Below, one piece after another: positions 1 to 64,000 of a DNA stretch of 64,000 nt. Below the pieces are notes generated by a model, which searched no databases, was not told the DNA's origin, and saw nothing but the letters and a program-made list of their open reading frames with translations. Every line of letters starts with the position of its first letter. Position 1 is the stretch's first letter. The stretch is from the NCBI RefSeq assembly GCF_030512175.1, contig NZ_JAULBL010000001.1:868001-932000 (forward strand), written 5' to 3'. The DNA is from Paeniglutamicibacter sulfureus. GTDB lineage: Bacteria; Actinomycetota; Actinomycetes; Actinomycetales; Micrococcaceae. A program made the position numbers and the translations under genes.

Positions 1-443
1 GGCTGACCCGCGACAGCGAGGAATTCGGCACCCGCGGACATGTGGACATCGTGGCGACCATCCCCTCCCCCGGCACCGTGCTGGTTCACATGCAGGAGGA
101 CCCCGAGCACCCGGACTATGCGGCCAGCCGGGAAATCGCCGCGTCCTTCCGCGGCGCCACCGACGCCAGGGGCCGCGAATTCACCGTCATCGAGGTCCCT
201 GCCCCTGCGACGCTGCGCGACACCGAGGGGTTCGTGGACTACAGCTACATCAACCACCTGGTCGTCAACGACGGGGTGGTGGCCTGCACCTTCAACGATC
301 CCAACGACGAAAAGGCCCTTGCCGTCCTTTCCGACGCCTACCCGGGGCGCAAGGTCGTGGGCGTGGATGCCCGTGAGCTATTCGCCCGCGGCGGCGGCAT
401 CCACTGCATCACCCAGCAGGAGCCGATGCCGACGGCGAAATGA
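1..443 (+). CDS. aguA: Agmatine deiminase family protein, C-terminal part (5' end outside window)
   Basis: The open frame already runs at base 3 and ends at the TGA at 441-443, so about 146 C-terminal codons are visible. The motif TRGHVDI near the start and GGGIHCITQQEP at the end match the agmatine deiminase / peptidylarginine deiminase-like family, in which the Cys of that last motif is the nucleophile. Family members convert agmatine to N-carbamoylputrescine and ammonia in the cytoplasm. The neighbouring genes do not form a polyamine pathway, so the true guanidino substrate could differ. The N-terminal half and the start codon are off the window. Confidence 0.88.
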   Translation, partial: LTRDSEEFGTRGHVDIVATIPSPGTVLVHMQEDPEHPDYAASREIAASFRGATDARGREFTVIEVPAPATLRDTEGFVDYSYINHLVVNDGVVACTFNDPNDEKALAVLSDAYPGRKVVGVDARELFARGGGIHCITQQEPMPTAK

Positions 444-696
444 ACCCCTCTCGGGATGGCAAGGTCACTCGCCGTCACAGATGACCGTTTGTTGCTCCCC
501 GCACGTCCGCGCTGGCAAAACGTCCCCGCTTCGCCGTAGGGTTGGATCAGCTTCACGAGTTCTGGTTGCCGCATAGGCATAGCTCCGACTAAAACAGACG
601 CCAACCCCATAGTTGCACGGTGGGTGGTTCGGATGACGAAGCGGCCCTGTCGCGCATCCCGCACGAAAGGGCAAGGACAACGAACCCCAAGGACGT

Positions 697-990
697 GTGC
701 ACATCATGTACGGCCCCACCCTGACTTCCGCCCCCACGGATAACCCGCTTCCGCGCTTCACCGGCGACTGGATCGCCGCCTGGCTCCACCTCGACGCGGA
801 CACCGACCTGCTGCACATTGGCGCGGGTCCCGACGAGTGGGTGCTCGAGGCACTGGCCCCGCGCAAGCTCTCGGCCGCATTGGTCGGCCGCGGCCCCGTC
901 GAGGTCCAGTTCAACCCCGAGCTGCTGGTTCTCCTGCTGCCCGGGGCCCACGAACTGGTCGGCAGCTCGTTCTTCCGCCTGCGCGCCTGA
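697..990 (+). CDS. Small hypothetical protein (97 aa)
   Basis: A GTG start at 697 follows an AAGGA-like stretch (about 689-693). The frame gives 97 residues with a balanced composition, a hydrophobic core around LLVLLLPGAHELVG and an ending SSFFRLRA. It converges on the reductase gene that ends at 1010. I recognise no family. It could be a real small cytoplasmic protein, but antisense frames also exist here, so support is limited to the start context and amino acid composition. Confidence 0.45.
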   Translation: MHIMYGPTLTSAPTDNPLPRFTGDWIAAWLHLDADTDLLHIGAGPDEWVLEALAPRKLSAALVGRGPVEVQFNPELLVLLLPGAHELVGSSFFRLRA

Positions 991-1009
991 CGCCCCGCCG
1001 GGCCTGGTG

Positions 1010-2017
1010 CTAGATGTCCAGCACCAGGCGCCCGCCCTTGCAACGCGACACGCAGATCATCATGGTGTCGCCGGCCTCCCGCTCCTGATCGCTGAGCAGC
1101 GAATCGCGGTGGTCGATCTCCCCCGCGACCACCGGGGTCTCGCAGGTCCCGCAGATGCCCTCCCGGCAGGAGTTCAGCACCTGCACCCCGACTTCTTCCA
1201 GTGCGGTGAGGATGCTGGTGCCCACCGGAACCTGCACCTGAAGGCCTTCGGTCGTCTCTACGGTGAATTCATGGTCTCCCGCGGCAGGCGCGCTCGCGGC
1301 CGCGTCGGCGACAAAGCGTTCAAAGTGGAACCGTGCGGGGTCCTGCCAACCGGTGGTGAGCGTGGCGATGTAGTCCAGCAGCGGGCCGGGGCCGCACACA
1401 TAGGCGTGGAATCCCGCCGCCGGGCCGCCGAGCAGCTCGCCCAGGGGATAGAGCCCGGATTCGTCGTCCGCGTGCACGTGGACCTTCTCGCCGTACTGTG
1501 CCAGTTCGCCGGTGAAGGCCATGGAGCTGCGGCTGCGCCCCAGATAGACAAGGCGCCACGGCACCCCGGAGGCCTCGGCCGCGCGCAGCATGGGCAGGAT
1601 GGGCGTGATGCCGATGCCCCCGGCGATGAACACGTATTCGGGTGCGGGCCCGAGCGCGAAATTGTTGCGCGGGCTCCTGACGCGCAGCTGCTCGCCGGGC
1701 TTCAGTTGGTCGTGGATGTAGGCGGATCCGCCGCGGCCGGCGGGCTCCCGCAACACCCCCAGCCGCCAGCGCGGCTCCCCGGGGGCGGAGCACAGGGAGT
1801 ATTGGCGCAGCAGCCCGTTGGGGAGCATGACGTCGATGTGCGATCCCGGACTCCAGTCCGGCAGGGCGAGCCCGTCCGGGCGGGCAATGCCCAGGGAGAG
1901 AACCGATTCGGATTCCCGCCGGATGTCCACCACGTCCACGACGAAGAACCCGTCCTCGCTCGTCTGGCTGGTCGCCACCGGTTCCTCGATGATGTGCTTT
2001 TCACTTGTGCTGATCAC
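1010..2017 (-). CDS. PDR/VanB-family oxidoreductase (FMN / NAD / 2Fe-2S reductase)
   Basis: This is a 335-aa phthalate dioxygenase reductase-type electron-transfer protein. It has an N-terminal flavin domain with RQYSLCSAP (flavin binding), a nucleotide-binding segment GGIGITPILPML, and a C-terminal plant-type ferredoxin domain with CREGICGTC plus a later Cys for the 2Fe-2S cluster. Such proteins pass electrons from NAD(P)H to an oxygenase. The GTG start at 2017 is preceded by GGAGG and overlaps the upstream aminotransferase stop as GTGA, which implies translational coupling. No Rieske oxygenase is nearby, so the likely partner is the P450 at 8607. That pairing is inferred. The frame is open further upstream, but that part is the shadow of the aminotransferase gene. 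Confidence 0.9.
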   Translation of the reverse strand: MISTSEKHIIEEPVATSQTSEDGFFVVDVVDIRRESESVLSLGIARPDGLALPDWSPGSHIDVMLPNGLLRQYSLCSAPGEPRWRLGVLREPAGRGGSAYIHDQLKPGEQLRVRSPRNNFALGPAPEYVFIAGGIGITPILPMLRAAEASGVPWRLVYLGRSRSSMAFTGELAQYGEKVHVHADDESGLYPLGELLGGPAAGFHAYVCGPGPLLDYIATLTTGWQDPARFHFERFVADAAASAPAAGDHEFTVETTEGLQVQVPVGTSILTALEEVGVQVLNSCREGICGTCETPVVAGEIDHRDSLLSDQEREAGDTMMICVSRCKGGRLVLDI

Positions 2018-3165
2018 GATGCACCTCCAGTGCTGTGGATTGGGTGGGTGGTGAGTACTGTCTGCGGCGTTTGAGGGGGCCGCGCCGCTGCCGGCTCGTC
2101 CAAGGCGGCCAGGATTGCGAGGGAGGCCAGACGCGGGCCAATGGTCACCCGCACTCCCGCGCCGTCGAAGGCCCGGACCGACACCCCGTGCGCGGCGCAC
2201 GCGCGTTCGATGACGGTCGCCAGCCGGCCGTCTTCCGGGATCCAGAGGAAGTTGCCTCCGCTGCATGGGACGCCAATACCGCGGGCCTCCAGTTTCCGGT
2301 GCAGGAATTCGCGTTCGCCCGCCACCGCGGCCACGGTGCCGAGCAGGTAGTCGGTGTCGGCGAGGGCCGCCACGGCGCCGGCCTCTGCCACCGCGCTCAG
2401 CCCAAAGGGCGGGGCCACCTTGCGAATGGCGCGGACGATGCCCTCCCCTCCCAGCAGGTATCCGGCCCGCGCCCCGGCCAGGGCATGGGCCTTGGAGAAG
2501 GTCCGCAGGATCACCAGGTTCGGGTACTTGGGCAGCAGCATCAGGGTGTCGCCACTGGATTCGGAGAACTCGATGTAGGCCTCGTCGAGCACCACGAGCA
2601 CCCGGCCCGGAACCCTCGCGAGGAAGGATTCGACTTCGTTGATCCCCAGCACCGTTCCGGTGGGGTTGTTGGGATTGCACAGCAGCACCACCGCGGTGCG
2701 TTCGGTGATGGCACGGAGCATGGCCTCCGGGTCGTGGCGATGGGCCGCGTCCAGCGGCACCTGGACGCCCCGGGCCCCTGCCAGCGTGACCAGGATCGGA
2801 TAGGCCTCATAGCTGCGCCAGGCGTACAGCACCTCGTCGCCCGGCCCGGCGAACGCGGCAAGGACCTGGCCCAGCAGGGCCAGGGACCCTGCCCCCACCG
2901 CAACCTGGGTGCCGGGCAGCCCGAGCGTGTCGGACAGCGCGGCCACCAGCCGGTCCCCGGCCAGGCTCGGATAGCGGTTGGAGCGTTGCACGCTGGCCGC
3001 CATGGCCGCAACGGCAGCGGGCGAGGGCGACATCCAGGATTCGTTGGAGGAAGCCACCCACCGCACCTTCCCCGCGGCCGGCGAGCGCGAATAGTTCGGC
3101 AGCAGGTTCACCAGGTTGCGCGGCCGTGGTGTCGCCTCGCGTGCGCCGGATTGCTCGTGGGACAT
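2014..3165 (-). CDS. HisC-like / aromatic aminotransferase (PLP-dependent)
   Basis: The 383-aa fold-type I aminotransferase has LLCNPNNPTGTVL (substrate/PLP motif), VVLDEAYIEF (Asp for the PLP ring nitrogen) and RTFSKAHALAGAR, whose Lys forms the Schiff base. It resembles histidinol-phosphate and aromatic aminotransferases. The chosen ATG at 3165 has AAGGA just upstream; an in-frame start at 3195 is less well supported. No other his biosynthesis gene is near. It lies between an amino acid ABC transporter and an oxidoreductase in a lyase cluster, so a catabolic role on histidine- or aromatic-type amino acids is more likely than biosynthesis (inference). Confidence 0.88.
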   Translation of the reverse strand: MSHEQSGAREATPRPRNLVNLLPNYSRSPAAGKVRWVASSNESWMSPSPAAVAAMAASVQRSNRYPSLAGDRLVAALSDTLGLPGTQVAVGAGSLALLGQVLAAFAGPGDEVLYAWRSYEAYPILVTLAGARGVQVPLDAAHRHDPEAMLRAITERTAVVLLCNPNNPTGTVLGINEVESFLARVPGRVLVVLDEAYIEFSESSGDTLMLLPKYPNLVILRTFSKAHALAGARAGYLLGGEGIVRAIRKVAPPFGLSAVAEAGAVAALADTDYLLGTVAAVAGEREFLHRKLEARGIGVPCSGGNFLWIPEDGRLATVIERACAAHGVSVRAFDGAGVRVTIGPRLASLAILAALDEPAAARPPQTPQTVLTTHPIHSTGGAS

Positions 3166-3203
3166 CTGGTCCTTCCTTCTCCGGGTGGATTCCATCGACG
3201 CCC

Positions 3204-3971
3204 TTAGGCCAAGACCTTGGACAGGAAGGCCTGGGTTCTGGGTTCGCGGGGGTCCTCCAGGACCTGCCTGGGGCTGCCGGATTCCACCAGCTGCCCGTCC
3301 GCCATGAAGTGCACGACGTCCCCGACTTCCTTGGCGAAGCCCATTTCGTGGGTCACCACGATCATGGTCATCCCCGAAGCCGCCAGGGAAGTCATGACCT
3401 CCAGCACCTCCCCCACCAGCTCCGGGTCGAGCGCGGAGGTCGGCTCGTCGAAGAGCATGAGCTTTGGCTTCAGGGCCAGGGCCCGGGCGATGGCCACGCG
3501 TTGCTGCTGGCCCCCGGAGAGCTGCGCGGGGTAGTGCTGGTACTTGTCTGCCAATCCCACCCGGTCCAGCAGTTCCATGCCTTCGGCCATGGCCTTCGCG
3601 CGCGATTTGCGCTGCACGATGGTCGGTCCCTCAATCACGTTCTCCAGGGCGGTCCGGTGCGGAAACAGGTTGAATTGCTGGAAGACCATGCCGACGGATG
3701 CACGTTGCCTGGCCGTTTCGTTTTCCTTCAGCTCGTGCAACTTGTTCCCCGAACGGCGGTATCCAATGCGCTCCCCGTGGACCCACATTTCCCCGTCACT
3801 GATTTTTTCCAGGTGGTTGATGCACCTCAGGAACGTGCTCTTGCCCGAGCCGGATGGCCCCAGCAGGCACGCGACCTGTCCGGCCTGCACCTCAAGGGTG
3901 ATGCCCTTGAGGATTTCCAGGTGGCCGAAGGACTTGCGCACATTGTGGGCGCGCAGGACTGGTTCGTTCAT
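3204..3971 (-). CDS. Polar amino acid ABC transporter, ATP-binding protein
   Basis: This 255-aa ATPase is of the GlnQ/HisP type. Walker [10 protein letters not shown] lies near residue 38, the signature [15 protein letters not shown] near residue 145 and Walker [15 protein letters not shown] near residue 165, followed by the switch His in VVTHEMGF. It powers import of a polar amino acid through the permease encoded just upstream. The ATG at 3971 overlaps the permease stop by four bases (ATGA). The length is normal for the family. The solute is not determined by sequence; the lyase and aminotransferase next door suggest histidine or a relative. Confidence 0.95.
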
Positions 3972-4924
3972 TTGCTTGGCTCCAATTCCGGCTCGATGCT
4001 TGGCGCTGCCTTTGGTCCCGCGCCGGGGCCGGTTGCCGAGGCAGCGGGCGCCGCGGGCTTCTTGCCCTTGATGGGTGAGAAGCCCCGTTCAAAGTGGCGT
4101 TCGATGAAGTACTGGCCCACGGAAAGCACCGCGGTGACCGCCAGGTACCAGATGGCCGCCACGATGAGCAGCGGAATGGTCTGGAAATTGCGCGAGTAGA
4201 TGATCGACACGCTGGTCAACAGCTCCGAGTACCCAATGACGATGACCAAGGAGGTGTACTTGAGCATGCCGATGGTCTCGTTGCCGGTCGGCGGGATGAT
4301 CACGCGCATGGCCTGCGGCAGGATCACCCGGCGCATGGTCTGCATCCTGGACATCCCGATGGCCTTCGCCGCCTCGGTCTGGCCCGTGGCTATGGAGCGG
4401 ATGCCCGAGCGCACGATCTCTCCCATGTACGCGCCCTCATTGAGGCTCAGGCCCAAGAGCGCTGCGGTGAACGGGGAAATCACCGAGTTGGTGTCGATAC
4501 TCAGCAGCTCCGGTCCGAACGGGATGCCGAGCCCGATGTTCGGGATCAGGGCCGCCAGGAAGAACCAGAAGAGCAGTTGCACCATTAGTGGCGTCCCGCG
4601 GAAGAACCACGAGTACGCCCAGGCCGCGGTGGACAGGATCGGATTCGCAGAGAGCCTGCACACCGCCACCACGATCCCCAGCACGATGCCGATGAGCATC
4701 GAGATCGCCGTGAGCATCAGGGTCCGCCCCAGGCCCGCCAGCACCGGCTTGGCGAAGAGGTACTCGCCAACCACGTCCCAGTGGAAGCGTTCGTTGGCAA
4801 ACATCGAGTAGATCAGTATCAGCAGGATGCCGACGACTGCCACCGCGGCAATCCAGCGGCCCAGATAGCGCGCCGGCACGATGACCAGCCCGTTCTCCCG
4901 TGGTTCCGGGGCCCGAGTTGTCAT
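3968..4924 (-). CDS. Polar amino acid ABC transporter, permease
   Basis: A 318-aa HisM/GlnP-type permease. Several membrane helices are visible, starting with [18 protein letters not shown] near residue 30. The cytoplasmic EAA loop is [21 protein letters not shown] near residue 190. The C-terminal 40 residues (Pro/Ala/Gly-rich, then PELEPSK) form a hydrophilic tail longer than in typical relatives. One permease gene suggests a homodimeric channel. It overlaps the gene before it and the gene after it by four bases each, so the three transporter genes are translationally coupled. Confidence 0.94.
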
Positions 4925-5820
4925 TGCTTGACCCCGTTGACGGGGAAGGACTCCATGGTGTGGTCGGCCATGTTGTACTTGGCCAGGATCTTGTCGTAGC
5001 TGCCGTCGGCCTTGATGGCCTCGAGTCCCTTTTGGATGGTGTTCATGAGCTGTTCCTGGTCCTTGGGGAAGACTATGCCGAAGGCAAGGTCCTGGTACCG
5101 TTCGCCCATGGCCAGGGCGCCCTTGGACTCAGCGGCAATGACCGACCCGGAGGTCGAATCGACCAGGAAGGCGTCCACGCGGTTCGACTGCAGGGCCAGC
5201 ACGGCCTGGTTCTGTCCGGCGAAGATCGTGACCTTGACCGCCTGCTTGCCGGCTTCCTCGCACTTCTTGGAGGCCTCGGCTGCGTCGGCGTCCTCGGTGG
5301 TGCCCTTCACGATGCCCACGTGGGAGCCGCAGAGGTCATCGAGCGTCTTGAGTTTCTCTGCGTTCGCTGCCGAGGTCATGACGCCTCCTCCCGCGGAGAA
5401 GTAGTCGATGAAGTTGACCTGCTTCTGGCGTTCGACGGTGTCGGACATCGCCGACATGGCCATGTCGTAGCGTGCCGAGGCAAGGCCCGGGATGATCGCG
5501 TCGAAGGCGATGTTGTCGAAGTCCATGGTGACGCCCAACTGCTTCTCCAGCTCGTCGGCGATTTCCCTGTCGATGCCGATGACGGTGGTGCCGTCCGTGT
5601 CAAAGGATTCAAATGGCGGGTATTCGACGTTGCTGGCCACGTTGATGGCCCCGGATTTTTGGACCTTCTCCGGCAGTTGACTAAACAGGGGCGCACTTGC
5701 GTTGGCTGCGGCCGGATTCTCGGCTTCCGCGGTCCCGCCGCATGCGGAGAGCGCGAGCATGCCGGCCAGGGCAAGTGCACCAAGTGCGCCGGAACGGATG
5801 GTGCGCGTGGAGTTTTTCAT
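4921..5820 (-). CDS. Amino acid ABC transporter, substrate-binding lipoprotein
   Basis: This 299-aa family 3 extracellular solute-binding protein has a lipoprotein signal with lipobox LALSACGG, so the mature protein is anchored outside the membrane by Cys. The segment NVEYPPFESFDTDGTTVIGIDREIADEL is typical of the amino acid-binding fold. The ATG at 5820 has a strong AGGAGG upstream; the 40 residues read before it are untranslated leader. It starts the transporter trio, 161 bases downstream of the lyase gene, and is probably in the same transcript. Confidence 0.94.
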   Translation of the reverse strand: MKNSTRTIRSGALGALALAGMLALSACGGTAEAENPAAANASAPLFSQLPEKVQKSGAINVASNVEYPPFESFDTDGTTVIGIDREIADELEKQLGVTMDFDNIAFDAIIPGLASARYDMAMSAMSDTVERQKQVNFIDYFSAGGGVMTSAANAEKLKTLDDLCGSHVGIVKGTTEDADAAEASKKCEEAGKQAVKVTIFAGQNQAVLALQSNRVDAFLVDSTSGSVIAAESKGALAMGERYQDLAFGIVFPKDQEQLMNTIQKGLEAIKADGSYDKILAKYNMADHTMESFPVNGVKQ

Positions 5821-5981
5821 GGTGGGTTCCTCCTGATGGATGCGTACTGAACTGCTGGAGCGGATGGGGACTTTCATGTGGGTGAATCCGTCGGATTCCG
5901 TGACGGGCACGGGCTTTTTGGGCATGGGCAGTAGAGCCACCGACTTCAGTGGTGCGCTGGGGGCGTTGCTGGGTTGTTCGG

Positions 5982-7658
5982 CTAGCCGGCGAGAACCTTG
6001 TTCACGGTTTCAACGACCGATCCGCTGTGCACCAAGTCCAGGGCCTTCCGGACCCGTGGATACATGACCACGTCGGCGAGGATATGGTCGATCGGCCGTC
6101 CGTCGGCCGACTTGCTGCCCCGCACCAGAGCCAGCGCGGCCGCGCTTGCCGCGCCCGGGCGGGCATCCCCGGTGTCGGGGTGCGCGGCACGCAGTTCCAG
6201 CGCCTGGGCGGCCATGAGCAATTCGATGCCGACCACGGATTCGATGTTGGCAACGATCTGCCGGGCGTGCCGTCCGGCGTTATTGGCCATTGAGACGTGG
6301 TCTTCCTGGTTGGCGCAAGTGGGGATGGAATCGACCGAGTCGGGGTGGGCGAGGGTCTTGCAGTCGGACACCAGTGCCGCGGCCAGGTATTGCGGCAACA
6401 TATAGCCGCAGTCCATGCCCGTTTGTTCGCTGTCGATCAGCATGTCGGGCAGCCCCCGGTTCAGCGTTCCGTCGTCAAGTCGGAAGAGCCGGCGTTCGGT
6501 GATGTTGCCGATCTCGGTGACCACGATGGAGATGAAATCGGCGGCGAAGGCCACGTACTCGGCGTGGAAGTTCCCTCCCGAGACGGCTTTGAGTTTGCGG
6601 TTGTCGGGCAGCGACGGGAAAATCAGCGGGTTGTCGGTGGCCGCGTTGATTTCGTTGTCGATGATCCCGGCCGCGAAGGCCAAGGTGTCCTTGATCGGGC
6701 CAAAGACCTGCGGGATGCAGCGCAGCGAGTAGGCGTCCTGGGGCGGCTGGCGGACCGGGTCGGTTGAGGCGTTGCCGTCAATGAGGGTGGACCCCGACAG
6801 CAGTTCGCGGATGCGCGCCGCGACCTCGATTTGTCCGCGCTGTCCGCGGGCCTGGTGCAACTCGTCAATGAAGGCGTCACCGAACCCCATGAGCGCCTCG
6901 ATGGTCATGGCCGCGGTGATTTGTGCCGTTTCCAGCAGGTTCTGTGCGTCGTAGAGGGCCAGTGCCGCCTGGGCGCAGGAGAACGAGGTGCCGTTGAGCA
7001 GGGCGAGTCCGTCCTTGGCCCCCAGCGGGAGCCGCTCGATGCCGGCGTGGCGCATCGCGGCGATGCCGCTGACCACCTTGCCGTCCAGCAGGGCCTCCCC
7101 CGAATCCAGATCCACGTCTTCGCCGGTGTGCGACCGCGACATCACGATGGCCACGTGGGCCAGCGGGATGAGGTCGCCAGAGGCGCCGAGCGAGCCGTAC
7201 TCCGGAATCGCCGGGCAGACCCCCGCATTGAGCATCCGGGCCAGGGTGCTGACGATTTCGGGCCGCACCCCGGAGTATCCCTGGGTCAGGCTGACGATGC
7301 GGATGAACATCGTCGCCCGCACGACTTCCTCGTCCACGTGACGCCCCACGCCCGCGGCGTTTGAGAGCACCAGGCGCCGGGACAGTTCGGCGGCGTCGGC
7401 CGGCTCGGCGAAGGCCTTGCGCCCGGCCAATGACCCGAACCCGGTGTTGATGGAATAGATCGGTGGTGTCTGTTTGCCCGGTCCCATCGCATCGACGATG
7501 CCGTCCAGCCATTCCCGACTGGGGGCCATGGCGTCGAAGACCGCATCATCGATGATTACGGGGCGTCGATGCCGGGCCACCTGAATGAGGTCGTCGAGCG
7601 TGGCACGGTGAACGCCAATGGTCACCGGTGCCGTTTCAGCCAATACTGCTGTAGTCAT
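5982..7658 (-). CDS. hutH: Histidine/aromatic amino acid ammonia-lyase (MIO family)
   Basis: A 558-aa lyase of the HAL/PAL family, which removes ammonia from histidine or an aromatic amino acid to give an acrylate. Ala159-Ser160-Gly161 (GASGDL) would cyclise to the MIO electrophile. Other family residues are present: Tyr68 in YSINTGFG, Asn in LALLNGTS, the Gln/Tyr/Arg of QDAYSLRC, Phe in GNFHAE and Glu in ANQEDHVSM. The Glu is typical of histidine lyases. The unusual point is Asn100 in LVLSNAAGVG, where histidine lyases have His. At 558 aa it is also longer than usual (about 510). No hutU, hutI or hutG is in the window. The ATG at 7658 follows AGGGAG; a TTG three bases upstream is possible. 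It overlaps the IclR gene by 23 bases. Confidence 0.9.
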   Translation of the reverse strand: MTTAVLAETAPVTIGVHRATLDDLIQVARHRRPVIIDDAVFDAMAPSREWLDGIVDAMGPGKQTPPIYSINTGFGSLAGRKAFAEPADAAELSRRLVLSNAAGVGRHVDEEVVRATMFIRIVSLTQGYSGVRPEIVSTLARMLNAGVCPAIPEYGSLGASGDLIPLAHVAIVMSRSHTGEDVDLDSGEALLDGKVVSGIAAMRHAGIERLPLGAKDGLALLNGTSFSCAQAALALYDAQNLLETAQITAAMTIEALMGFGDAFIDELHQARGQRGQIEVAARIRELLSGSTLIDGNASTDPVRQPPQDAYSLRCIPQVFGPIKDTLAFAAGIIDNEINAATDNPLIFPSLPDNRKLKAVSGGNFHAEYVAFAADFISIVVTEIGNITERRLFRLDDGTLNRGLPDMLIDSEQTGMDCGYMLPQYLAAALVSDCKTLAHPDSVDSIPTCANQEDHVSMANNAGRHARQIVANIESVVGIELLMAAQALELRAAHPDTGDARPGAASAAALALVRGSKSADGRPIDHILADVVMYPRVRKALDLVHSGSVVETVNKVLAG

Positions 7659-8421
7659 CAAGGGTCTCCCTGGTTGATTTGTTCGGTGTGCACTCTTGCA
7701 ATGCCTGGGTAAGTTTGTTGGCCGATTCCTGCATGACGCGCAGCGTGGAGGAGATCCAGAAGCGAGAACCGCACGTTGCCTCGGGACCGGCGACGTTGAT
7801 CGAGCAGACGACTTCTCCCTGGCTGGTCACCGGGATGGCGATGGACAGCGATCCCTGATCCAGTTCGCCGCGGGAAAGCACATATCCGGAGGACCGGGTC
7901 TGCGGAATGGACGCCAGGATTTGCTCGCGGTTCATGGTCTTGGCGGTGAACCGGGTCATGGATCCGGTGAGCACCTCGTGAACCACTTCCGGGGGTGCCC
8001 AGGCCAGCAGCACCCGCTGCCCCGCCCCCGCATGCAGCGGCAGCAATTCGTTGACCGCGAAGGAGTATTTCAGGGACTTCTCCGGTTCCACACGCCGAAG
8101 GCACATGGCCTGGGAACCAATCCGCACGATCATCACGGCCGTTTCCCCGACCTGGTCCACGATTTCGCGAAGCACCGCATTGCCCACCTCGGCGAGGTAG
8201 GACTGGGCATGGTGGCGGCCGGCGGACCTAAGAAGCGCCGGGCCCGGCCGGTACCGTCCGTCTTCCTCGCAGACGAAATCCTGTTCGCGCAGCACCTTGA
8301 AATAGCGGTACGCGGAGCTTGCGGGAATGCCGAGCTTCCTGGACACGGCCTCGACCGAGGCGTCTCCGTGTTCAATGACCTCGGTCAGGATTCTCAATCC
8401 CCGTTCAAAAGACGTTGACAT
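7636..8421 (-). CDS. IclR-family transcriptional regulator
   Basis: A 261-aa regulator with an N-terminal winged helix (FERGLRILTEVIEHGDASVEAVSRKLGIPASSAYRYFKVL) and a C-terminal IclR effector domain ending in GEVVCSINVAGPE. These proteins bind DNA as dimers and respond to small aromatic or organic acids. The ATG at 8421 follows GGGAGG and is preferred to the start at 8589, which would invade the divergent promoter region. The stop overlaps the lyase start, so regulator and lyase are co-transcribed. It is likely the local regulator of both arms, through the palindrome at 8524-8538. Confidence 0.92.
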   Translation of the reverse strand: MSTSFERGLRILTEVIEHGDASVEAVSRKLGIPASSAYRYFKVLREQDFVCEEDGRYRPGPALLRSAGRHHAQSYLAEVGNAVLREIVDQVGETAVMIVRIGSQAMCLRRVEPEKSLKYSFAVNELLPLHAGAGQRVLLAWAPPEVVHEVLTGSMTRFTAKTMNREQILASIPQTRSSGYVLSRGELDQGSLSIAIPVTSQGEVVCSINVAGPEATCGSRFWISSTLRVMQESANKLTQALQECTPNKSTRETLDDYSSIG

Positions 8422-8523
8422 GTCCCAAGCCTCCCTTCCAACCCAAGATGCGGTGTGATGCGCGACATATTCTTGCGCACTGATTCGATGTTGCACGCTG
8501 CGGGAGCGAAGGACAATTCCGAC

Positions 8524-8538
8524 TCTCACATAGTGAGA
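8524..8538. promoter_or_regulatory. Perfect inverted repeat, candidate IclR operator
   Basis: TCTCAC-ATA-GTGAGA has two perfect 6-base arms around a 3-base centre. It lies in the 185-base gap between the divergent IclR and P450 genes. It sits just upstream of a possible P450 promoter, TTACTC (8546-8551), 17 bases, TAGGTT (8569-8574). That position suits an activator or a dual regulator. Operator function is inferred from symmetry and location. Confidence 0.5.
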
Positions 8539-8606
8539 ACCACGCTTACTCGCTGAACCGCGGCACGCTAGGTTGAGGGCAGTCACCACGATCTCGGGAG
8601 GTACCC

Positions 8607-9815
8607 ATGGACTCGACCCTGGCCGCTGCCACAGCGCCGATATTTACGGAAGACCCCTATTCCCCGGCGCATTTGGCCGAACCATATGGGCTCTTTGAAC
8701 GCATGCGCGACGCCGGCCCGGTTGTACTGCTCAAGGAGCACGATGTCTTGGCCGTGACGCGCTTCGATGAGTGCAAGGAAGTCCTGGAGGACTATCGGAC
8801 CTTCATCTCCGGCGCGGGTGCCGGGCCGCGGAACCTTCACCGCGAACCCAGCTGGCGGGCCCAGGGCATCATGGAATCGGATCCCCCGATCCACACCCAG
8901 ATGCGCCATGCCATAGCCGGAGTCATCTCACCCCGCGGGGTCCGTTCGCTGCGCGCGGGTTTCGAGGAGTACGCCACCGAGCTGGTCGACGAGCTGCTGG
9001 AGCGCGGGGAATTCGACCTGGTCAAGGACCTGTCGGAGGTTTTCCCCCTGCGCGCGTTTGGGGATGCCGTCGGTATTCCGCGCGAGGGCCGGGCCGAGAA
9101 CCTCCTGGCGCTGGGCGCTGCCAATTTCTCCACCTTCGGACCCGACACGCCCCTGGCCAGGGAGCATTTTTCCGCCGGGGCCGGCACCAACGACTGGGCC
9201 ATGGCCAATACCGCCCGTGAACGGCTGCGCCCTGGCAGCCTGGGTGCGCAGATCTGGGACCTCGCAGACCGCGGCGAGATCACCACGGACCAGGCACCGC
9301 TACTGGTGCGGGCCATGCTCTCGGCAGGCCTGGACACCACGATCTTCTCGCTGGGAGCCACGTTGTTGGCCTTGGTCCGCCACCCCGGGCAATATGCGAA
9401 GGTCCACGAGAATCCCAAGCTCGTGAAGTTCGCCATCGACGAGGCCTTCCGCTATGAGTCGCCGTTTCAGTCCTTCTACCGCACGACGAGCCAGGCCGCG
9501 GAAATCGGGGGCATGGCCATCCCGGCCGATACCAAGGTCGCGGTATTCGTTGGCGCCGCGAACCGCGACGAGCGGCGCTGGGGGCCGACGGCGAACGAGT
9601 ACGATATCGCCCGAGCAGCCGGCGGGCACCTGGCATTCGGCATGGGCATCCACCAGTGCGTGGGCCAGCCGCTGTCGCGACTCGAAATGGACGTGCTGAT
9701 CACCGAACTGGCGCGCCGGGTGAAGAGCATCGAGTTGACGGCCGAGCCCGAGCAATTCATGCACACCACGCTACGCGGCTGGAAATCCATTCCGGTGAGG
9801 GTCGCCGCCGCTTAG
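8607..9815 (+). CDS. Cytochrome P450 (CYP199-like)
   Basis: A 402-aa soluble bacterial P450. The I-helix oxygen-activation motif AGLDTT is at residues 240-245, the K-helix ExxR is EAFR at 279-282, and the heme loop FGMGIHQCVG at 344-353 has axial ligand Cys351. The segments around LSAGLDTT and FGMGIHQCVGQ resemble CYP199-type enzymes, which oxidise para-substituted benzoic and cinnamic acids. That resemblance is from memory, not a search. The ATG at 8607 has GGGAGG upstream. No ferredoxin gene is adjacent; electrons probably come from the VanB-type reductase at the other end of the cluster. A lyase-made arylacrylic acid is a plausible substrate (inference). Confidence 0.92.
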   Translation: MDSTLAAATAPIFTEDPYSPAHLAEPYGLFERMRDAGPVVLLKEHDVLAVTRFDECKEVLEDYRTFISGAGAGPRNLHREPSWRAQGIMESDPPIHTQMRHAIAGVISPRGVRSLRAGFEEYATELVDELLERGEFDLVKDLSEVFPLRAFGDAVGIPREGRAENLLALGAANFSTFGPDTPLAREHFSAGAGTNDWAMANTARERLRPGSLGAQIWDLADRGEITTDQAPLLVRAMLSAGLDTTIFSLGATLLALVRHPGQYAKVHENPKLVKFAIDEAFRYESPFQSFYRTTSQAAEIGGMAIPADTKVAVFVGAANRDERRWGPTANEYDIARAAGGHLAFGMGIHQCVGQPLSRLEMDVLITELARRVKSIELTAEPEQFMHTTLRGWKSIPVRVAAA

Positions 9816-9836
9816 GTGGCCATGGCCTTCGTGGAA

Positions 9837-9888
9837 GCGACCGGCGCGGTGTTCCCCGAGCGGTTTGCGGGGACAACGCGCCGGTCGC
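9837..9888. terminator. Hairpin between convergent P450 and hydroxy acid dehydrogenase genes
   Basis: Perfect 12-base arms at 9837-9848 and 9877-9888 (GCGACCGGCGCG and its complement) enclose a smaller internal stem. The position in the 93-base gap between two convergent genes fits a shared terminator. No strong T-run follows. Confidence 0.55.
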
Positions 9889-9908
9889 GTACAGCGGTGC
9901 CGGCGGCT

Positions 9909-11120
9909 TCACCCCTCGCCCAGGCGCACGTGTTGCGGACCTAGTTCCGACAGGGTGCGCACGCCCAGCAGGGCCATGGTTTGCCGAATCTCCCGTTCGA
10001 GGATCTCCAGGGCGCGTTCAACCCCTGCCTGTCCCCCGGCCATCAAACCGTAGAGGTAGGCCCTGCCGATGAGGGTGAAGTTCGCCCCTGCGGCCAGCGT
10101 CGCCACCACGTCGCCGCCGCTCATGATTCCCGAATCGGCGATGATGAGCCGGTCCGGTCCCACGGCCGCGCGGATGGCAGGCAGCTGCAACACCGGCACC
10201 GGCGCCCTGTCCAGCTGGCGTCCGCCATGGTTGGAGACCACCACGCCGTCGACGCCGTGCCCAAAGCATGCCACAGCGTCCTCCGGGCCCTGCACTCCCT
10301 TGACGATCAAGGTGCCCGGCCATGCCTCCCGCACCCAGGCGAGGTCGGTGTAGTTCAGGGATGCGTCAAACATCGTGTTGAACTGGGCACTGACGTTTCC
10401 CGTGTTGTCCGGAAAGTTTGCGAAGCCCAGCGGTTCGGTGGTGAGGAAGTCCAGGCACCAGCCGGGGCGCCTGAGCGCATCGAGAACGGTTGAAGGGCCG
10501 AGCGTGGGCGGCAGCGTCATGCCGTTTCGTTGGTCCCGAAAGCGGTTGGACGTCACGGCGGTGTCCACTGTCAGGAGCAGGGCACTGTAGCCGGCTTCCC
10601 GGGCCCGGCGCATCATGGCCAGGGACGCCGCACGGTCCTGGCCGAGGTACAGCTGGAACCAGCGGGTGCCCCCTGGTGCCGCGGCGGCGGTTTCCTCGAT
10701 GGACACGGTACCCATGGTGGAAAGGGTGAAGGGTATGTTCTGCCGTGCCGCTGCTGCTGCCCCGGCGCGTTCTCCGGCGGCATGCATCAGGCGGGTCAGT
10801 CCGGTGGGGGCGATGCCCACAGGCAACGAGAATCGCCCACCGGCCACGGTCACGGAGGGGTCCACCGCGCTGACGTCGCGCAGGATCCCAGGTAGCAACT
10901 CGGTGTTCCGGTACGCACGGTAGTTCCGTTCCAAGGCCTCTTCGGCGTAGGAACCGCCATCCGCATAGTCGAAGGCCGCAGTGGGAGTGCGGCGCTTGGC
11001 AAGCCTTCGCAGGTCTTCCAGGTTCAGCGCCCCACTCGCCGGACCCTTGCCTGGTTTCGGCAATGACTTGAATTTCAACTGGGCGAGGGCCGCAGGAATC
11101 CGGGTGAGGGAACGTTTCAT
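9909..11120 (-). CDS. FMN-dependent alpha-hydroxy acid dehydrogenase (LldD/glycolate oxidase family)
   Basis: A 403-aa TIM-barrel flavoprotein. SNHGGRQLD holds the catalytic His and Arg; the N-terminal FDYADGGSYAEEAL and LPVGIAPTGLTRLMHAAGE are typical of the family, and the phosphate-binding end is IADSGIMSGGDVV. Members oxidise L-lactate, glycolate, mandelate or other 2-hydroxy acids to 2-oxo acids, passing electrons to oxygen or the respiratory chain. The ATG at 11120 is chosen because the preceding 56 codons run through a palindrome and look non-coding. The substrate is unknown; a hydroxy acid related to the neighbouring amino acid pathway is possible. Confidence 0.9.
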   Translation of the reverse strand: MKRSLTRIPAALAQLKFKSLPKPGKGPASGALNLEDLRRLAKRRTPTAAFDYADGGSYAEEALERNYRAYRNTELLPGILRDVSAVDPSVTVAGGRFSLPVGIAPTGLTRLMHAAGERAGAAAAARQNIPFTLSTMGTVSIEETAAAAPGGTRWFQLYLGQDRAASLAMMRRAREAGYSALLLTVDTAVTSNRFRDQRNGMTLPPTLGPSTVLDALRRPGWCLDFLTTEPLGFANFPDNTGNVSAQFNTMFDASLNYTDLAWVREAWPGTLIVKGVQGPEDAVACFGHGVDGVVVSNHGGRQLDRAPVPVLQLPAIRAAVGPDRLIIADSGIMSGGDVVATLAAGANFTLIGRAYLYGLMAGGQAGVERALEILEREIRQTMALLGVRTLSELGPQHVRLGEG

Positions 11121-11144
11121 GATGCGAAGCGACCTGCCTTTCGA

Positions 11145-11169
11145 GCGTGGAGGACACTGTCCTCCACGC
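11145..11169. promoter_or_regulatory. 25-bp perfect palindrome upstream of the hydroxy acid dehydrogenase
   Basis: GCGTGGAGGACA-C-TGTCCTCCACGC is symmetric over 12 bases each side of one central C. It lies 24 bases upstream of the dehydrogenase ATG. With a one-base centre it cannot form a good hairpin, so a dimeric repressor operator is the more natural reading. No regulator gene for it lies next to the dehydrogenase. Confidence 0.55.
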
Positions 11170-11254
11170 ATCCTAGGCATCGGCGGGGCATGGCGTGCAA
11201 ACGGCGTTCCCGCCGGGCGAGAAGCGGCCGAGGCCGGTCGGCGCTTAACGGCGA

Positions 11255-11295
11255 ACGGCGGTTGGCCACCGGAAAACCGGATGTCCAACCGCCGT
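11255..11295 (-). terminator. Terminator-like hairpin downstream of sucD
   Basis: Arms ACGGCGGTTGG (11255-11265) and its complement (11285-11295) enclose a second short stem, CCGG-AAAA-CCGG. It lies just past the sucD stop on the minus strand. There is no clear T-run, as is common in high-GC actinobacteria. Confidence 0.55.
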
Positions 11296-11315
11296 CAGCG
11301 GATACTACAGGTGCA

Positions 11316-12218
11316 TTAGAGTGCGGCGAAAACTTCGCGCAGCAGCGTTGCGGTTTCCGACGGGGTCTTTCCGACCTTCACGCCTGCAGCCTCAAGTGCT
11401 TCCTTCTTGGCCTGTGCGGTACCGGCCGAGCCCGAGACGATGGCGCCGGCGTGGCCCATGGTCTTGCCCTCGGGTGCGGTGAAGCCGGCCACGTAGCCGA
11501 CGACCGGCTTGGTGACGTTGGCCTTGATGAAGTCGGCCGCACGCTCTTCGGCGTCGCCGCCGATTTCGCCGATCATCACGATGGCCTTGGTCTCCGGGTC
11601 CGCCTCGAACGCAGCCAGGGCGTCGATGTGGGTGGTGCCGATGACCGGGTCGCCGCCGATGCCGATGGCGGTGGAGAAGCCCAGGTCGCGCAATTCGTAC
11701 ATCATCTGGTAGGTCAGGGTGCCGGACTTGGAGACCAAGCCGATCGGGCCCTTCTGGGTGATGTTGTTCGGCGTGATGCCGACCAGTGCCTCACCCGGGG
11801 TGATGATGCCGGGGCAGTTCGGGCCGATGATGCGGGTGACCTGGTTGCCGTCGGCGTCGACCTTGGACTGGGCCAGTGCCCAGAACTCGGCCGAATCCTG
11901 AACCGGAACGCCCTCGGTGATGACAACGACCAGGCCGATGCCTGCCTCGATGGCCTCAACGACTGCATCCTTGGTGAATGCCGGCGGCACGAAGACGATG
12001 GAAACGTCTGCGCCGGTTTCGGCCATGGCTTCCGCCACTGCGCCGAAGACCTTGATCTCCTTGTCGCCGTGCAGCACCGTGGTGCCGGCCTTGCGGGCGT
12101 TGACGCCGCCGACGACGTTGGTGCCGGCCTTCAGCATCAGTGCGGTGTGCTTGGTGCCCTCGCCACCGGTGATGCCCTGAACGATGACCTTGGAGTCCTT
12201 GTTAAGGTAAATGCTCAT
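11316..12218 (-). CDS. sucD: Succinyl-CoA ligase (ADP/GDP-forming), alpha subunit
   Basis: The 300-aa product begins [21 protein letters not shown], the CoA-binding Rossmann domain, and carries [10 protein letters not shown] with the phosphorylated active-site His. With SucC it makes succinate and a nucleoside triphosphate from succinyl-CoA in the TCA cycle. It follows sucC by 16 bases and ends at the hairpin near 11295. The length is normal for the family. Confidence 0.97.
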
Positions 12219-12234
12219 GTTCGCGTATCCCTAC

Positions 12235-13404
12235 TTACTTCGCTGCGTTGGCGAGCTCGGCGGCCTTGTCGGCGCCCTCGTCCATGGTTGCTGCCAGGGT
12301 GACCAACGGGTGGTTGGCCTCGGCCAGGATGCGGCGGCCCTCTTCGACGTTGTTGCCGTCGAGGCGCACGACCAGCGGCTTGTTGGCGGAGGAACCGAGT
12401 TCGGCCAGCGCGCCGACGATGCCCTTGGCAACGGCGTCACACGCGGTGATGCCACCGAAGACGTTCACGAAGACCGACTTGACCTGCTTGTCGTTCAGGA
12501 TGACGTCCAGGCCTGCGGCCATGACCTCGGCGGAGGCTCCACCGCCGATGTCCAGGAAGTTGGCGGGCTTCACGTTGCCGTGGTTTTCGCCGGCGTAGGC
12601 AACGACGTCAAGGGTCGACATGACCAGACCTGCACCGTTGCCGATGATGCCCACTTCGCCGTCCAGCTTGACGTAGTTCAGGTCCATTGCTTTGGCCTTG
12701 GCCTCGAGCGGATCCGCTGCGTCCTTGTCCTCAAGCTCGACGTGGTGCGGGTGGCGGAACTCGGCGTTCTCGTCGATGGAGACCTTGCCGTCGAGGGCGA
12801 CGATGTCGCCGGCGCCGGTGCGAACCAGCGGGTTGACCTCAACCAGGGTTGCGTCTTCCTTCTTGAAGACGTCCCACAGCTTCAGGATGGCGGAGGCGAC
12901 CTTTTCGGTCAGCTCCGGGGCGAAACCGGCGGCGGCGACGATCTCGTCGGCCTTGGCCTGGTCGATGCCCACGGCCGGGTCAACTGCAATGCGGGCCAGG
13001 GCCTCGGGACGCTCAACGGCGAGATCCTCGATTTCCATGCCGCCTTCCACCGAGCACATGGCCAGGTAGTTGCGGTTCGCGCGGTCCAGCAGCACCGAGA
13101 AGTAGAACTCCTCGGCAATGTCGGCGCCCTGGGCGATCATGACCTTGTTCACGGTGTGGCCCTTGATGTCCATGCCGAGAATGTCGGTTGCGTATGCGAA
13201 TGCCTCGTCGGCGGTCTTTGCGACCTTGACGCCGCCGGCCTTGCCGCGGCCTCCGACCTTTACCTGGGCTTTAACAACCACGACGCCGCCGATTTTCTCG
13301 GCTGCTGCCTTGGCTTCTTCAGGAGTGTAGGCAACGATGCCGGCCAGCACGGGTACGCCGTGCGACTCGAACATATCGCGCGCCTGGTATTCATACAGGT
13401 CCAC
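12235..13404 (-). CDS. sucC: Succinyl-CoA ligase, beta subunit
   Basis: A 389-aa ATP-grasp protein starting (V)[18 protein letters not shown]. It has the nucleotide-binding lysines in [17 protein letters not shown] and the [16 protein letters not shown] and [16 protein letters not shown] segments at the subunit interface and CoA/His loop. The GTG at 13404 gives the usual N-terminus and has GAAGGA upstream. The 22 codons read before it are leader. It is followed by sucD in the standard bacterial order. Confidence 0.97.
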
Positions 13405-13533
13405 GGGCTTGTGTCCTTCTTGTCGAAGTCTATGCTGACTCAAGGCATGGCTCCGTAGGCACGGTTCCATGCGTCGAGGGGGTAGAGCCCAACCTGGGAT
13501 AAGGCCAGGCTCCTTGCTCAGCCTAACGCCTTA

Positions 13534-13577
13534 GCGCCCAATGGCACAGTTCTACATTCGGTAGAGCCATCGGGCGC
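13534..13577 (-). terminator. Hairpin between pcrA and sucC
   Basis: Arms GCGCCCAATGGC (13534-13545) and GCCATCGGGCGC (13566-13577) pair with one mismatch. It lies 66 bases past the pcrA stop and upstream of sucC on the same strand, so it likely separates the two transcripts. The sucC promoter should lie in 13405-13530. Confidence 0.5.
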
Positions 13578-13643
13578 GTGAGTACCGACACAACCACATC
13601 ACCGCAGGTCCGAACGGATGTGTCGACAATGCCCGGGAACCGG

Positions 13644-16049
13644 CTAGTCAGCCTTGGTTAGCGGGGCGTATCGCAGCAATAGGCGTTTCTCGGCATCGGC
13701 GAACTTAACCTTTGCCACTGTCTTGTCCCCGGCACCCTCCAGCGCCAGAACCACGCCTTGGCCGAAGGTCCCGTGTGTCACCTTGTCCCCCACCGACAAG
13801 GAAATGATTTCCTTGTTTGGCTGCACACGGCCCTTGGCCCGCGCCGGGGGCGCGGTGCTCAACGTGTGGATCTCCGGGGCGCCGGAAAGCCTGCCTCCGC
13901 CACCGCTGCCGGACCCTGCGCCCCAATAGGAACCCGATTCGTAGCGGCTGGTGGCAAAGTTGTTGCGCCCGCCGAAGGACTCAAAGCTGGCCCGCTTGGT
14001 GCCCTCGCGTTTCCAGTCCACCAGACTCCCGGGGATTTCCTCGAGGAACTGGCTGGCGGGGTTGTATTGGGACTGGCCCCACAGGCTCCGGTATTCGGCC
14101 CGCGTCAAGTAGAGACGCTGGCGGGCACGGGTGAGCCCCACATAGGCCAGTCTGCGTTCCTCCGCCAATTCCTTCTCGTCGGTCAGCGAGCGCTGGTGCG
14201 GGAAGATCCCGTGTTCCATGCCAGTGAGGAAGACCACCGGGAATTCCAGCCCCTTGGCCGTGTGCAAGGTCATGAGCGTGACCATTCCCTCACGGTGCGC
14301 CATGTCCACGCCCTCCGCATCGTTCGGTGCCTCGGGGATGGAATCGGCGTCGGCCACCAGCGCCACGCGTTCCAGGAAATCCGTAAGCGTTCCCTCGGGA
14401 TTCTCCTTCATGAAGTCCCGCACCACGGCCACGAGCTCGGCGAGGTTCTCAACGCGGGATTCGTCCTGTGGGTCGTTGGATGAACGCAGCATTTCCAGGT
14501 AGCCGGTCTGCTCCAGGACCGCTTCCAGCGCATCGGCAGGTCCCGAGCCCTCTGCGACCACTGAGAGGTCGTCAATGATCTTCACGAAGGCGCCGATCAT
14601 GTTTTGCCCGCGGGTTCCGAGGCCGGGGGCGTCATCGGCACGGCGCAGCGCCGCCATGAAGGAGATCCGTTCGCGTTCGGCCAGCGCGGCCACCGAGTAT
14701 TCGGCCCGGTCCCCGATCCCGCGCTTGGGTTCGTTGAGAATGCGCCTGACGTTGATGTCGTCTTCCGGGTTCACCAGCACCCGCAAGTAGGCCAGGGCGT
14801 CCTTGACTTCCTTGCGGTCGTAGAAGCGGGTTCCGCCAATGACCTTGTACTTCAGGTCCACGCGGATCAGCTGTTCCTCGAGGGAACGCGATTGCGCGTT
14901 GGTGCGGTAGAAGACGGCAACGTCCCCGGGGCGGATGCCTTCCTCGTCATTCAGGCGCAGGATCTCATCGGCGATCCAGCGGGCCTCGTCCGACTCGGAC
15001 TCCCCCACGTAGCCGATGATCAGTTCGCCGTCGCCCTCCGCGGTCCACAGTCGCTTTTCGGGGCGGTCGGGGTTGCGCTTAATCACTTCGTTGGCGGCCG
15101 AGAGGATCGTTTGCGTCGAACGGTAGTTCTGCTCGAGCTTGATCGTTTCGGCGTCCGGATAATCCTTGGAGAACTCGTTGATGTTGCGGATGTCCGCGCC
15201 ACGGAAGGCATAGATCGATTGGTCCGAGTCGCCCACCACAGTCAGTTCGCCGCCGGGAGTGGGGCCGTCCGGGCCGGTCAGTTCACGCACCAGGGCGTAC
15301 TGTGCGTGGTTGGTGTCCTGGTACTCGTCGACCATGACGTGGCGGAAACGCCGGCGGTAATTGTCGGCGACCGCAGGGAAGGCGCGGAAGATGTTGACCA
15401 CGTGGGCAATCAGGTCATCGAAGTCCAGGGCGTTTGCGGCGCGCAAACGCTCGGTGTAGCCGCGGTACACCTGGAGGACGGCCGAGGCGAACGGGTCATT
15501 GCCTGCGACTGTGGCGGCATATTGTTCATCGTCAATGAGCTCGTTCTTCAGCGCGGAGATCTTGTGCGCGATCGACTTGGGCGTGAACTTCTTCGGATCC
15601 AGCTCCAGGCCCTTGGCCACCATCGTGATCAGGCGCAGGGAATCTGCGGAGTCATAGATGGAGAAGCTGGACTTCAGTCCCACCGAAGCCGCCTCCCGGC
15701 GAAGGATGCGCACGCACGAGGAGTGGAACGTTGAAACCCACATTTTCTTGGCCACGTCTTCACCCACCAGGGCGGCGATTCGCTCACGCATTTCGGCCGC
15801 GGCCTTGTTGGTGAACGTAATGGCCAGGATCTCGTGTGGACGTGCCCGACCCGTGGCCAGGAGATAGGCAATGCGATGTGACAGCACCCGGGTCTTGCCC
15901 GACCCGGCCCCGGCGACAATCAGCAACGGGGAGCCTGCATGCTTGACCGCCTGCTCCTGCTCGGGATTTAAACCGGCAAGCAGCTCTTGGGTGCCTGGCA
16001 ATTGTGGGGCTGGAGCGGGCGCGACGAAGTCATCGAAAAGGAAATCCAT
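13644..16049 (-). CDS. pcrA: ATP-dependent DNA helicase PcrA/UvrD
   Basis: An 801-aa superfamily 1A helicase. It begins with GLNPEQEQAVKHAG (Q motif), followed by AGAGSGKTRVLSHRIAYL (Walker A), then VDEYQDTNHAQ (motif II), GDSDQSIYAFRGAD (motif III) and LMTLHTAKGLEFPVVFLTG (motif V). It unwinds DNA 3' to 5' in repair and replication restart. The C-terminal 60 residues (ISLSVGDKVTHGTFGQGVVLALE) form the Tudor-like RNA polymerase-binding domain usual in PcrA. The start MDFLFDDF at 16049 is chosen over a long Phe-rich upstream extension that overlaps the divergent gene. Confidence 0.96.
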   Translation of the reverse strand: MDFLFDDFVAPAPAPQLPGTQELLAGLNPEQEQAVKHAGSPLLIVAGAGSGKTRVLSHRIAYLLATGRARPHEILAITFTNKAAAEMRERIAALVGEDVAKKMWVSTFHSSCVRILRREAASVGLKSSFSIYDSADSLRLITMVAKGLELDPKKFTPKSIAHKISALKNELIDDEQYAATVAGNDPFASAVLQVYRGYTERLRAANALDFDDLIAHVVNIFRAFPAVADNYRRRFRHVMVDEYQDTNHAQYALVRELTGPDGPTPGGELTVVGDSDQSIYAFRGADIRNINEFSKDYPDAETIKLEQNYRSTQTILSAANEVIKRNPDRPEKRLWTAEGDGELIIGYVGESESDEARWIADEILRLNDEEGIRPGDVAVFYRTNAQSRSLEEQLIRVDLKYKVIGGTRFYDRKEVKDALAYLRVLVNPEDDINVRRILNEPKRGIGDRAEYSVAALAERERISFMAALRRADDAPGLGTRGQNMIGAFVKIIDDLSVVAEGSGPADALEAVLEQTGYLEMLRSSNDPQDESRVENLAELVAVVRDFMKENPEGTLTDFLERVALVADADSIPEAPNDAEGVDMAHREGMVTLMTLHTAKGLEFPVVFLTGMEHGIFPHQRSLTDEKELAEERRLAYVGLTRARQRLYLTRAEYRSLWGQSQYNPASQFLEEIPGSLVDWKREGTKRASFESFGGRNNFATSRYESGSYWGAGSGSGGGGRLSGAPEIHTLSTAPPARAKGRVQPNKEIISLSVGDKVTHGTFGQGVVLALEGAGDKTVAKVKFADAEKRLLLRYAPLTKAD

Positions 16050-16122
16050 GATGTGCCCTAGTCTACGGCGGAGCAGCCACGCATTGGGCGGGCGCGGATC
16101 GATTGACGGCATAATTGGGGTT

Positions 16123-16758
16123 ATGGCCAAGTCACAGAAGAAAAAGAAGAAGTACAACCGCCCCGCCGCGGCAACTGCGCCGATCAATCCCTCGACTCAG
16201 CGAACGCCGGAGAAGGCCGCAGGCAACGCCAACCTGATCCTGATTGCCGGTTTGGTCGTCACGCTGTTCCTCTTCGGGTACTTCCACTTACTAGTGTTAA
16301 ACCAGATGGAAGATCTGTCCAACGGACTGACCATGCCCGACCAAATGATCGGGGGCTATTCCGTGGAGCACGTGGAGGCATTGCGCCAGGCCATGGACGC
16401 GGACGCCGCAGGGCAACTGAACTACGTGCATAAAACCGCAGGGTTGCTGTTCCCGCTCTTTCTGGCCTTGATCACCATGCTGGCAGTCAACATCAACACC
16501 GCCCGTGGTTCGGTCCGCTGGATCCTGTGGGTGCCCCCGATGGCCTTCGCGGTTGTCGACCTTTGGGAGAACCGGGCGATCGACGCCTTGTTCATCGGCG
16601 CGCTGGATCCGGCAGCCGTCTCGTTGGCCTCAACTCTGACCACCACGCGGTGGATGCTGCTCTTTGCAACCGCGGCGATCTTGTTCGGTGTGCTCATTGC
16701 CGCCTTTGTGCGCACTTTCCGGGAGAAGTGGGAACTGTCCAAGCGGGGACTGCTCTAG
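16123..16758 (+). CDS. Four-helix integral membrane protein, unknown function
   Basis: The 211-aa product starts MAKSQKKKKKYNRP, a lysine-rich cytoplasmic head. Four hydrophobic segments follow: LILIAGLVVTLFLFGYFHLLV, AGLLFPLFLALITMLAV, WILWVPPMAFAVVDLW and WMLLFATAAILFGVLIAAFV. It is divergent from pcrA with a 73-base gap. I do not recognise a named family, and the upstream ribosome site is weak (TTGGGGTT). The composition and clean topology make a real gene likely. Confidence 0.8.
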   Translation: MAKSQKKKKKYNRPAAATAPINPSTQRTPEKAAGNANLILIAGLVVTLFLFGYFHLLVLNQMEDLSNGLTMPDQMIGGYSVEHVEALRQAMDADAAGQLNYVHKTAGLLFPLFLALITMLAVNINTARGSVRWILWVPPMAFAVVDLWENRAIDALFIGALDPAAVSLASTLTTTRWMLLFATAAILFGVLIAAFVRTFREKWELSKRGLL

Positions 16759-16855
16759 GCCAAGGACCGCGTGACTCCCCGGCACGCGGCGCCACATTAA
16801 CCACGATTCGCCAAAATACCGTTAGAATTGGTCCGGATCGTTTTTGACGATTCGA

Positions 16856-16932
16856 GCCTCTGTAGCTCAGTTGGATAGAGCGACTCTCTCCTAAAGAGTA
16901 GGCCGTCGGTTCAATTCCGGCCAGGGGCACCA
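16856..16932 (+). tRNA. tRNA-Arg (anticodon CCT)
   Basis: A 77-base cloverleaf: acceptor stem GCCTCTG with CAGGGGC and encoded CCA, D-arm GCTCAGTTGGATAGAGC, anticodon stem ACTCT/AGAGT around loop CTCCTAA (anticodon CCT, reading AGG), and T-arm around TTCAATT. Its 3' portion from 16886 on is repeated at 24785-24832, marking it as the integration site of the element that follows. The intact gene is kept at the left end. Confidence 0.95.
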
Positions 16933-16933
16933 A
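16886..16933 (+). repeat. attL core (48-bp direct repeat, tRNA 3' end)
   Basis: These 48 bases, from the anticodon arm through the CCA end plus one A, are identical to 24785-24832. The flanking bases differ on both sides (T against C before, C against A after), which sets the repeat limits. It is the crossover region used by the integrase. Confidence 0.92.
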
Positions 16934-16936
16934 CAG

Positions 16937-16981
16937 CAAAGGCCCCGCATCCCAGTAAACATAAGGGATGCGGGGCCTTTG
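16937..16981. terminator. Strong hairpin after the tRNA, carried by the element
   Basis: Perfect 17-base arms at 16937-16953 and 16965-16981 (CAAAGGCCCCGCATCCC and complement) around an 11-base loop, ending in TTTG. It lies immediately inside attL. It therefore supplies the interrupted tRNA gene with a new terminator. Confidence 0.8.
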
Positions 16982-17060
16982 TCATGTGGCCGCAAGGCCA
17001 CTCCTTGACACCGCGATTGTCCTGTGCATTACCTCAAAATACCGGCTATTCTCTAGCTTG

Positions 17061-17080
17061 TCGTCACTTTTTCGTCACCT
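17061..17080 (+). repeat. Candidate integrase arm-type site, left
   Basis: TCGTCACTTTTTCGTCACCT matches 24725-24744 in 19 of 20 bases, in the same orientation. A further CGTCACC follows directly at 17081. It lies 128 bases inside attL. Paired repeats at both ends of an element are typical of tyrosine-integrase arm sites. Confidence 0.6.
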
Positions 17081-17184
17081 CGTCACCGCTGATAGTCAAG
17101 TCATATATCGACCTCACTAGTGCTAACGTCCAGTGTGTCGGCGCGCCAGCGCTGACGGTCCGCACCAACCTTGGAGTAGTCACC

Positions 17185-17316
17185 GTGAAGATCCTTTTAG
17201 ACGTTCCTGGCCTTGCCGTTGTATCGACCAATGGGCGCATCTCCTATCAGGCCGAAGCTTCCATGTGGAGTCCCGCAGATATCGACGCAGTCATTAGGGG
17301 CATCGAGAACCTTTAG
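17185..17316 (+). CDS. Small hypothetical protein (43 aa)
   Basis: The GTG at 17185 follows GGAG with an 8-base spacer, and the frame ends at the TAG at 17314-17316. The product VKILLDVPGLAVVSTNGRI... ends in SPADIDAVIRGIENL, a soluble-looking mini-protein. The open frame extends upstream to 16984, but that part crosses the terminator and arm sites. An inverted repeat, AGGCCAGCT...AGCTGGCCT (17315-17339), begins at the stop codon and may end its transcript. No family is recognised. Confidence 0.4.
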   Translation: MKILLDVPGLAVVSTNGRISYQAEASMWSPADIDAVIRGIENL

Positions 17317-17402
17317 GCCAGCTCGGCCCTAGCTGGCCTTAAAAAAATCAAGGCCCCTACATTTGAACTGGTCCCCGAAAGTTGGACTCGGTAAGTAAAA
17401 GT

Positions 17403-18242
17403 CTACGCAGCCAGTGCCTGGGCCCGGTATTTCATCGGGCTCAGGCACTCGAGCGTTAACGAGATGCGGTCATAGTTGTACCAGTGGATGTAGTCGTCGA
17501 GCTCGGCGGTGAACGCCTCGACGCTGGTGTGTTCGTGGTGGTGGAACATCTCTTCCTTCAGGTGCCCGAAGAAGTTTTCCATCACGGCGTTGTCCAGGCA
17601 GTTGCCCTTGCGCGACATGGATTGGGTCATGCCGGCGTCGGCCAGCAGCCTCTGCCAGCTGGCGTGCTGGTACTGGAATCCCTGGTCCGAGTGCACCATC
17701 GGCGCCTCGCCCGCGGCCAGGGTCCCGATGGCCTCGCTAAGCGATTGGTTGGCGAAGGCCACGGTCGGGGACTGCGACACCGAGTAGGAAACGATCGAGC
17801 GGTCGAACAGGTCCAGCACCGGCGAAAGATAGACCTTCCTGTCGGCAATCTTGAATTCGGTCACGTCGGTCACCCACTTCAGGTTCGGTGCCTCGGTGTC
17901 GAACTGGCGCTTCAGCAGGTTTTCGGCGACCTTGCCGACAGTGCCCTTGTAGGAGGCATACCTTCGCTTGCTGCGGACCTTGCAGACCAGGCCCTCGGCG
18001 CGCATCAGCTTCAGCACGGTCTTCTTCGCCACCTGCCACCCGCCGCCGAGCAATTCGGCGTGGATGCGGCGGTGCCCGTACCGGCCCATGGCCTTGGTGA
18101 AGATCTCGTGGATCCGTGCGCGGAGCTCCGCGTGCCGGTCCGGTGCCTTGAGCGCGGCCTGGCGGTGGAAGAACGTGGAGCGGGGAAGCCCGGCAGCGGC
18201 CAGGAGCAGGGGCAAGGGGTGGGAGGCCTTGAGGGCGATCAC
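17403..18242 (-). CDS. IS3-family transposase, orfB (DDE integrase domain)
   Basis: The 279-aa frame has the HTH_21 region MGRYGHRRIHAEL and the rve catalytic core with Asp in WVTDVTEF, Asp in VHSDQGFQY and Glu in NAVMENFFGHLKEE, the DDE triad. The listed start is only the first Met. The active product should be the orfA-orfB fusion, made by a -1 slip at the A7 run, which joins LKK to SSGLEEPTTALKISAV before this Met. It is the last gene on the IS minus strand, ending 39 bases from the left repeat. Confidence 0.93.
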   Translation of the reverse strand: MIALKASHPLPLLLAAAGLPRSTFFHRQAALKAPDRHAELRARIHEIFTKAMGRYGHRRIHAELLGGGWQVAKKTVLKLMRAEGLVCKVRSKRRYASYKGTVGKVAENLLKRQFDTEAPNLKWVTDVTEFKIADRKVYLSPVLDLFDRSIVSYSVSQSPTVAFANQSLSEAIGTLAAGEAPMVHSDQGFQYQHASWQRLLADAGMTQSMSRKGNCLDNAVMENFFGHLKEEMFHHHEHTSVEAFTAELDDYIHWYNYDRISLTLECLSPMKYRAQALAA

Positions 18243-18253
18243 CGCGCTGATTT

Positions 18254-18745
18254 TCAGCGCGGTGGTTGGTTCCTCAAGGCCCGAACTTTTTTTAGGTATG
18301 CATTCTCCGCCTGCAGCCGCTGGTTCTCGCGGCGCAGCTTCTCGAGTTCGGTGGGTCCACCCGCTTCGGCGCCGGAAGCGGTCTTGGGACGGCCCTTGGC
18401 CTTGGGACGCAGCCCGTCCTCGCCCTGTTCCCGGTAGGTCCTGACCCAGGTCCTGAGAAGGTTCGGGGAGCTGAGCCGGTGTCGTTGGGCAAGCTCCATC
18501 AGCGTCGCCTCGCCGTCGAGGAACTGGCGGACGACCGCGAGCTTGAACTCGAAGGAATACACCTGATTGGTCGGTTTGCTTTCCAACGCTGCCCTACCCC
18601 AAATCCTGAACCGTTTCTCGAGCCCACGAACGGCGTGTTCACCGGCGTTCAGTCTTGAGGATACCGCCTTATGCCCGATTCCCTGCTCGAAAAGATCGAC
18701 GGCAGCCAGCCGCTGCTCGGCGGTCAATGAACTATTTTGACGCAT
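18254..18745 (-). CDS. IS3-family transposase, orfA (helix-turn-helix and leucine zipper)
   Basis: A 163-aa DNA-binding subunit with two HTH segments (LTAEQRLAAVDLFEQGIGHKAVSSRL and YSFEFKLAVVRQFLDGEATLMELAQRHRLSSP) and a C-terminal coiled coil, LEKLRRENQRLQAENAYLKK. Alone it recognises the IS ends and can act as a regulator; fused to orfB it forms the transposase. The ATG at 18745 lies 36 bases from the right repeat. Confidence 0.92.
   Translation of the reverse strand: MRQNSSLTAEQRLAAVDLFEQGIGHKAVSSRLNAGEHAVRGLEKRFRIWGRAALESKPTNQVYSFEFKLAVVRQFLDGEATLMELAQRHRLSSPNLLRTWVRTYREQGEDGLRPKAKGRPKTASGAEAGGPTELEKLRRENQRLQAENAYLKKVRALRNQPPR
18287..18293 (-). other. A7 slippery sequence for -1 programmed frameshift
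   Basis: On the coding strand CTA AAA AAA GTT contains seven A followed by G near the end of orfA. Frame arithmetic shows that orfB is reached by a -1 shift, as known for IS3-family elements. Confidence 0.8.
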
Positions 18746-18843
18746 GAAAAACTCCCCGAAAGTAAGGATCTGAATTATTCAGTCCAACTTTCGGGGAGCA
18801 GTTCAATTCGCAATGAACGCAGGGGCCTTGATTGATCCAGTCG

Positions 18844-19431
18844 TTACAGCTTGATGCCCAACTTCTCAGCCCGGCGGTAGAGCGTTGTTGTACTCATGCC
18901 GCGTGCAGCCGCCGCCGCGCGCGCTGACATGCCGCCCGCGATATCGCGCGCCGCCCCGTGGATAGCATCGTCCCCGTACTGCTCGCGCCGCCCGCCGAGG
19001 TCGCCGCCGTTCGCCCGGCGCTTCGCCACGCTATCCCTGTTGCGCTCAGTCTTGATATCAAGTTCCATTTGCGCCAGTGCAACCATGACGGTAAACATCA
19101 TCTTCCCCATTGGGGTTTGCGTATCCACGTCGCCGCCGCCAAGGTTGAGCACGCGCAGGTTCACGCCTTGATCCTCTAGCTCTTTGGCAAGGACAAGCAT
19201 GTTCTCAGTCGAGCGGCCTAGCCTGTCCAGCGTCGTGATCACTAGCGTGTCACCAGCCCGCAGCTTTGCCCGTGCCGCGTCTAGTCCAGGCCGCTTGTCC
19301 CGCGCGCCGCTCACGCCGTGATCCGTATGCAGATCAGCGGGCAGCACGCCCGCCGCCAGCAGGTCAACCTCTTGACGGTCGCTGTCTTGACCCTTGGTAC
19401 TAACGCGGGCATATCCGATTAGCTTGTTCAT
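18844..19431 (-). CDS. Serine recombinase (resolvase/invertase family)
   Basis: The 195-aa product begins MNKLIGYARVSTKGQDSDRQ, where the Ser of YARVST is the nucleophile. It has LDRLGRSTENML and the helix GKMMFTVMVALAQMELDIKTER, and a C-terminal HTH ending AAAARGMSTTTLYRRAEKLGI. Such enzymes resolve or invert DNA at a res or inv site. The ATG at 19431 follows GGAGG. The open frame before it (to 19671) overlaps the neighbouring gene and is leader. No obvious inverted pair of recombination sites was found; it may be a stray resolvase left by another transposon. Confidence 0.92.
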   Translation of the reverse strand: MNKLIGYARVSTKGQDSDRQEVDLLAAGVLPADLHTDHGVSGARDKRPGLDAARAKLRAGDTLVITTLDRLGRSTENMLVLAKELEDQGVNLRVLNLGGGDVDTQTPMGKMMFTVMVALAQMELDIKTERNRDSVAKRRANGGDLGGRREQYGDDAIHGAARDIAGGMSARAAAAARGMSTTTLYRRAEKLGIKL

Positions 19432-19598
19432 TGTGTGCCTCCAGAGAATAAGTGTCCCGCAACCGGGTTTGATTACAGCAACATTAACACACGGTTGCGT
19501 GCCACTGTTGCGGGTCACAAGTTCCCCGTGACCTCGTGACGCCAGACTGTCCCGTCGAACCGTCCCGTTACTGATCGGTTGAGAGACACTTCGGCACC

Positions 19599-20819
19599 CT
19601 AGGAGCGAGAGGCCATACTCCCCACAAAGCCCATGGCCCCTCCCGCAAATGCACCCAATACGGTCGCCCATGCTATTGTCACGGTTCCTCTGCGAGTTGA
19701 GCTTTGCTCAACCGCCGCGCGAATGAACTCGAGGTTTATCGCCGCGACATTCTCCTTGCCGCCTCGCAAATCATTTTCGAAGAGCACCCGGATACCGTCG
19801 TCCTTCATCTCATCCTCCATCTCACGATCGAGACGAAGATGGTCCCTGAACAACACTTCGAGATTTGCCATCGCCAACCACAACTCAGCAGCCATTCGGC
19901 GCGACCGCGCGCCACGCCCTTTCCCCCTCGACCAAGCGATGAGGCTAGTCCAGCCCCTCCCGAGCTTTGCCTTGAGACCAGAAGCTTTGGGCGCAAGTTG
20001 AGTTGCATCCAGCGAGAGCAATTCACCCACGACATACCGAGCGTGCTGCTCAAGATCCATGATCCGCTGTCGACAATTCTTCAACTGCGCAAAAGTCAAA
20101 GCAGATAGGAATAGATCCAGACTCAGGATGCTCATAATGGATAGAGGCTGAGGGGATCCAATGACGGCACAATCAACCATTGGACCGTCGATTCTCGAGA
20201 GCTCCGACAATCCATCAATCTCATCGTTCATTCGAATTACCAGCTCGGAATGAGCAAAGAGGTTTTGACATTCTGGGCTACATGGCTGTGCACGCATACG
20301 CATCTCCACTTGACGGGCAGCATCCGTCAGCACGGAGTAAGCCACCTGCCCCGCTGACTCGGCAGGAACTTCCTCACCGTCCTCCCTACCCCAAAGGACG
20401 AGGACCGTTGTGCCATCCCAAGCAACCCAGTAGTCCTCAGTTGGCACATCGTCGGCATCCATTTTTCGTGGCTGGTTCTTGATTGGAATATGAAGTCGAA
20501 AGTAGATCGGCGAGTTCAACCGAAGTCCTGTAAAGGAATCCGCTCCAGTCACCAGGCAGTGAGGACAATCATTGTCCAGCGGATAGAGATGCGTATCATG
20601 CGACCAAGCGTCACGGGCCTCAGTCTCGTAGACATAACTTACACGCGAGTCCGCCTCCAAGGATGAAGTTAGCAGCGACCGCAATTCTTCAGGACCTTCG
20701 TCCCTGTCCCGTACGTCCAGTAGCGCGCTACCCAAACGGCCGAAGTAAGCAGTAAAAGCTGTTTCGACTGGTGATTCGACTCGACCAGACGACCGTAGCC
20801 CCATAGATTCATTACTCAT
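19599..20819 (-). CDS. Uncharacterised 406-aa element cargo protein with C-terminal membrane anchor
   Basis: No family is recognised. Visible features are a CPHC pair (Cys85, Cys88) and Cys180/Cys184 in PCSPECQNLF, which could together bind a metal. There is also a beta-rich middle around YWVAWDGTTVLVLWG, a hydrophobic stretch PLSIMSILSLDLFLSALTFAQL near 226-247, a basic Lys/Arg-rich region near 283-308 and a C-terminal hydrophobic helix at 379-402. The ATG at 20819 follows GGGGGA. By eye its base composition is less GC-rich than the chromosome. The C-terminal anchor and its place as the only cargo of a small element make defence or exclusion functions possible, but nothing proves that. Confidence 0.75.
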   Translation of the reverse strand: MSNESMGLRSSGRVESPVETAFTAYFGRLGSALLDVRDRDEGPEELRSLLTSSLEADSRVSYVYETEARDAWSHDTHLYPLDNDCPHCLVTGADSFTGLRLNSPIYFRLHIPIKNQPRKMDADDVPTEDYWVAWDGTTVLVLWGREDGEEVPAESAGQVAYSVLTDAARQVEMRMRAQPCSPECQNLFAHSELVIRMNDEIDGLSELSRIDGPMVDCAVIGSPQPLSIMSILSLDLFLSALTFAQLKNCRQRIMDLEQHARYVVGELLSLDATQLAPKASGLKAKLGRGWTSLIAWSRGKGRGARSRRMAAELWLAMANLEVLFRDHLRLDREMEDEMKDDGIRVLFENDLRGGKENVAAINLEFIRAAVEQSSTRRGTVTIAWATVLGAFAGGAMGFVGSMASRS

Positions 20820-20957
20820 GTATCCCCCAATTGATTCGTCACCTTTGGATCAGCATATCGACCGGGGGGGAGAACCCTTTCTACGGGCATGGAGCCCCTA
20901 TGGGTCTTAGCAGCTTTTTGTCCGGACGGGATGGGGGGTTTTTATATCCTCCAGAAC

Positions 20958-21533
20958 CTACACTCCGTGAATCAAAACCCTGTAATCACGGCGGCAGGAT
21001 CGACGTTCATCGAACCGGCCGCCGTGATAGATCGTGGAAGATTCCTTACGCCCCGTGGTCGGGAACATGGCCGCCGTATTCTGGGAGTAACCGGACGTGG
21101 TTCGACGTGCCGCCGCCGCTCGATTCGCTCTCTGAAGGTTCAAGAGCTTGACATCATTTTGGTGCGAGTCTTCCCGAGCGACCTGTTCAACCGGTATGCC
21201 ACGTGTCGCCGCGTCCATCAACTGAGTACCGGAGTGCCGCGCCAGGCCCCTGGCTCGCTTTCCAGCCGTCGCACGCTCGGCGTACTCCGCCGCATCCAGT
21301 TCTCGGAACGCGGTCGGCAGAACGTCGTTCACGGCTCCCATGGCGTGGTCCCTCACGACAGCGCCATCGACAACCGGCGCAAGCCCACCGTCCGCGTTCC
21401 ACTCATTCTGCCGAAGTTCGCGAAGTGGGCTTCGCTTGAGTCGGACAGTTAGTGCTCGGTTAGCCAGGTTCCAAGCGGCCGCCTTCGTCTCGAGCGCTTG
21501 CAACTTCTTTCGAGCCGCCGTCGCGATCTTCAC
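20958..21533 (-). CDS. Hypothetical element protein, possibly degenerate (191 aa)
   Basis: The GTG at 21533 overlaps the stop of the preceding decayed frame as GTGA. The first 30 residues, (V)KIATAARKKLQALETKAAAWNLANRAL, look like a real helical protein. The later part is Arg-rich and low in structure. A stable inverted repeat, ATCACGGCGGC with its complement (20985-20995 and 21018-21028), lies inside its 3' end. The true gene may therefore be shorter or frameshifted. No function can be assigned. Confidence 0.4.
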   Translation of the reverse strand: MKIATAARKKLQALETKAAAWNLANRALTVRLKRSPLRELRQNEWNADGGLAPVVDGAVVRDHAMGAVNDVLPTAFRELDAAEYAERATAGKRARGLARHSGTQLMDAATRGIPVEQVAREDSHQNDVKLLNLQRANRAAAARRTTSGYSQNTAAMFPTTGRKESSTIYHGGRFDERRSCRRDYRVLIHGV

Positions 21534-21539
21534 GCCCTC

Positions 21540-21832
21540 CCCTCAAAGTCGGGACGACTGTCCGCGTGATCGCATGCCTCGGTCAGAACGTCGCCCCACT
21601 GGGGCAGCTTGTGCGCCTCGCTCGCGGCCTTGATTGCCACATCCAAGACTTCGATCTGCTTCGACGCTTCCAGCACCTTGACGGGCAACTGGAGGTACTC
21701 CCCGGCGTCGATCTCGACCTCGCCAGCATGGCCGCGTCCATCTCGGCAACGCGTGCTTCGACGCTCGCCAGCTCGGCGTACTACGATGCTCGCATTGCCT
21801 GCAAGTTGTTGAGTTTAGTTGCTGCTGCTTCG
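21540..21832 (-). pseudogene. Decayed small element gene (start lost, stop, frameshift)
   Basis: Reading the minus strand, an AGGAG site (about 21839-21843) is followed by six bases and then TTT where a start codon is expected. The next codons give NTEAAATKLNNLQAMRAS, a TAG, then YAELASVEARVAEMDAAMLA. A frameshift near 21728-21732 leads into EVEIDAGEYLQLPVKVLEA and on to DSRPDFEGRA before a stop that overlaps the next GTG. Each segment has coding-like composition. A start loss, a nonsense codon and a frameshift together indicate a pseudogene of an unknown, probably coiled-coil, element protein. Confidence 0.55.
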
Positions 21833-21905
21833 GTGTTAAATTTGTTCTCCTGTGATTGAGTGGGGCACGCAGTGCCCCCGTTTTGTGTGGTGTTTGCCTG
21901 ATCCG

Positions 21906-23039
21906 CTATGCGGCGTTAGGGCGCGGCGGGCCGATGGGCGTTGCCAGTGTGGTTCGTCTTGCAAACGATTCGTGGGCCTTCGCGTCGGCAATTTCGCGCC
22001 CCGTCGGGTCGCTGATGAAGTCCGCAAAGTTTCTCTTGAGCTGCTTGCCAAAAACGGACATGGCTGTCAGGCGGTCGTGCTCATCGGGCCAGAGTTCCCA
22101 CAGATGATCGGGGCGAACACAAGCGCGCTCCTCGCACCTGTGGTGCAGCTCCTTGCCTGATGTGATCGACCCGCGCGCGGCGTAGTAAGTGATGCGGTGA
22201 GCGCGCACGCCGGGAGACAGCACGCCATCCACGACGCCATAGCCGGATGCGTCCACCTCGCCGCCGTAAATCCAGCACGGCGTTCCCGGCTTCCAACGCC
22301 AGCGGTCGCGGTCATCCTCGATGGATAGGGCATTGATCGCCTTGGCAAGGTGACCATATGCCGCCGGGCCGAACCGCTCCCGACCCCGTTGTTTCAGCTC
22401 CTCGTGCTCGGCCTCCCGCTCAGCCTTCGGCTTTGTCCGCCAGCGCTTGAGTCGCCCGTCAAGGTGCGCGGCGATAGCGACCTGTTGCTCGCCGCTGAGG
22501 TTGTGGAATGTGTAGAGCTTCCCCGTCTTGTGGTTTGGATTAGGTGCGACCGTGACCACCTTGACGGGCAGGTCTGCCAGCAAGGCCAGGTGATTACGAA
22601 CGGTGTTCGGAACGCTCGACGTTGATAGCTTCTTGACCTCTTTGAAAGTGAGCGCAACGCACTTCGGCGCGGCCTGCCAAAGGTTGCCCGGGCCGATGAA
22701 ATCCGACGCACGAAAGCAGTCGATAAGCGCCGCAGAATCGACACCCTTTTGCAGGGTATCTGCTGCACCTTTTTTCGTCACCTTCAAGAGCGTGGGAATG
22801 CCGGGCACCTTCGACCCTTTTCGCTCGATCAGACCATGACCTTCGAGCACCTTTAGCGCCGTGGAAACTGTGCCGGGCGATCTTCCCGTATGGGTCACAA
22901 TCTCGGCTTGAGCCAATCGCCCAGAGCCACCGGGGAGCAGTGCCGCCAACGCCGACAGGACAAGCCGTTGGTTGCTGGTCAATCGCACCCGCTCAGGACT
23001 GACCGCGCCAGCGGGCAGGCCCTCCGCACCCGCGCTCAT
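21906..23039 (-). CDS. Winged-helix protein with C-terminal HNH-type domain
   Basis: In this 377-aa protein, residues 20-95 form a MarR-like winged helix (LTSNQRLVLSALAALLPGG, HTGRSPGTVSTALKVLEGHGLIERKG). The middle is helical and basic. The C-terminal part has GTPCWIYGGEVDASGYGVVDG and ELHHRCEERACVRPDHLWELW, the His-His-Cys-Cys-His pattern of HNH_3 endonucleases. Its start overlaps the excisionase-like gene by four bases (ATGA). The combination suggests an element-encoded DNA-binding and nicking or homing function. A role in excision, replication initiation or packaging cannot be told from sequence. Confidence 0.82.
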   Translation of the reverse strand: MSAGAEGLPAGAVSPERVRLTSNQRLVLSALAALLPGGSGRLAQAEIVTHTGRSPGTVSTALKVLEGHGLIERKGSKVPGIPTLLKVTKKGAADTLQKGVDSAALIDCFRASDFIGPGNLWQAAPKCVALTFKEVKKLSTSSVPNTVRNHLALLADLPVKVVTVAPNPNHKTGKLYTFHNLSGEQQVAIAAHLDGRLKRWRTKPKAEREAEHEELKQRGRERFGPAAYGHLAKAINALSIEDDRDRWRWKPGTPCWIYGGEVDASGYGVVDGVLSPGVRAHRITYYAARGSITSGKELHHRCEERACVRPDHLWELWPDEHDRLTAMSVFGKQLKRNFADFISDPTGREIADAKAHESFARRTTLATPIGPPRPNAA

Positions 23040-23248
23040 CGAACCACCACGCGCTGAGACATAAACGCTTTCAGGTCACTAAGCCGATACAGAACGGTGC
23101 CGAACACCTTCGCGTACCGTGGCCCCTTCGCCCGGTTGTTCGCCAGCGTCTGCGGAGAGATCCCCATGTACTTCGCTGCTTCGGGTCGGCGTACCCAAAC
23201 GTCACCGGTCATCTCTCGTGCCATGTCCGCGGTAATCATGTTGCTCAT
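23036..23248 (-). CDS. Excisionase / AlpA-like DNA-binding protein
   Basis: A 70-aa protein with a MerR-type helix-turn-helix, VWVRRPEAAKYMGISPQTLANNRAKGPRYAKVFGTVLYRLSDLKAFM, the usual excisionase/AlpA fold. It is transcribed divergently from the integrase and overlaps the winged-helix/HNH gene. Such proteins bend DNA at the attachment arms and favour excision, and some also activate integrase expression. Confidence 0.85.
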   Translation of the reverse strand: MSNMITADMAREMTGDVWVRRPEAAKYMGISPQTLANNRAKGPRYAKVFGTVLYRLSDLKAFMSQRVVVR

Positions 23249-23513
23249 ATTTCCCCCTAGGGCTCGTTGTTTCTTGCCTTACCACCTTGCGGCCTCGTGC
23301 CGTAGGTTGGTGCTGGGTTCATAGGTGCAAGCCACCTCGTCCAGACTCTTAACGAATGCGTCTATAACATCCCACCGTTGGGCAGATATGCAATAGACGC
23401 ACGTCACTAGTTTGCCACGATCATTACTGATTGTCCTAATCCGTTACCCATGACCTGCGCGACGTGACAGAACAAGCTACTCCTTTTCTCGTCACTTATG
23501 GGATGGTTGCCCC
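23249..23513. promoter_or_regulatory. Divergent control region of integrase and excisionase genes
   Basis: This 265-base gap contains an inverted repeat TGCGTCTA (23356-23363) and TAGACGCA (23393-23400). It also holds a copy of TCGTCACTT (23489-23497) like those in the arm sites near each end. It should hold both promoters and the binding site of an element regulator, though no clear -35/-10 pair stands out. Confidence 0.45.
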
Positions 23514-24746
23514 ATGGCAATCACGGATCTTCACAGCGAACCAGACCCGAACAAGCCCGGCAAGACGCGGCTCCTCCCCAAGGACGCCCGGCGTGGCAAG
23601 CGGTGGCAAGCCGACTGGACAACCAGCACCGGCAAGCGTGAGCGCGCCCGCTTCGACATCAAGGCCGATGCTGAGGCTTACCAGGCCGAACAGCTCCGCC
23701 TCAAGAGTCGCGGCGTCACGGTGGATTCCCGCGCTGCCCAAAAGACTTTGGTGTCGGATCTGTGGAAACTGTTCCGCGTTCGCCTAGTGACCGTGGGCGC
23801 GGCGGGCCGCAGCCCGGCAAGCGCTCGCACACTCCAGAAATACGATCGCGTTTACCGTGGCTATATCGAACCACGTTGGGGGGCATCACCCGTTGCCGCC
23901 GTTCGATACGCCGACGTGTCCGAGTGGATTGTCAACCTCGAGGCCGTGAGCGGTGGCGCAGCCACCGTATCAACACGACACGAGGTATCCGGCATATTCC
24001 AAACGCTGATGAAACACGCCGTACGTGAGGATCTTCTCTCGACGAACCCTGCCTATAACGCCGCCGGTGAATCGGACTATAAGCCCCGCGCCACGACGGC
24101 CAAGGACCACGTCTACCTGACCATGCCCCAGCTTCTCGCCCTCGCCGCCAGGACGCCCGGCTATGAGTCGCTGATCCTAACGGCGGGCCTATGCGGCCTT
24201 CGCTGGGGCGAGATCACCGCGCTGCAAGTCCAGGACGTGACACTGGGTAAGCGGCCCGAACTTATCGTGCGCCGGGCCTATGAAGATCTAGCCGGGAAGC
24301 TCAGCCTCAAGACCACCAAGAACGGCAAGGATCGCCGCGTGCCGCTTCCGCACCTGATCGCTGACATTATCGCCCCGCTTGTCACTGACAGGCCCGCAGA
24401 CGCCCACGTGTGGAACTCGCCCCGCGGTGCAGTCCTGCGTCATTCGGGATTCACGAAGCGGAACCTTGCTAACGCAGTCGCGGCGGCGGCAGCCGACGCA
24501 GCCAAGACCAAAGAGACATTCCCAGAGCTCACCTTCCACGACCTGCGCCATACAGCCGTCTCTCTCGCTATCACTGAGGGTGCCAACGTGAAGGTTGTGC
24601 AGCGGATCGCGGGCCACCACTCCGCAGCGCTCACCCTCGACACATACGCCGGTCTATTCGATGATGATCTACACGACAGCGCCGCCCGGTTGAATGCAGG
24701 ACTGGGGCGTCATCTAGAAAACTATCGTCACTTGTTCGTCACCTAG
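23514..24746 (+). CDS. int: Tyrosine-family site-specific integrase
   Basis: A 410-aa phage-type integrase. The N-terminal arm-binding part contains DARRGKRWQADWTTSTGKRERARF, the core-binding SAM-like domain lies around residues 90-180, and the catalytic domain has Arg in GLCGLRWGEI, His-x-x-Arg in FHDLRHTAVSL, His in AGHHSAALT and the nucleophile Tyr in LDTYAGLF. It joins the element to the tRNA-Arg gene. The gene ends 38 bases before attR. Its last codons overlap the right arm-type repeat. The ATG at 23514 has a weak GGGATGG upstream. Confidence 0.95.
   Translation: MAITDLHSEPDPNKPGKTRLLPKDARRGKRWQADWTTSTGKRERARFDIKADAEAYQAEQLRLKSRGVTVDSRAAQKTLVSDLWKLFRVRLVTVGAAGRSPASARTLQKYDRVYRGYIEPRWGASPVAAVRYADVSEWIVNLEAVSGGAATVSTRHEVSGIFQTLMKHAVREDLLSTNPAYNAAGESDYKPRATTAKDHVYLTMPQLLALAARTPGYESLILTAGLCGLRWGEITALQVQDVTLGKRPELIVRRAYEDLAGKLSLKTTKNGKDRRVPLPHLIADIIAPLVTDRPADAHVWNSPRGAVLRHSGFTKRNLANAVAAAAADAAKTKETFPELTFHDLRHTAVSLAITEGANVKVVQRIAGHHSAALTLDTYAGLFDDDLHDSAARLNAGLGRHLENYRHLFVT
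24725..24744 (+). repeat. Candidate integrase arm-type site, right
   Basis: TCGTCACTTGTTCGTCACCT matches 17061-17080 in 19 of 20 bases and overlaps the last codons of the integrase gene. It is 40 bases inside attR. Confidence 0.6.
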
Positions 24747-24784
24747 CGGGCGCACTTCCCTTTACCCGCATGGATAATCCGGCC

Positions 24785-24832
24785 CTCTCCTAAAGAGTAG
24801 GCCGTCGGTTCAATTCCGGCCAGGGGCACCAA
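24785..24832 (+). repeat. attR core (48-bp direct repeat)
   Basis: Identical to 16886-16933. It is a 3' fragment of tRNA-Arg(CCT) without the 5' half, so it cannot make a tRNA. It marks the right end of the element. Confidence 0.92.
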
Positions 24833-24873
24833 AACGAAACGCGATCTGCATGTATGCAGGTCGCGTTTCGTTT
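24832..24873. terminator. Original tRNA terminator hairpin, displaced to attR
   Basis: Arms at 24832-24850 and 24855-24873 (AAACGAAACGCGATCTGCA with one G-T pair against its partner) around a 4-base loop, ending TTT. It directly follows the attR tRNA fragment, so it was probably the native terminator of the tRNA gene before integration. Confidence 0.7.
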
Positions 24874-25153
24874 ATGCAAAATCCGTCCGCGCCCATCTGC
24901 AGTTGCGCCAGCACCAAGGGAGCCGGCGGGCGAGTCCCCAGAGCGCCAAGCCCGTCCCGGCAATGACGCCGGTCACTTTGCCTCGGAGGCGTAGGGGACG
25001 AAGAGTGCTTTGCGCATTCAGAGGGTGCCCCGTCCGCGGGGAAGAACGGCATTTCCACGGCCGCGGCACCGCATTGGCGAAGGGGGCGATAGGCCGCAGC
25101 GACACGGTATTTTCTCACGAGCATCGCCTGCGTGAAATCCGGATGGACGCTTA

Positions 25154-25223
25154 AATGGGAGTGCCGTCGACCGGTGAATCCGTGGGATAACTCCCATTAC
25201 ATCCTACGGCACCGGTCGACGGC
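25154..25223. repeat. Two interleaved inverted repeats
   Basis: Pair B is a perfect 14-base repeat, GCCGTCGACCGGTG (25163-25176) with its complement at 25210-25223. Pair A is AATGGGAG (25154-25161) with CTCCCATT (25191-25198). The order A-B-A'-B' would allow a pseudoknot in RNA or alternative hairpins. It may also be the remnant of a small transposable element or a complex operator. Confidence 0.5.
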
Positions 25224-25390
25224 GTTAAGAGTCGGGTCCCCAGCAGCCGACCTGCCGTTCCCCCACGCACTGTGTTCGCGGATAAACAAGACCAACACGA
25301 AAACAACGGTGGGCAGCTCGGTTGCCACCAACTCTTATTGGTCATCTAAATTCATTAGAGAAAGTTTGTCAACTGACTCATGGGTAATAA

Positions 25391-25431
25391 GTCAAAGGAT
25401 CGTTCAAAACGGTAATGAACGATCCTTTGAC
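25391..25431 (-). terminator. Terminator hairpin of the ROK gene
   Basis: Perfect 16-base arms GTCAAAGGATCGTTCA (25391-25406) and complement (25416-25431) around a 9-base loop. It lies 16 bases past the ROK stop on the minus strand. Confidence 0.75.
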
Positions 25432-25446
25432 GTAATATACGACCGC

Positions 25447-26676
25447 TTAGCGCAGCAACAGTGCCGCGGCCTTTGGCGAGAGGCTCGCGTCCATGATCGC
25501 GCAGGCCCCGCCAATTGCGCCAACTTCGTGGCCCAATGTCGAGGAGCGAACCTCGATCGCGTGCACGTGCTTGGAGCTGAAGCGTTCGTTGATGATCGCA
25601 CGCACATCTTCGAGGCACCATTCATCGACCTCTGCCCACAAGGGGCCAGCCAAAATCACCAATCCGACGTCGAGGGTGTTGCAGAGCTGTCCGGCAACCT
25701 GGCCCACATGTCCCATGCATTCCCGGATGAGTTCCACAGCCACTTCATTGCCGGATTGCGCCAAGGCCACGATTTCGTTCATGCCGGCCGCGCGCTCTTC
25801 GGCGTTGCCGTCATCTGGTGCCGTGAGGTTCAGGCCTCGCTCGCGTGCCTGCTGCGCAATCATGTTGAACGACAATGAGGCATGCAGGCAATCGTTGCGG
25901 CCGCAAATGTTGCAGTCCTGGGAAATGACGCCGGTGGAGTAATGCCCGATTTCACCTGCGTTGTTGCTGATGCCGCGATGGATTTCGCCGTTGAGGACCA
26001 TCCCTGCACCGATTCCGGCACCGACATACATCGTGACGAAATTGTCGCGCTCGGCGTCGTTGCCCTTCCACTGTTCCGCGATGGAGGCGGCAATGGTGTC
26101 TTTTTCAATGATGACATCGAGCTTGAGCAACCGGTGCAAGGGTCCGACCATGTCAACGTCTTTCCAACCGTCGAGCAGCGGCGGATCGATCATCACCCCG
26201 CGTTCGGGATCCAAGGGACCGGCAACAACGACACCCACGCCCAACACGTTGGAACGCGGTACTCCGGATTCGGAAATAATCTCGTCCACGGTCGTCGCCA
26301 TGGTTTCGATGGTCTTTTCCGGAACCTCGACGGCGGGAATATCCAGGCGGCGCGAGTGCAGGATTTCACCCCGCAGGTTCAGTATCACCACGGTGATTAC
26401 GCCGGGATCCAGGTGGATACCTACGGCCACCATGCGGTTGGATTCAAGTTCCAAGACGGTACGCGGTTTGCCCGGGCCCGAAACAATCGTCCGGTCCTCG
26501 CGGACCAGACCTTCATCCAAGAGTCGGCGCACGACGTTTGAAATGGTCTGTGGGGAAAGCCCGGTCGAGCCTGCAAGCTCCACACGGCTGACCCCGTCAA
26601 CTGCACGGCGAATCGATTCAAAAATGACCGCCTGATTAAAATCCCCGAGTCGACCTAAGTTGGTGCCCCGCTGCAT
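25447..26676 (-). CDS. ROK-family transcriptional regulator / sugar kinase-like
   Basis: A 409-aa NagC/XylR-type protein. The N-terminal winged helix is SRVELAGSTGLSPQTISNVVRRLLDEGLV. The ROK fold has VGVVVAGPLDPERGVMIDPPLL, and the zinc motif is CNICGRNDCLHA. It probably represses a sugar uptake or breakdown operon, but no such operon is adjacent, so the target is unknown. The ATG at 26676 follows GGAG at 5 bases; the long upstream frame is untranslated. It is divergent from the NUDIX gene. Confidence 0.9.
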   Translation of the reverse strand: MQRGTNLGRLGDFNQAVIFESIRRAVDGVSRVELAGSTGLSPQTISNVVRRLLDEGLVREDRTIVSGPGKPRTVLELESNRMVAVGIHLDPGVITVVILNLRGEILHSRRLDIPAVEVPEKTIETMATTVDEIISESGVPRSNVLGVGVVVAGPLDPERGVMIDPPLLDGWKDVDMVGPLHRLLKLDVIIEKDTIAASIAEQWKGNDAERDNFVTMYVGAGIGAGMVLNGEIHRGISNNAGEIGHYSTGVISQDCNICGRNDCLHASLSFNMIAQQARERGLNLTAPDDGNAEERAAGMNEIVALAQSGNEVAVELIRECMGHVGQVAGQLCNTLDVGLVILAGPLWAEVDEWCLEDVRAIINERFSSKHVHAIEVRSSTLGHEVGAIGGACAIMDASLSPKAAALLLR

Positions 26677-26883
26677 CAATTCTCCATTTGTAGATCCACA
26701 TTTGATCCCCCATTGGCAATGCCCGAACCACTTGTCCCCAATGACTAGTGGGGTTCCTGGAACACGGCGCGCTGGCGAATTGTCTCCAGTATCCACGAGT
26801 AAATGGAAAAACGCGCCCGTAGGCCTGTCCACAAAGCACGCTATCACCCCACCTGTGCTTTTAGCGGTTGTTAAGCTCAAGTT

Positions 26884-27285
26884 GTGCCAAAGATTCTTAC
26901 CATCGCAGCCTTGCAACTACTAGACGCCTCCGGACGCATCCTTTTGGTGCGCAAGCAGGGGACCACTACCTTCATGCAGCCGGGAGGAAAACTCGAATTC
27001 GGGGAAAGTCCACTGTCCGCGGTATTGCGGGAAACACAGGAGGAAATCGGACTGGTTTTCAGTCCCGACCAAGTCACCGCCATGGGGATGTGGAAGGGGC
27101 CTGCAGCCAACGAGGCCGACACCGACATCCACGCCTATTTGTTTGCCGCGCGAACCCTGGAGAGCCCGAGAATCCAAGCCGAAATCGACCAAATCATGTG
27201 GCTGGAGCCGGAAACTGCGATGGCCCGACCTGACATCGCGCCCCTACTTCGCGAAAAGGTCTTGCCCGGCTTGCTGGGTCGCTGA
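26884..27285 (+). CDS. NUDIX hydrolase
   Basis: A 133-aa pyrophosphohydrolase with a full NUDIX box, spanning GGKLEFGESPLSAVLRETQE and then EIGL (G, five residues, E, seven residues, RETQEEIG), which binds Mg2+. Such small single-domain members hydrolyse nucleoside diphosphate derivatives or oxidised nucleotides; the substrate is not visible. The start is GTG at 26884 with no clear ribosome site. It converges on the exporter gene, 10 bases apart. Confidence 0.9.
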   Translation: MPKILTIAALQLLDASGRILLVRKQGTTTFMQPGGKLEFGESPLSAVLRETQEEIGLVFSPDQVTAMGMWKGPAANEADTDIHAYLFAARTLESPRIQAEIDQIMWLEPETAMARPDIAPLLREKVLPGLLGR

Positions 27286-27295
27286 CACCCCGGCC

Positions 27296-29152
27296 CTACT
27301 GCGCGAACTGGGTGTCGTGCAATTCGGCATAACGGCCTCGCACGGCCATGAGCTCGGTGTGGGTGCCGCGCTCGGCAATCCGTCCATCCTCGATGACCAG
27401 GATCATGTCGGCCGTGCGGATCGTGGAGAGGCGGTGCGCGATGACCAGGGCCGTCCGGTTTTCCAGTGCTTCGGCCAACGCGGCCTGGACGGCCGCTTCG
27501 TTGGAAGAATCCAGCGCGGCGGTGGCCTCATCGAGAATGACCACCTGCGGGGCGGCCAGGAGCAGCCGCGCAATGGTCATGCGCTGGCGCTCCCCACCCG
27601 AGAGCCGGTAGCCACGTTCCCCCACCACCGTGTCCAGCCCGTCGGGAAGCGCTTCGATGGTGGGTTCCAACCGGGCTCGCTGCAGCGCCTGCCAAAGCTC
27701 CGCGTCGCTGGCCTCCGGCTTGGCCAGGCGCAGGTTTGATCCAATCGTCTCGTGGAAAAGATGCCCGTCCTGCGTGACCATGGAAACGGTGGAGCGCAAC
27801 GAACCCAGTTTCAGTTCGCGGATATCGACCCCCGCCAACTGCACGCTGCCCGAATCAACGTCGTAGAGCCGCGCCAGCAGGGAAGCGATCGTTGATTTTC
27901 CGGCCCCCGAGGAGCCGACCAGGGCCACCGTGGTCCCGGCGGGGATCTCGAAGTCGATACCGTGCAATACCGTTTCCCCGCCCCGGGTGTCGAGCACCGC
28001 GACGTCTTCCAGGGAGGCCAGGGACACCTTCTCCGCACTGGGGTAGGCAAAGGAAACGTTGGAAAACTTCACCGACACCGGGCCTGGATCCAGCACGCGG
28101 GCATTGGGTGAGTCGCTGATCAGGGGCTTGAGGTCAAGGATTTCAAAGACGCGGTCAAAGCTCACCAGGGCACTGGTGATTTCCACCCGGGCGTTGGCCA
28201 GCGCAGTCAGCGGCGCGTAGAGCCGGGTGAGCAGCAATGCCAACACCACCACATCACCGGCGGCCAGCTGGCCGCGCACCGCGTAGACACCGCCGAGCCC
28301 GTACACCAGGGCCAGGGCCAGGGCAGCCACCAAGGTGAGCATGGAGACGAAGAAGAACTGGCGCATGGCCATCTTCACCCCGATGTCCCGCACGCGTCCG
28401 GCGCGGGTGGCAAACTGCGCCGATTCGTCGGCCGGGCGCCCGAATAGCTTTATCAGCGTAGCCCCGGGGGCGGAGAACCGTTCGGTCATTTGGGTGCCCA
28501 TGGAAGCGTTGAGGTCCGCCGATTCCTTGCGCAGCAAGGCCAGGGATTTGCCGAAGTGGCGTGCGGGAAACAGGAAGACCGGCAGCAGCACCAACGCCAG
28601 CGCAGTGACCTGCCAAGACGTGGAGAACATGACACCTGCGGTCAACACCACTGCCACGGTGTTCGAAACCAGGCCCGAGAGGGTTCCGGCAAAAGCGGAT
28701 TGGGCTCCGATCACGTCATTGTTCAGGCGGCTGACCAGGGCCCCGGTGCGCGTGCGGGTAAAGAATGCCACGGGCATCTTCTGCACGTGGTCAAAGACTG
28801 CGGTGCGCAGATCGAAGATGATTCCCTCGCCCAGTTTCGAGGAGAACCAGCGGACCACCAGCGAGATGACGGCGTCCAACACCGCCACGATCGCGATGAT
28901 CCCCGCCAGATTCAACACCACCTGGATCCCGGTTTGGGCCACGATGGCATCAACCACGCGTCCGGCCAACACCGGGGTGATCACTGCCAAGACGGCCGAC
29001 AGCACAGAGAACAGCACGAAGACCAAAAGCCGGTTCTTGTAGCTCGCGGCAAAGGCCAGCACCCTCCGCGGTGTCGTGGACGCATATGCCTTGCCCTTGT
29101 CCGGTCCGGACATTCTCCACAATGAATGCCAGGCCGCAGTTTCCATGCTCAT
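27296..29152 (-). CDS. ABC transporter, fused permease and ATPase (exporter type)
   Basis: A 618-aa half-transporter. Six membrane helices fill residues 40-330 (for example LLVFVLFSVLSAVLAVITPVLAG). The C-terminal ATPase has Walker A GSSGAGKST, signature LSGGERQRMTIARLLL, Walker B VVILDEATAALDSS and switch IAHRLSTI. It probably acts as a homodimer exporting lipids, peptides or drugs (MsbA/LmrA type). The ATG at 29152 is chosen; MET at 29146 is also possible. Its ribosome site is weak (GGCGAGA). Confidence 0.93.
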   Translation of the reverse strand: MSMETAAWHSLWRMSGPDKGKAYASTTPRRVLAFAASYKNRLLVFVLFSVLSAVLAVITPVLAGRVVDAIVAQTGIQVVLNLAGIIAIVAVLDAVISLVVRWFSSKLGEGIIFDLRTAVFDHVQKMPVAFFTRTRTGALVSRLNNDVIGAQSAFAGTLSGLVSNTVAVVLTAGVMFSTSWQVTALALVLLPVFLFPARHFGKSLALLRKESADLNASMGTQMTERFSAPGATLIKLFGRPADESAQFATRAGRVRDIGVKMAMRQFFFVSMLTLVAALALALVYGLGGVYAVRGQLAAGDVVVLALLLTRLYAPLTALANARVEITSALVSFDRVFEILDLKPLISDSPNARVLDPGPVSVKFSNVSFAYPSAEKVSLASLEDVAVLDTRGGETVLHGIDFEIPAGTTVALVGSSGAGKSTIASLLARLYDVDSGSVQLAGVDIRELKLGSLRSTVSMVTQDGHLFHETIGSNLRLAKPEASDAELWQALQRARLEPTIEALPDGLDTVVGERGYRLSGGERQRMTIARLLLAAPQVVILDEATAALDSSNEAAVQAALAEALENRTALVIAHRLSTIRTADMILVIEDGRIAERGTHTELMAVRGRYAELHDTQFAQ

Positions 29153-29603
29153 GTTTTTGTTCTCGCCATTCAGCCGGGTTGTCGTGCCGTACCCGGCCAA
29201 TGACTCCGCCGGGGATTAAAAAGATCGTCGATCGTGGGCCAGCATACGCAGGTGCCCGCCTCCGACATAACCACCGTGGCGCCCGGGTTCTTCCCGGATC
29301 CGCCGCCGGCGCATATGGAGGCACGCCCCGCGGGAGTAAAGTGGGCGACCTCGAGGCCATCCCCGGCCGGCTCCCACGACGCAAAATTGGTCGCAATTCT
29401 CCGGTGAGTGCCACTCCGGGGAGGGTGAAACGAAACGTGCGCAGGGGGAGGTGCGAACGGCTTTGACCCGGCTCGGGATCACAGTTTCTCGCCGCCGGGA
29501 TCACCAGAAGCAGCTGCCCACGCAACGAAGGTCCCGGTGACTTGCCCACCGAGACCTTCGTGTTGCTTCCGCAAAGCTACGGGCTCGCCGCGCTTTTTCG
29601 GGG
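29153..29603. other. 451-base gap; terminator-like hairpin near its left-strand end
   Basis: No gene is supported here. Near 29522-29566 an imperfect long inverted repeat (GCAACGAAGGTC/GACCTTCGTGTTGC) follows the FdhF-type gene on the minus strand and likely terminates it. The rest should hold the ABC exporter promoter, but I cannot point to one. Confidence 0.5.
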
Positions 29604-31925
29604 CTAGCTGTCCAGCGTCGGGCCCGGCGCGAGTTCGTGCGGCACGAAGCGCACCATGATGGCCTTGAATCCCGGCGTATTGGATTCGCGTGCCACCAAG
29701 TCTCGGTGGACCAGTGCATTGGCTTCCGGGAAGTAGGCTGCTGCGCAGCCCTTGGCAGTCGGATAGGAGACAAGCCGGAAGCGGTTGGCCCGGCGTTCGG
29801 TGCCGCCAAAGGTGGAAATGACGTCCACCAAGGACTTGTCCTCCAAACCGAGTTCTGCAAGGTCCTGCGGGTTGATCAGGATGACGCGGCGCCCGTCCTT
29901 GATGCCGCGGTAGCGGTCGTCCAGACCGTAGAACGTGGTGTTGTACTGGTCGTGGCTGCGCATGGTCTGCAGGACCAGGTGGCCCTCGGGCGCGTAGAGC
30001 GCCTCGAAGGGCGAAACGGTGAACTTACCCTTGCCGATGTCGGTGGCGAAGGACCTGGTGTCGCGCGGAGGGTTGGGCAGCACAAAGCCGTTGCGCCCGC
30101 GCACCCGCTTGTTGAAGTCCCCGAAGCCCGGCAGCACGCGGGAGATGTGGTCGCGAATGACGTCGTAGTCCTCCGCCATTCCCTTCCAGTCGACCGAGTG
30201 GTCCTCGCCGAGAATGGCTTGGGCCATCCGCGCCACGATAACCGGCTCGGCGAGCAGGTGCTCGGAGACCGGCTTGAGTCGGCCCTGGGTGGAGTGGATG
30301 ACCGACATGGAGTCCTCCACCGAGAGGAATTGTGCGCCGCCCGGGTGCTTGTCGTCCCGGTCGGTGCGTCCCAGGGTCGGCAGGATCAGCGAGGTCTGCC
30401 CGTGCACCACGTGGGAGCGGTTGGGCTTGGTGGAGATGTGCACCGTGAGCTTGGCGCGCTGCATGCCCGCCTCCAATGCCTCGGTTTCCGAGTTTGCAAG
30501 GGCGAAGTTCCCGCCCATGGAGACAAAGACGTCTACCTCGTCTTCCTCGAAGGCTTGCAGGGCCTCGGTGGAGTCGTAGCCATGGGCGCGCGGGGAATCG
30601 ATGTTGAATTCGGCATCCAGGGCGGCCAGCAATGCCTCGCCCGGCTTTTCCCAGATGCCCATGGTTCGGTCGCCCTGGACATTTGAGTGTCCGCGGACCG
30701 GGCAGGCACCGGCGCCGGGCTTGCCGAAGTTCCCCTGCACCAGCAGGAGGTTGATGATTTCCTTCAGCGTGGGCACCGAGTGCGGCTGCTGCGTCAGGCC
30801 CAGCGCCCAGCAGAAGATGGAGGCCTTGGACTTGATGAGCAGGTTGGCAACGGTGGTGATCTCGGCACGGGTGAGCCCGGTGGCTTCCTCGGTGGCTTCC
30901 CAGTCCAGGGTTAAGCGGGCTTCCTTGTACGCTTCGAAGCCGTCGGTGGCCGAGTCGATGAACTCCTTGTCGATGACGGTGCCGGGGTTCTTGGCCTCGG
31001 CCTCGAAGATCAGGTGGCCGAAGGCCTGGAAGAGGGCCAGGTCCCCGCCGACCTTGATCTGCAGGAAGTGGTCGCTGATGTCATCGGAGCGTCCCAGCAT
31101 GCCATTGAGCGACTGCGGATCCTTGAACCCGAAGAAGCCGGCCTCGGGCAACGGGTTGACCGCCACGATGTGGGCGCCGCGCTTGCGGGCATCGGCGAGG
31201 GCGGAAAGCATCCGGGGGTGGTTGGTGCCGGGGTTCTGGCCAATGACAAAGATCAACTCGGCGTGTTCGAAGTCCTCAAGGGAAACGGTGCCCTTGCCGA
31301 TCCCGATGGTGGGGTTCAGCGCGGAGCCGGAGGATTCGTGGCACATGTTTGAGCAGTCGGGCAGGTTGTTGGTGCCCAGCGAGCGGGCCAGCAGCTGGTA
31401 CATGAACGCGGTCTCGTTGGCGGTGCGCCCCGAGGTGTAGAACACGCACTTTTCCGGCGTGGTCGCGTTCACATGCTCACCGATGGTGGCAAAGGCCTGT
31501 GACCAGGTGATCGGCGTGTAGTGGCTTTCGCCCTCGCGGATGATCATCGGCTCGGTGATCCGGCCTTGGGAGCCGAGCCAGTACTCGGTCTTCTCACGCA
31601 GCACGTTGATGGGGTGCTTGGCCCACCACTCGGGAGTCACCGTGCGGGCGCTGGCTTCCTCGGCGATGGCCTTGGCGCCGTTCTCGCAGAACTCCGCGGG
31701 CTTGCGCGCCCCGGTGATGGATTCGGGCCAGGCGCAGCCCGGGCAGTCGAACCCGCCGCGCTGGTTGATGCGCAGCATCGAGCTCAGTGTCCGGCTCACG
31801 CCCGCCTCGGAGAAGCCGCGTTCCAGTGACACCATCACTGCCTTGACCCCGGCCGCGCTGCGTTTTGGCTCGGTGACTTTCAGGTCATCCTCGTTGATGT
31901 CCTGCGTTGGGGCTGGCCGATGCAT
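29604..31925 (-). CDS. FdhF/YdeP-family molybdopterin oxidoreductase
   Basis: A 773-aa cytoplasmic enzyme of the formate dehydrogenase alpha-like group. Near residue 60 it has GGFDCPGCAWPE, the reduced Cys motif of the YdeP/FdhF group, then CVFYTSGRTANETAFMYQLLARSL, HESSGSALNPTIG and many bis-MGD contacts (VIGQNPGTNHPRML, RGHSNVQGDRTMG). The C-terminal domain (EGHLVLQTMRSHDQYNTTFYG) closes the cofactor site. The group's reaction is uncertain; formate oxidation is often assumed. The fdhD gene just upstream and moeA/mobA nearby supply its cofactor and maturation. Confidence 0.92.
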   Translation of the reverse strand: MHRPAPTQDINEDDLKVTEPKRSAAGVKAVMVSLERGFSEAGVSRTLSSMLRINQRGGFDCPGCAWPESITGARKPAEFCENGAKAIAEEASARTVTPEWWAKHPINVLREKTEYWLGSQGRITEPMIIREGESHYTPITWSQAFATIGEHVNATTPEKCVFYTSGRTANETAFMYQLLARSLGTNNLPDCSNMCHESSGSALNPTIGIGKGTVSLEDFEHAELIFVIGQNPGTNHPRMLSALADARKRGAHIVAVNPLPEAGFFGFKDPQSLNGMLGRSDDISDHFLQIKVGGDLALFQAFGHLIFEAEAKNPGTVIDKEFIDSATDGFEAYKEARLTLDWEATEEATGLTRAEITTVANLLIKSKASIFCWALGLTQQPHSVPTLKEIINLLLVQGNFGKPGAGACPVRGHSNVQGDRTMGIWEKPGEALLAALDAEFNIDSPRAHGYDSTEALQAFEEDEVDVFVSMGGNFALANSETEALEAGMQRAKLTVHISTKPNRSHVVHGQTSLILPTLGRTDRDDKHPGGAQFLSVEDSMSVIHSTQGRLKPVSEHLLAEPVIVARMAQAILGEDHSVDWKGMAEDYDVIRDHISRVLPGFGDFNKRVRGRNGFVLPNPPRDTRSFATDIGKGKFTVSPFEALYAPEGHLVLQTMRSHDQYNTTFYGLDDRYRGIKDGRRVILINPQDLAELGLEDKSLVDVISTFGGTERRANRFRLVSYPTAKGCAAAYFPEANALVHRDLVARESNTPGFKAIMVRFVPHELAPGPTLDS

Positions 31926-31997
31926 GTATCCTCCACGTCGAAGTGCGGTGTTGTTGACCGTAGTCGCGCGTGCCGGAAACCGGGTGCCTTATTCGGG

Positions 31998-32831
31998 CTA
32001 TGAACCGGTTTTCACCCGGTCGGCATGCGTATATAAGTTCACCGTACTACCCCGTGAGAAACCCGCAAGCGTCAACCCGGTTTCATCGGCCAATTCCACT
32101 GCCAGCGAAGAGGGAGCACTGACCGCCGAAAGGACCGGGATCCCTGCCATCGCGGCCTTTTGCACCAGTTCGAAGGAGGCCCGCCCAGAGACTTGCAGGA
32201 TGGTGTCATGAAGCGGTAATTTTTGTTCGCGTAGCCCGGCCCCGATGACCTTGTCCACGGCGTTGTGCCGTCCCACGTCCTCGCGAAGGACCAGCAGCTC
32301 GCCGTCGGTGGTGAACAGCCCCGCCGCGTGCACTCCCCCGGTGGCGCTGAAGAGATTTTGTGCCTCGCGCAGGGTGTCGGGCAATCCCAGCAGCACCTTC
32401 ACATCCAGGTGGCCCCGGGCCGGGTCCAGCGGATAGGAGGACTTCTTGGAGACCTCGTCGATGGAGTTGGTGCCGCAGATCCCGCAGGCCGAGGAGGTCA
32501 CGACGTTCCGTGCCGCGGAAAGATCCGGGGCCTGGGCCCCGAAACCAACCTGCACGTCGATGACGTTGAAGGTCTGGTTGCCGTCCTCGTCGGTGCCGGC
32601 GCAATAGCGCATGGAGACCAGGTGCTCGGTGCGGCTGATGATTCCCTCGGCGAGAAGGAAGCCGGCGACCATGTCGAAGTCGTCTCCGGGGGTGCGCATG
32701 GAGGTGGTGAAGGACGTCCCGTTGAAGCGAATTTCCAGGGGTTCCTCGACCGCGAGTTTTTCCTCGCGCGCGATCCGCGCACCATCTAGCGTGGCGCGGA
32801 CGATGCGCCTGCGTGCTATTTTCCGTCCCAT
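31998..32831 (-). CDS. fdhD: Formate dehydrogenase accessory sulfurtransferase FdhD
   Basis: A 277-aa protein with the conserved SACGICGT (two Cys that carry sulfur) near residue 120 and VGRHNAVDKVIG near 195, which contacts the molybdenum cofactor. FdhD moves sulfur from a desulfurase to the Mo centre of formate dehydrogenases. It precedes the FdhF-type gene by 72 bases on the same strand, its usual partner. Confidence 0.95.
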   Translation of the reverse strand: MGRKIARRRIVRATLDGARIAREEKLAVEEPLEIRFNGTSFTTSMRTPGDDFDMVAGFLLAEGIISRTEHLVSMRYCAGTDEDGNQTFNVIDVQVGFGAQAPDLSAARNVVTSSACGICGTNSIDEVSKKSSYPLDPARGHLDVKVLLGLPDTLREAQNLFSATGGVHAAGLFTTDGELLVLREDVGRHNAVDKVIGAGLREQKLPLHDTILQVSGRASFELVQKAAMAGIPVLSAVSAPSSLAVELADETGLTLAGFSRGSTVNLYTHADRVKTGS

Positions 32832-32894
32832 ATCTTTATTGCCCTTCTAGCCTTGGCCGCGTTCCGCAGCTCGCGCGGTGCGGCGACCGCACAC

Positions 32895-34094
32895 CTACCA
32901 AGGTAGCCGAAGATAGGGCACCGGGTCGCCGGCTGTGGCGCCGTCGGGACCCACCACCAAGATGGCGTCGGCAGCGGCCAGTCCGCGCAGCATGGCAGGT
33001 GCCACATGTTCGGCCGGTGCCAGTGCATCGGGGTCGGCACCGCCGGCAGCCGGGACCCAACGGGCCGGGACCAGACGGGTCCTGCCCGGTAGCTTGGTGA
33101 AGTCCGTGGCCGAGGTTGCCGTGTGGAGTTCGGCCAATGCGCTGCCGTTTGCCCCGCGCAGGATCGGGTCGACGAGTGTTGCAACGGCCATGAGCGCGGC
33201 CAACGGGTTGCCGGGCAGGGCCACCAACAGGCGGTTGCCGGGAAGCACCGCGACCATTGACGGGTGGCCCGGTCGCATGGCCACGGAGGAGATGGCTTCC
33301 CGCCCCCCGATGGCGCTGACCGCGGCGCGCACGAAGTCGCGCTCGGAGAATCCAGTGCCCCCGGTGGTCACCACCAGGGCAGCCGCCCTGGCGTCTTCGC
33401 CGTCGATGGCCGCGATGGTGGCAGCAAGGGTGTCTCCGATGCGGGTACTGCTGGCAACCGTGCCGCCGAGGGCCGCTACGACCAGGGGCAGCACCGGGGA
33501 AAAACCGTCTCGGACCTGGCCAGGTGTCGGGTGACCTGAGGTGATGACCTCATCCCCGGTGAACACCAGGTGCACGGGCGGGACGGCAGCGACCGGGAGT
33601 TCGTCGTGTCCCGCCACCGCTGCCGTGGCGATCACACCGGCCCGCAGCAGCGTACCCGCGGCGGCCAGCACATCCCCGGCGGAGGCCTCGGTGCCGGAGG
33701 GCCGGATGTCGTCGCCAGCGCGCAATGTCCGCTCGCTGGAGAGCAGGCTTCCCTGGAGCGTCGAGTGCTCGACACGCAGGATGGCCGTGGTGCCCTCGGG
33801 AATCAGGGACCCGGTGACCACGGCGCTGGCTTCGCCGGCGGCGAGCACCACGCGGTCCGCCGCAGCGGGGTTGGCTGCGTGCGCCCTGAGCAGTTTCCAC
33901 GGCCCGGTGCCGTTGACGGCGTATCCGTCCATGGCCGAGGTGGCGCAATGCGGCATCGGGTAGGCGGCCGTCAGATCGGCGGCCAGGATTCGTCCGCCGG
34001 CCAGGTGAAGGGGAACGGTTTCGCGAATGCCGGCAATCCTGGAGCCCAGCGCATGGGCATCGGCGCGCGCGGCCTCCCACTGGTGGTCTTCCAT
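32895..34094 (-). CDS. moeA: Molybdopterin molybdenumtransferase MoeA
   Basis: A 399-aa protein with the N-terminal segment PHCATSAMDGYAV, middle TTGGTGFSERDFV (the MoCF_biosynth nucleotide motif) and PGNRLLVALPGNPLAAL, followed by a C-terminal domain ending GDPVPYLRLPW. MoeA inserts molybdate into adenylylated molybdopterin. I choose the ATG at 34094 over the TTG at 34139, which would overlap the upstream gene. It sits between fdhD and DUF6457 in a cofactor cluster. Confidence 0.93.
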   Translation of the reverse strand: MEDHQWEAARADAHALGSRIAGIRETVPLHLAGGRILAADLTAAYPMPHCATSAMDGYAVNGTGPWKLLRAHAANPAAADRVVLAAGEASAVVTGSLIPEGTTAILRVEHSTLQGSLLSSERTLRAGDDIRPSGTEASAGDVLAAAGTLLRAGVIATAAVAGHDELPVAAVPPVHLVFTGDEVITSGHPTPGQVRDGFSPVLPLVVAALGGTVASSTRIGDTLAATIAAIDGEDARAAALVVTTGGTGFSERDFVRAAVSAIGGREAISSVAMRPGHPSMVAVLPGNRLLVALPGNPLAALMAVATLVDPILRGANGSALAELHTATSATDFTKLPGRTRLVPARWVPAAGGADPDALAPAEHVAPAMLRGLAAADAILVVGPDGATAGDPVPYLRLPW

Positions 34095-34104
34095 GGCGCC
34101 CGTG

Positions 34105-34383
34105 CTAGGCGTTGTCAGGGGAGTCGGTGCGTGCTGCAAGGACCTCGCGGGCCAATCCGTCGGCCGCGTCCATGGCGTCCAGTTCGCCCGACCGGGAGCT
34201 GCCGACGGCCAGGCCGGCCGCGTAGCCTGCCACGTAGGTGGTCAGCGGTGCCGCCGGACGGACAATGGTGTGGGCGGCCACCCCTGCAAGCGAAAGAACC
34301 TGGTCGATGTCGATCCTGGTGTCGGCGAGGTCAAAGGCCGCCAGCAGTTCCTTGACCCAATCCTCGAGCTCGGCTGCAGGCAT
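34105..34383 (-). CDS. DUF6457 domain protein
   Basis: The 92-aa product begins MPAAELEDWVKELLAAFDLADTRIDIDQVLSLAGVAAHTIVRPAAPLTTYVAGYAAGLAVG. This helical small protein is commonly encoded next to molybdenum cofactor genes in actinobacteria (family memory, not searched). It lies between moeA and the MobA-like gene with 10- and 15-base gaps. Its role is unknown; the linkage suggests a helper in cofactor assembly. Confidence 0.85.
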   Translation of the reverse strand: MPAAELEDWVKELLAAFDLADTRIDIDQVLSLAGVAAHTIVRPAAPLTTYVAGYAAGLAVGSSRSGELDAMDAADGLAREVLAARTDSPDNA

Positions 34384-34398
34384 GGTGCGTTCTCCTTG

Positions 34399-35067
34399 TC
34401 AGTGGCCGTTGGCCACCGCTATCCCGTGGCGCCCGGCATCCCCGGGCGTATCGATGTCGCTGAAGTCCGCATCCGGGAGCTTCAGGCGTTCCATCTGCAC
34501 TGTAGCAAGCAGACGCATCATTGACGCATTTTCGAGACTTCCGCGGGGTTCGGTGGCCTGGTCGATGGCCTGTCGCAAGGAGGAAGTGAGGATGGCGCAG
34601 GAGAGTGTCTGCAGCACGCCCGAGGCATCCTGGGGTACCCACGCCTCCACCCCTTTGGAGGGCTTCCCTGTGGCCGCCAGCAGGGCGTCCACGACAGGAC
34701 CCGGATCCAGGAAGTCCGAAGCCAGCACCACGGTCAGTTCTGAGGCCTGGTTCTGGCGTTGGGCGCTCTCGTCGTCGGGGCCGTCGTCCAGGGCCGCCCG
34801 TCCGGCGGCGACCGCTGCCGCTGGACCGGAAAAGCTGGGGTATTCGCGGGTGATGACCACGCGCTGGAAATCCGGCGCGGTATCCATGTACCGGGTGACG
34901 GCTTCGGCCAGGGCATGGGTGCCGACCACGGCGATGGCCTGCGCGTCCCGGACGGCGTTCAGGGAATGCTCCAGCAGCGTTTCCCCTCCGTGTTCCAGTA
35001 GGGGCTTGCTGACGCCGCCCAGGCGGGATCCACGGCCACCGGCCACAATAATCGCATCGAATTTCAT
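34399..35067 (-). CDS. MobA-like nucleotidyltransferase (molybdenum cofactor guanylyltransferase type)
   Basis: A 222-aa protein with the nucleotide-binding signature IIVAGGRGSRLGGVSKPLLEHGG at residues 6-28 and VVLASDFLDPGPVVDALL, typical of NTP_transf_3 enzymes. In this cluster it most likely adds GMP to the molybdenum cofactor. It is more divergent than classical MobA, so other nucleotide sugars or CMP transfer are not excluded. The ATG overlaps the HNH gene stop by four bases. Confidence 0.85.
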   Translation of the reverse strand: MKFDAIIVAGGRGSRLGGVSKPLLEHGGETLLEHSLNAVRDAQAIAVVGTHALAEAVTRYMDTAPDFQRVVITREYPSFSGPAAAVAAGRAALDDGPDDESAQRQNQASELTVVLASDFLDPGPVVDALLAATGKPSKGVEAWVPQDASGVLQTLSCAILTSSLRQAIDQATEPRGSLENASMMRLLATVQMERLKLPDADFSDIDTPGDAGRHGIAVANGH

Positions 35068-35561
35068 GCTGCACTCCGTAAGAAGGGACTCCAGGCCTCT
35101 GCGGGGCGCTCAAGCTCGGTGATGAACCACTGGGCGCCACGCGGTCGGCTCGGGGCGAACCGCAGCTTCCAGCCAAGCTGTGCTAGCGTCCGGTCCCCCT
35201 TGGCGCTGTTGCAGCCTTGGCATGCCGCTACTAGATTCTCCCACGAATCCTCCCCGCCGCGGCTGCGCGGCACGATGTGGTCAATCGTGTTGGCGCTGCG
35301 TCCGCAGTATCCGCAGCGGTGCCCGTCGCGGCGCAGCACGCCGCGGCGCGAGACATTGACGGTGTTGCGGTAGGGAAGTCGGATGTACCGATTTAGCAGG
35401 ATCACCGTCGGCCGGGGCATCACCTGGTTGACCCCGACGATCGGGTCTCGGTCGTCATCGGCAAGGACGGTGGCCTTCCCGGTGAGGACAAGGAGAAGTG
35501 CCCGGCGGAAGGTGATGACCGCCAGCGGTTCAAATCCTGCATTCAGTACTAGGGTTCGCAT
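35064..35561 (-). CDS. HNH endonuclease
   Basis: A 165-aa protein starting MRTLVLNAGFEPLAVITFRRAL. The C-terminal HNH core is RDGHRCGYCGRSANTIDHIVPRSRGGEDSWENLVAACQGCNSAKGDRT, with two CxxC zinc pairs and the catalytic DHIVP His. This short form is widespread and single-copy in actinobacteria; its role is unproven. The ATG at 35561 follows AAGGA. It overlaps the MobA-like gene, suggesting co-transcription, perhaps by chance. Confidence 0.93.
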   Translation of the reverse strand: MRTLVLNAGFEPLAVITFRRALLLVLTGKATVLADDDRDPIVGVNQVMPRPTVILLNRYIRLPYRNTVNVSRRGVLRRDGHRCGYCGRSANTIDHIVPRSRGGEDSWENLVAACQGCNSAKGDRTLAQLGWKLRFAPSRPRGAQWFITELERPAEAWSPFLRSAA

Positions 35562-36386
35562 ACGCGCATCCTTAGATCCTGACCCGGCGCAACGCGAGGG
35601 ACCCGTCCACGACGGAAGTCCCTCACGGTGGCGCACACGGCACTCGGCTTTGGCTCCTGTGACCTAGCCTAAGACAAGAAACAGCGGTTTTGCGTGTATT
35701 TGTGGAAAACCAGTTGAAATTGCCACCATAATTTTCCCTGCAGTACACCCCTCGAACACCTGGCGGGCAGGGAACCCGGACTCATTCCTTGGGTCAGCGG
35801 CCCGGAGTATGGCGAACCGTGAATCCCTTGGCGGAATTGGTCGAATGCTCGACTCCGGCTGAACTGGAAATCCAGATTTGCTTCTCATCTGCGCTCATGG
35901 CGACTGCTTTGAACATACCCATGGCCTGAGTGACCTCACTCCAGCTCACCCCCCGTCCGTGCTGGTACACGCGACATTTTTCGCCGGCTACGTGACCTTG
36001 GCCCATTCAACTTTTTTGAGTGGACGAATCATGTATCACCCACTGTCAGCGGAAAGCGGGTTCTTGCCGTGGCAATCTCGGGTGGGCCCGCCCGGATCAC
36101 GGAGAGCGGTCGGAGCGCCACCCGGGGCTTCAGGCTAGGAGGCTCGACCTCCGGCTGCTCACGCTACTCCCCTGCCCCGGCACCAATGAGGGCTGCAGGT
36201 AGAGGTGCTTGCGGGCTTCCTCCCGGACGCGTTGAATCTTGTCATGGTGCTTGCCCTTGGTTGACTTTTCGGCCAGACCTGTGGCCTGATCGTTCACCCG
36301 GCCACCGGCCTGCCTGCACTCGGAGTTCTTTGTTGCTTCCATCATGATCCTGCGGAATTTATCCAAACCCGACCCAGCGTTTCCCG
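35562..36386. other. 825-base stretch with only doubtful short frames
   Basis: Two minus-strand frames are the best candidates but remain weak: 35794-36006 (ending MGMFKAVAMSADEKQIWISSSAGVEHS...) and 36130-36366 (a basic, helical 78-aa frame). Neither matches a family I recognise. The HNH gene promoter should lie in the first 150 bases. Confidence 0.45.
35794..36006 (-). CDS. Doubtful small protein (70 aa frame)
   Basis: The part from an internal ATG at 35922 (MGMFKAVAMSADEKQIWISSSA..., 42 aa) has a natural composition and a GGAG-like site upstream. The longer frame begins at 36006. No relative is recognised and no neighbour suggests a job. Confidence 0.3.
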   Translation of the reverse strand: MGQGHVAGEKCRVYQHGRGVSWSEVTQAMGMFKAVAMSADEKQIWISSSAGVEHSTNSAKGFTVRHTPGR

Positions 36387-37109
36387 CTACGACCGTTCCT
36401 GTCGGGGAGGTCGGTCTCTATCAGGTGTCCCTGGGGACAAATGGACGCGATAGGTCTTGGCTGTTTCCCCGTCCTTGGTTGTATGTGCATGCACGGGTGC
36501 CCATCCGAGCCGTTCGTAGAAGCGCCCGGCTCCGCCCGGACCTGCCTTGGTCACGAGTTCGGCCAACGGTGCCCCCGCGTCCGAAGCCTGGGAGAGGAAA
36601 TGTTTCACCAGCCGTTCGCCCACACCGTGGCCCCGGGATTCCGGGTGCACCACAAGAGCGGTGATGACAGCGACACGAGGCACGGGCACAGGCACACGGA
36701 CGGCCGCAGGAGCCACCTCGGTGACCGGCCGCTTGAGCAGTCGTCTCAGGTAGGACCTGCCGCGGGTGCGCAAGAACCCCAGGAACAGCTTGGGCCGTAT
36801 CACCAGGGCGAGGCCTCCCTGGACGGCCAGCCGCGTCCGGTGCCCTCGGAGCACGTCATCGACGTGACGGAGCTGGTCGCTGGAGCCGAACAGGAAGCCC
36901 AACGGTACCTGGCCGTCCGGGCCCTGGGCTTCGGCGATGAATGCGAACCCGCGCGGTGCGTCGAGGAAGGTCGCATGCCAGTGCCGGACGAACCTGGGAC
37001 CCAGCCGGGGAAACAGCCCGTCGCGGAGGTACCGGCATTGCCAGTGGCCCGTCAGGGAAAGATCGGAGGATGAGGCGCGGCGAATCGTGACGCCTGCAGG
37101 AAGGGGCAT
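36387..37109 (-). CDS. GNAT-family N-acetyltransferase
   Basis: The 240-aa product starts MPLPAGVTIRRASSSDLSLTGHWQCRYL. The acetyl-CoA site is VITALVVHPESRGHGVGERLVKHFL, the Q/RxxGxG/A motif of the fold, and GRFYERLGW forms the last strand. A long Arg-rich insertion (RGRSYLRRLLKRPVTEVAP) sits in the middle. It transfers an acetyl group to an unknown amine. The ATG at 37109 is preferred to 37226, which reaches into the next gene. Confidence 0.85.
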   Translation of the reverse strand: MPLPAGVTIRRASSSDLSLTGHWQCRYLRDGLFPRLGPRFVRHWHATFLDAPRGFAFIAEAQGPDGQVPLGFLFGSSDQLRHVDDVLRGHRTRLAVQGGLALVIRPKLFLGFLRTRGRSYLRRLLKRPVTEVAPAAVRVPVPVPRVAVITALVVHPESRGHGVGERLVKHFLSQASDAGAPLAELVTKAGPGGAGRFYERLGWAPVHAHTTKDGETAKTYRVHLSPGTPDRDRPPRQERS

Positions 37110-37153
37110 TGGCTTGGTGTTCCTCCGGATTTTGGGGCGGTAACCGAACGGGA

Positions 37154-38017
37154 TCACTTGCCGTCCGTGCTGAAGGATTCTCCGCCGTCGACGGAATGCT
37201 CGATGCCGGTGGGCGTGGCAACCCAAATCTGCGGGCGCTCATCCGGGCCAGCGGCGGCAAGGGCCGAGGGCTGGCCGGTGACGGCCCCGGTGGCCCGCCA
37301 GGTCCGGCCCGCGTCCGAGCTGACATGCACTGCCCCGTCCGGTGCCACGCCGATGACCGTTGAAGCGGTGGCAAAGGCTGTCAGCAGCAGGACCGGCCCG
37401 GCCGAGGGTGCCGCCCAGGTTTTCCCGCCGTCGGTGGAACGGTGCACGCCTGCCTCCGTGGTGGCCAGGACGATATCGCCGGTCGGTGTCCCAGACAGGT
37501 GATAGGGCTCGAAGCCTCCGTCGTGGGTGGTCCAGGTTTTCAGGTCCGTGGTGGTCTTCAGGGTTCCGTCAAAACCGATGATCCCGCTGCGGGTGACCGC
37601 CAGGGCGTGGAAATCAGAGACGCCGCCCAGGGAGAGCTGTTGCCAGGTTTCCCCGCCATCCTGGGAGCGGAGCAGTCCTGCGGGTTCGGGCAGGCCGGTG
37701 TCAGGTGCCGGGTGGCCGGAGGCGTAGTAGTGGTCATTGCCGGCGGGTGCGAAGCCCATCAGGTCGATGGCGGGGCCAATCTTCTCCGGGGTTCCGGAGC
37801 CGAGGCCGAAGAGCCCGTCATGGGTGGCCAGCATGACTTTTCCGGTGTCGGAATCGACCGCCATGCCGTGGATGTGGGCGAAGGGTTGGGCCGGTGCGGC
37901 GGCGGGTTGCGGGCCCTGGGGGGATGCGGGGGTGCAGGAAGCCAGAAGCATCACCAAGGCCGCGGCGGCGGCCACACGGGCCGTGGTGTGGGCAGCAAAA
38001 AAGGACGGACGGATCAC
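37154..38017 (-). CDS. F510_1955-type BNR-repeat lipoprotein
   Basis: The 287-aa product has signal peptide VAAAAALVMLLASCTP, whose Cys would be lipidated. The mature part carries sialidase-like Asp-box repeats SQDGGETWQQ, STDGGKTWAA, SSDAGRTWRA and SVDGGESFS, forming a beta-propeller on the outer face of the membrane. Relatives are called glycosylhydrolases, but the BNR fold alone does not prove an enzyme. It follows the DUF305 and DUF6153 genes on the same strand in a copper region. The GTG at 38017 follows GGAG. Confidence 0.85.
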   Translation of the reverse strand: MIRPSFFAAHTTARVAAAAALVMLLASCTPASPQGPQPAAAPAQPFAHIHGMAVDSDTGKVMLATHDGLFGLGSGTPEKIGPAIDLMGFAPAGNDHYYASGHPAPDTGLPEPAGLLRSQDGGETWQQLSLGGVSDFHALAVTRSGIIGFDGTLKTTTDLKTWTTHDGGFEPYHLSGTPTGDIVLATTEAGVHRSTDGGKTWAAPSAGPVLLLTAFATASTVIGVAPDGAVHVSSDAGRTWRATGAVTGQPSALAAAGPDERPQIWVATPTGIEHSVDGGESFSTDGK

Positions 38018-38107
38018 GAGGGAGTCTCCAAGACAGGAACAAGGGGGGCGTTGACGAGGGAGCTGCGGGGCGCATCGTGCGCCCCGCAACCAGATGGCGC
38101 GGTGCCT

Positions 38108-38725
38108 TTAGAGGCCGGCCAGCATTTCCTTCATCGTCTCGATTTCTCCGCCCTGGTCCTGGGCCATTTTTTCAGCCTGGGCGACGGCGTCAGGGTTGGA
38201 CCCGTTGGCGGCTTCTTCCTCGGCCATCGTGACCGCGCCCTCGTGGTGCTTGATCATTTGGGTCAGGAAGAGCCTGGCGGCCTCGGTTCCCTGGGCGGCT
38301 TCCAGGGATGCCATGTCGTCCTCGGTCATCATGCCTTCCATGCCGTGGTCCCCCGACATGGTGGCCGGTTCACCCCAGGCACTGAGCCAGTCGGTCATGG
38401 TCTTGATTTCCGGGCCTTGGGCGGCCTTGATGTCTTCGGCCAGGGCGGTGACCGCCGGGTCGATGCCGTCCTTGGCGAGCATCACCTCGCTCATCTCCAC
38501 GGCTTGCTCGTGGTGCGGGATCATCATCTGGGCAAACATAGCATCGGCGCTGTTGTGGTCTGCCGCCGCGGGGGTTTGGGCGGACGGGGAGGCGGACATG
38601 GTGCCGTGGTCCATGCTCGGAGTGGCGGTCGTGGTGGTGGTGTCCGTTCCGGTCTCGGTGGCGCAGCCGGTCAGTGCCAGGGCGGCTGCAAGAGCGGTCG
38701 CTGAAATAAGGGTCAGGTGTTTCAT
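38108..38725 (-). CDS. DUF305 copper-associated lipoprotein
   Basis: The 205-aa product starts MKHLTLISATALAAALALTGCA, a lipoprotein signal. Two copies of the DUF305 motif follow: FAQMMIPHHEQAVEMSEVM and FLTQMIKHHEGAVTMAEEE, each with a His pair and Met residues able to hold copper or another metal outside the cell. Met/His-rich spacers (MDHGTMSAS, MSGDHGMEGMM) add to this. It sits between DUF6153 and the BNR lipoprotein. Confidence 0.93.
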   Translation of the reverse strand: MKHLTLISATALAAALALTGCATETGTDTTTTTATPSMDHGTMSASPSAQTPAAADHNSADAMFAQMMIPHHEQAVEMSEVMLAKDGIDPAVTALAEDIKAAQGPEIKTMTDWLSAWGEPATMSGDHGMEGMMTEDDMASLEAAQGTEAARLFLTQMIKHHEGAVTMAEEEAANGSNPDAVAQAEKMAQDQGGEIETMKEMLAGL

Positions 38726-38825
38726 GGGAGTTTTCCTTCACAAGTCGTTCGGATGCTGTCAATCGGCCCGCGGGGGTGCGGGCGCGCGAAAACTGGCCCG
38801 CACCAATCTGGCGGGGGCCAAGGTT

Positions 38826-39284
38826 TTACGTGCGGCTGATGGACAGTTCGATCAGTGAAGGAGGGGGTAGGAGGTAATCGGTGGCGCCAGTGACCGGCGG
38901 CGGGCCGCGCAGCCCCAAGTCGCCGGGGAGGACCAGGAGTACCGGAAGGAAAAGCCAGGACAGGCTACCGGCCCCCGGTGCCAGGTCGCAGCCCGCTGCC
39001 TGCGGCATGTCACTGCAGCAGCTAAGGCATGCCGTCTCCGCCCCGGCCGTCGCCGGGGAGGACACCGATGAATCGTGGGTGTGGTCCGCGGGACCGGCAC
39101 GGTGGTGGTCACCACCGGACGCGGGAGCCGCCACAGGGGAACCGGCCATGGATGTTCCGGCGTGGGCGCCGGTGATGGTGTGCATTCCCATCAGGCTCAG
39201 GACGAGCAGGACCAACGTCAGAAGGGTCGGTAACGGGAGGAAGCGAGCAGCGTGACGCCGCCGCAGCGCTGTGCCGATGCGCAT
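38826..39284 (-). CDS. DUF6153-family protein
   Basis: The 152-aa product has an N-terminal hydrophobic helix LPLPTLLTLVLLVLSLMGMH, a His-rich outer segment GGDHHRAGPADHTHDSS, a CLSCCSDM Cys cluster and a second hydrophobic stretch. It ends SLIELSISRT, an ending shared with the second copy at 45185. The His and Cys residues suggest metal binding at the membrane. Its start overlaps the end of the CopB-type gene by 67 bases, so it is likely translated from the same message. Confidence 0.82.
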   Translation of the reverse strand: MRIGTALRRRHAARFLPLPTLLTLVLLVLSLMGMHTITGAHAGTSMAGSPVAAPASGGDHHRAGPADHTHDSSVSSPATAGAETACLSCCSDMPQAAGCDLAPGAGSLSWLFLPVLLVLPGDLGLRGPPPVTGATDYLLPPPSLIELSISRT

Positions 39285-41533
39285 GTCTCCCGCCTTTCGC
39301 TCGATTGTCTTCCCTCCAGCTTACCGGGGTGTTCCGGGGTCCAGTGTCCCGGTTGGGGGATAGTGGTCGGGCTTAGTGGTTGATGGTTAGTGGTCGGGTC
39401 GAGCCTGAGCCGGCGCAGCAGTTGCGCGTTCAGGGCGACCACAATGGTGGAAACGGACATCAGGATCGCGGCCACTGCCGGGGAGATGGCGACCCCGGCA
39501 AAGGCCAAGGCCCCGGCGGCCAGGGGAACGGCAATAATGTTGTAGCCGGTGGCCCAGGCCAGGTTTTGGATCATCTTGCGGTAGCTGGCCCGGGATAGAT
39601 CGACCATGGAGAGCACCGCGCGCGGGTCGTTGCCGGCCAGGACCACCCCGGCCGATTCCACCGCGACGTCAGTGCCGGCGTCGATGGCGATGCCGACCTC
39701 GGCCCGTGCCAGCGCGGGGGAGTCGTTGACCCCGTCGCCGACCATGGCGACCTTCAGTCCTCGGCCCTGGAGCTCGGCGACCTTCTTGTCCTTGTCCTGC
39801 GGCAGGACCTGGGCGAAGACCTCGTCGATGCCCAGCTGTGCGGCCACGGCCTCGGCGACCTGTGCCGCGTCGCCGGTGATCATGGCGACCATGATGCCGC
39901 GGTTCTGCAAGGCACGGATCGCTTGGAGCGATTCCTCGCGCACCTCGTCCTCCAGGGCGAGGGCCCCGATGACCTGTCCGTCCCGGATGACGTGGAGCAC
40001 CGAGGCGCCGCGGCCGGTCCACGGCGCAGTCAGTGATGCCAAGACTGTGGGGATGTCGTAGTGTTCCGCGGCGATCAGGTTCGGCCCGCCGACCGATAGC
40101 TGGCAGCCGTCGACTTCGGCTGTGGCCCCGCGCCCGGTCAGGGACGCGAACCCGGTGGCCTGCGGCACCGCCAGGGCCCCTGCCCGTGCCGCTTCGACGA
40201 TGGCCCGGGCGGAGGGGTGCTCGCTGTCGGCCTCGACGGCGGCGGCCAGCGCCAACACCTCGTTCTCGTCCACGCCGTCGGAGCCGGCGATTCCCGTCAC
40301 GGCGGGCCGGCCCTTGGTCAGGGTGCCGGTCTTGTCAAAGAGCACGACGTCGATGGTGCGCATCCGCTCCAAGGCGATGCGGTTCTTGATCAGGACCCCG
40401 GCGCGGGCCGCCTGTTCGGTGGAGATGGCGATGACCAGCGGAATGGCCAGTCCCAGGGCGTGCGGGCACGCGATGACCAGCACGGTCACGGTGCGTATGA
40501 CCGCTTCGTCGGGGCTGCCCAGCAGCAGCCAGATGATGAAGGTGAGGGCGCCGGCGCCGAGTGCGAAATAGAACAGTAAGGCAGCGGCCCTGTCGGCCAG
40601 GGCCTGGGCCCGGGAGGAGGAGGCCTGGGCTTCGGCGACCAGCCGTTGGATGCCGGCCAGCGCGGTGTCGGCGCCGGTGGCGGTGACCCGCACGCGCAGG
40701 GCGCTGTCGGTGGCCACGGTGCCGGCGATGACGGTGTCCCCGGGGCTCCGGGGTACGGTCTTGGATTCCCCGGTGATCATGGATTCGTCCAGCTCTGCCC
40801 GGCCCTCGGTGATTTCGCCGTCGGCCGGAAGCCGTGCCCCGGAGCGGACCAGCAGGATGTCTCCGGAGGCCAGTTCGGACAGGGCCACCGTTTCGGTGCC
40901 GGTGTCGGTGATGCGTTCGGCCTCGTCCGGCAGCAGTTCGGCCAGGGCATCCAGGGCGCCGCGGGCCGATCCGAGGGCGCGCATTTCGATCCAGTGACCC
41001 AGCAGCATGATGACCACCAGCAGGGACAGTTCCCACCAGAAGTCCAGGTTGAAGCCGCCGATGCCCAGGGTGGTGGTCCAGGAGGCGGCGAAGGCGACGG
41101 TGATGGCCAGGGAGATCAGCAGCATCATTCCCGGCTGCCGGTCCTTCAGTTCGCTGGCCCCTCCCTTGAGGAACGGGGTGCCCCCGTAGAGGAAGATGAT
41201 GGTGCCGAGCACCGGGGGTATCAGGGATGAGCCGGGGAAAACGGGGATGTGGTAGCCCAGCAGATGGCCGACCATGGGACTGAAATAGAGCACGGGGACC
41301 GACAGTGCCAGGCTGAGCCAGAACTTGCTCCTGAACATGGCGGTGCTGTGCCCGGCATGCTGGCCATGGCCGTGGACGACATGATCATCCTCGGTACCGG
41401 GGTGCGCGTGCCCGGCAGGCATAGCTCCGCGCATAACGTGTCCCCCCTCGGGCTGGCCGGAAGCGTGGTGGCCGTCTTCTTGTTGATTGACGGGCAGAGG
41501 TCCGGGGTCCATGTGGTGTGGTCCGCTGTTCAT
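39218..41533 (-). CDS. copB: CopB-type copper-translocating P-type ATPase
   Basis: A 771-aa P1B ATPase. The first 95 residues are His-rich (GHHASG, GHAHPG, HGHGQHAGH) in place of a CxxC domain. The membrane metal site is CPHALGLA, the CPH form of CopB pumps. DKTGTLTKG carries the phosphorylated Asp, followed by TGES and GDGVNDSPAL. It exports copper or silver. The last 50 residues after RRLRLDP look unrelated to the family and overlap DUF6153. The ATG at 41533 follows GAGGAG. A CsoR-type operator lies at 41621. Confidence 0.94.
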   Translation of the reverse strand: MNSGPHHMDPGPLPVNQQEDGHHASGQPEGGHVMRGAMPAGHAHPGTEDDHVVHGHGQHAGHSTAMFRSKFWLSLALSVPVLYFSPMVGHLLGYHIPVFPGSSLIPPVLGTIIFLYGGTPFLKGGASELKDRQPGMMLLISLAITVAFAASWTTTLGIGGFNLDFWWELSLLVVIMLLGHWIEMRALGSARGALDALAELLPDEAERITDTGTETVALSELASGDILLVRSGARLPADGEITEGRAELDESMITGESKTVPRSPGDTVIAGTVATDSALRVRVTATGADTALAGIQRLVAEAQASSSRAQALADRAAALLFYFALGAGALTFIIWLLLGSPDEAVIRTVTVLVIACPHALGLAIPLVIAISTEQAARAGVLIKNRIALERMRTIDVVLFDKTGTLTKGRPAVTGIAGSDGVDENEVLALAAAVEADSEHPSARAIVEAARAGALAVPQATGFASLTGRGATAEVDGCQLSVGGPNLIAAEHYDIPTVLASLTAPWTGRGASVLHVIRDGQVIGALALEDEVREESLQAIRALQNRGIMVAMITGDAAQVAEAVAAQLGIDEVFAQVLPQDKDKKVAELQGRGLKVAMVGDGVNDSPALARAEVGIAIDAGTDVAVESAGVVLAGNDPRAVLSMVDLSRASYRKMIQNLAWATGYNIIAVPLAAGALAFAGVAISPAVAAILMSVSTIVVALNAQLLRRLRLDPTTNHQPLSPTTIPQPGHWTPEHPGKLEGRQSSERRETCASAQRCGGVTLLASSRYRPF

Positions 41534-41620
41534 GATTCTCCTCAATCCCGACGACGCCGCGTCCTGGGATCCGGTAAGGGCAGGCTCCTTTGTGGAGCAC
41601 GAATCCGATACCACCGAAAT

Positions 41621-41639
41621 TATACCCCCCTAGGGTATA
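41621..41639. promoter_or_regulatory. CsoR-type copper operator
   Basis: TATACCC-CCCTA-GGGTATA is an inverted repeat with the TACCCCCCTAGGGTA core typical of CsoR-family copper sensors. It lies 88 bases upstream of copB. No csoR gene is in the window; the sensor must be elsewhere. Confidence 0.7.
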
Positions 41640-41785
41640 TGTCAACAGGGAGGTGGACCGTACCCGGGACAGGCCCGCGCGGGGTCGGTATCCTTGAAGA
41701 TTGTTGGCATCAGCCGTCTCGCCGATACCCGACGCTGGCCGGAATGGGGTGCGGCGACCCGCTAAATGGACGGTTACTGCGCTTC

Positions 41786-42361
41786 CTATCCGCCGGAATG
41801 GTCCTGGATTCCCGCCAGGATAACCACGATGAGGCGGCGCACGGCATCCTCGGAGGGCAATTCGCGGGCGGCGGCGGTTGCATGCAGGCAGTAGCCGGCC
41901 AGTTCCACCGGGGTCAGGTCCTTTCGGAGGGCTCCGGCATTCGCTGCCTCGGTGACCAGGTCCTCGAGGAAGACGATGAGATGTTCCTGCGCCTGCGCGA
42001 CATGGGTTCCTTGGTGGAGCAGGGCCGCCGGCCCCTCGCCGCCGTGCCGGAAGATGATCAGTGCGTAGGCCTCGAGTACGGCACGCAGACGCTCCAAGGG
42101 GCCAATGGCGGAATCCCGGACACCGGCGAGATGGACCAGGTGGTCGTGGACCTGTCGCTGGTGCCAAGAGGTGAGGATGGCTTCGACATCCGGAAAATAC
42201 TTGTACAGGGTGGCCCGCCCGATGCCGGTCCTCTCGGCAATCTTCGACATGGTCACCGACATCAATCCATGGTCGGCCACCAGGGCCGCGGCGGCGTCAA
42301 GGACCGCCCCGCGCACCGCCTGGCGGTGCGCATCGATTGTCTCGCTCCATAACTTAGGCAC
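41786..42361 (-). CDS. TetR-family transcriptional regulator
   Basis: A 191-aa repressor with N-terminal HTH VTMSKIAERTGIGRATLYKYFPDVEAIL. Its helical ligand domain has no recognised effector. It starts with GTG at 42361 and has a weak site, TAGGTGT, upstream. It is divergent from the small membrane protein genes, with the candidate operator at 42410-42420 between them, so it probably controls them and itself. A link to copper is only positional. Confidence 0.92.
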   Translation of the reverse strand: MPKLWSETIDAHRQAVRGAVLDAAAALVADHGLMSVTMSKIAERTGIGRATLYKYFPDVEAILTSWHQRQVHDHLVHLAGVRDSAIGPLERLRAVLEAYALIIFRHGGEGPAALLHQGTHVAQAQEHLIVFLEDLVTEAANAGALRKDLTPVELAGYCLHATAAARELPSEDAVRRLIVVILAGIQDHSGG

Positions 42362-42400
42362 ACACCTAGTATACGGAACGCCGATGTAACAGCGCTTTGT

Positions 42401-42429
42401 TTGTGGCGTGACAATATGTCTCGTAAAAT
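42401..42429 (+). promoter_or_regulatory. Candidate promoter with TetR operator in its spacer
   Basis: TTGTGG (42401-42406), 17 bases, TAAAAT (42424-42429) form a good sigma-70-type promoter facing the 75-aa membrane protein gene. The spacer holds GACA-ATA-TGTC (42410-42420), a small palindrome where a repressor could block polymerase. Confidence 0.5.
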
Positions 42430-42480
42430 AAGGGGTGCTGGTACCTCCGCCGGCTCCCGTACCCCTTCAGGAAGGCCGCC

Positions 42481-42708
42481 ATGGACAGTCCAACCTCCGG
42501 TTCCCACCCCCCGGATACCAGCAGCGGACGGCCGCCACGCGGACCGGCCCCCAAAACGCCCCGCTGGGTCAAGGTGTTTGTGGTCATAGCGCTGGTCCTG
42601 GTGGCGTTCTTGGTCATCGGCCTACTGAGCGGCGGAGAACACGGCCCCGGACGCCATTTCTCCGCAGAGGGCGCTCCTTCCGGAATGGCGGAGGCCGATC
42701 TGCGGTGA
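42481..42708 (+). CDS. Small single-helix membrane protein (75 aa)
   Basis: The product has a Pro/Ser-rich head, GRPPRGPAPKTPRWVKV, one strong helix, FVVIALVLVAFLVIGLLSG, and a short Gly/His-containing tail. The ATG at 42481 follows AGGAAGG. Its stop TGA overlaps the GTG of the next gene. The family is not recognised; linkage suggests it works with the following membrane protein. Confidence 0.72.
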   Translation: MDSPTSGSHPPDTSSGRPPRGPAPKTPRWVKVFVVIALVLVAFLVIGLLSGGEHGPGRHFSAEGAPSGMAEADLR

Positions 42709-43226
42709 TCATGGCACCAAAGTTGCGCAAGGCAGCATTGACGGCACACATCGGCTGTTCTGTGGGTTGGCTCGGTGCGGTCGCCGGATTCCTTGCCCTG
42801 GCAATCGCAGCCGTGACGACCGGGGACCGGCAGGTGGCGCAAGCGGCCTATATTGCAATGGAGCTTATGGGCTGGTCGATCCTGGTCCCGCTGAGTGTTG
42901 CCACGCTGACGACCGGCCTCATCCAGTCTCTGGGCACCGCTTGGGGCCTCATCCGGCACTACTGGATCCTCATGAAACTGCTAATCACCGTGCTGGCGAC
43001 CGCCGTCCTGATGATGTACATGCAGACTTTGCGCCATTTGGCCGACGCCGCAATGGGTACCGCGCCAGCTGCAGGGGAAATCCTTCCCAGCTTTTCCCCG
43101 GTTCTCCATGCCGGCGCCGCGCTGCTGGTGCTTGTGGTGGCACTTGTTCTGTCCGTGTTCAAGCCGCGCGGAATCACCGGGTGGGGACTGTCCCGCAAGC
43201 AGGAGGCGACCGAGTCACCAAGTTGA
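42705..43226 (+). CDS. Integral membrane protein (DUF2269-like topology)
   Basis: A 173-aa protein with four hydrophobic helices: HIGCSVGWLGAVAGFLALAIAAV, YIAMELMGWSILVPLSVATL, ILMKLLITVLATAVLMMYM and AGAALLVLVVALVLSVF. A GTG at 42705 overlaps the previous stop (GTGA) with GGAGG upstream; an ATG at 42711 in the same frame is also possible. A conserved-looking His in the first helix and TGLIQSLGTAWGL recall DUF2269-type proteins, but this is from memory. The function is unknown. Confidence 0.75.
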   Translation: MIMAPKLRKAALTAHIGCSVGWLGAVAGFLALAIAAVTTGDRQVAQAAYIAMELMGWSILVPLSVATLTTGLIQSLGTAWGLIRHYWILMKLLITVLATAVLMMYMQTLRHLADAAMGTAPAAGEILPSFSPVLHAGAALLVLVVALVLSVFKPRGITGWGLSRKQEATESPS

Positions 43227-43293
43227 CCTACCCATTAGCCTTGAGCGGGACGGGGGCGGTCGTGCTGCGGTACCTTGATGCCGTGCCGACGGA

Positions 43294-44547
43294 TCAGTCG
43301 ACCTCGGACACGGCCGGCTCCATGGCGCGTCGGCCCAAGGGCTTGGCACCGGAGCCGGTGGCCTTGACCACGGCCACGGCAATGGCCGTAGTCACCGGAA
43401 TGGCCAATACCAGCCCGATCGAACCCACCAGGATTCGAATGACTTCCTCGGCCATTTGGCCGGTGGTGAGGGTGTCCATCAGGGGTCGGTCGTACAAGCT
43501 CACCAACACCAGGATCGGCAGTGCCGCGCCGGCGTAGGCGAAGGCAATGGTGTAGACGGTCGAGGCGATGTGGTCCCGGCCGATGCGCATCCCCGAGGCG
43601 AAAAGCTGCCGGGCAGTGGAATGCGGTGCGATTTCCGCCAGCTCCCAGACCGCGGAGGACTGGGTGATGGTCACGTCGTTGAGCACGCCCATGCCGGCGA
43701 TGAGCAGGCCGCACAGCAACAACCCGGAGAGACTGAGTTCGGGCACCACCGTGCTGAGAGTCAGGGCCGAATCCTCGGTTGCACCGGTCAGCGCCGCAGC
43801 GTCGGTGGCCCAGGTGGCTATCGCCGCGGTGACGCCCAGCCCGAACAGCGTGCCCAGCAGCGCCGTGGAGGTCCGTGCGGAGAATCCGTGGGCAAAATAC
43901 AGTGCTGCAAACATGACGATGGTGGACGTCGTGAGCCCAACCAGCATGGGGGATTTTCCTTCGAGCAGCGCCGGCACCATGAAGCTCACAATGAAGAACA
44001 ACCCGCCGGCGAGCCCTGCCAAGGCACGCAGCCCGCGCCACCGCGCGACCATGCACACCACCGCCGCATAGGCGATGCCGAGCAGGGCCAGCGGGGTCGA
44101 GCGCACAAAATCAACGAAGACATACGGCGCGGATGTATCCGTGGTGTGCGACAGGTCGAGGTACTTGATCTTGTCCCCGGCCTCAAGTGGCCGGGACTGG
44201 GTCGTTTCCGGCGGAACTTCCAGGGCGAAGGATGCGCCGCCCGCCTCGGGGGCGACATAGGAAATCTCGCACATCAGTTCCTTGCCGCCGACCTCGTCCA
44301 GTCCCTGGGAGGACGGGCAGACTTCACTCACGGTCCGGGTGACGGTTCCGGTGGAAAGCTCCGCACCGTTGGCGGTGTTGAAGGTGTCGTTCAGCGGGGA
44401 CTTGGCGATGTCGCCGCTGGGCCAGAGCATGATGGTTGCGATGAACGCCAGCACCCCCACCGGGGCAAGCAGGATCCAAAGGATGAGGTTGGCGCGTCGG
44501 CGCCGGGCCGGGTCAACGAGTACGTCGGCGTGGTGGTGTCCACCCAT
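43294..44547 (-). CDS. YibE/F-family membrane protein
   Basis: A 417-aa protein. One helix follows a His-rich start (GGHHHADVLV), then an outer domain of about 120 residues with SEVCPSSQGL and LMCEISY. Seven or more helices follow, including LALLGIAYAAVVCMVARWRG and the family stretch LLIAGMGVLNDVTITQSSAVWEL. The family may move small solutes or metals, but no reaction is established. The ATG at 44547 is chosen over 44655. It converges with the DUF2269-like gene. Confidence 0.88.
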   Translation of the reverse strand: MGGHHHADVLVDPARRRRANLILWILLAPVGVLAFIATIMLWPSGDIAKSPLNDTFNTANGAELSTGTVTRTVSEVCPSSQGLDEVGGKELMCEISYVAPEAGGASFALEVPPETTQSRPLEAGDKIKYLDLSHTTDTSAPYVFVDFVRSTPLALLGIAYAAVVCMVARWRGLRALAGLAGGLFFIVSFMVPALLEGKSPMLVGLTTSTIVMFAALYFAHGFSARTSTALLGTLFGLGVTAAIATWATDAAALTGATEDSALTLSTVVPELSLSGLLLCGLLIAGMGVLNDVTITQSSAVWELAEIAPHSTARQLFASGMRIGRDHIASTVYTIAFAYAGAALPILVLVSLYDRPLMDTLTTGQMAEEVIRILVGSIGLVLAIPVTTAIAVAVVKATGSGAKPLGRRAMEPAVSEVD

Positions 44548-44692
44548 AAAAGGTTCAGCTCCAGACTGATTGAATGAGCGCGGTATGGCGAGATGCGGGA
44601 ACATGTCGGGCCATAGCGAACAGGGAAGAAAATGTGGTCGGTGGTGGATCCGCATTGCCGCGAATCCACCAGCAAAAATGGGTCAGGACTCG

Positions 44693-44917
44693 CTACAGGG
44701 TGGAGAGCAGGTCATTTATGTTCTTGAATTCGGATTCCTGGGAAGAGGCGATGCTCTTGGCCAGGGCCACGGCGTCGGCGTTCTTTCCGTCGGTGACCTC
44801 GGTCCCGGCCTTCTCCACTGCGCCTTCGTCATGGGCGATCATCCCCGACAGCTCTGCGCCGCGGTGGGGGATCTCCGTCCGAGCGATGTTCGCTTTGCCA
44901 AAGTGATGCCCTGTCAC
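44693..44917 (-). pseudogene. DUF305 fragment (decayed copy)
   Basis: The 74-aa frame ends with a clear DUF305 tail, KNADAVALAKSIASSQESEF and NINDLLSTL, preceded by GMIAHDEGAVEKAGTEV. The motif His pair HHEGAV has become HDEGAV. The first motif, signal peptide and lipobox are missing. Just before it, IPHRGAELS looks like a damaged PHHEQAVEMS joined directly to the second repeat, so an internal deletion is likely. It lies downstream of the second DUF6153 gene, mirroring the intact pair at 38-39 kb. Confidence 0.65.
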
Positions 44918-45184
44918 AAAAAAGGAGTTCGCCGAGAGCTTGGACCATGCGGTTCAGGCTCTCGATGCTGGGGACGAATCTAGGAACGGTGCCCTGTTGG
45001 TGGCTGGCTACTGACAGCGTTGTATGCCTGATCCGGCAACGCTGCAAAAGGACAGCCGGGACCGTGAACTCCGCTGATTCACGGATTTCATCCTTCGCGG
45101 ACAGGATTCTTGCTCTCGACCCCGCTTCGCTATCGAAAACGGGCACGGCAAAAAGATGGCTGGCCTCGGGGCCCCACCACTGCT

Positions 45185-45634
45185 TTACGTGCGACTGATC
45201 GAAAGCTGGATTAGCGAAGGTGTTATGTGTGCATGAATCCGGGGGACCGAGGAAACGGGTGGGGCGGGTAGTCCCCGACCTGGTACGGACCGAAATGTCC
45301 TCGAAACAGGATGGACGAAGAGTCCACCGATAGATAGGGCAAGAACACACATGCCGATCAAGGCTGACTCCACACCGCCCGGGGAATCCCCCGTAACTAA
45401 AGCAGGGGTATCGTCGGCCGGGGGGTGCTGAATCAGTGCTGGGAGCAGGTTCGGATCGTGAGCGGAATCCAGGATGGCTTCCTGACCGATGACCCCGACC
45501 CAGGGACTATGAGTTGCATGTGGAACATGGTGATCCACACCAAGAATGTGCATCCCGAGTAGGCCAAGGAACAACGCGATCAGAATATAAGCATGGCGAA
45601 ACACCAACGGCAAGAATGCTCGGCTTTTTATCAT
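45185..45634 (-). CDS. DUF6153-like protein, second copy
   Basis: The 149-aa product has N-terminal helix YILIALFLGLLGMHILGV, a short His segment DHHVPHATHS, a second helix ALIGMCVLALSIGGLFV and the end SLIQLSISRT, nearly the same as SLIELSISRT in the copy at 38826. The Cys cluster of that copy is absent. The ATG at 45634 follows GGGAAGG. It may still be functional although the DUF305 gene after it is broken. Confidence 0.7.
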   Translation of the reverse strand: MIKSRAFLPLVFRHAYILIALFLGLLGMHILGVDHHVPHATHSPWVGVIGQEAILDSAHDPNLLPALIQHPPADDTPALVTGDSPGGVESALIGMCVLALSIGGLFVHPVSRTFRSVPGRGLPAPPVSSVPRIHAHITPSLIQLSISRT

Positions 45635-46322
45635 GTCGGGCTACCTTCCCTGATAGGCGTTTCGGACCATGCCGTTGGGCCGAGGGCCTCCGTTATCACG
45701 ACATTTGTCGACAATGGCGTAGCCCGGCTTTGGAGCTGGCGACATCGCAACACTGGCAAGATCGAAAAGTAGTGTGTCAATACCACATCAATGCCCTTGG
45801 GGCCCGTTGTCCCGGCTGCGATTCATCCATTTTACGACAACTTGTGTGGGAAACGGCAATCGCAGAGACCACAGGGGAAGAACGCTTACCTCATGAATCA
45901 CGCCACCTCATGACCTGCAGATCGGCTCCGGAGGTAGTGCACCGCCAAAGAGAGGAGCATTGCGGCCATTCGGTTTTTGAGGGCTTCGACGTACAGTTCT
46001 CTTCAATTTTTTGCAGCCGGATGTTGAACGTCCATCAGCGCCCGAACGCGGGGTAGATCTGACTGGACCAGGTCAACGCTGTAGTCAGGGCCCGAAGAAG
46101 GCGAGAAACGACGAGTTCAGGGAACTGGGGGGGAATGCCGTCGCCTCGACCGAGAGTGACCCGGGGTGATGATGAACGCCCTTCGGTTGACTCTTTTTTT
46201 CCTGGAGGAAGGGGGGGGCCGCCCCTCTTTGACAAGGCTACTGTGGCCAAAGCGGGGCGGCAGACCGCCGACTCTCATAATGCTCCTGGATTAGAAGCAG
46301 AATGATGAGTCATATCACTTGA
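45635..46322. other. 688-base gap, no gene supported
   Basis: Short frames here lack start sites and family features. CGACATTTGTCG (45699-45710) has complementary 5-base arms and lies 65 bases upstream of the DUF6153-like gene, a possible repressor site. The remainder may be debris from rearrangement of the copper region. Confidence 0.45.
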
Positions 46323-46739
46323 ATGCTGGAGACCTATCCGAAGGATCTCGGTGGCACTGACCGCCAAAAACTTGCCGAGTGCATCGCTGCGTGTTTTGAA
46401 TGCGCGCAGACCTGCACCGCCTGCGCCGATGCCTGCTTGAGCGAAGACATGGTCGCTAAGCTGACCAAGTGCATCCGTACCAACCTGGACTGTGCGGACA
46501 TCTGCGCCACCACCGGGAACATTCCTTCCCGGCACACCGGGCATGACGCCAATATCACCAAGGCCGTATTGGCAGCCTGCGCGGCAGCATGCAAAGGATG
46601 CGCCGATGAATGTGAACGGCACGCCGGCATGCACGAACACTGCTGCTTCGGCGCTGAAGCTTGCCGCCGTTGCGAAAACGCCTGCAATGAACTGCTTGAA
46701 TCCCTCAGACGCGGAGCTTCCGAATACAACCAAGAATAG
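46323..46739 (+). CDS. Four-helix bundle copper-binding protein (Csp-like)
   Basis: A 138-aa Cys-rich cytosolic-type protein with repeated pairs: ECIAACFECAQTCTACADACL, KCIRTNLDCADICATTG, ACAAACKGCADECERH and ACRRCENACNELL. The Cys residues face inward in a helical bundle and store Cu(I) in the Csp/DUF326 family. No signal peptide is seen. The start context is weak; the ATG at 46323 gives the expected N-terminus. It belongs with the CopB pump in copper handling. Confidence 0.9.
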   Translation: MLETYPKDLGGTDRQKLAECIAACFECAQTCTACADACLSEDMVAKLTKCIRTNLDCADICATTGNIPSRHTGHDANITKAVLAACAAACKGCADECERHAGMHEHCCFGAEACRRCENACNELLESLRRGASEYNQE

Positions 46740-46829
46740 AAGCCTTCCCAGAAGAGCGGTTCAGGAATCGAAGCGGTGATGTGGCCTTTACCAGGAAAAT
46801 GTCGGAGACAACGAAGAACGCCGAAGGAG

Positions 46830-47245
46830 AGCATCAGAACGCGCATCAGGGCAACCGACCACACCGCCGCCACCGTCCGCGACGGACTCATCAAGACCAT
46901 GGGCGGGCTGCCGGAACGCCTCAGAGGGTTCCCTGACCTGGGACCAGGGAGCCGAAATGGCGACGCGCAGGGCATTCTCCCTGGTCCCCGACATGGATGT
47001 CTACTTCTGGGATCCGGCCAGCTCCTGGCAGCGAGGCTCCAACGAGAACACCAACGGACTACTGCGCCAATACTTTCCCAAAGGAACCGACCTCTCGGTC
47101 CACAGCCCGGACGAGCTCGAACGAGTCAGCCGACTGCTCAACGCGCACCCGCGCAAAACGCTCGCCTGGGATACCCCAACCGAGCGTCTGCGTGGAGTAC
47201 TCTTGGTAGTTTAGCCACCAGGTGTTGCAACGACTCCTAGAATCC
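46830..47245 (+). mobile_element. IS30-family remnant
   Basis: The 3' third of an IS30 transposase gene is followed by GGTGTTGCAACGACTCC (about 47220), like an IS30 terminal repeat. The left end and the first half of the gene are missing. It marks past insertion and deletion at the edge of the copper region. Confidence 0.7.
46845..47214 (+). pseudogene. IS30-family transposase, truncated and frameshifted
   Basis: One frame reads DHTAATVRDGLIKTMGGLPERLRG. After a one-base shift near 46930, the next reads SLTWDQGAEMATRRAFSLVP and continues with SSWQRGSNENTNGLLRQYFP to a normal C-terminus. The second catalytic Asp (WDQG) and the Glu (NENTNG) are present, but the HTH and first Asp are gone. No active enzyme can be made. 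Confidence 0.78.
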
Positions 47246-47320
47246 GCCACACACCCGGGGCAGACACACTGTGCCTATAAGCCGAGAATTGCCCATGGGA
47301 GAGGAAGCGGGGTAAACGAA

Positions 47321-47362
47321 CAAAGCCTCTGACTATTCCTTGCGGATTGGTCAGAGGCTTTG
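47321..47362 (-). terminator. Terminator of the NlpC/P60 gene
   Basis: Perfect 13-base arms CAAAGCCTCTGAC (47321-47333) and complement (47350-47362), followed on the minus strand by a T-rich stretch. It starts 12 bases past the stop at 47375. Confidence 0.75.
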
Positions 47363-47374
47363 AAAACCTTACAA

Positions 47375-48226
47375 CTAGCCCTTGAGGGTGTAGTAACCGT
47401 AGAGCGGGTTGCGAGTGACGTTATGGAGAATGGTGTCCGTTGTCGGATTCTGCGCACCGATCATCTTGCCGCCGCCCAGGTAGATACCGACGTGGCCGCC
47501 ACCGTTCTGGAAGACCAGGTCGCCCGGCTTCGGGGAGCTGGTGCGAACAAACTGCCCGGAGGCGCGGATTGCCGCGGTGCCACGGGCAATGTTGATGCCG
47601 TGCTTCGCGTAAACGTACTTGACGAAGCCGGAGCAATCCCAGCCCGACGGCGTGTTTCCGCCCCAAACGTAGGGAACGCCCTCGTACTTGGCAGCGGTGG
47701 CAGCGATACCGGAGAGGTTGGCGGTGTTCATCGAGTCGCTCTTGGGCTTCGGAGTCGAGGCTTCCGGCGCGCTGTCGCGGTTCGATCGGGTGACCGGGGC
47801 GTAGGCGTCCGAGTCGTTGTTGGAGCGGGTCACCGGAGCGGTGTCGTTGGAGCGCGTTTCCGACGCGGTGCTGCGCGGGGCTACTTCCTTGGCCACGGCG
47901 ACGACAACAGGGGCGGGAGCCGGCTTGGAGGTGAACGCTGCGCGTTCGATGCTCAGGTCCTTGGCCTTGGCAGCCGAGACCGAAACGGCCTTGACGGCTA
48001 CGCGGTCCGCGGAGAGACCTTCCACGGGAACCGCGCTTGCCTCGCGGGAAACATCGCCCTGGGCCGGAACGCCCAAGGTGAGCACGAGGCCTGATGCGGC
48101 TGCAATGACTGCTGCCTGGCGTCCAACCGAACCAGCGTTCGAGGCAACTGCCTTCGAGATGGATTCGAGTGGGTTGGTCCGAACCGGGGTCGCGCGGTGG
48201 CGGCCCAATGCTTGACGTGTAGTCAC
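47375..48226 (-). CDS. NlpC/P60 cell-wall endopeptidase
   Basis: A 283-aa secreted hydrolase. The N-terminal hydrophobic segment AAVIAAASGLVLTLGVPAQG acts as a signal. A long linker contains repeated APVTRSNxDS units. The C40 domain has AATAAKYEGVPYVWGGNTPSGWDCSGFV with the catalytic Cys and GGGHVGIYLG with the His. It cuts peptide stems of peptidoglycan. It starts with GTG at 48226 behind a c-di-AMP riboswitch, tying wall remodelling to that second messenger. Confidence 0.93.
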   Translation of the reverse strand: MTTRQALGRHRATPVRTNPLESISKAVASNAGSVGRQAAVIAAASGLVLTLGVPAQGDVSREASAVPVEGLSADRVAVKAVSVSAAKAKDLSIERAAFTSKPAPAPVVVAVAKEVAPRSTASETRSNDTAPVTRSNNDSDAYAPVTRSNRDSAPEASTPKPKSDSMNTANLSGIAATAAKYEGVPYVWGGNTPSGWDCSGFVKYVYAKHGINIARGTAAIRASGQFVRTSSPKPGDLVFQNGGGHVGIYLGGGKMIGAQNPTTDTILHNVTRNPLYGYYTLKG

Positions 48227-48243
48227 GTAGTAATGCCTCTCCT

Positions 48244-48358
48244 GATGCCTGCGAGGTGAGCTGTCGGGTTCGAGTGGGAGTCACTCGGCAATCCGGCCGC
48301 CAGGCCGAACCACTTAACCCCAAGGCTTCCTGTGTGGAAACCGAATGTGGGTCCCCCG
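48244..48358 (-). promoter_or_regulatory. Cyclic di-AMP riboswitch (ydaO/yuaA class), copy 1
   Basis: On the minus strand the leader runs from GGACCCACATTCGG through CTTGGGGTTAAGTGG to CGAACCCGACAGCTCACCTC and GCAGGCATC, the conserved 3' block of actinobacterial ydaO-type leaders. It ends 18 bases before the NlpC/P60 GTG. In this class c-di-AMP binding normally lowers expression. The limits are approximate. Confidence 0.82.
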
Positions 48359-48512
48359 CCACTGCCAAACGAGTAATTGAACGGACACCGTGGGCTGGCA
48401 GTGCTCGGCACTTCCCGCGGCGGTGAACAGGGATGATCCCTGGTCACGTATCTAGAATATATGAAGCGAATCCAAAAGTCACGTTCTGATCACGGAACGG
48501 TGACAATTGCCG

Positions 48513-49520
48513 TTATAACCAGGCCTCGGGGTTTACCCACTTGCCGTTGACGATGACTTCCAGGTGCAGGTGGGGGCCGGTTGAGTTGCCCGTGCTGCCA
48601 GCCAGGGAGACGACTTCGCCGCGCTTAACCTTCTGGCCCACCGAAACCTTCAGCGCCGAATTGTGGTTGTAGCTGGTGTGCAGTCCGTTGCCGTGGTCGA
48701 TCTCCACACGGAAGCCCGAGTGGCCGGCCCAGGCGGCCTGCACGACGGTGCCGGCGGCGCTTGCCTTGATCGGCGTACCCATGGGAACTGCGTAGTCCAG
48801 GCCGTTGTGGTTCATGTACCCCGGACCGGTCGGATTCTTGCGGAAACCAAAGCGCGAGGTCAACCGGATGCTGTCCACCGGCTGGGCCAGGACTCCTTCG
48901 GCGGCCAGCTTGGTGACGTCTCCGCCGGCTGCGGTCAAGACCGTTGCCAGCTTGTCTTCCTCGGTGAATTCGCTGGTCAGCGAGGCTCGCTCGATCTTGA
49001 CCTCGTCGTCGGCCGGGGCCATGACGTCGACCACGACGGACTGGGCGACGCGCTCGGATCCCGCAGCTGCCGTTTCGGCTTCCTTTGCGGGAGAGGCTGC
49101 GGCGAACGCCAGACCGGAAACGGCGGCGACTGCCGCCAGCTTGTGCGTGAAGCCAAGGCGGGGGCGCTGGGCCCGGGGGGCGAACTTCAGGACATTGTCC
49201 AGTTCGTCGACCTCGGCCGGGGCGGCAACGGGTGCTGCCGGCGCAGCCAGGGCGACGGGAATTTCGGTGGCGGCAATTGCGTCCGCGTCCGGGGATACGC
49301 CATAGCGCAGGCCCGCTACGAAGCGGCGGCCGGTGTACTGCGTGTTGTCAGGGGTCTCGACGGAATCAGGGACCGCGCTCAGGGCGCGTCGACCGGAACG
49401 TCGGGAAGTGTTTTCACCACTCAGGGCGGTGTCCACGATCTGCTCTAGTGAACCTTCAGCAGGCGAAGCATCAACGGGTCCGGAAGCACGGCGGCGCCCG
49501 GGAGTGTGCTGCTGAGTCAA
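48513..49520 (-). CDS. M23-family peptidoglycan endopeptidase
   Basis: A 335-aa protein. The N-terminal 120 residues are charged and Ala-rich, then an anchor or signal helix FTHKLAAVAAVSGLAFAAASPA. The LytM domain has GYMNHNGLDYAVPMG (His and Asp zinc ligands) and STGPHLHLEVIVNG (HxH). All M23 zinc ligands are present, so it should be active on wall cross-bridges. The start is TTG at 49520, 8 bases after AGAGG, behind a c-di-AMP riboswitch. The N-terminal part before the helix is unusually long for a secreted protein. Confidence 0.92.
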   Translation of the reverse strand: MTQQHTPGRRRASGPVDASPAEGSLEQIVDTALSGENTSRRSGRRALSAVPDSVETPDNTQYTGRRFVAGLRYGVSPDADAIAATEIPVALAAPAAPVAAPAEVDELDNVLKFAPRAQRPRLGFTHKLAAVAAVSGLAFAAASPAKEAETAAAGSERVAQSVVVDVMAPADDEVKIERASLTSEFTEEDKLATVLTAAGGDVTKLAAEGVLAQPVDSIRLTSRFGFRKNPTGPGYMNHNGLDYAVPMGTPIKASAAGTVVQAAWAGHSGFRVEIDHGNGLHTSYNHNSALKVSVGQKVKRGEVVSLAGSTGNSTGPHLHLEVIVNGKWVNPEAWL

Positions 49521-49540
49521 ATGTCAACCTCTCATGTATC

Positions 49541-49660
49541 GCCTGCGAAGTTAGCTGTCGGATTCGAGTCATGAGATCAACTCGGCAGAGCCTACATAGT
49601 GGACTCAGCTTCACCCCAAGATCCATGGTCCAAGACCAGGAACGGCTGAATGGGTCCTCC
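49541..49660 (-). promoter_or_regulatory. Cyclic di-AMP riboswitch (ydaO/yuaA class), copy 2
   Basis: On the minus strand it runs from GGAGGACCCATTCAG through ATCTTGGGGTGAAGC to CGAATCCGACAGCTAACTTC and GCAGGCG. The GGGGTGAA and CGACAGCTAAC...GCAGGC blocks are the hallmark of this class. It lies 21 bases before the M23 start. The limits are approximate. Confidence 0.85.
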
Positions 49661-49789
49661 GCCCCTACCGGGAATTCTTGCTCCGCGATCCGCCGGTAGG
49701 GTTATGCGAACCGGATCGGGACTAGATTGCCTAGGTGCAACCCAACGTGAAACACTACCGGGATTAATGTCAAAGTTACAATTCCGTTA

Positions 49790-50485
49790 TCAATCCATGC
49801 GGCGGACAAACACGTGGGCGCTGACTTCCGTCGGAAGCTCCAGCGCGCCCTCGATCCCCTGCACCCGAACGACGACGTAATCGCCGGCCCGTTCGAGGGT
49901 GACTAGGGCGCCTGGGCGGATGCCGCCCTCATCGAGCTGCACCAGCAGCTCGGGTTCAACCTGGATGGTTTCGGCCAGTCGCTCGACGCGGACCGGGCCC
50001 GTATTCCCGTCGACCAGGGCCGAATCGAGACTTTGGACACGTATCGAGATTTCACCCAGTTCCGGTCCTCCCAGGGTCTCGAGCCCGGGGATCGGATTTC
50101 CATAGGGGGAGGACTCGGGCGAACCGAGCAACTTGAACAGGCGCTGCTCCACGCGCTCGCTCATCACGTGCTCCCAACGGCAGGCCTCTTCGTGGACGTA
50201 CTCCCACTCCAGGCCAATGACGTCGGCGAGCAGGCGTTCGGCCAGACGGTGCTTGCGCATCACGCCCGTTGCAACTTCTGCGCCATGGGAGGTCAGTTCG
50301 AGGTGGCGGTCGGTGGTCACCACGACCAGTCCGTCGCGCTCCATGCGGGCCACCGTCTGTGAAACCGTGGGCCCGGAGTGCCCCAGTCGCTCGGCAATGC
50401 GCGCGCGCAGGGCAATGATGCCCTCTTCCTGGAGTTCCAGGATGGTGCGCAGGTACATTTCGGTGGTATCGATCAAATCTGACAC
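49790..50485 (-). CDS. DtxR/IdeR-family metal-dependent regulator
   Basis: A 231-aa protein with N-terminal winged helix SDLIDTTEMYLRTILELQEEGIIALRARIAERLGHSGPTVSQTVARMERDGLV. The metal-binding dimerisation region is LAERLLADVIGLEWEYVHEEACRWEHVMSERVE. A C-terminal SH3-like (FeoA) domain ends the protein. With Fe2+ or Mn2+ it represses metal uptake genes. The GTG at 50485 follows GGGAG. It is divergent from serC. Its operators are not visible in this window. Confidence 0.94.
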   Translation of the reverse strand: MSDLIDTTEMYLRTILELQEEGIIALRARIAERLGHSGPTVSQTVARMERDGLVVVTTDRHLELTSHGAEVATGVMRKHRLAERLLADVIGLEWEYVHEEACRWEHVMSERVEQRLFKLLGSPESSPYGNPIPGLETLGGPELGEISIRVQSLDSALVDGNTGPVRVERLAETIQVEPELLVQLDEGGIRPGALVTLERAGDYVVVRVQGIEGALELPTEVSAHVFVRRMD

Positions 50486-50682
50486 GTTTGCAGCTCCCGC
50501 AGGGGTTGATTGTTACAAGAGATCACTACGCGATCCACTCTACCCGCGTTCACATTGGCGACTCGCTATTACACAATGGGCCGCCCAGTGCGCGATTATT
50601 GAACCACTGGGCACCCTCAATGCGCATCGGATTGCCGCATCGGAAGTGCCCACAGCGGATAACCCCCCTTATGAGGAGCAAC

Positions 50683-51804
50683 ATGAGCACCGGCGTGACC
50701 ATCCCCCAAGACCTTTTGCCCGTGGACGGACGATTCGGCGCAGGACCTTCCAAGGTCCGCCCCGAACAGATCCAGGCCCTCATCGATGCCGGCACGCAAC
50801 TCCTGGGGACCTCTCACCGCCAGGCCCCGGTGAAGAACCTGGTCCGCGACATCCAGGAAGGCCTCAAGACGTTCTTCAACGCCCCGGCCGACTACGAAGT
50901 GGTCCTGGGCGTGGGCGGATCCACCGCGTTCTGGGACATTGCCGCATTCGGCCTGGTCCGCCACAAGGCCCAGCACCTCTCCTTCGGCGAGTTCGGCTCG
51001 AAGTTCGCCGCCGCCACCAACAAGGCGCCGTTCCTTGAGCCGTCCTCCATCATCGTCTCCGAACCCGGCACCCGGCCTGTTCCCGTGGCCGAGGCAGGCG
51101 TGGATGTATACGCTTGGCCCCAAAACGAGACCTCCACGGGCGTCGCTGCACCGGTTCACCGCGTTGAAGGTGCCGACGAGGGATCGCTTGTCCTCATCGA
51201 CGCGACCTCCGCAGCCGGCGGACTGGACGTCGATGTCTCGCAGGCAGATGTGTACTACTTCGCCCCGCAGAAGAACTTCGCCTCCGATGGCGGCTTGTGG
51301 ATTGCGCTCTGCTCTCCCGCGGCCATCGCCCGCGCCGAGGAAATTGCCGCCTCCGGCCGCTGGATCCCGGACTTCCTGAGCCTGAAGACGGCGATCGACA
51401 ACTCGCGCCTGAACCAGACGTACAACACCCCGGCCCTGTCCACCCTGGTCACTCTCAACGCCCAGGTGCAGTGGCTCAACGCCAACGGCGGCCTGGCGTT
51501 CGCCGCAGCCCGCACCGCGGATTCGGCCTCCCGCATCTACGACTGGGCCGAGGCTTCCGAAGTGGCGACCCCGTACGTCACCGCCCCCGGGGAACGCTCC
51601 AACGTCATTGCCACGATCGACTTCGACGATTCGATCGATGCCGCTGCGGTGGCCAAGACCCTGCGCGCCAACGGCGTGGTCGATGTCGAGCCGTACCGCA
51701 AGCTCGGCCGCAACCAGCTGCGCGTGGCGACCTTCGTCGCCATTGAGCCCGAGGACGTTTCGTCCCTGCTCAAGTGCATCGAATACGTGCTGAAGAACAG
51801 CTAG
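50683..51804 (+). CDS. serC: Phosphoserine aminotransferase
   Basis: A 373-aa actinobacterial-type SerC, starting MSTGVTIPQDLLPVDGRFGAGPSKVRPEQ. It has GTSHRQAPVKNLV, GVGGSTAFWDIAAFGL, LIDATSAAGG and YYFAPQKNFASDGG, where Lys binds PLP. It makes 3-phosphoserine from 3-phosphohydroxypyruvate and glutamate in serine synthesis. The ATG at 50683 follows GAGGAG; an open frame upstream to 50488 is leader. Confidence 0.96.
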   Translation: MSTGVTIPQDLLPVDGRFGAGPSKVRPEQIQALIDAGTQLLGTSHRQAPVKNLVRDIQEGLKTFFNAPADYEVVLGVGGSTAFWDIAAFGLVRHKAQHLSFGEFGSKFAAATNKAPFLEPSSIIVSEPGTRPVPVAEAGVDVYAWPQNETSTGVAAPVHRVEGADEGSLVLIDATSAAGGLDVDVSQADVYYFAPQKNFASDGGLWIALCSPAAIARAEEIAASGRWIPDFLSLKTAIDNSRLNQTYNTPALSTLVTLNAQVQWLNANGGLAFAAARTADSASRIYDWAEASEVATPYVTAPGERSNVIATIDFDDSIDAAAVAKTLRANGVVDVEPYRKLGRNQLRVATFVAIEPEDVSSLLKCIEYVLKNS

Positions 51805-51820
51805 CTTCTTCCGTCTACGA

Positions 51821-51871
51821 ATCGGGCGGCGCCCATCCACGGTTGATCCCGCGGGGTGGGCGCCGCCCGAT
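51821..51871. terminator. Hairpin after serC
   Basis: Perfect 15-base arms ATCGGGCGGCGCCCA (51821-51835) and complement (51857-51871), just past the serC stop. Confidence 0.7.
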
Positions 51872-51901
51872 CTATTTGAGCCGATGCCTACCGCCCGACG
51901 G

Positions 51902-51945
51902 CAAGGGAGCGGGTAGCGATCCGACGATCGCTACCCGCTCCCTTG
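51902..51945. terminator. Long hairpin between convergent serC and DUF3027 genes
   Basis: Perfect 20-base arms CAAGGGAGCGGGTAGCGATC (51902-51921) and complement (51926-51945) with a 4-base loop. It probably works in both directions. Confidence 0.8.
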
Positions 51946-51983
51946 TTCATTTCAGGGGACAAGTCCCCTGGTTGTCTATTCAG

Positions 51984-52511
51984 CTATTTGGCGTCTTCGT
52001 CCCAGACGTCTTCATCGGAGACGACCTCGTCCGTCGCGGCCGCGGATTCGGTCTCGGTTTCCGCGGATTCTTCCTCCGTGCCTGAGGGGGCGGAATTGTC
52101 CGAGCCCTCCGGAGCCGAGGCTTCGGCGATGCCGTCCGCAACCGCGGCGGCGTCTTCGGCGGCCTGGCGCTCGGCGTCCATTTCCTCCGGTCGAACTCGC
52201 TCGGCCCACGGCACCCAGGCCGGGGCCAGCAGTGCGTCGTCGCCGGGCAGAATCCCGACCTCGCACACCGTGAGGTCCTTGGCCTGGGCACGCGGGATGC
52301 GGGTCAGCGTGGCAAACCAGCTCCAGCCCTCGTAGCCGGGGAGCAACACGTCGAATCGGTGGGTCACCAGGCGTTCGCCGTCGTTCACGGCTTCCTGGTA
52401 TTCACCGATCATTGCCTCGTCGGTGATTTCCAGCAGCGCCTTGCGCGCCTGGTCCACGGCCTTGGCCAGTGTCGTATCGAGCATTACTTTGCGGGACATG
52501 GGTTCAGGCAT
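51984..52511 (-). CDS. DUF3027 protein
   Basis: A 175-aa protein typical of actinobacteria, beginning MPEPMSRKVMLDTTLAKAVDQARKALLEI with the core DVLLPGYEGWSWFATLTRIPRAQ. The last 70 residues are acidic and low in complexity (GTEEESAETETESAAATDEV). It overlaps the cold-shock gene by eight bases, a linkage usual in this group. The biochemical role is unknown. Confidence 0.9.
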   Translation of the reverse strand: MPEPMSRKVMLDTTLAKAVDQARKALLEITDEAMIGEYQEAVNDGERLVTHRFDVLLPGYEGWSWFATLTRIPRAQAKDLTVCEVGILPGDDALLAPAWVPWAERVRPEEMDAERQAAEDAAAVADGIAEASAPEGSDNSAPSGTEEESAETETESAAATDEVVSDEDVWDEDAK

Positions 52512-52887
52512 CCAAATCGTCGGCTACGGCGCGCAGCACTGCTGCAACCTTGGCGCCTTGGGCTTTTTCGGGGTAACGGCCCCTGCGCAGTCCGTTGGAG
52601 ACCGAGTCCAGCACCTTGATGAGGTCTTCGATCAGCACCGCGGTGTCCTCGGCAGGCTTGCGCTTGGCGCGGGCCACCGAGGGTGCGTCGTCGATGATGC
52701 GAACGCTCAGGGCCTGGGCACCCTTGCGGCCTTCGGCGACACCGAATTCCATGCGGGTACCCGGTCGCAGCTCGGTCGTGCCCACGGGCAAAGCCGAGGC
52801 ATTCAAGTACACTTCCTGGCCTTCGTCGGTCACCAGGAACCCGAACCCCTTGGAGGGCTCGTACCACTTCACTTTGCCGGTTGGCAC
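52504..52887 (-). CDS. Cold-shock domain protein
   Basis: The 127-aa product starts (V)PTGKVKWYEPSKGFGFLVTDEGQEVYLNASAL, a CSD with the RNP1-like KGFGFL motif. A 60-residue C-terminal tail, unlike the 67-aa classical Csp, ends VAAVLRAVADDLDA. It likely binds single-stranded RNA or DNA. The GTG at 52887 follows GAGG. It is co-transcribed with DUF3027. Confidence 0.92.
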   Translation of the reverse strand: MPTGKVKWYEPSKGFGFLVTDEGQEVYLNASALPVGTTELRPGTRMEFGVAEGRKGAQALSVRIIDDAPSVARAKRKPAEDTAVLIEDLIKVLDSVSNGLRRGRYPEKAQGAKVAAVLRAVADDLDA

Positions 52888-53138
52888 GTCTAACTACCTC
52901 GTTCTTGCGTCTCAATGGGGCAACGACGGCGGGCCATTCAGGTTCCGCGTTCCCATTTCTGGCGATGTCCCGGCGCGAAACCACGCAGCCCGTCCCCCCA
53001 TGGGGGCTTGCGGGCGGGCTCATGCGTCCGGGGAAGTCTATATCTTCTAGGGTACGACATCAGCGGCTTGCCCCCTTCCCACCCACGGGCCAGGGCCTCC
53101 ATGATGGCCGTTTCGCCGGTGCACGGTAGTTTTAAGGG

Positions 53139-53369
53139 GTGAACACCTCCGCCGCCGCCCCCACATCCCTACGCATCCTGACCTTTCTTGCCGGTGGCGT
53201 TGCCATCGCCTCACTCGCCGCGCTGGCCGTGATCCTCATCCAATACGCGATGCAGCTTTCCCCTGCCCCGGCGCTGCTGGCCGTGGCGCTCTATGGATTG
53301 CCGTTGGCGTTCATCCTGCTCATCGTGATCCTGGTGCTGAACTTCCGCGAGCGCCGTCGCTCCCACTAG
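53139..53369 (+). CDS. Small two-helix membrane protein (76 aa)
   Basis: The product has two hydrophobic helices, ILTFLAGGVAIASLAALAVILI and LLAVALYGLPLAFILLIVILVL, and a basic tail NFRERRRSH. The GTG at 53139 directly follows AAGGG, so the ribosome site is too close or the message is leaderless. No family is recognised. Confidence 0.65.
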   Translation: MNTSAAAPTSLRILTFLAGGVAIASLAALAVILIQYAMQLSPAPALLAVALYGLPLAFILLIVILVLNFRERRRSH

Positions 53370-53502
53370 CCCACGTCGCCCGATACCCGCCCAAGTCCCC
53401 TGCCGGCTCCGGGCATCTTGGGGGTGATCATGGGGCGCGGCACCCTTGCCCGCACACCAAACACACAGCGTTCTTACAGATAGCGGTTGCAGACTGGTAC
53501 CC

Positions 53503-54213
53503 ATGAATGCCAAAACCCCCGAAGCGAAGCTCCTGGTCGTCGACGACGAACCGAACATCCGCGAATTGCTCTCCACCTCCCTGCGTTTCGCGGGCTTCGA
53601 GGTGGTTGCCGCGGCGAACGGCCGCGAGGCCCTGGCAGCCGTGGAGGCCGACACCCCCGATCTGGCGGTGCTCGACGTGATGCTCCCGGACATGGACGGA
53701 TTCACCATCACCCGCAGGCTGCGAGCCGCGGGCAAGCACTTCCCGGTCCTCTTCCTCACCGCACGCGACGACACCGAGGACAAGGTCACCGGGTTGACCG
53801 TCGGCGGGGACGACTACGTCACCAAGCCCTTCAGCCTCGACGAGGTGGTCGCCCGCATCCGTGCCGTGCTCCGGCGTACCCAGCCGGCCGAGGAAGACAG
53901 CGCGATCATCCGGGTGGATGACCTCGAGCTGGATGACGACGCGCACGAGGTCCGCCGCTCCGGCGAGGTCATCGAGCTTTCGCCCACCGAATTCAAGTTG
54001 TTGCGCTACCTGATGATGAATCCCAACCGGGTGCTGTCCAAGGCACAGATCCTTGACCACGTATGGGAATACGACTTCAACGGGGACGCTTCCATCGTGG
54101 AGTCCTACATTTCCTATCTGCGCCGCAAGATCGATTCCCGCGCCGAGTGGCCCTCGCTGATCCAGACCAAGCGCGGCGTCGGGTACCTCATGCGCACCGC
54201 CGACCGCCGCTAA
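53503..54213 (+). CDS. OmpR-family response regulator
   Basis: A 236-aa protein. The receiver domain (residues 8-122) has DDE near residue 15, the phosphorylated Asp in LAVLDVMLPDMDG, Thr in FLTARD and Lys in VTKPFSL. The C-terminal winged helix contains ELSPTEFKLLRYLMMNPNRVLSKAQILDHVW and RGVGYLM. It pairs with the kinase gene 22 bases downstream. The signal and targets are not shown by sequence. Confidence 0.95.
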   Translation: MNAKTPEAKLLVVDDEPNIRELLSTSLRFAGFEVVAAANGREALAAVEADTPDLAVLDVMLPDMDGFTITRRLRAAGKHFPVLFLTARDDTEDKVTGLTVGGDDYVTKPFSLDEVVARIRAVLRRTQPAEEDSAIIRVDDLELDDDAHEVRRSGEVIELSPTEFKLLRYLMMNPNRVLSKAQILDHVWEYDFNGDASIVESYISYLRRKIDSRAEWPSLIQTKRGVGYLMRTADRR

Positions 54214-54235
54214 GACGAAAGGCCGGTTCCCACAC

Positions 54236-55735
54236 GTGGAAAGTGCCCGCAGATTCTGGCGACAGGTGTCGTTGCGGACCAAGCTCGTGGCGCTCATGAG
54301 CTCCCTGATGATCCTGGGGATCGTGGTCACGGCCGTCGGCTCTGCCCAGTCGCTGCGGCTGATGCTCACCGCACAGCTGGACACTGACCTGAGGTCCAAC
54401 AGCGCGACGATCACTGCCACCATGCTCAATGACTATGCGGGCATTGCCAATATCAACCCCAAGTCCAACGGGCTCGCCCGTTTCTACGGGGATCTGCGCA
54501 ACGAATCGGCCGAAATCCTCTACACCATGCCGCGCCGTGCCGCGCCGGACAACAAGCCGCTGGATGCCCCGGCTGTCGATGCGCAGGTCATCGAGCGCTT
54601 GCGGGAGGACCCCGCAGCCTCGCTCTCGGTGCCCGGCAGCACCCTGGGTTCCGCCGGGTGGCGGGTGCGCATCGTGGACCTACCGCGCACCGACTACGAC
54701 CTCATCTATGCCCTGCCGATGACCTCGGTGCAGGACACCGTCACCAAGGCAACGATGCTGGTGATGTCCACCGGAATGCTGGCCACGCTGCTGATGTCGA
54801 TGATCGCCTACGGGATCACCACCCGGGCCCTGCTGCCGTTGCTGCGCGTTGAACGCACGGCGGCGGCCATTGCCGCCGGGGACCTGTCCCGCCGCGTGGA
54901 GGACTACCCTCCGGAGACCGAGGTCGGGCGGCTCTCGCGCTCGCTCAACGCCATGCTGGCGCACATCGAACACGCCTTCCGCGGGCGTGCCGCTTCCGAA
55001 CGCAAGATGCGAAGATTCGTCCAGGACGCCTCCCACGAACTGCGCACCCCGTTGGTGACCATCCAGGGGTACTCCGAGTTCTACCGGCAGGGCGGGCTCA
55101 ACGACCCGGAAATGCTGCGCACCGCCATGGGGCGCATCGAGGCCGAGTCCAAGCGCATGGCCCAGCTCGTCGAGGACCTGCTGACCCTGGCGCGGCTCGA
55201 CGAGCAGCGCCCGCTGGACCGCAAGCCCATCGATTTGCTCCTGCTGGCCGGTGACGCCGCCGAGGACACCCGGGTCAATGCCGTGAACCGCAAGGTGCGC
55301 CTGATCGGCCTGGATGGCGGGGCCCCGCAACCTGCACCCACTTCCGGGGACGAGGCCCGGCTGCGGCAGGTGGTGGCGAACCTGATGACCAACGCGCTGC
55401 GCTACACCCCCGAGGGCAGCGACATCGAGATCGCCGTGGGCGTCAAGCCGGTCATCGACGGAAGGTCCGATGCGGTGCTGGAAATCCGCGACCACGGCCC
55501 GGGGATTTCCGAGGAGGACGCGGGACGGGTGTTTGAGCGGTTCTACCGCGCCGATTCCTCGCGCCAGCGCGAGACCGGCGGCACCGGGCTGGGGTTGGCC
55601 ATTGTCGCGGCGATTGCCGCGCAGCATGACGGCTCCATTCGACTCAGCGAGACCCCCGGCGGCGGGGCCACCATGTCGATCCACCTGCCCTACGTCAAGC
55701 CCGAGGACGACCCGGCCGAGGATGAGGACGACTGA
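54236..55735 (+). CDS. Sensor histidine kinase
   Basis: A 499-aa membrane kinase. TM1 is LVALMSSLMILGIVVTAVG near residue 17; an extracellular domain covers residues 45-165. TM2 is MLVMSTGMLATLLMSMIAYGI; a HAMP segment follows (LLRVERTAAAIAAGDLSRRV). The phospho-acceptor His is in FVQDASHELRTPL. The ATPase has NLMTNALRYTPEGSD, DHGPGISEED and GTGLGLAIV. It starts with GTG at 54236, forming a pair with the regulator before it. The C-terminus is very acidic. Confidence 0.95.
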   Translation: MESARRFWRQVSLRTKLVALMSSLMILGIVVTAVGSAQSLRLMLTAQLDTDLRSNSATITATMLNDYAGIANINPKSNGLARFYGDLRNESAEILYTMPRRAAPDNKPLDAPAVDAQVIERLREDPAASLSVPGSTLGSAGWRVRIVDLPRTDYDLIYALPMTSVQDTVTKATMLVMSTGMLATLLMSMIAYGITTRALLPLLRVERTAAAIAAGDLSRRVEDYPPETEVGRLSRSLNAMLAHIEHAFRGRAASERKMRRFVQDASHELRTPLVTIQGYSEFYRQGGLNDPEMLRTAMGRIEAESKRMAQLVEDLLTLARLDEQRPLDRKPIDLLLLAGDAAEDTRVNAVNRKVRLIGLDGGAPQPAPTSGDEARLRQVVANLMTNALRYTPEGSDIEIAVGVKPVIDGRSDAVLEIRDHGPGISEEDAGRVFERFYRADSSRQRETGGTGLGLAIVAAIAAQHDGSIRLSETPGGGATMSIHLPYVKPEDDPAEDEDD

Positions 55736-55920
55736 CCCATCGGCCGCGGAGTTGTCCACACCCCGTCGCGACCACGGGGTCGCGGCGGGACAGGGGCCCT
55801 AGCCTGAACTCGGAGGCGTGCATCCATCCATGGCGCGCCTCCCGCCGGGCCGCTTGCGCCATTGCCATTGCGTCCCAAGGCCCGGTGCCAAACAGCCATT
55901 GCACGGGAGTGAAGCCAATC

Positions 55921-56211
55921 ATGAGCACCTTTGCCGCCAACACCAACGAAATGCAGGCCCGGTCCATGAACCTGCATGCCACCATCGAGCGCGTGCGGGC
56001 GGAGGTGAACTCGCTGACCTCCTCGCTGCAGGACCTCCAGGGCACCTGGCAGGGAGCGGCCTCGACCAACTTCCAGTCCGTGGTGGCCGACTGGCGCAAC
56101 ACCCAGGCACGCGTCGAGGAATCCCTCTCCTCCATCGGCACCGCGCTGAACCGGGCCTCTGTGCAATACGACGAGGCGGAAGCCGCCAACGCCTCCCTGT
56201 TCACGTACTGA
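55921..56211 (+). CDS. WXG100-family protein (ESAT-6-like)
   Basis: A 96-aa helical hairpin protein with Trp-x-Gly in LQGTWQGAAS at the turn and a C-terminal YDEAEAANASLF, near the YxxxD/E secretion signal of the family. Such proteins leave the cell through a type VII secretion system; no eccC or partner gene is in the window. The ATG at 55921 gives the usual length. Confidence 0.9.
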   Translation: MSTFAANTNEMQARSMNLHATIERVRAEVNSLTSSLQDLQGTWQGAASTNFQSVVADWRNTQARVEESLSSIGTALNRASVQYDEAEAANASLFTY

Positions 56212-56265
56212 CCTTTCCAAGGCCACTTGCCGGGACGGGGTGTGCAGGCGTATTAGTCTGGGGAC

Positions 56266-57162
56266 GTGTCCATCCTAATTGATCCCCCGTTCTGGCCGGC
56301 CCACGGAACGCTCTTTTCGCATTTGGTCTCCGATGCGTCGCTGGACGAATTGCACGAATTTGCCAGGGAACAGGGCCTGCCCGAGCGCGCCTTCGACCGC
56401 GACCACTATGACGTGCCGCAAAAGCGCTACGACGACCTGGTCGCGGCCGGGGCCGTCCCGCTCCCGGCCACCGAGCTGGTGCGGCGGCTCATAGCCTCGG
56501 GGTTGCGCGTGCGGGCCAAGGAACGGCCCGAGCGCCTCGACGCGGTGCTGCTCGCGCGCTGGGACAACTTGGGCCTCAATGACCCGGGCTTGGGCCGCGA
56601 ACTGCTGGGGTGCTGGAGCCAAGAGCAGCGCGTCTACCACGACAGGGCACACCTGCTGGCGGTCCTGACGGCCCTGGACGCCCTGACGGGCGGGGCCGCC
56701 TCCGCGCAGTCACACCTGTCGGTGTATCTGGCGGCTTGGTTCCACGACGCGGTGTACCGCGGCACGGCAACCGATGAAGATGAATCTGCCGCGCTGGCCG
56801 CGGCACGCTTACCGGACCAAGGCATCGGCTCATCCGTGGTGGACGAGGTCGTGCGCCTGGTCCTGCTGACCAAGACGCACAAGCCCGCACCCGGCGATGT
56901 CGCCGGGGCCCTGCTCTGCGACGCGGACCTGGAGGTCCTGGCCCGTCCGGCGGCCGCCTACCGGCGATACACCGTGGCCGTGCGCCGCGAGTACGCCCAC
57001 GTGCCTGACGCCGATTTTGCCCGCGGGCGTTCAGCGATCCTGCGCGCATTGCTGGCCGGCGGCTCGCTCTACTCCAGTGACAGGGGCCGGGCGTTGTGGG
57101 AAGAAGCCGCTCGGGCCAACCTCGTGGCTGAGCTTAAGGACCTGGAAGCCCTCGCCCCATAG
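56266..57162 (+). CDS. DUF4031 domain fused to HD-like metal-dependent domain
   Basis: In this 298-aa protein, residues 1-85 form a DUF4031 domain (ILIDPPFWPAHGTLFSHLVSD, FDRDHYDVP). Residues 100-298 resemble predicted HD-type phosphohydrolases: YHDRAHLLAVL, LAAWFHDAVYRG and LLCDADLEVLARP give the metal-binding His/Asp set. The two modules often occur together in actinobacteria. The substrate is unknown. It starts with GTG at 56266. Confidence 0.87.
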   Translation: MSILIDPPFWPAHGTLFSHLVSDASLDELHEFAREQGLPERAFDRDHYDVPQKRYDDLVAAGAVPLPATELVRRLIASGLRVRAKERPERLDAVLLARWDNLGLNDPGLGRELLGCWSQEQRVYHDRAHLLAVLTALDALTGGAASAQSHLSVYLAAWFHDAVYRGTATDEDESAALAAARLPDQGIGSSVVDEVVRLVLLTKTHKPAPGDVAGALLCDADLEVLARPAAAYRRYTVAVRREYAHVPDADFARGRSAILRALLAGGSLYSSDRGRALWEEAARANLVAELKDLEALAP

Positions 57163-57179
57163 GCTTCGGCTGCCTGGCC

Positions 57180-57938
57180 CTAAAGCGCAAGGGCTGACAC
57201 CCAGAGCGCTTCGTGTTTCCTCACGAATCTGGCGGCATCGGCCCAATGCCGGCCATGCCCGTTGGCGAACATCCGGCCCCACGGCTGGACGTCCTTGAGA
57301 TGGGCGTCGCGAAGAAAGCCGTACATGGCTTCGGTGCGTTCGCCCATGGCCGCCGGCAGCTTGGCGCGCAGATCGGCATCGGCCCTGTAGCCGTTTACGA
57401 CCAACGTCCGCAACCGCGCCGCGGCCTGGTCCGGATCCTCACCGGAGACAAGAAGGGCAAGCGACTGGGCAGCATAGGCCAGATCCCAGAGACGCGTGCT
57501 TGGCCCCGCACCGTCCCAGTCGATGAAGGCCGGGCGGTCCCGGCCAACCAGGTTCCAGGGTGCCAGGTCGTTGTGGCAGATCAGGTCCTCACTGGGTGCC
57601 TGGATCAGGGTGGACCAGCAGTCGTCAGTGGATCGCTTGAAGCTTGCGGAGGCGTCATGGATCCGGCGTACCAGGTCCCCTGCTTCTTCCAGGGGTTTCT
57701 GCGCCAGGGGCCGGTCGTGGGGCGCTGGGGCACCGGAAACAAATTCCGTAATTTGCCGGCCTTGCCTATCCCGGCCCAATGGCCGTGGGACCTCGGACAG
57801 CCCATGCTCACGGAGGTGGGCCATGAACCTGTGAACCGATGGCGTGCTTTCTAGCCAGGGCTTGCGCACTGTGGAACCGACGCGCACCACCTCACCGGCG
57901 GCGTTCCCGCCGACCAGCGGCACTTCGATGTGGGTCAC
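57180..57938 (-). CDS. Aminoglycoside phosphotransferase-family protein
   Basis: A 252-aa kinase-like fold with catalytic loop LICHNDLAPWNLVG and metal site AFIDWDGAGPSTRLWDLAYA. The N-terminal nucleotide part is short (VVRVGSTVRKPWLES). Many chromosomal members phosphorylate small alcohols or metabolites rather than drugs, so resistance should not be assumed. It converges on the DUF4031 gene. Confidence 0.88.
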   Translation of the reverse strand: MTHIEVPLVGGNAAGEVVRVGSTVRKPWLESTPSVHRFMAHLREHGLSEVPRPLGRDRQGRQITEFVSGAPAPHDRPLAQKPLEEAGDLVRRIHDASASFKRSTDDCWSTLIQAPSEDLICHNDLAPWNLVGRDRPAFIDWDGAGPSTRLWDLAYAAQSLALLVSGEDPDQAAARLRTLVVNGYRADADLRAKLPAAMGERTEAMYGFLRDAHLKDVQPWGRMFANGHGRHWADAARFVRKHEALWVSALAL

Positions 57939-58033
57939 GGCTCCATGCTAGCCCGCCGCAAGCAATCCCCCCATGCCTGAAGGCGTAACCGGCGCGCATG
58001 GCGGTCCGGGCGTCAGGAGCCCGTTAACGCCGC

Positions 58034-58099
58034 GAGCCGCCTTCCATGCGGTGTCCCATCCTCCCCGAGGGGGAACGGGACACCGTGGGAAAGCGGCTC
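58034..58099 (-). terminator. Nested hairpin downstream of groEL
   Basis: Outer arms GAGCCGC (58034-58040) and GCGGCTC (58093-58099) enclose GTGTCCC/GGGACAC and CTCCCC/GGGG stems. It begins 54 bases past the groEL stop. Confidence 0.55.
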
Positions 58100-58152
58100 A
58101 CGGTTTAGTGCCAGGTACTGCTAACGCGCGGGGCGTGGTGAAACAGGAGGGA

Positions 58153-59796
<1,644 letters not shown>

Positions 59797-59967
59797 TTAT
59801 GTCCTTTCGGGACGTTCATGCGTATCTACGACCTGAGGCAACGCCCGCGACGGACGAAGAATCCACGATGTCATGGGACGATCGCAAAAACTTCTCGCTG
59901 CCCTGGTCAAGGACTCACTCAAACACCGCCCCAAGGCTGCATGTATCCGCTCGAAACTCCGATCGAA

Positions 59968-59994
59968 TTAGCAGTCGGGACGTGCGAGTGCTAA
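59968..59994. promoter_or_regulatory. CIRCE element 1 (HrcA operator)
   Basis: TTAGCAGTC, nine bases, GAGTGCTAA, one mismatch from the consensus TTAGCACTC-N9-GAGTGCTAA. It lies 178 bases upstream of groEL. Confidence 0.88.
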
Positions 59995-60002
59995 TACAAA
60001 TC

Positions 60003-60029
60003 TTGGCACTCAACCACTCGGAGTGCAAG
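60003..60029. promoter_or_regulatory. CIRCE element 2 (HrcA operator)
   Basis: TTGGCACTC, nine bases, GAGTGCAAG. It matches the consensus in 15 of 18 arm bases and lies eight bases from the first site. Confidence 0.75.
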
Positions 60030-60070
60030 CTGTGGGTCTTTGCCGTAAGCGTATTGCGGCGCCAGTGCGG

Positions 60071-60730
60071 CTAGTTGTAGTTGCTTCCCAGCACGATGGC
60101 GATATTGCCCGGGATGTTTGCGCTCTGCATGACCGAGGTGATGCCCAAGGCGTCGGCCGCGGCCTCCGCGGTGGCCCGATGGGTCTCGGCGCGGTAGTAG
60201 ACCGTGGAATAGTTGACTTTCTTGGTCCAGTTCGATGCCGCGACATTGCCGAACCCGGCATCCTGCAACTCCGTGCGCGCCTTGCCGGCAAGGCCGCCGA
60301 CCTTTGCACCGTTGTAGACGCCCATTGCCATGGAGGTGTCAGCGTCTTCCGCCAGGCCGCTTTCGCTGGCCTCGGTGGAGGAGCTGGCTTCCGTGGATTC
60401 GCTAGCCTCGTCCGCCGATTCGCTCTCTGCGGGCGTTTCGCTGGCTTCGTCTGCCGATGTGGACTCTGAGGAGTCCGCGGCGTCCTGGGTGCCCGAGGAG
60501 CTGGCGGCAACCGGTGCCGGGTCGGTCGTGGCGCCCGTGAGCTTGGGCAGGACCATGAAGGAGAAAAGTCCCACCACCAGTGCAATCGCCCCAAAGACCA
60601 TCAGCCAACGCAAGCCGGAACGAGCCCCGCCCACGGATGCGGCGGAAGCCCAGCCGTTTTCGCGGTGCGAGCCGCTACGGTTGCTGAACTCTGGGACGCG
60701 ATCAAATTCATCGCGCGGATAGTTGGTCAT
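60071..60730 (-). CDS. LytR C-terminal domain membrane protein
   Basis: The 219-aa product has a cytoplasmic head, one helix, WLMVFGAIALVVGLFSFMVL, and a Ser/Glu/Ala-rich linker of about 60 residues (SESADEASESTEASSSTEAS). The LytR_C domain follows: MGVYNGAKVGGLAGKARTELQDAGF to the end AIVLGSNYN. No LytR-CpsA-Psr catalytic domain is present. It probably binds cell-wall material outside the membrane. The ATG at 60730 follows GAGGA. Confidence 0.88.
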   Translation of the reverse strand: MTNYPRDEFDRVPEFSNRSGSHRENGWASAASVGGARSGLRWLMVFGAIALVVGLFSFMVLPKLTGATTDPAPVAASSSGTQDAADSSESTSADEASETPAESESADEASESTEASSSTEASESGLAEDADTSMAMGVYNGAKVGGLAGKARTELQDAGFGNVAASNWTKKVNYSTVYYRAETHRATAEAAADALGITSVMQSANIPGNIAIVLGSNYN

Positions 60731-60824
60731 GCCCGTCCTCGGTGATCTGGCTTGCAATGTGGGCACGCGCGGCTGCAGGAATACAAGCGCGGCCGGGCCC
60801 CGAAACGCCAGACGTGCGTTGCAA

Positions 60825-61121
60825 TCATGCCTCGGGTCCGAGCCGTTTCGCCGACCGAGCGCGATGCCTCGTCGTTCGTAGTCTACGCAATCGCTTGACC
60901 AGCATGGGGTCATGGGCCAGCGCTGCGTCCGTGTCGATGAGTGTGTTCAACAATTGGTAGTAGTTGGTTGGCGAGATGGAAAACAGCTCGGAGATGGCTT
61001 GTTCCTTGGCCCCGGCATACTTCCACCACTGGCGTTCCAGCGCGAGAATCCGCTGGGAACGCTCGTCCAGCCCGCTGGATTCGTCGAGCTCAAACTCGAG
61101 CTCAAGTGCCTCGGATGACAT
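60825..61121 (-). CDS. DUF3263 protein
   Basis: A 98-aa small helical protein with the family core SQRILALERQWWKYAGAKEQAISELFSISPTNYYQLLNTLID. The HTH-like shape and basic end (KRLRRLRTTRHRARSAKRL) suggest nucleic acid binding. It is conserved in actinobacteria next to LytR_C genes. The function is not known. Confidence 0.92.
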   Translation of the reverse strand: MSSEALELEFELDESSGLDERSQRILALERQWWKYAGAKEQAISELFSISPTNYYQLLNTLIDTDAALAHDPMLVKRLRRLRTTRHRARSAKRLGPEA

Positions 61122-61256
61122 TGCACTTCCCTCAACTATCCGGTTCCCGGTTTACGGTGAACTACCGGGCAATCTGCCCCAACCGTAACTATTCTAACGT
61201 GTTGCCCCCGCAAACCGTTTGCCCTCTCGGCTTGGCATCTGCCCACAATGTATGTC

Positions 61257-62030
61257 ATGGACACCCATGAGACGCCGCTCTTCGAGCTCCCCGAGCCGCA
61301 ACCCGACGCCACTGTTTTCCCCTTCGGCCAAGGACTCGCCGAGGCGGTGGACGGCGGATTCGTTGCCGCCGACTGGGCAGAGGCGCTTGCCCCGGTGGAG
61401 GGAAAGCTGGTGTCCCTCGCCAGGGAACTCGAAGCCAGGCGCGACTTCGGCGAGCGCATCCTGCCCGCACCGCCGAACATCCTGCGCGCCTTCAGCCGCC
61501 CGTTGGCCGAGGCCCGGGTGTTGGTCATGGGCCAGGACCCCTACCCCACGCCCGGCCATTCCATGGGGCTGAGCTTTTCCGCCCTGCCACAGGTGCGCCC
61601 GTTGCCACGCAGCCTGAAGAACATCTACCTCGAGTTGCACGAGGACACCGGCCTGCCGATCCCGGCACACGGCGACCTCTCCGCCTGGGCAGACCAGGGC
61701 GTGATGCTGTTGAACCGGGTGTTGACGGTGGGTGCGGGTGCCGCGGGTTCGCACCGACGGCTTGGCTGGGAGTCCGTCACCGATGCCGCCATGGCGGCGC
61801 TGGCGGCACGCGGGGGGCCGCTGGTGGCGATCCTGTGGGGCAAGGACGCCCAGGCGCTGGCGCCGGCGCTGGGCTCGATCCCCATCATTGCCTCGGCCCA
61901 TCCCTCGCCCCTTTCGGCGCGGCACGGGTTTTTCGGCTCCAGGCCCTTCACCCGGGCAAACGCGCTTTTGGTGCAGGCTGGCGGCGCGCCCATCGACTGG
62001 GCACTGCCCCTGGTGGTCCCGCGCGGCTAG
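61257..62030 (+). CDS. ung: Uracil-DNA glycosylase
   Basis: The 257-aa family 1 enzyme has VLVMGQDPYPTPGHSMGLSFS with the water-activating Asp, GVMLLNRVLTV (uracil-contacting Asn), VAILWGKDAQ and AHPSPLSARHGFFGSRPF with the catalytic His and Leu-loop. It removes uracil from DNA. The usual GQDPYH is GQDPYP here. The ATG at 61257 is chosen; another at 61248 is in frame. Its stop overlaps the stop of the convergent exporter gene. Confidence 0.94.
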   Translation: MDTHETPLFELPEPQPDATVFPFGQGLAEAVDGGFVAADWAEALAPVEGKLVSLARELEARRDFGERILPAPPNILRAFSRPLAEARVLVMGQDPYPTPGHSMGLSFSALPQVRPLPRSLKNIYLELHEDTGLPIPAHGDLSAWADQGVMLLNRVLTVGAGAAGSHRRLGWESVTDAAMAALAARGGPLVAILWGKDAQALAPALGSIPIIASAHPSPLSARHGFFGSRPFTRANALLVQAGGAPIDWALPLVVPRG

Positions 62031-63856
62031 CGGCGGCGGATGTTTCGGCGCTCCGCCAGCACCTCGGCACCGATCAGCGGGCGGGCGATGGTGTCGCCGA
62101 AGACCACACCCCCGGCAATCGCCATCATGATGGTGAACGCGGTGAACATCTGCACGATGGCCGAGTTCATGTCGTCGACGTCAAAGACGATCCCGTACAT
62201 GGAACGGAAGATCATCAACCCGGGCAGCAGGAACACGATGGCGGGGGCGGCCAGCACCAGCTGCGGAGCACCCATCTTGTAGGCCACCCAGCGCCCGGCC
62301 AGGCCAACGAAGGTCGCCGCGACGGCCGGCGCGGCCCGGTCTCCCACGCCCAGGGCCTGGATCCCCAGCAGGATCAGGTAGCCGAGCAGGGCGATGCCGC
62401 CGGTGGGCAGCAGGAGCTTGGGTTCCGATTGCTCGGTGATCGCGCCCATGATGACCGCCGCAACGACCAAGGCCGCCAGCAACCAGCCGGGATAGGAAAT
62501 CGTGTCGATGACCCGCACGTCCAGCTCCGGGGCGCCCAGTAGCTCGCCGCCGACCAGTGCCGTCATGATCCCCGTCAGGATCGCGGCATAGGTCAGTGCG
62601 GCGGAGAAAAACCGTCCGGCGGCGGTGACGGGGAACCCGTTGATGGCATCCTGCAGGGCGGAGACAAACCGGGCCGAGGGCAACAACAGCAGGATGCCGC
62701 CGGCGACCACCAACGCCGCGTCCATGGGTGCATTCAGGGCGTGGAAGAGCACCGCGATGGCGGTGACGACAAAGCTTGCGGTGGCAATCGAGAAAAACTC
62801 GGGCACACGCCAGCGTGCCGCATACTTGATGATCTGTCCGACAGCCAACGAGGAGACGAAGGCCAGGATCGCCCCGGGCAGGGAGCCGCCGATGAAGATC
62901 ACGAAGAAGGCAGCAAAGGCACCCGCGGCCGAGCCGATCATCCAGCGCGGGAAGGGCTTGGGCCGACGCGAGATCTCCCGCAGCCGGTCCACCGACTGCT
63001 GCCGGGTCACGCCTCCGGAGACGATGTCGGAAACCAGCCGATGCACCTCCGCCAATCCGGCAAAGTTGTTGGTCCAGGAGCGCACCACGCGCAGCATCGA
63101 AAACGACTCACCCTCCGGCGGGGAAAAGTTCAGGTGGATCGACTGGTTGGTGATGTCGACGTCCGTGTAGCTGAGCCCGAGGGCCGCGGTCACGGCAATG
63201 ACGCTGGTTTCCACTTCCAAGGCGCCGGCACCGTAGCGGAACATGGTTTCAGCAAGGTCCAGGGCGAATTCCAGGGTCTTGCGCGCCGAGGCGTCCTGTG
63301 CGGCATTGACCTTCGGGTTGGCATAGGGGGTTCCCTTGAGCCGCTCGACGATGTTGAACGCCTGGGTGGGCGGGGTGTCGGAGGCCAGCAAACGCGAAAT
63401 CATGCGCTTGGCTGCCGGGTTGGCGCGCGGCGGCAGTGCCGGGGCACCCGTGGAGGTGATGCCGACCTGGCCGGTCTTGGCGTTGATGGCGTCCTGGGCC
63501 AGTGTGGTGGGCCGCGGCCGCTTCGTGGGCTTGGCAGGCTTGGGCGCCTTAGGCGGCCTGGGGCCCCCGACCCGCTTGGCGGCCGGCCTTCCCGACGGCT
63601 TGCCCGCCTGTTTGGGGACGGGCTTCGTGGGCGTCGGCGCGACGGCCGGCGTGCCGGTTGCCGGTTTGCCGGTTGCCGGCGTGTCAAGGTGGGGGAACAG
63701 CGGGGAGTTCTTGGCGTGCGCGGCAGCGTCCTTCAGGGCCTGGGCAATATGGGTCATTTCCCCCGCTTCGACACGGCGAATGCTTGAGACCTGCGGGTTG
63801 GGATCCTCGCCCGGTGACGCCGGGGCGGTGGCGTCCGGCCCCTTACCTGAAGACAC
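62027..63856 (-). CDS. ThrE-like threonine/serine exporter
   Basis: A 609-aa protein. The first 150 residues are Pro/Lys/Ala-rich and low in complexity (PKAPKPAKPTKRPRP). The ThrE domain follows: FALDLAETMFRYGAGALEVETSVIAVTAALGL, then about ten helices, including AFAAFFVIFIGGSLPGAILAFVSSLAVG and LPSARFVSALQDAINGFPVTAAGRF. It probably exports threonine or serine. The GTG at 63856 with AGGAGG close upstream is chosen over the GTG at 63955. Confidence 0.9.
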   Translation of the reverse strand: MSSGKGPDATAPASPGEDPNPQVSSIRRVEAGEMTHIAQALKDAAAHAKNSPLFPHLDTPATGKPATGTPAVAPTPTKPVPKQAGKPSGRPAAKRVGGPRPPKAPKPAKPTKRPRPTTLAQDAINAKTGQVGITSTGAPALPPRANPAAKRMISRLLASDTPPTQAFNIVERLKGTPYANPKVNAAQDASARKTLEFALDLAETMFRYGAGALEVETSVIAVTAALGLSYTDVDITNQSIHLNFSPPEGESFSMLRVVRSWTNNFAGLAEVHRLVSDIVSGGVTRQQSVDRLREISRRPKPFPRWMIGSAAGAFAAFFVIFIGGSLPGAILAFVSSLAVGQIIKYAARWRVPEFFSIATASFVVTAIAVLFHALNAPMDAALVVAGGILLLLPSARFVSALQDAINGFPVTAAGRFFSAALTYAAILTGIMTALVGGELLGAPELDVRVIDTISYPGWLLAALVVAAVIMGAITEQSEPKLLLPTGGIALLGYLILLGIQALGVGDRAAPAVAATFVGLAGRWVAYKMGAPQLVLAAPAIVFLLPGLMIFRSMYGIVFDVDDMNSAIVQMFTAFTIMMAIAGGVVFGDTIARPLIGAEVLAERRNIRRR

Positions 63857-64000
63857 GCTTCCTCCTGTCGTTTGCGCTTGCTTCACCCACCATACCGCCG
63901 CCTTATGGCCCATTGATCCACTGGCCACGCAACTCACATTTGACTGATTGGACACAGTGCGACGCCGGACCCCGGGAATATCCGCAAGGATTCCGGAGTT

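Follow-up and report, generated by a model that had tools for sequence, protein, structure and literature searches.

Organization of the gene cluster

The window, i.e. the whole stretch of 64,000 nucleotides that was analysed, carries a run of genes on the minus strand and, diverging from it on the plus strand, a cytochrome P450 gene (8607..9815; PF00067, haem ligand Cys351), as the preliminary description had it. The eight gene families named there are all present as open frames of the families claimed. At the distal end of the run lies a reductase of the VanB/phthalate-dioxygenase-reductase type (1010..2017, minus strand), in which NAD_binding_1 (130-178) and Fer2 (257-326) mark an NAD/flavin module with a C-terminal [2Fe-2S] domain. 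It is followed on the same strand by a HisC-like aminotransferase (2014..3195), which stays under the cut-offs of NCBIfam PRK03321 (362 bits, cut-off 374) and hisC (254.9, cut-off 276.6). An ABC transporter ATPase of the polar amino acid type (3204..3971, minus) and a permease (3968..4924, minus), both assigned from profile matches and relatives at other loci, adjoin a family 3 solute-binding lipoprotein (4921..5820, minus; PF00497) with a lipobox-like LSACGG in its translation. The longest frame of this last gene extends to 5940; we placed the start at 5820 from the sequence. The run is completed by an MIO-type aromatic amino acid ammonia-lyase (5982..7658, minus; PF00221, 536 bits) and an IclR-family regulator (7636..8421, minus), recognized from profile matches and from relatives beside similar lyases. 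The IclR protein is a probable local regulator, and the intergenic region between the two divergent units (8422..8606) is likely to be the control region.

Overlapping gene ends, which had been described for the run as a whole, were found at the reductase/aminotransferase, ATPase/permease, permease/binding protein and lyase/IclR junctions but not between aminotransferase and ATPase or between binding protein and lyase. Beyond the P450 lies an FMN-dependent, LldD-like 2-hydroxy acid dehydrogenase (9909..11288, minus; PF01070) whose membership in the cluster is uncertain: close relatives (82-100% identity) adjoin the cluster at L034, L035, L036 and L038 and are absent at L037 and L039, while more distant ones (40-44%) lie within it at L042, L043 and L046.

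The lyase lacks the essential histidine of histidine ammonia-lyases

The window lyase belongs to an ortholog group with 65-99% identity among its members and approximately 37-45% to canonical HutH. It carries the MIO-forming Ala-Ser-Gly (residues 160-162), and in the alignment to Pseudomonas putida histidine ammonia-lyase (HAL; 1gkm) its Glu453 takes the place of the catalytic Glu414, which is retained in 40 of 41 copies of the group. At the position of His83, however, the window enzyme has Asn101. Across the 41 copies this position is Asn in 34 and Asp in six, and could not be read in one. The corresponding H82L mutant of Geobacillus HAL is described, in an excerpt of PMC11432326, as inactive on histidine. 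Because the essential histidine is replaced in all 40 readable copies, plain histidine is an unlikely substrate of this lyase group. The profile scores also set the enzyme apart: with 510 bits it stays under the cut-off of the hutH equivalog (539), whereas the canonical HutH of the same genome reaches 614.7. It does pass the broader, subfamily-level NCBIfam histidine ammonia-lyase model (537, cut-off 524). Ergothionase was the weakest match to the lyase among 39 solved sequences at E 0.001.

Two types of lyase loci

We compared 41 non-duplicate loci containing the lyase, which fall into 28 of type A (including the window) and 13 of type B. In type A the lyase is accompanied by a P450 of the CYP199 family and an IclR regulator, in most cases also by a VanB-type reductase. 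Type-B loci, found in Alphaproteobacteria and in part of the window's own family, lack this P450 set and instead hold a second, distinct urocanase together with HutI and HutF (each in 11 of 13 loci). Judged by midpoint distances, a P450 relative lies no more than 2.5 kb from the lyase in 27 of the 28 type-A loci, and 27 of 28 have an IclR relative within 3 kb (none of 13 in type B). The preliminary expectation of finding the genes together in other genomes was borne out. The sole exception is a 4.9-kb fragment (L052), in whose genome the P450 adjoins a piece of the lyase on a different contig (L152). The association with P450 and IclR spans three families and a Nakamurella, and in a sample of 295 genomes of the family, the 15 genomes with a type-A lyase are the very ones that encode P450s of at least 65% identity. 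The type-A arrangement thus exceeds chance.

These observations bear on the alternative that the enzyme is a second ordinary histidine ammonia-lyase beside an unrelated aromatic-acid cassette of P450 and reductase. Its score in the broader HAL model would fit, as would two loci (L149, L150) that combine P450 and VanB-type reductase with a distant IclR but do not have this lyase. With the essential histidine lost throughout, the equivalog score too low and P450 and IclR accompanying the lyase across families, we consider this very improbable.

The separation of the two types is not absolute with respect to P450s, since the type-B locus L076 carries, directly downstream of the lyase, a fatty acid desaturase and a P450 of a different kind, and one type-B genome (G276) encodes a CYP199-like P450 (49%) elsewhere. 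In one family, six type-A loci (L084-L089) have no ABC or HisC relatives; four of them have a reductase relative of 36-40% identity, and in the other two none was found. Beyond the named components, no neighbouring family exceeds 7 of 41 loci within nine genes on each side. Among 20 scanned cluster-neighbour proteins, no genes for formaldehyde or methylamine handling were named at strict thresholds, at which nine of the 20 had no match. In seven genomes of one genus a P450 relative (55-58%) lies within about 10 kb of canonical hutH/hutU; we dropped this as support because threonine dehydrogenase, glycine C-acetyltransferase and other genes intervene in L141, the one locus of the seven that was annotated throughout.

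Both types have ABC, HisC-like and GlcD-like relatives, which therefore probably act in steps that precede the branching of the two routes. HisC-like relatives were found at 15 of the 28 loci of type A and 10 of the 13 of type B, and at three (L065, L068, L082; profile scan on L082 only) the GlcD and HisC-like parts form one open frame. Hydroxy acid dehydrogenase genes are missing from many loci of both types. TRAP-type transporter genes, named at L073, are clustered in five type-B loci. Methylhistidine alone leaves the hydroxy acid enzymes unexplained.

Two trees each explain the three groups with two changes, and type A forms one side of a branch with support of 96/99 in the first and 51/66 in the second; they settle neither the direction of the switch between A and B nor a single origin of type A. 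The first tree included a mis-framed canonical row (L024), the second was built without L024 and L081 (3' frame loss), and the fragment L052 was excluded from both.

Urocanases and the canonical hut set

The second urocanase class is present in all 13 type-B genomes and in none of the 28 type-A genomes, that of the window included; a second HutI class likewise occurs in 13 of 13 type-B genomes. Canonical-class urocanase was found in 27 of 28 type-A genomes. As to urocanase-family genes overall, 25 of these genomes have a single gene, two have extra canonical-class pieces, and in one (G924, completeness not given) no urocanase was found. HutI of the 36-42% class occurs as one copy in 27 of 28 type-A genomes (none was found in G105), with an internal stop in five of the 27 matches. 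Since 240 of the 295 sampled genomes of the family have a urocanase, its presence in type A is by itself weak evidence. The window's genome encodes its canonical hut set on contig C1 at 479-488 kb, apart from the cluster. The earlier statement that urocanase is missing therefore holds for the cluster but not for the genome. A full hut operon elsewhere had been named, together with a lyase acting normally on histidine, as what would speak against an unusual route. A hut set is indeed encoded elsewhere, but normal action of this lyase on histidine is unlikely from the active site. The earlier view that the cluster is not the normal histidine route is supported.

Because the same lyase is accompanied elsewhere by its own set of urocanase, HutI and HutF, we tie its substrate to the imidazole ring. 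The earlier proposal that the lyase deaminates an imidazole amino acid, perhaps a methylated histidine, and that the P450 with the VanB-type reductase then oxidises or demethylates the product is supported at the level of sequence. For the window we disfavour a thiolated histidine, which had also been suggested, and ergothioneine, since genes of a second urocanase class are missing from all type-A genomes; the lyase is moreover far from ergothionase. A sulfur-type urocanase was rejected for type B as well: the four urocanases scanned score almost equally on the hutU (620-668 bits) and S-methyl-thiourocanate hydratase (615-676) models and fall well short of the sulfur-model cut-offs (880, 930).

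The P450 and its reductase

By the CYP naming convention, members of a family share at least 40% identity and members of a subfamily approximately 55%. With 45.5% identity to PbdA, the nearest solved P450, and 42.2% to CYP199A4, the window P450 falls into the CYP199 family (at least 40%). Its 42-46% identity and an incomplete Arg-Ser-Ser carboxylate site place it outside the CYP199A subfamily. Of the carboxylate-binding residues of PbdA, Arg84 is kept, while S87 is replaced by Gly and S237 by Ala. We rejected these changes as a mark of the substrate, since they are shared by CYP199-like P450s that do not lie beside this lyase. The VanB-type reductase is the probable electron donor. Among solved relatives, the first two matches are chains that bear the name P450 (779 and 786 aa) and align through their C-terminal parts; the fourth is phthalate dioxygenase reductase (2pia), with a match spanning 20-335.

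An excerpt of PMC11530827 describes PbdA as an O-demethylase of para-methoxybenzoates paired with the single reductase PbdB, and CYP199A4 as N-demethylating para-substituted benzoates more slowly than it O-demethylates; both enzymes also hydroxylate. Hydroxylation of the lyase product by the window P450, e.g. on the ring or the acrylate, would open a different route without demethylation. This activity of the relatives and the divergent active site agree with such a reaction, but no genes for a further route stand out among the neighbours and 27 of 28 type-A genomes have kept a canonical-class urocanase, so that we regard it as clearly unlikely. Removal of a ring substituent is the most economical role for the P450, since type B has urocanase, HutI and HutF in its place. 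The N-tau-methyl group, being distal to the acrylate, may be comparable to a para substituent by analogy.

A proposed route for ring-substituted histidine

The gene set, found in some relatives of Arthrobacter, probably serves the uptake of a modified, most likely methylated, histidine, its deamination and the removal of the modification by the P450. More specifically, and with a probability of roughly one half, the cluster catabolises a ring-substituted histidine, most likely N-tau-methylhistidine, the P450 demethylating the urocanate analogue so that it enters the canonical hut pathway. The gene families, their orthology and co-occurrence, the mutual exclusion with a dedicated urocanase set and the altered lyase active site are read from sequence, and from them we infer the substrate, the demethylation and the flow into hut. 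In the proposed route the ABC transporter would import the ring-substituted histidine, perhaps also its 2-hydroxy and 2-oxo acids. The hydroxy acid dehydrogenase, where present, and the HisC-like aminotransferase, which would interconvert amino acid and 2-oxo acid, could turn these acids into the amino acid. The altered lyase would then eliminate ammonia to give a ring-substituted urocanate. The methyl group of this product would be removed as formaldehyde by the CYP199-type P450 together with its VanB-type reductase, at the expense of NADH and O2. The resulting urocanate would pass to the canonical hut pathway, whose genes lie elsewhere in the genome. In type B, a dedicated hut set would degrade the substituted urocanate instead. 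That two branches thus lie behind one specialised lyase, either a duplicated hut set acting on the methyl-carrying compounds or oxidative demethylation of methylurocanate by a CYP199-type P450 followed by hut, is a tentative view to which we give slightly less than even odds.

The same logic could apply to another ring-substituted histidine (N-pi-methyl, a larger N-alkyl or a C2 substituent), with the P450 removing or oxidising that group. The mutual exclusion points to a urocanate-analogue product only, the lyase residue does not name the group, and the four type-B urocanases scanned score about equally on both models. Their distance from the sulfur cut-offs, and the position of the N-tau group away from the side chain, which would best fit the lyase change and the para-type regiochemistry of CYP199, make these other groups somewhat unlikely compared with N-tau-methylhistidine. 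It is hardly credible that imidazole-lactate or imidazole-pyruvate is the true substrate and the amino acid only an intermediate. The presence of hydroxy acid dehydrogenase and aminotransferase genes at loci of either type, in one frame at three of them, and the TRAP-type transporters would suit such acids, but the plain acids would yield plain histidine, a task for the canonical lyase that would leave an Asn-containing lyase and a second urocanase pointless, and many loci lack the dehydrogenase.

Relation to known pathways and significance

The cluster resembles the canonical hut pathway (HutH, HutU, HutI, HutF) in lyase fold, MIO motif and imidazole substrate class, and type-B loci carry paralogs of its later steps, but urocanase, HutI and HutF are all missing from the window cluster and its lyase has Asn for the essential histidine. 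Ergothionase is a HAL-family enzyme that performs an elimination on a histidine derivative, with urocanase-family hydratases acting next; its weak similarity to the window lyase and the missing second-class urocanase separate type A from that pathway. Bacterial degradation of N-tau-methylhistidine has reportedly, as citing papers have it, been described by Beliaeva et al. 2022, and the route is said to use a dedicated methylurocanate hydratase and no P450. It probably acts on the same kind of substrate, and type-B loci resemble such a parallel hut set, whereas none of the 28 type-A genomes has the second urocanase. Among the literature matches listed, from a coverage that mostly excludes subscription journals, none described a P450 in histidine or methylhistidine breakdown by title or opening of the abstract.

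PbdA/PbdB of Rhodococcus jostii RHA1 and CYP199A4 offer the closest likeness for the P450, and the single flavin/iron-sulfur reductase that PbdA uses in demethylating aromatic carboxylic acids (excerpt of PMC11530827) may be likened to that of the window. The window P450 differs in its proposed heteroaromatic acrylate substrate, in Gly and Ala at Ser87 and Ser237 and in having an ammonia-lyase as gene partner.

The Asn or Asp in place of the essential histidine would provide a sequence mark by which probably misannotated histidine ammonia-lyases could be recognized. The breakdown of muscle protein releases N-tau-methylhistidine, which serves as a marker of this process; to our knowledge little is known of its removal by bacteria. 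From the mutual exclusion we predict that canonical hutU is necessary for growth on the compound in strains of the P450 type and not in those with a dedicated urocanase. If the proposal is true, the P450 branch would be new both as a reaction of a CYP199 enzyme and as a step in the catabolism of histidine derivatives, and would give a group of CYP199 enzymes a physiological substrate beyond lignin chemistry.

Gene organization at the left end of the window

As the preliminary description had proposed, a minus-strand run of genes encoding a VanB-type reductase, a HisC-like aminotransferase, three ABC proteins, a HAL-family lyase and an IclR regulator is located at the left end of the window, with a P450 gene divergent from it (1010-9815). 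At the window edge (3-443, plus strand) an agmatine deiminase-like protein is represented by its C-terminal part, and an LldD-like FMN enzyme is encoded at 9909-11288. The sole tRNA found in the window is tRNA-Arg (CCT; 16856-16932, plus strand). The window covers C1:868001-932000 of a 4.55-Mb genome.

The lyase is additional to a canonical hut set

A second HAL-family gene of the same genome, 40% identical to the window lyase, passes the hutH equivalog cut-off (614.7 vs 539). It is accompanied by hutU (score 884, cut-off 375), HutF (459, cut-off 362), an allantoate-amidohydrolase-like M20 enzyme (570, cut-off 372) and a HutI-like frame, which shares 34-38% identity with HutI proteins of the type B loci described below and gave no NCBIfam match at the strict 1e-100 threshold. 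These genes indicate that a canonical hut set is present and that the window lyase is an extra enzyme. A full hut operon elsewhere, combined with normal action of this lyase on histidine, had initially been regarded as speaking against a separate route; such a set does exist, and the window lyase, which is not part of it, stays below the hutH equivalog cut-off (510), while passing the broader subfamily model (537 vs 524).

Aligned to P. putida HAL (1gkm), the window lyase retains the MIO motif and Glu414 and carries Asn101 at the position of His83. Across 41 lyase rows this column holds Asn in 34, Asp in 6 (L084-L089, six type A loci from one family) and is unread in one fragment; Glu414 is conserved in 40 of 41, the exception being locus L081, in which the frame is lost at that place. 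Homology to tyrosine lyases puts the altered residue at the ring pocket's distal end. In one study the H82L mutant of Geobacillus HAL, at the matching position, is inactive on histidine, and N-tau-methylhistidine is listed among the HAL substrates, the source given being Beliaeva et al. 2022 (PMC11432326).

Lyase loci occur in two genomic settings

In the family sample (E 1e-100) lyase matches were found in 35 of 295 genomes, 20 at 69-100% identity and 15 at 43-45% only, the latter being read from sequence as canonical HutH. The order sample (E 1e-120) gave 9 matching genomes out of 297, 7 of them new, the class sample 2 out of 394, none new, and a further contig scan 23 loci, among them Nakamurella, Mesorhizobium, Aquamicrobium and Rhodobacteraceae. 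After removal of nine duplicates the final set comprised 41 loci including the window. A lyase 97% identical to the window's is present in a Paeniglutamicibacter quisquiliarum record (L078).

We searched these loci by tblastn for 15 components, using score thresholds of our own choice, and distinguished two types according to the presence of a P450 of the window's kind; the P450 split is therefore given by construction, that of urocanase, HutI and HutF is not. The expected association of lyase, P450 and reductase was borne out in the 28 type A loci: P450 in 27, IclR in 27, VanB in 24, solute-binding protein and permease in 17 each, ATPase in 16, HisC-like aminotransferase in 15, LldD-like enzyme in 8 and GlcD-like enzyme in 4. 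Dedicated urocanase, HutI, HutF, M20 and HutC were detected by tblastn in none of the 28. In L084-L089 relatives of the ABC and HisC genes were not found by tblastn either, and the reductase relative is 36-40% identical in four and not found in two.

In the 13 type B loci, eight alphaproteobacterial and five from the window's family, the same search gave urocanase, HutI and HutF in 11 each, HisC-like in 10, ATPase in 8, HutC in 7, GlcD-like in 6, M20 and permease in 5 each, and solute-binding protein and LldD-like in 4 each. None of them yielded a tblastn relative of the P450, VanB or IclR of the window. The type B genes had been assigned to their families by separate identification. For L072 and L075 the urocanase lies outside the stretch, yet is present in the genome. 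Type B locus L076 carries an unrelated P450 together with a fatty acid desaturase immediately downstream of its lyase (11739-14332, plus strand).

Urocanase and HutI in the complete genomes

When the 41 genomes were searched with a type B urocanase, the dedicated class (68-100% identity) was present in 13/13 type B and 0/28 type A genomes. The canonical class (46-51%) was found in 27 of the 28 type A genomes, G924 lacking a match. More than one canonical-class piece occurred in two of the 27: G122 has two partial ones and G062 a second, broken copy (L148, ~13.7-15.2 kb; G062:C1:741711-742856) with two TAG stops, ~12 kb away from the type A lyase; two frames of this copy match the window genome's canonical urocanase at 91% and 69% identity. 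A separate search with a type B HutI yielded a copy at 44-100% in all 13 type B genomes and a single copy at 36-42% in 27 of 28 type A genomes, five of these with a stop within the match; in G105 it was not found. A urocanase is present in 240 of 295 genomes of the family, so that finding one in type A carries little weight; the informative part is the absence of the second class from type A. Aligning 31 canonical with 10 dedicated rows showed the dedicated urocanases to be 40-47% identical to the canonical one of the window's genome and 67-99% to the urocanase of L073 (type B); canonical ones were 58-100% identical to that of the window's genome.

P450 and reductase

Searching with the P450 (E 1e-80) gave matches in 62 of 295 family genomes; those of at least 65% identity belong to exactly the 15 type A genomes of this sample. 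The window P450 shares 45.5% identity with PbdA and 42.2% with CYP199A4. According to the PbdA paper, PbdA O-demethylates para-methoxybenzoates with a single reductase, PbdB, and binds the carboxylate via Arg84, Ser87 and Ser237, and CYP199A4 also performs N-demethylation at a slower rate (PMC11530827). All 27 aligned type A P450s keep Arg84 but differ from PbdA by Ser87 to Gly with a one-residue deletion nearby, Ser237 to Ala, Val288 to Phe and Ala174 to Asn. Of these, the changes to Gly, Ala and Phe are shared with P450 relatives that do not adjoin this lyase; they therefore mark a wider group and do not prove the substrate. Among solved structures, the reductase is closest to two long P450 chains, matched in their C-terminal parts, followed by a ferredoxin-named reductase and phthalate dioxygenase reductase.

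In one genus, seven genomes (L140-L146) encode a CYP199-like P450, 55-58% identical to the window's, at a distance of up to ~10 kb from the canonical hutH and hutU genes. In L141, P450 and hut operon are separated by genes for threonine dehydrogenase and glycine C-acetyltransferase, among others. In L149 and L150, which have no lyase, a P450 is accompanied by a VanB-type reductase and by a distant IclR, possibly forming an aromatic-acid demethylase cassette.

Proposed route

As their relatives recur in both settings, the ABC transporter and HisC-like aminotransferase probably act before the branch between the two types. In L065, L068 and L082 a single open frame of ~840 aa covers both a GlcD-type FAD oxidase and a HisC-like aminotransferase (scanned in L082), which suggests that the substrate may also enter in its hydroxy or oxo acid form. 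The lyase would then form a substituted urocanate, which in type B would be processed by the dedicated urocanase, HutI and HutF. Type A lacks the dedicated genes but retains the canonical set and has the P450, mostly with a reductase; most simply, the P450 would strip the ring substituent to give urocanate.

Our best guess for this substituent is N-tau-methyl, since homology places the altered lyase residue distally in the ring pocket, since CYP199A enzymes act as demethylases on para substituents, and since a bacterial N-tau-methylhistidine pathway has already been published. A methylated histidine as substrate with demethylation by the P450, among the options suggested from the window sequence, is the best-supported reading and now has comparative support; from sequence we infer both the putative substrate and the P450 product.
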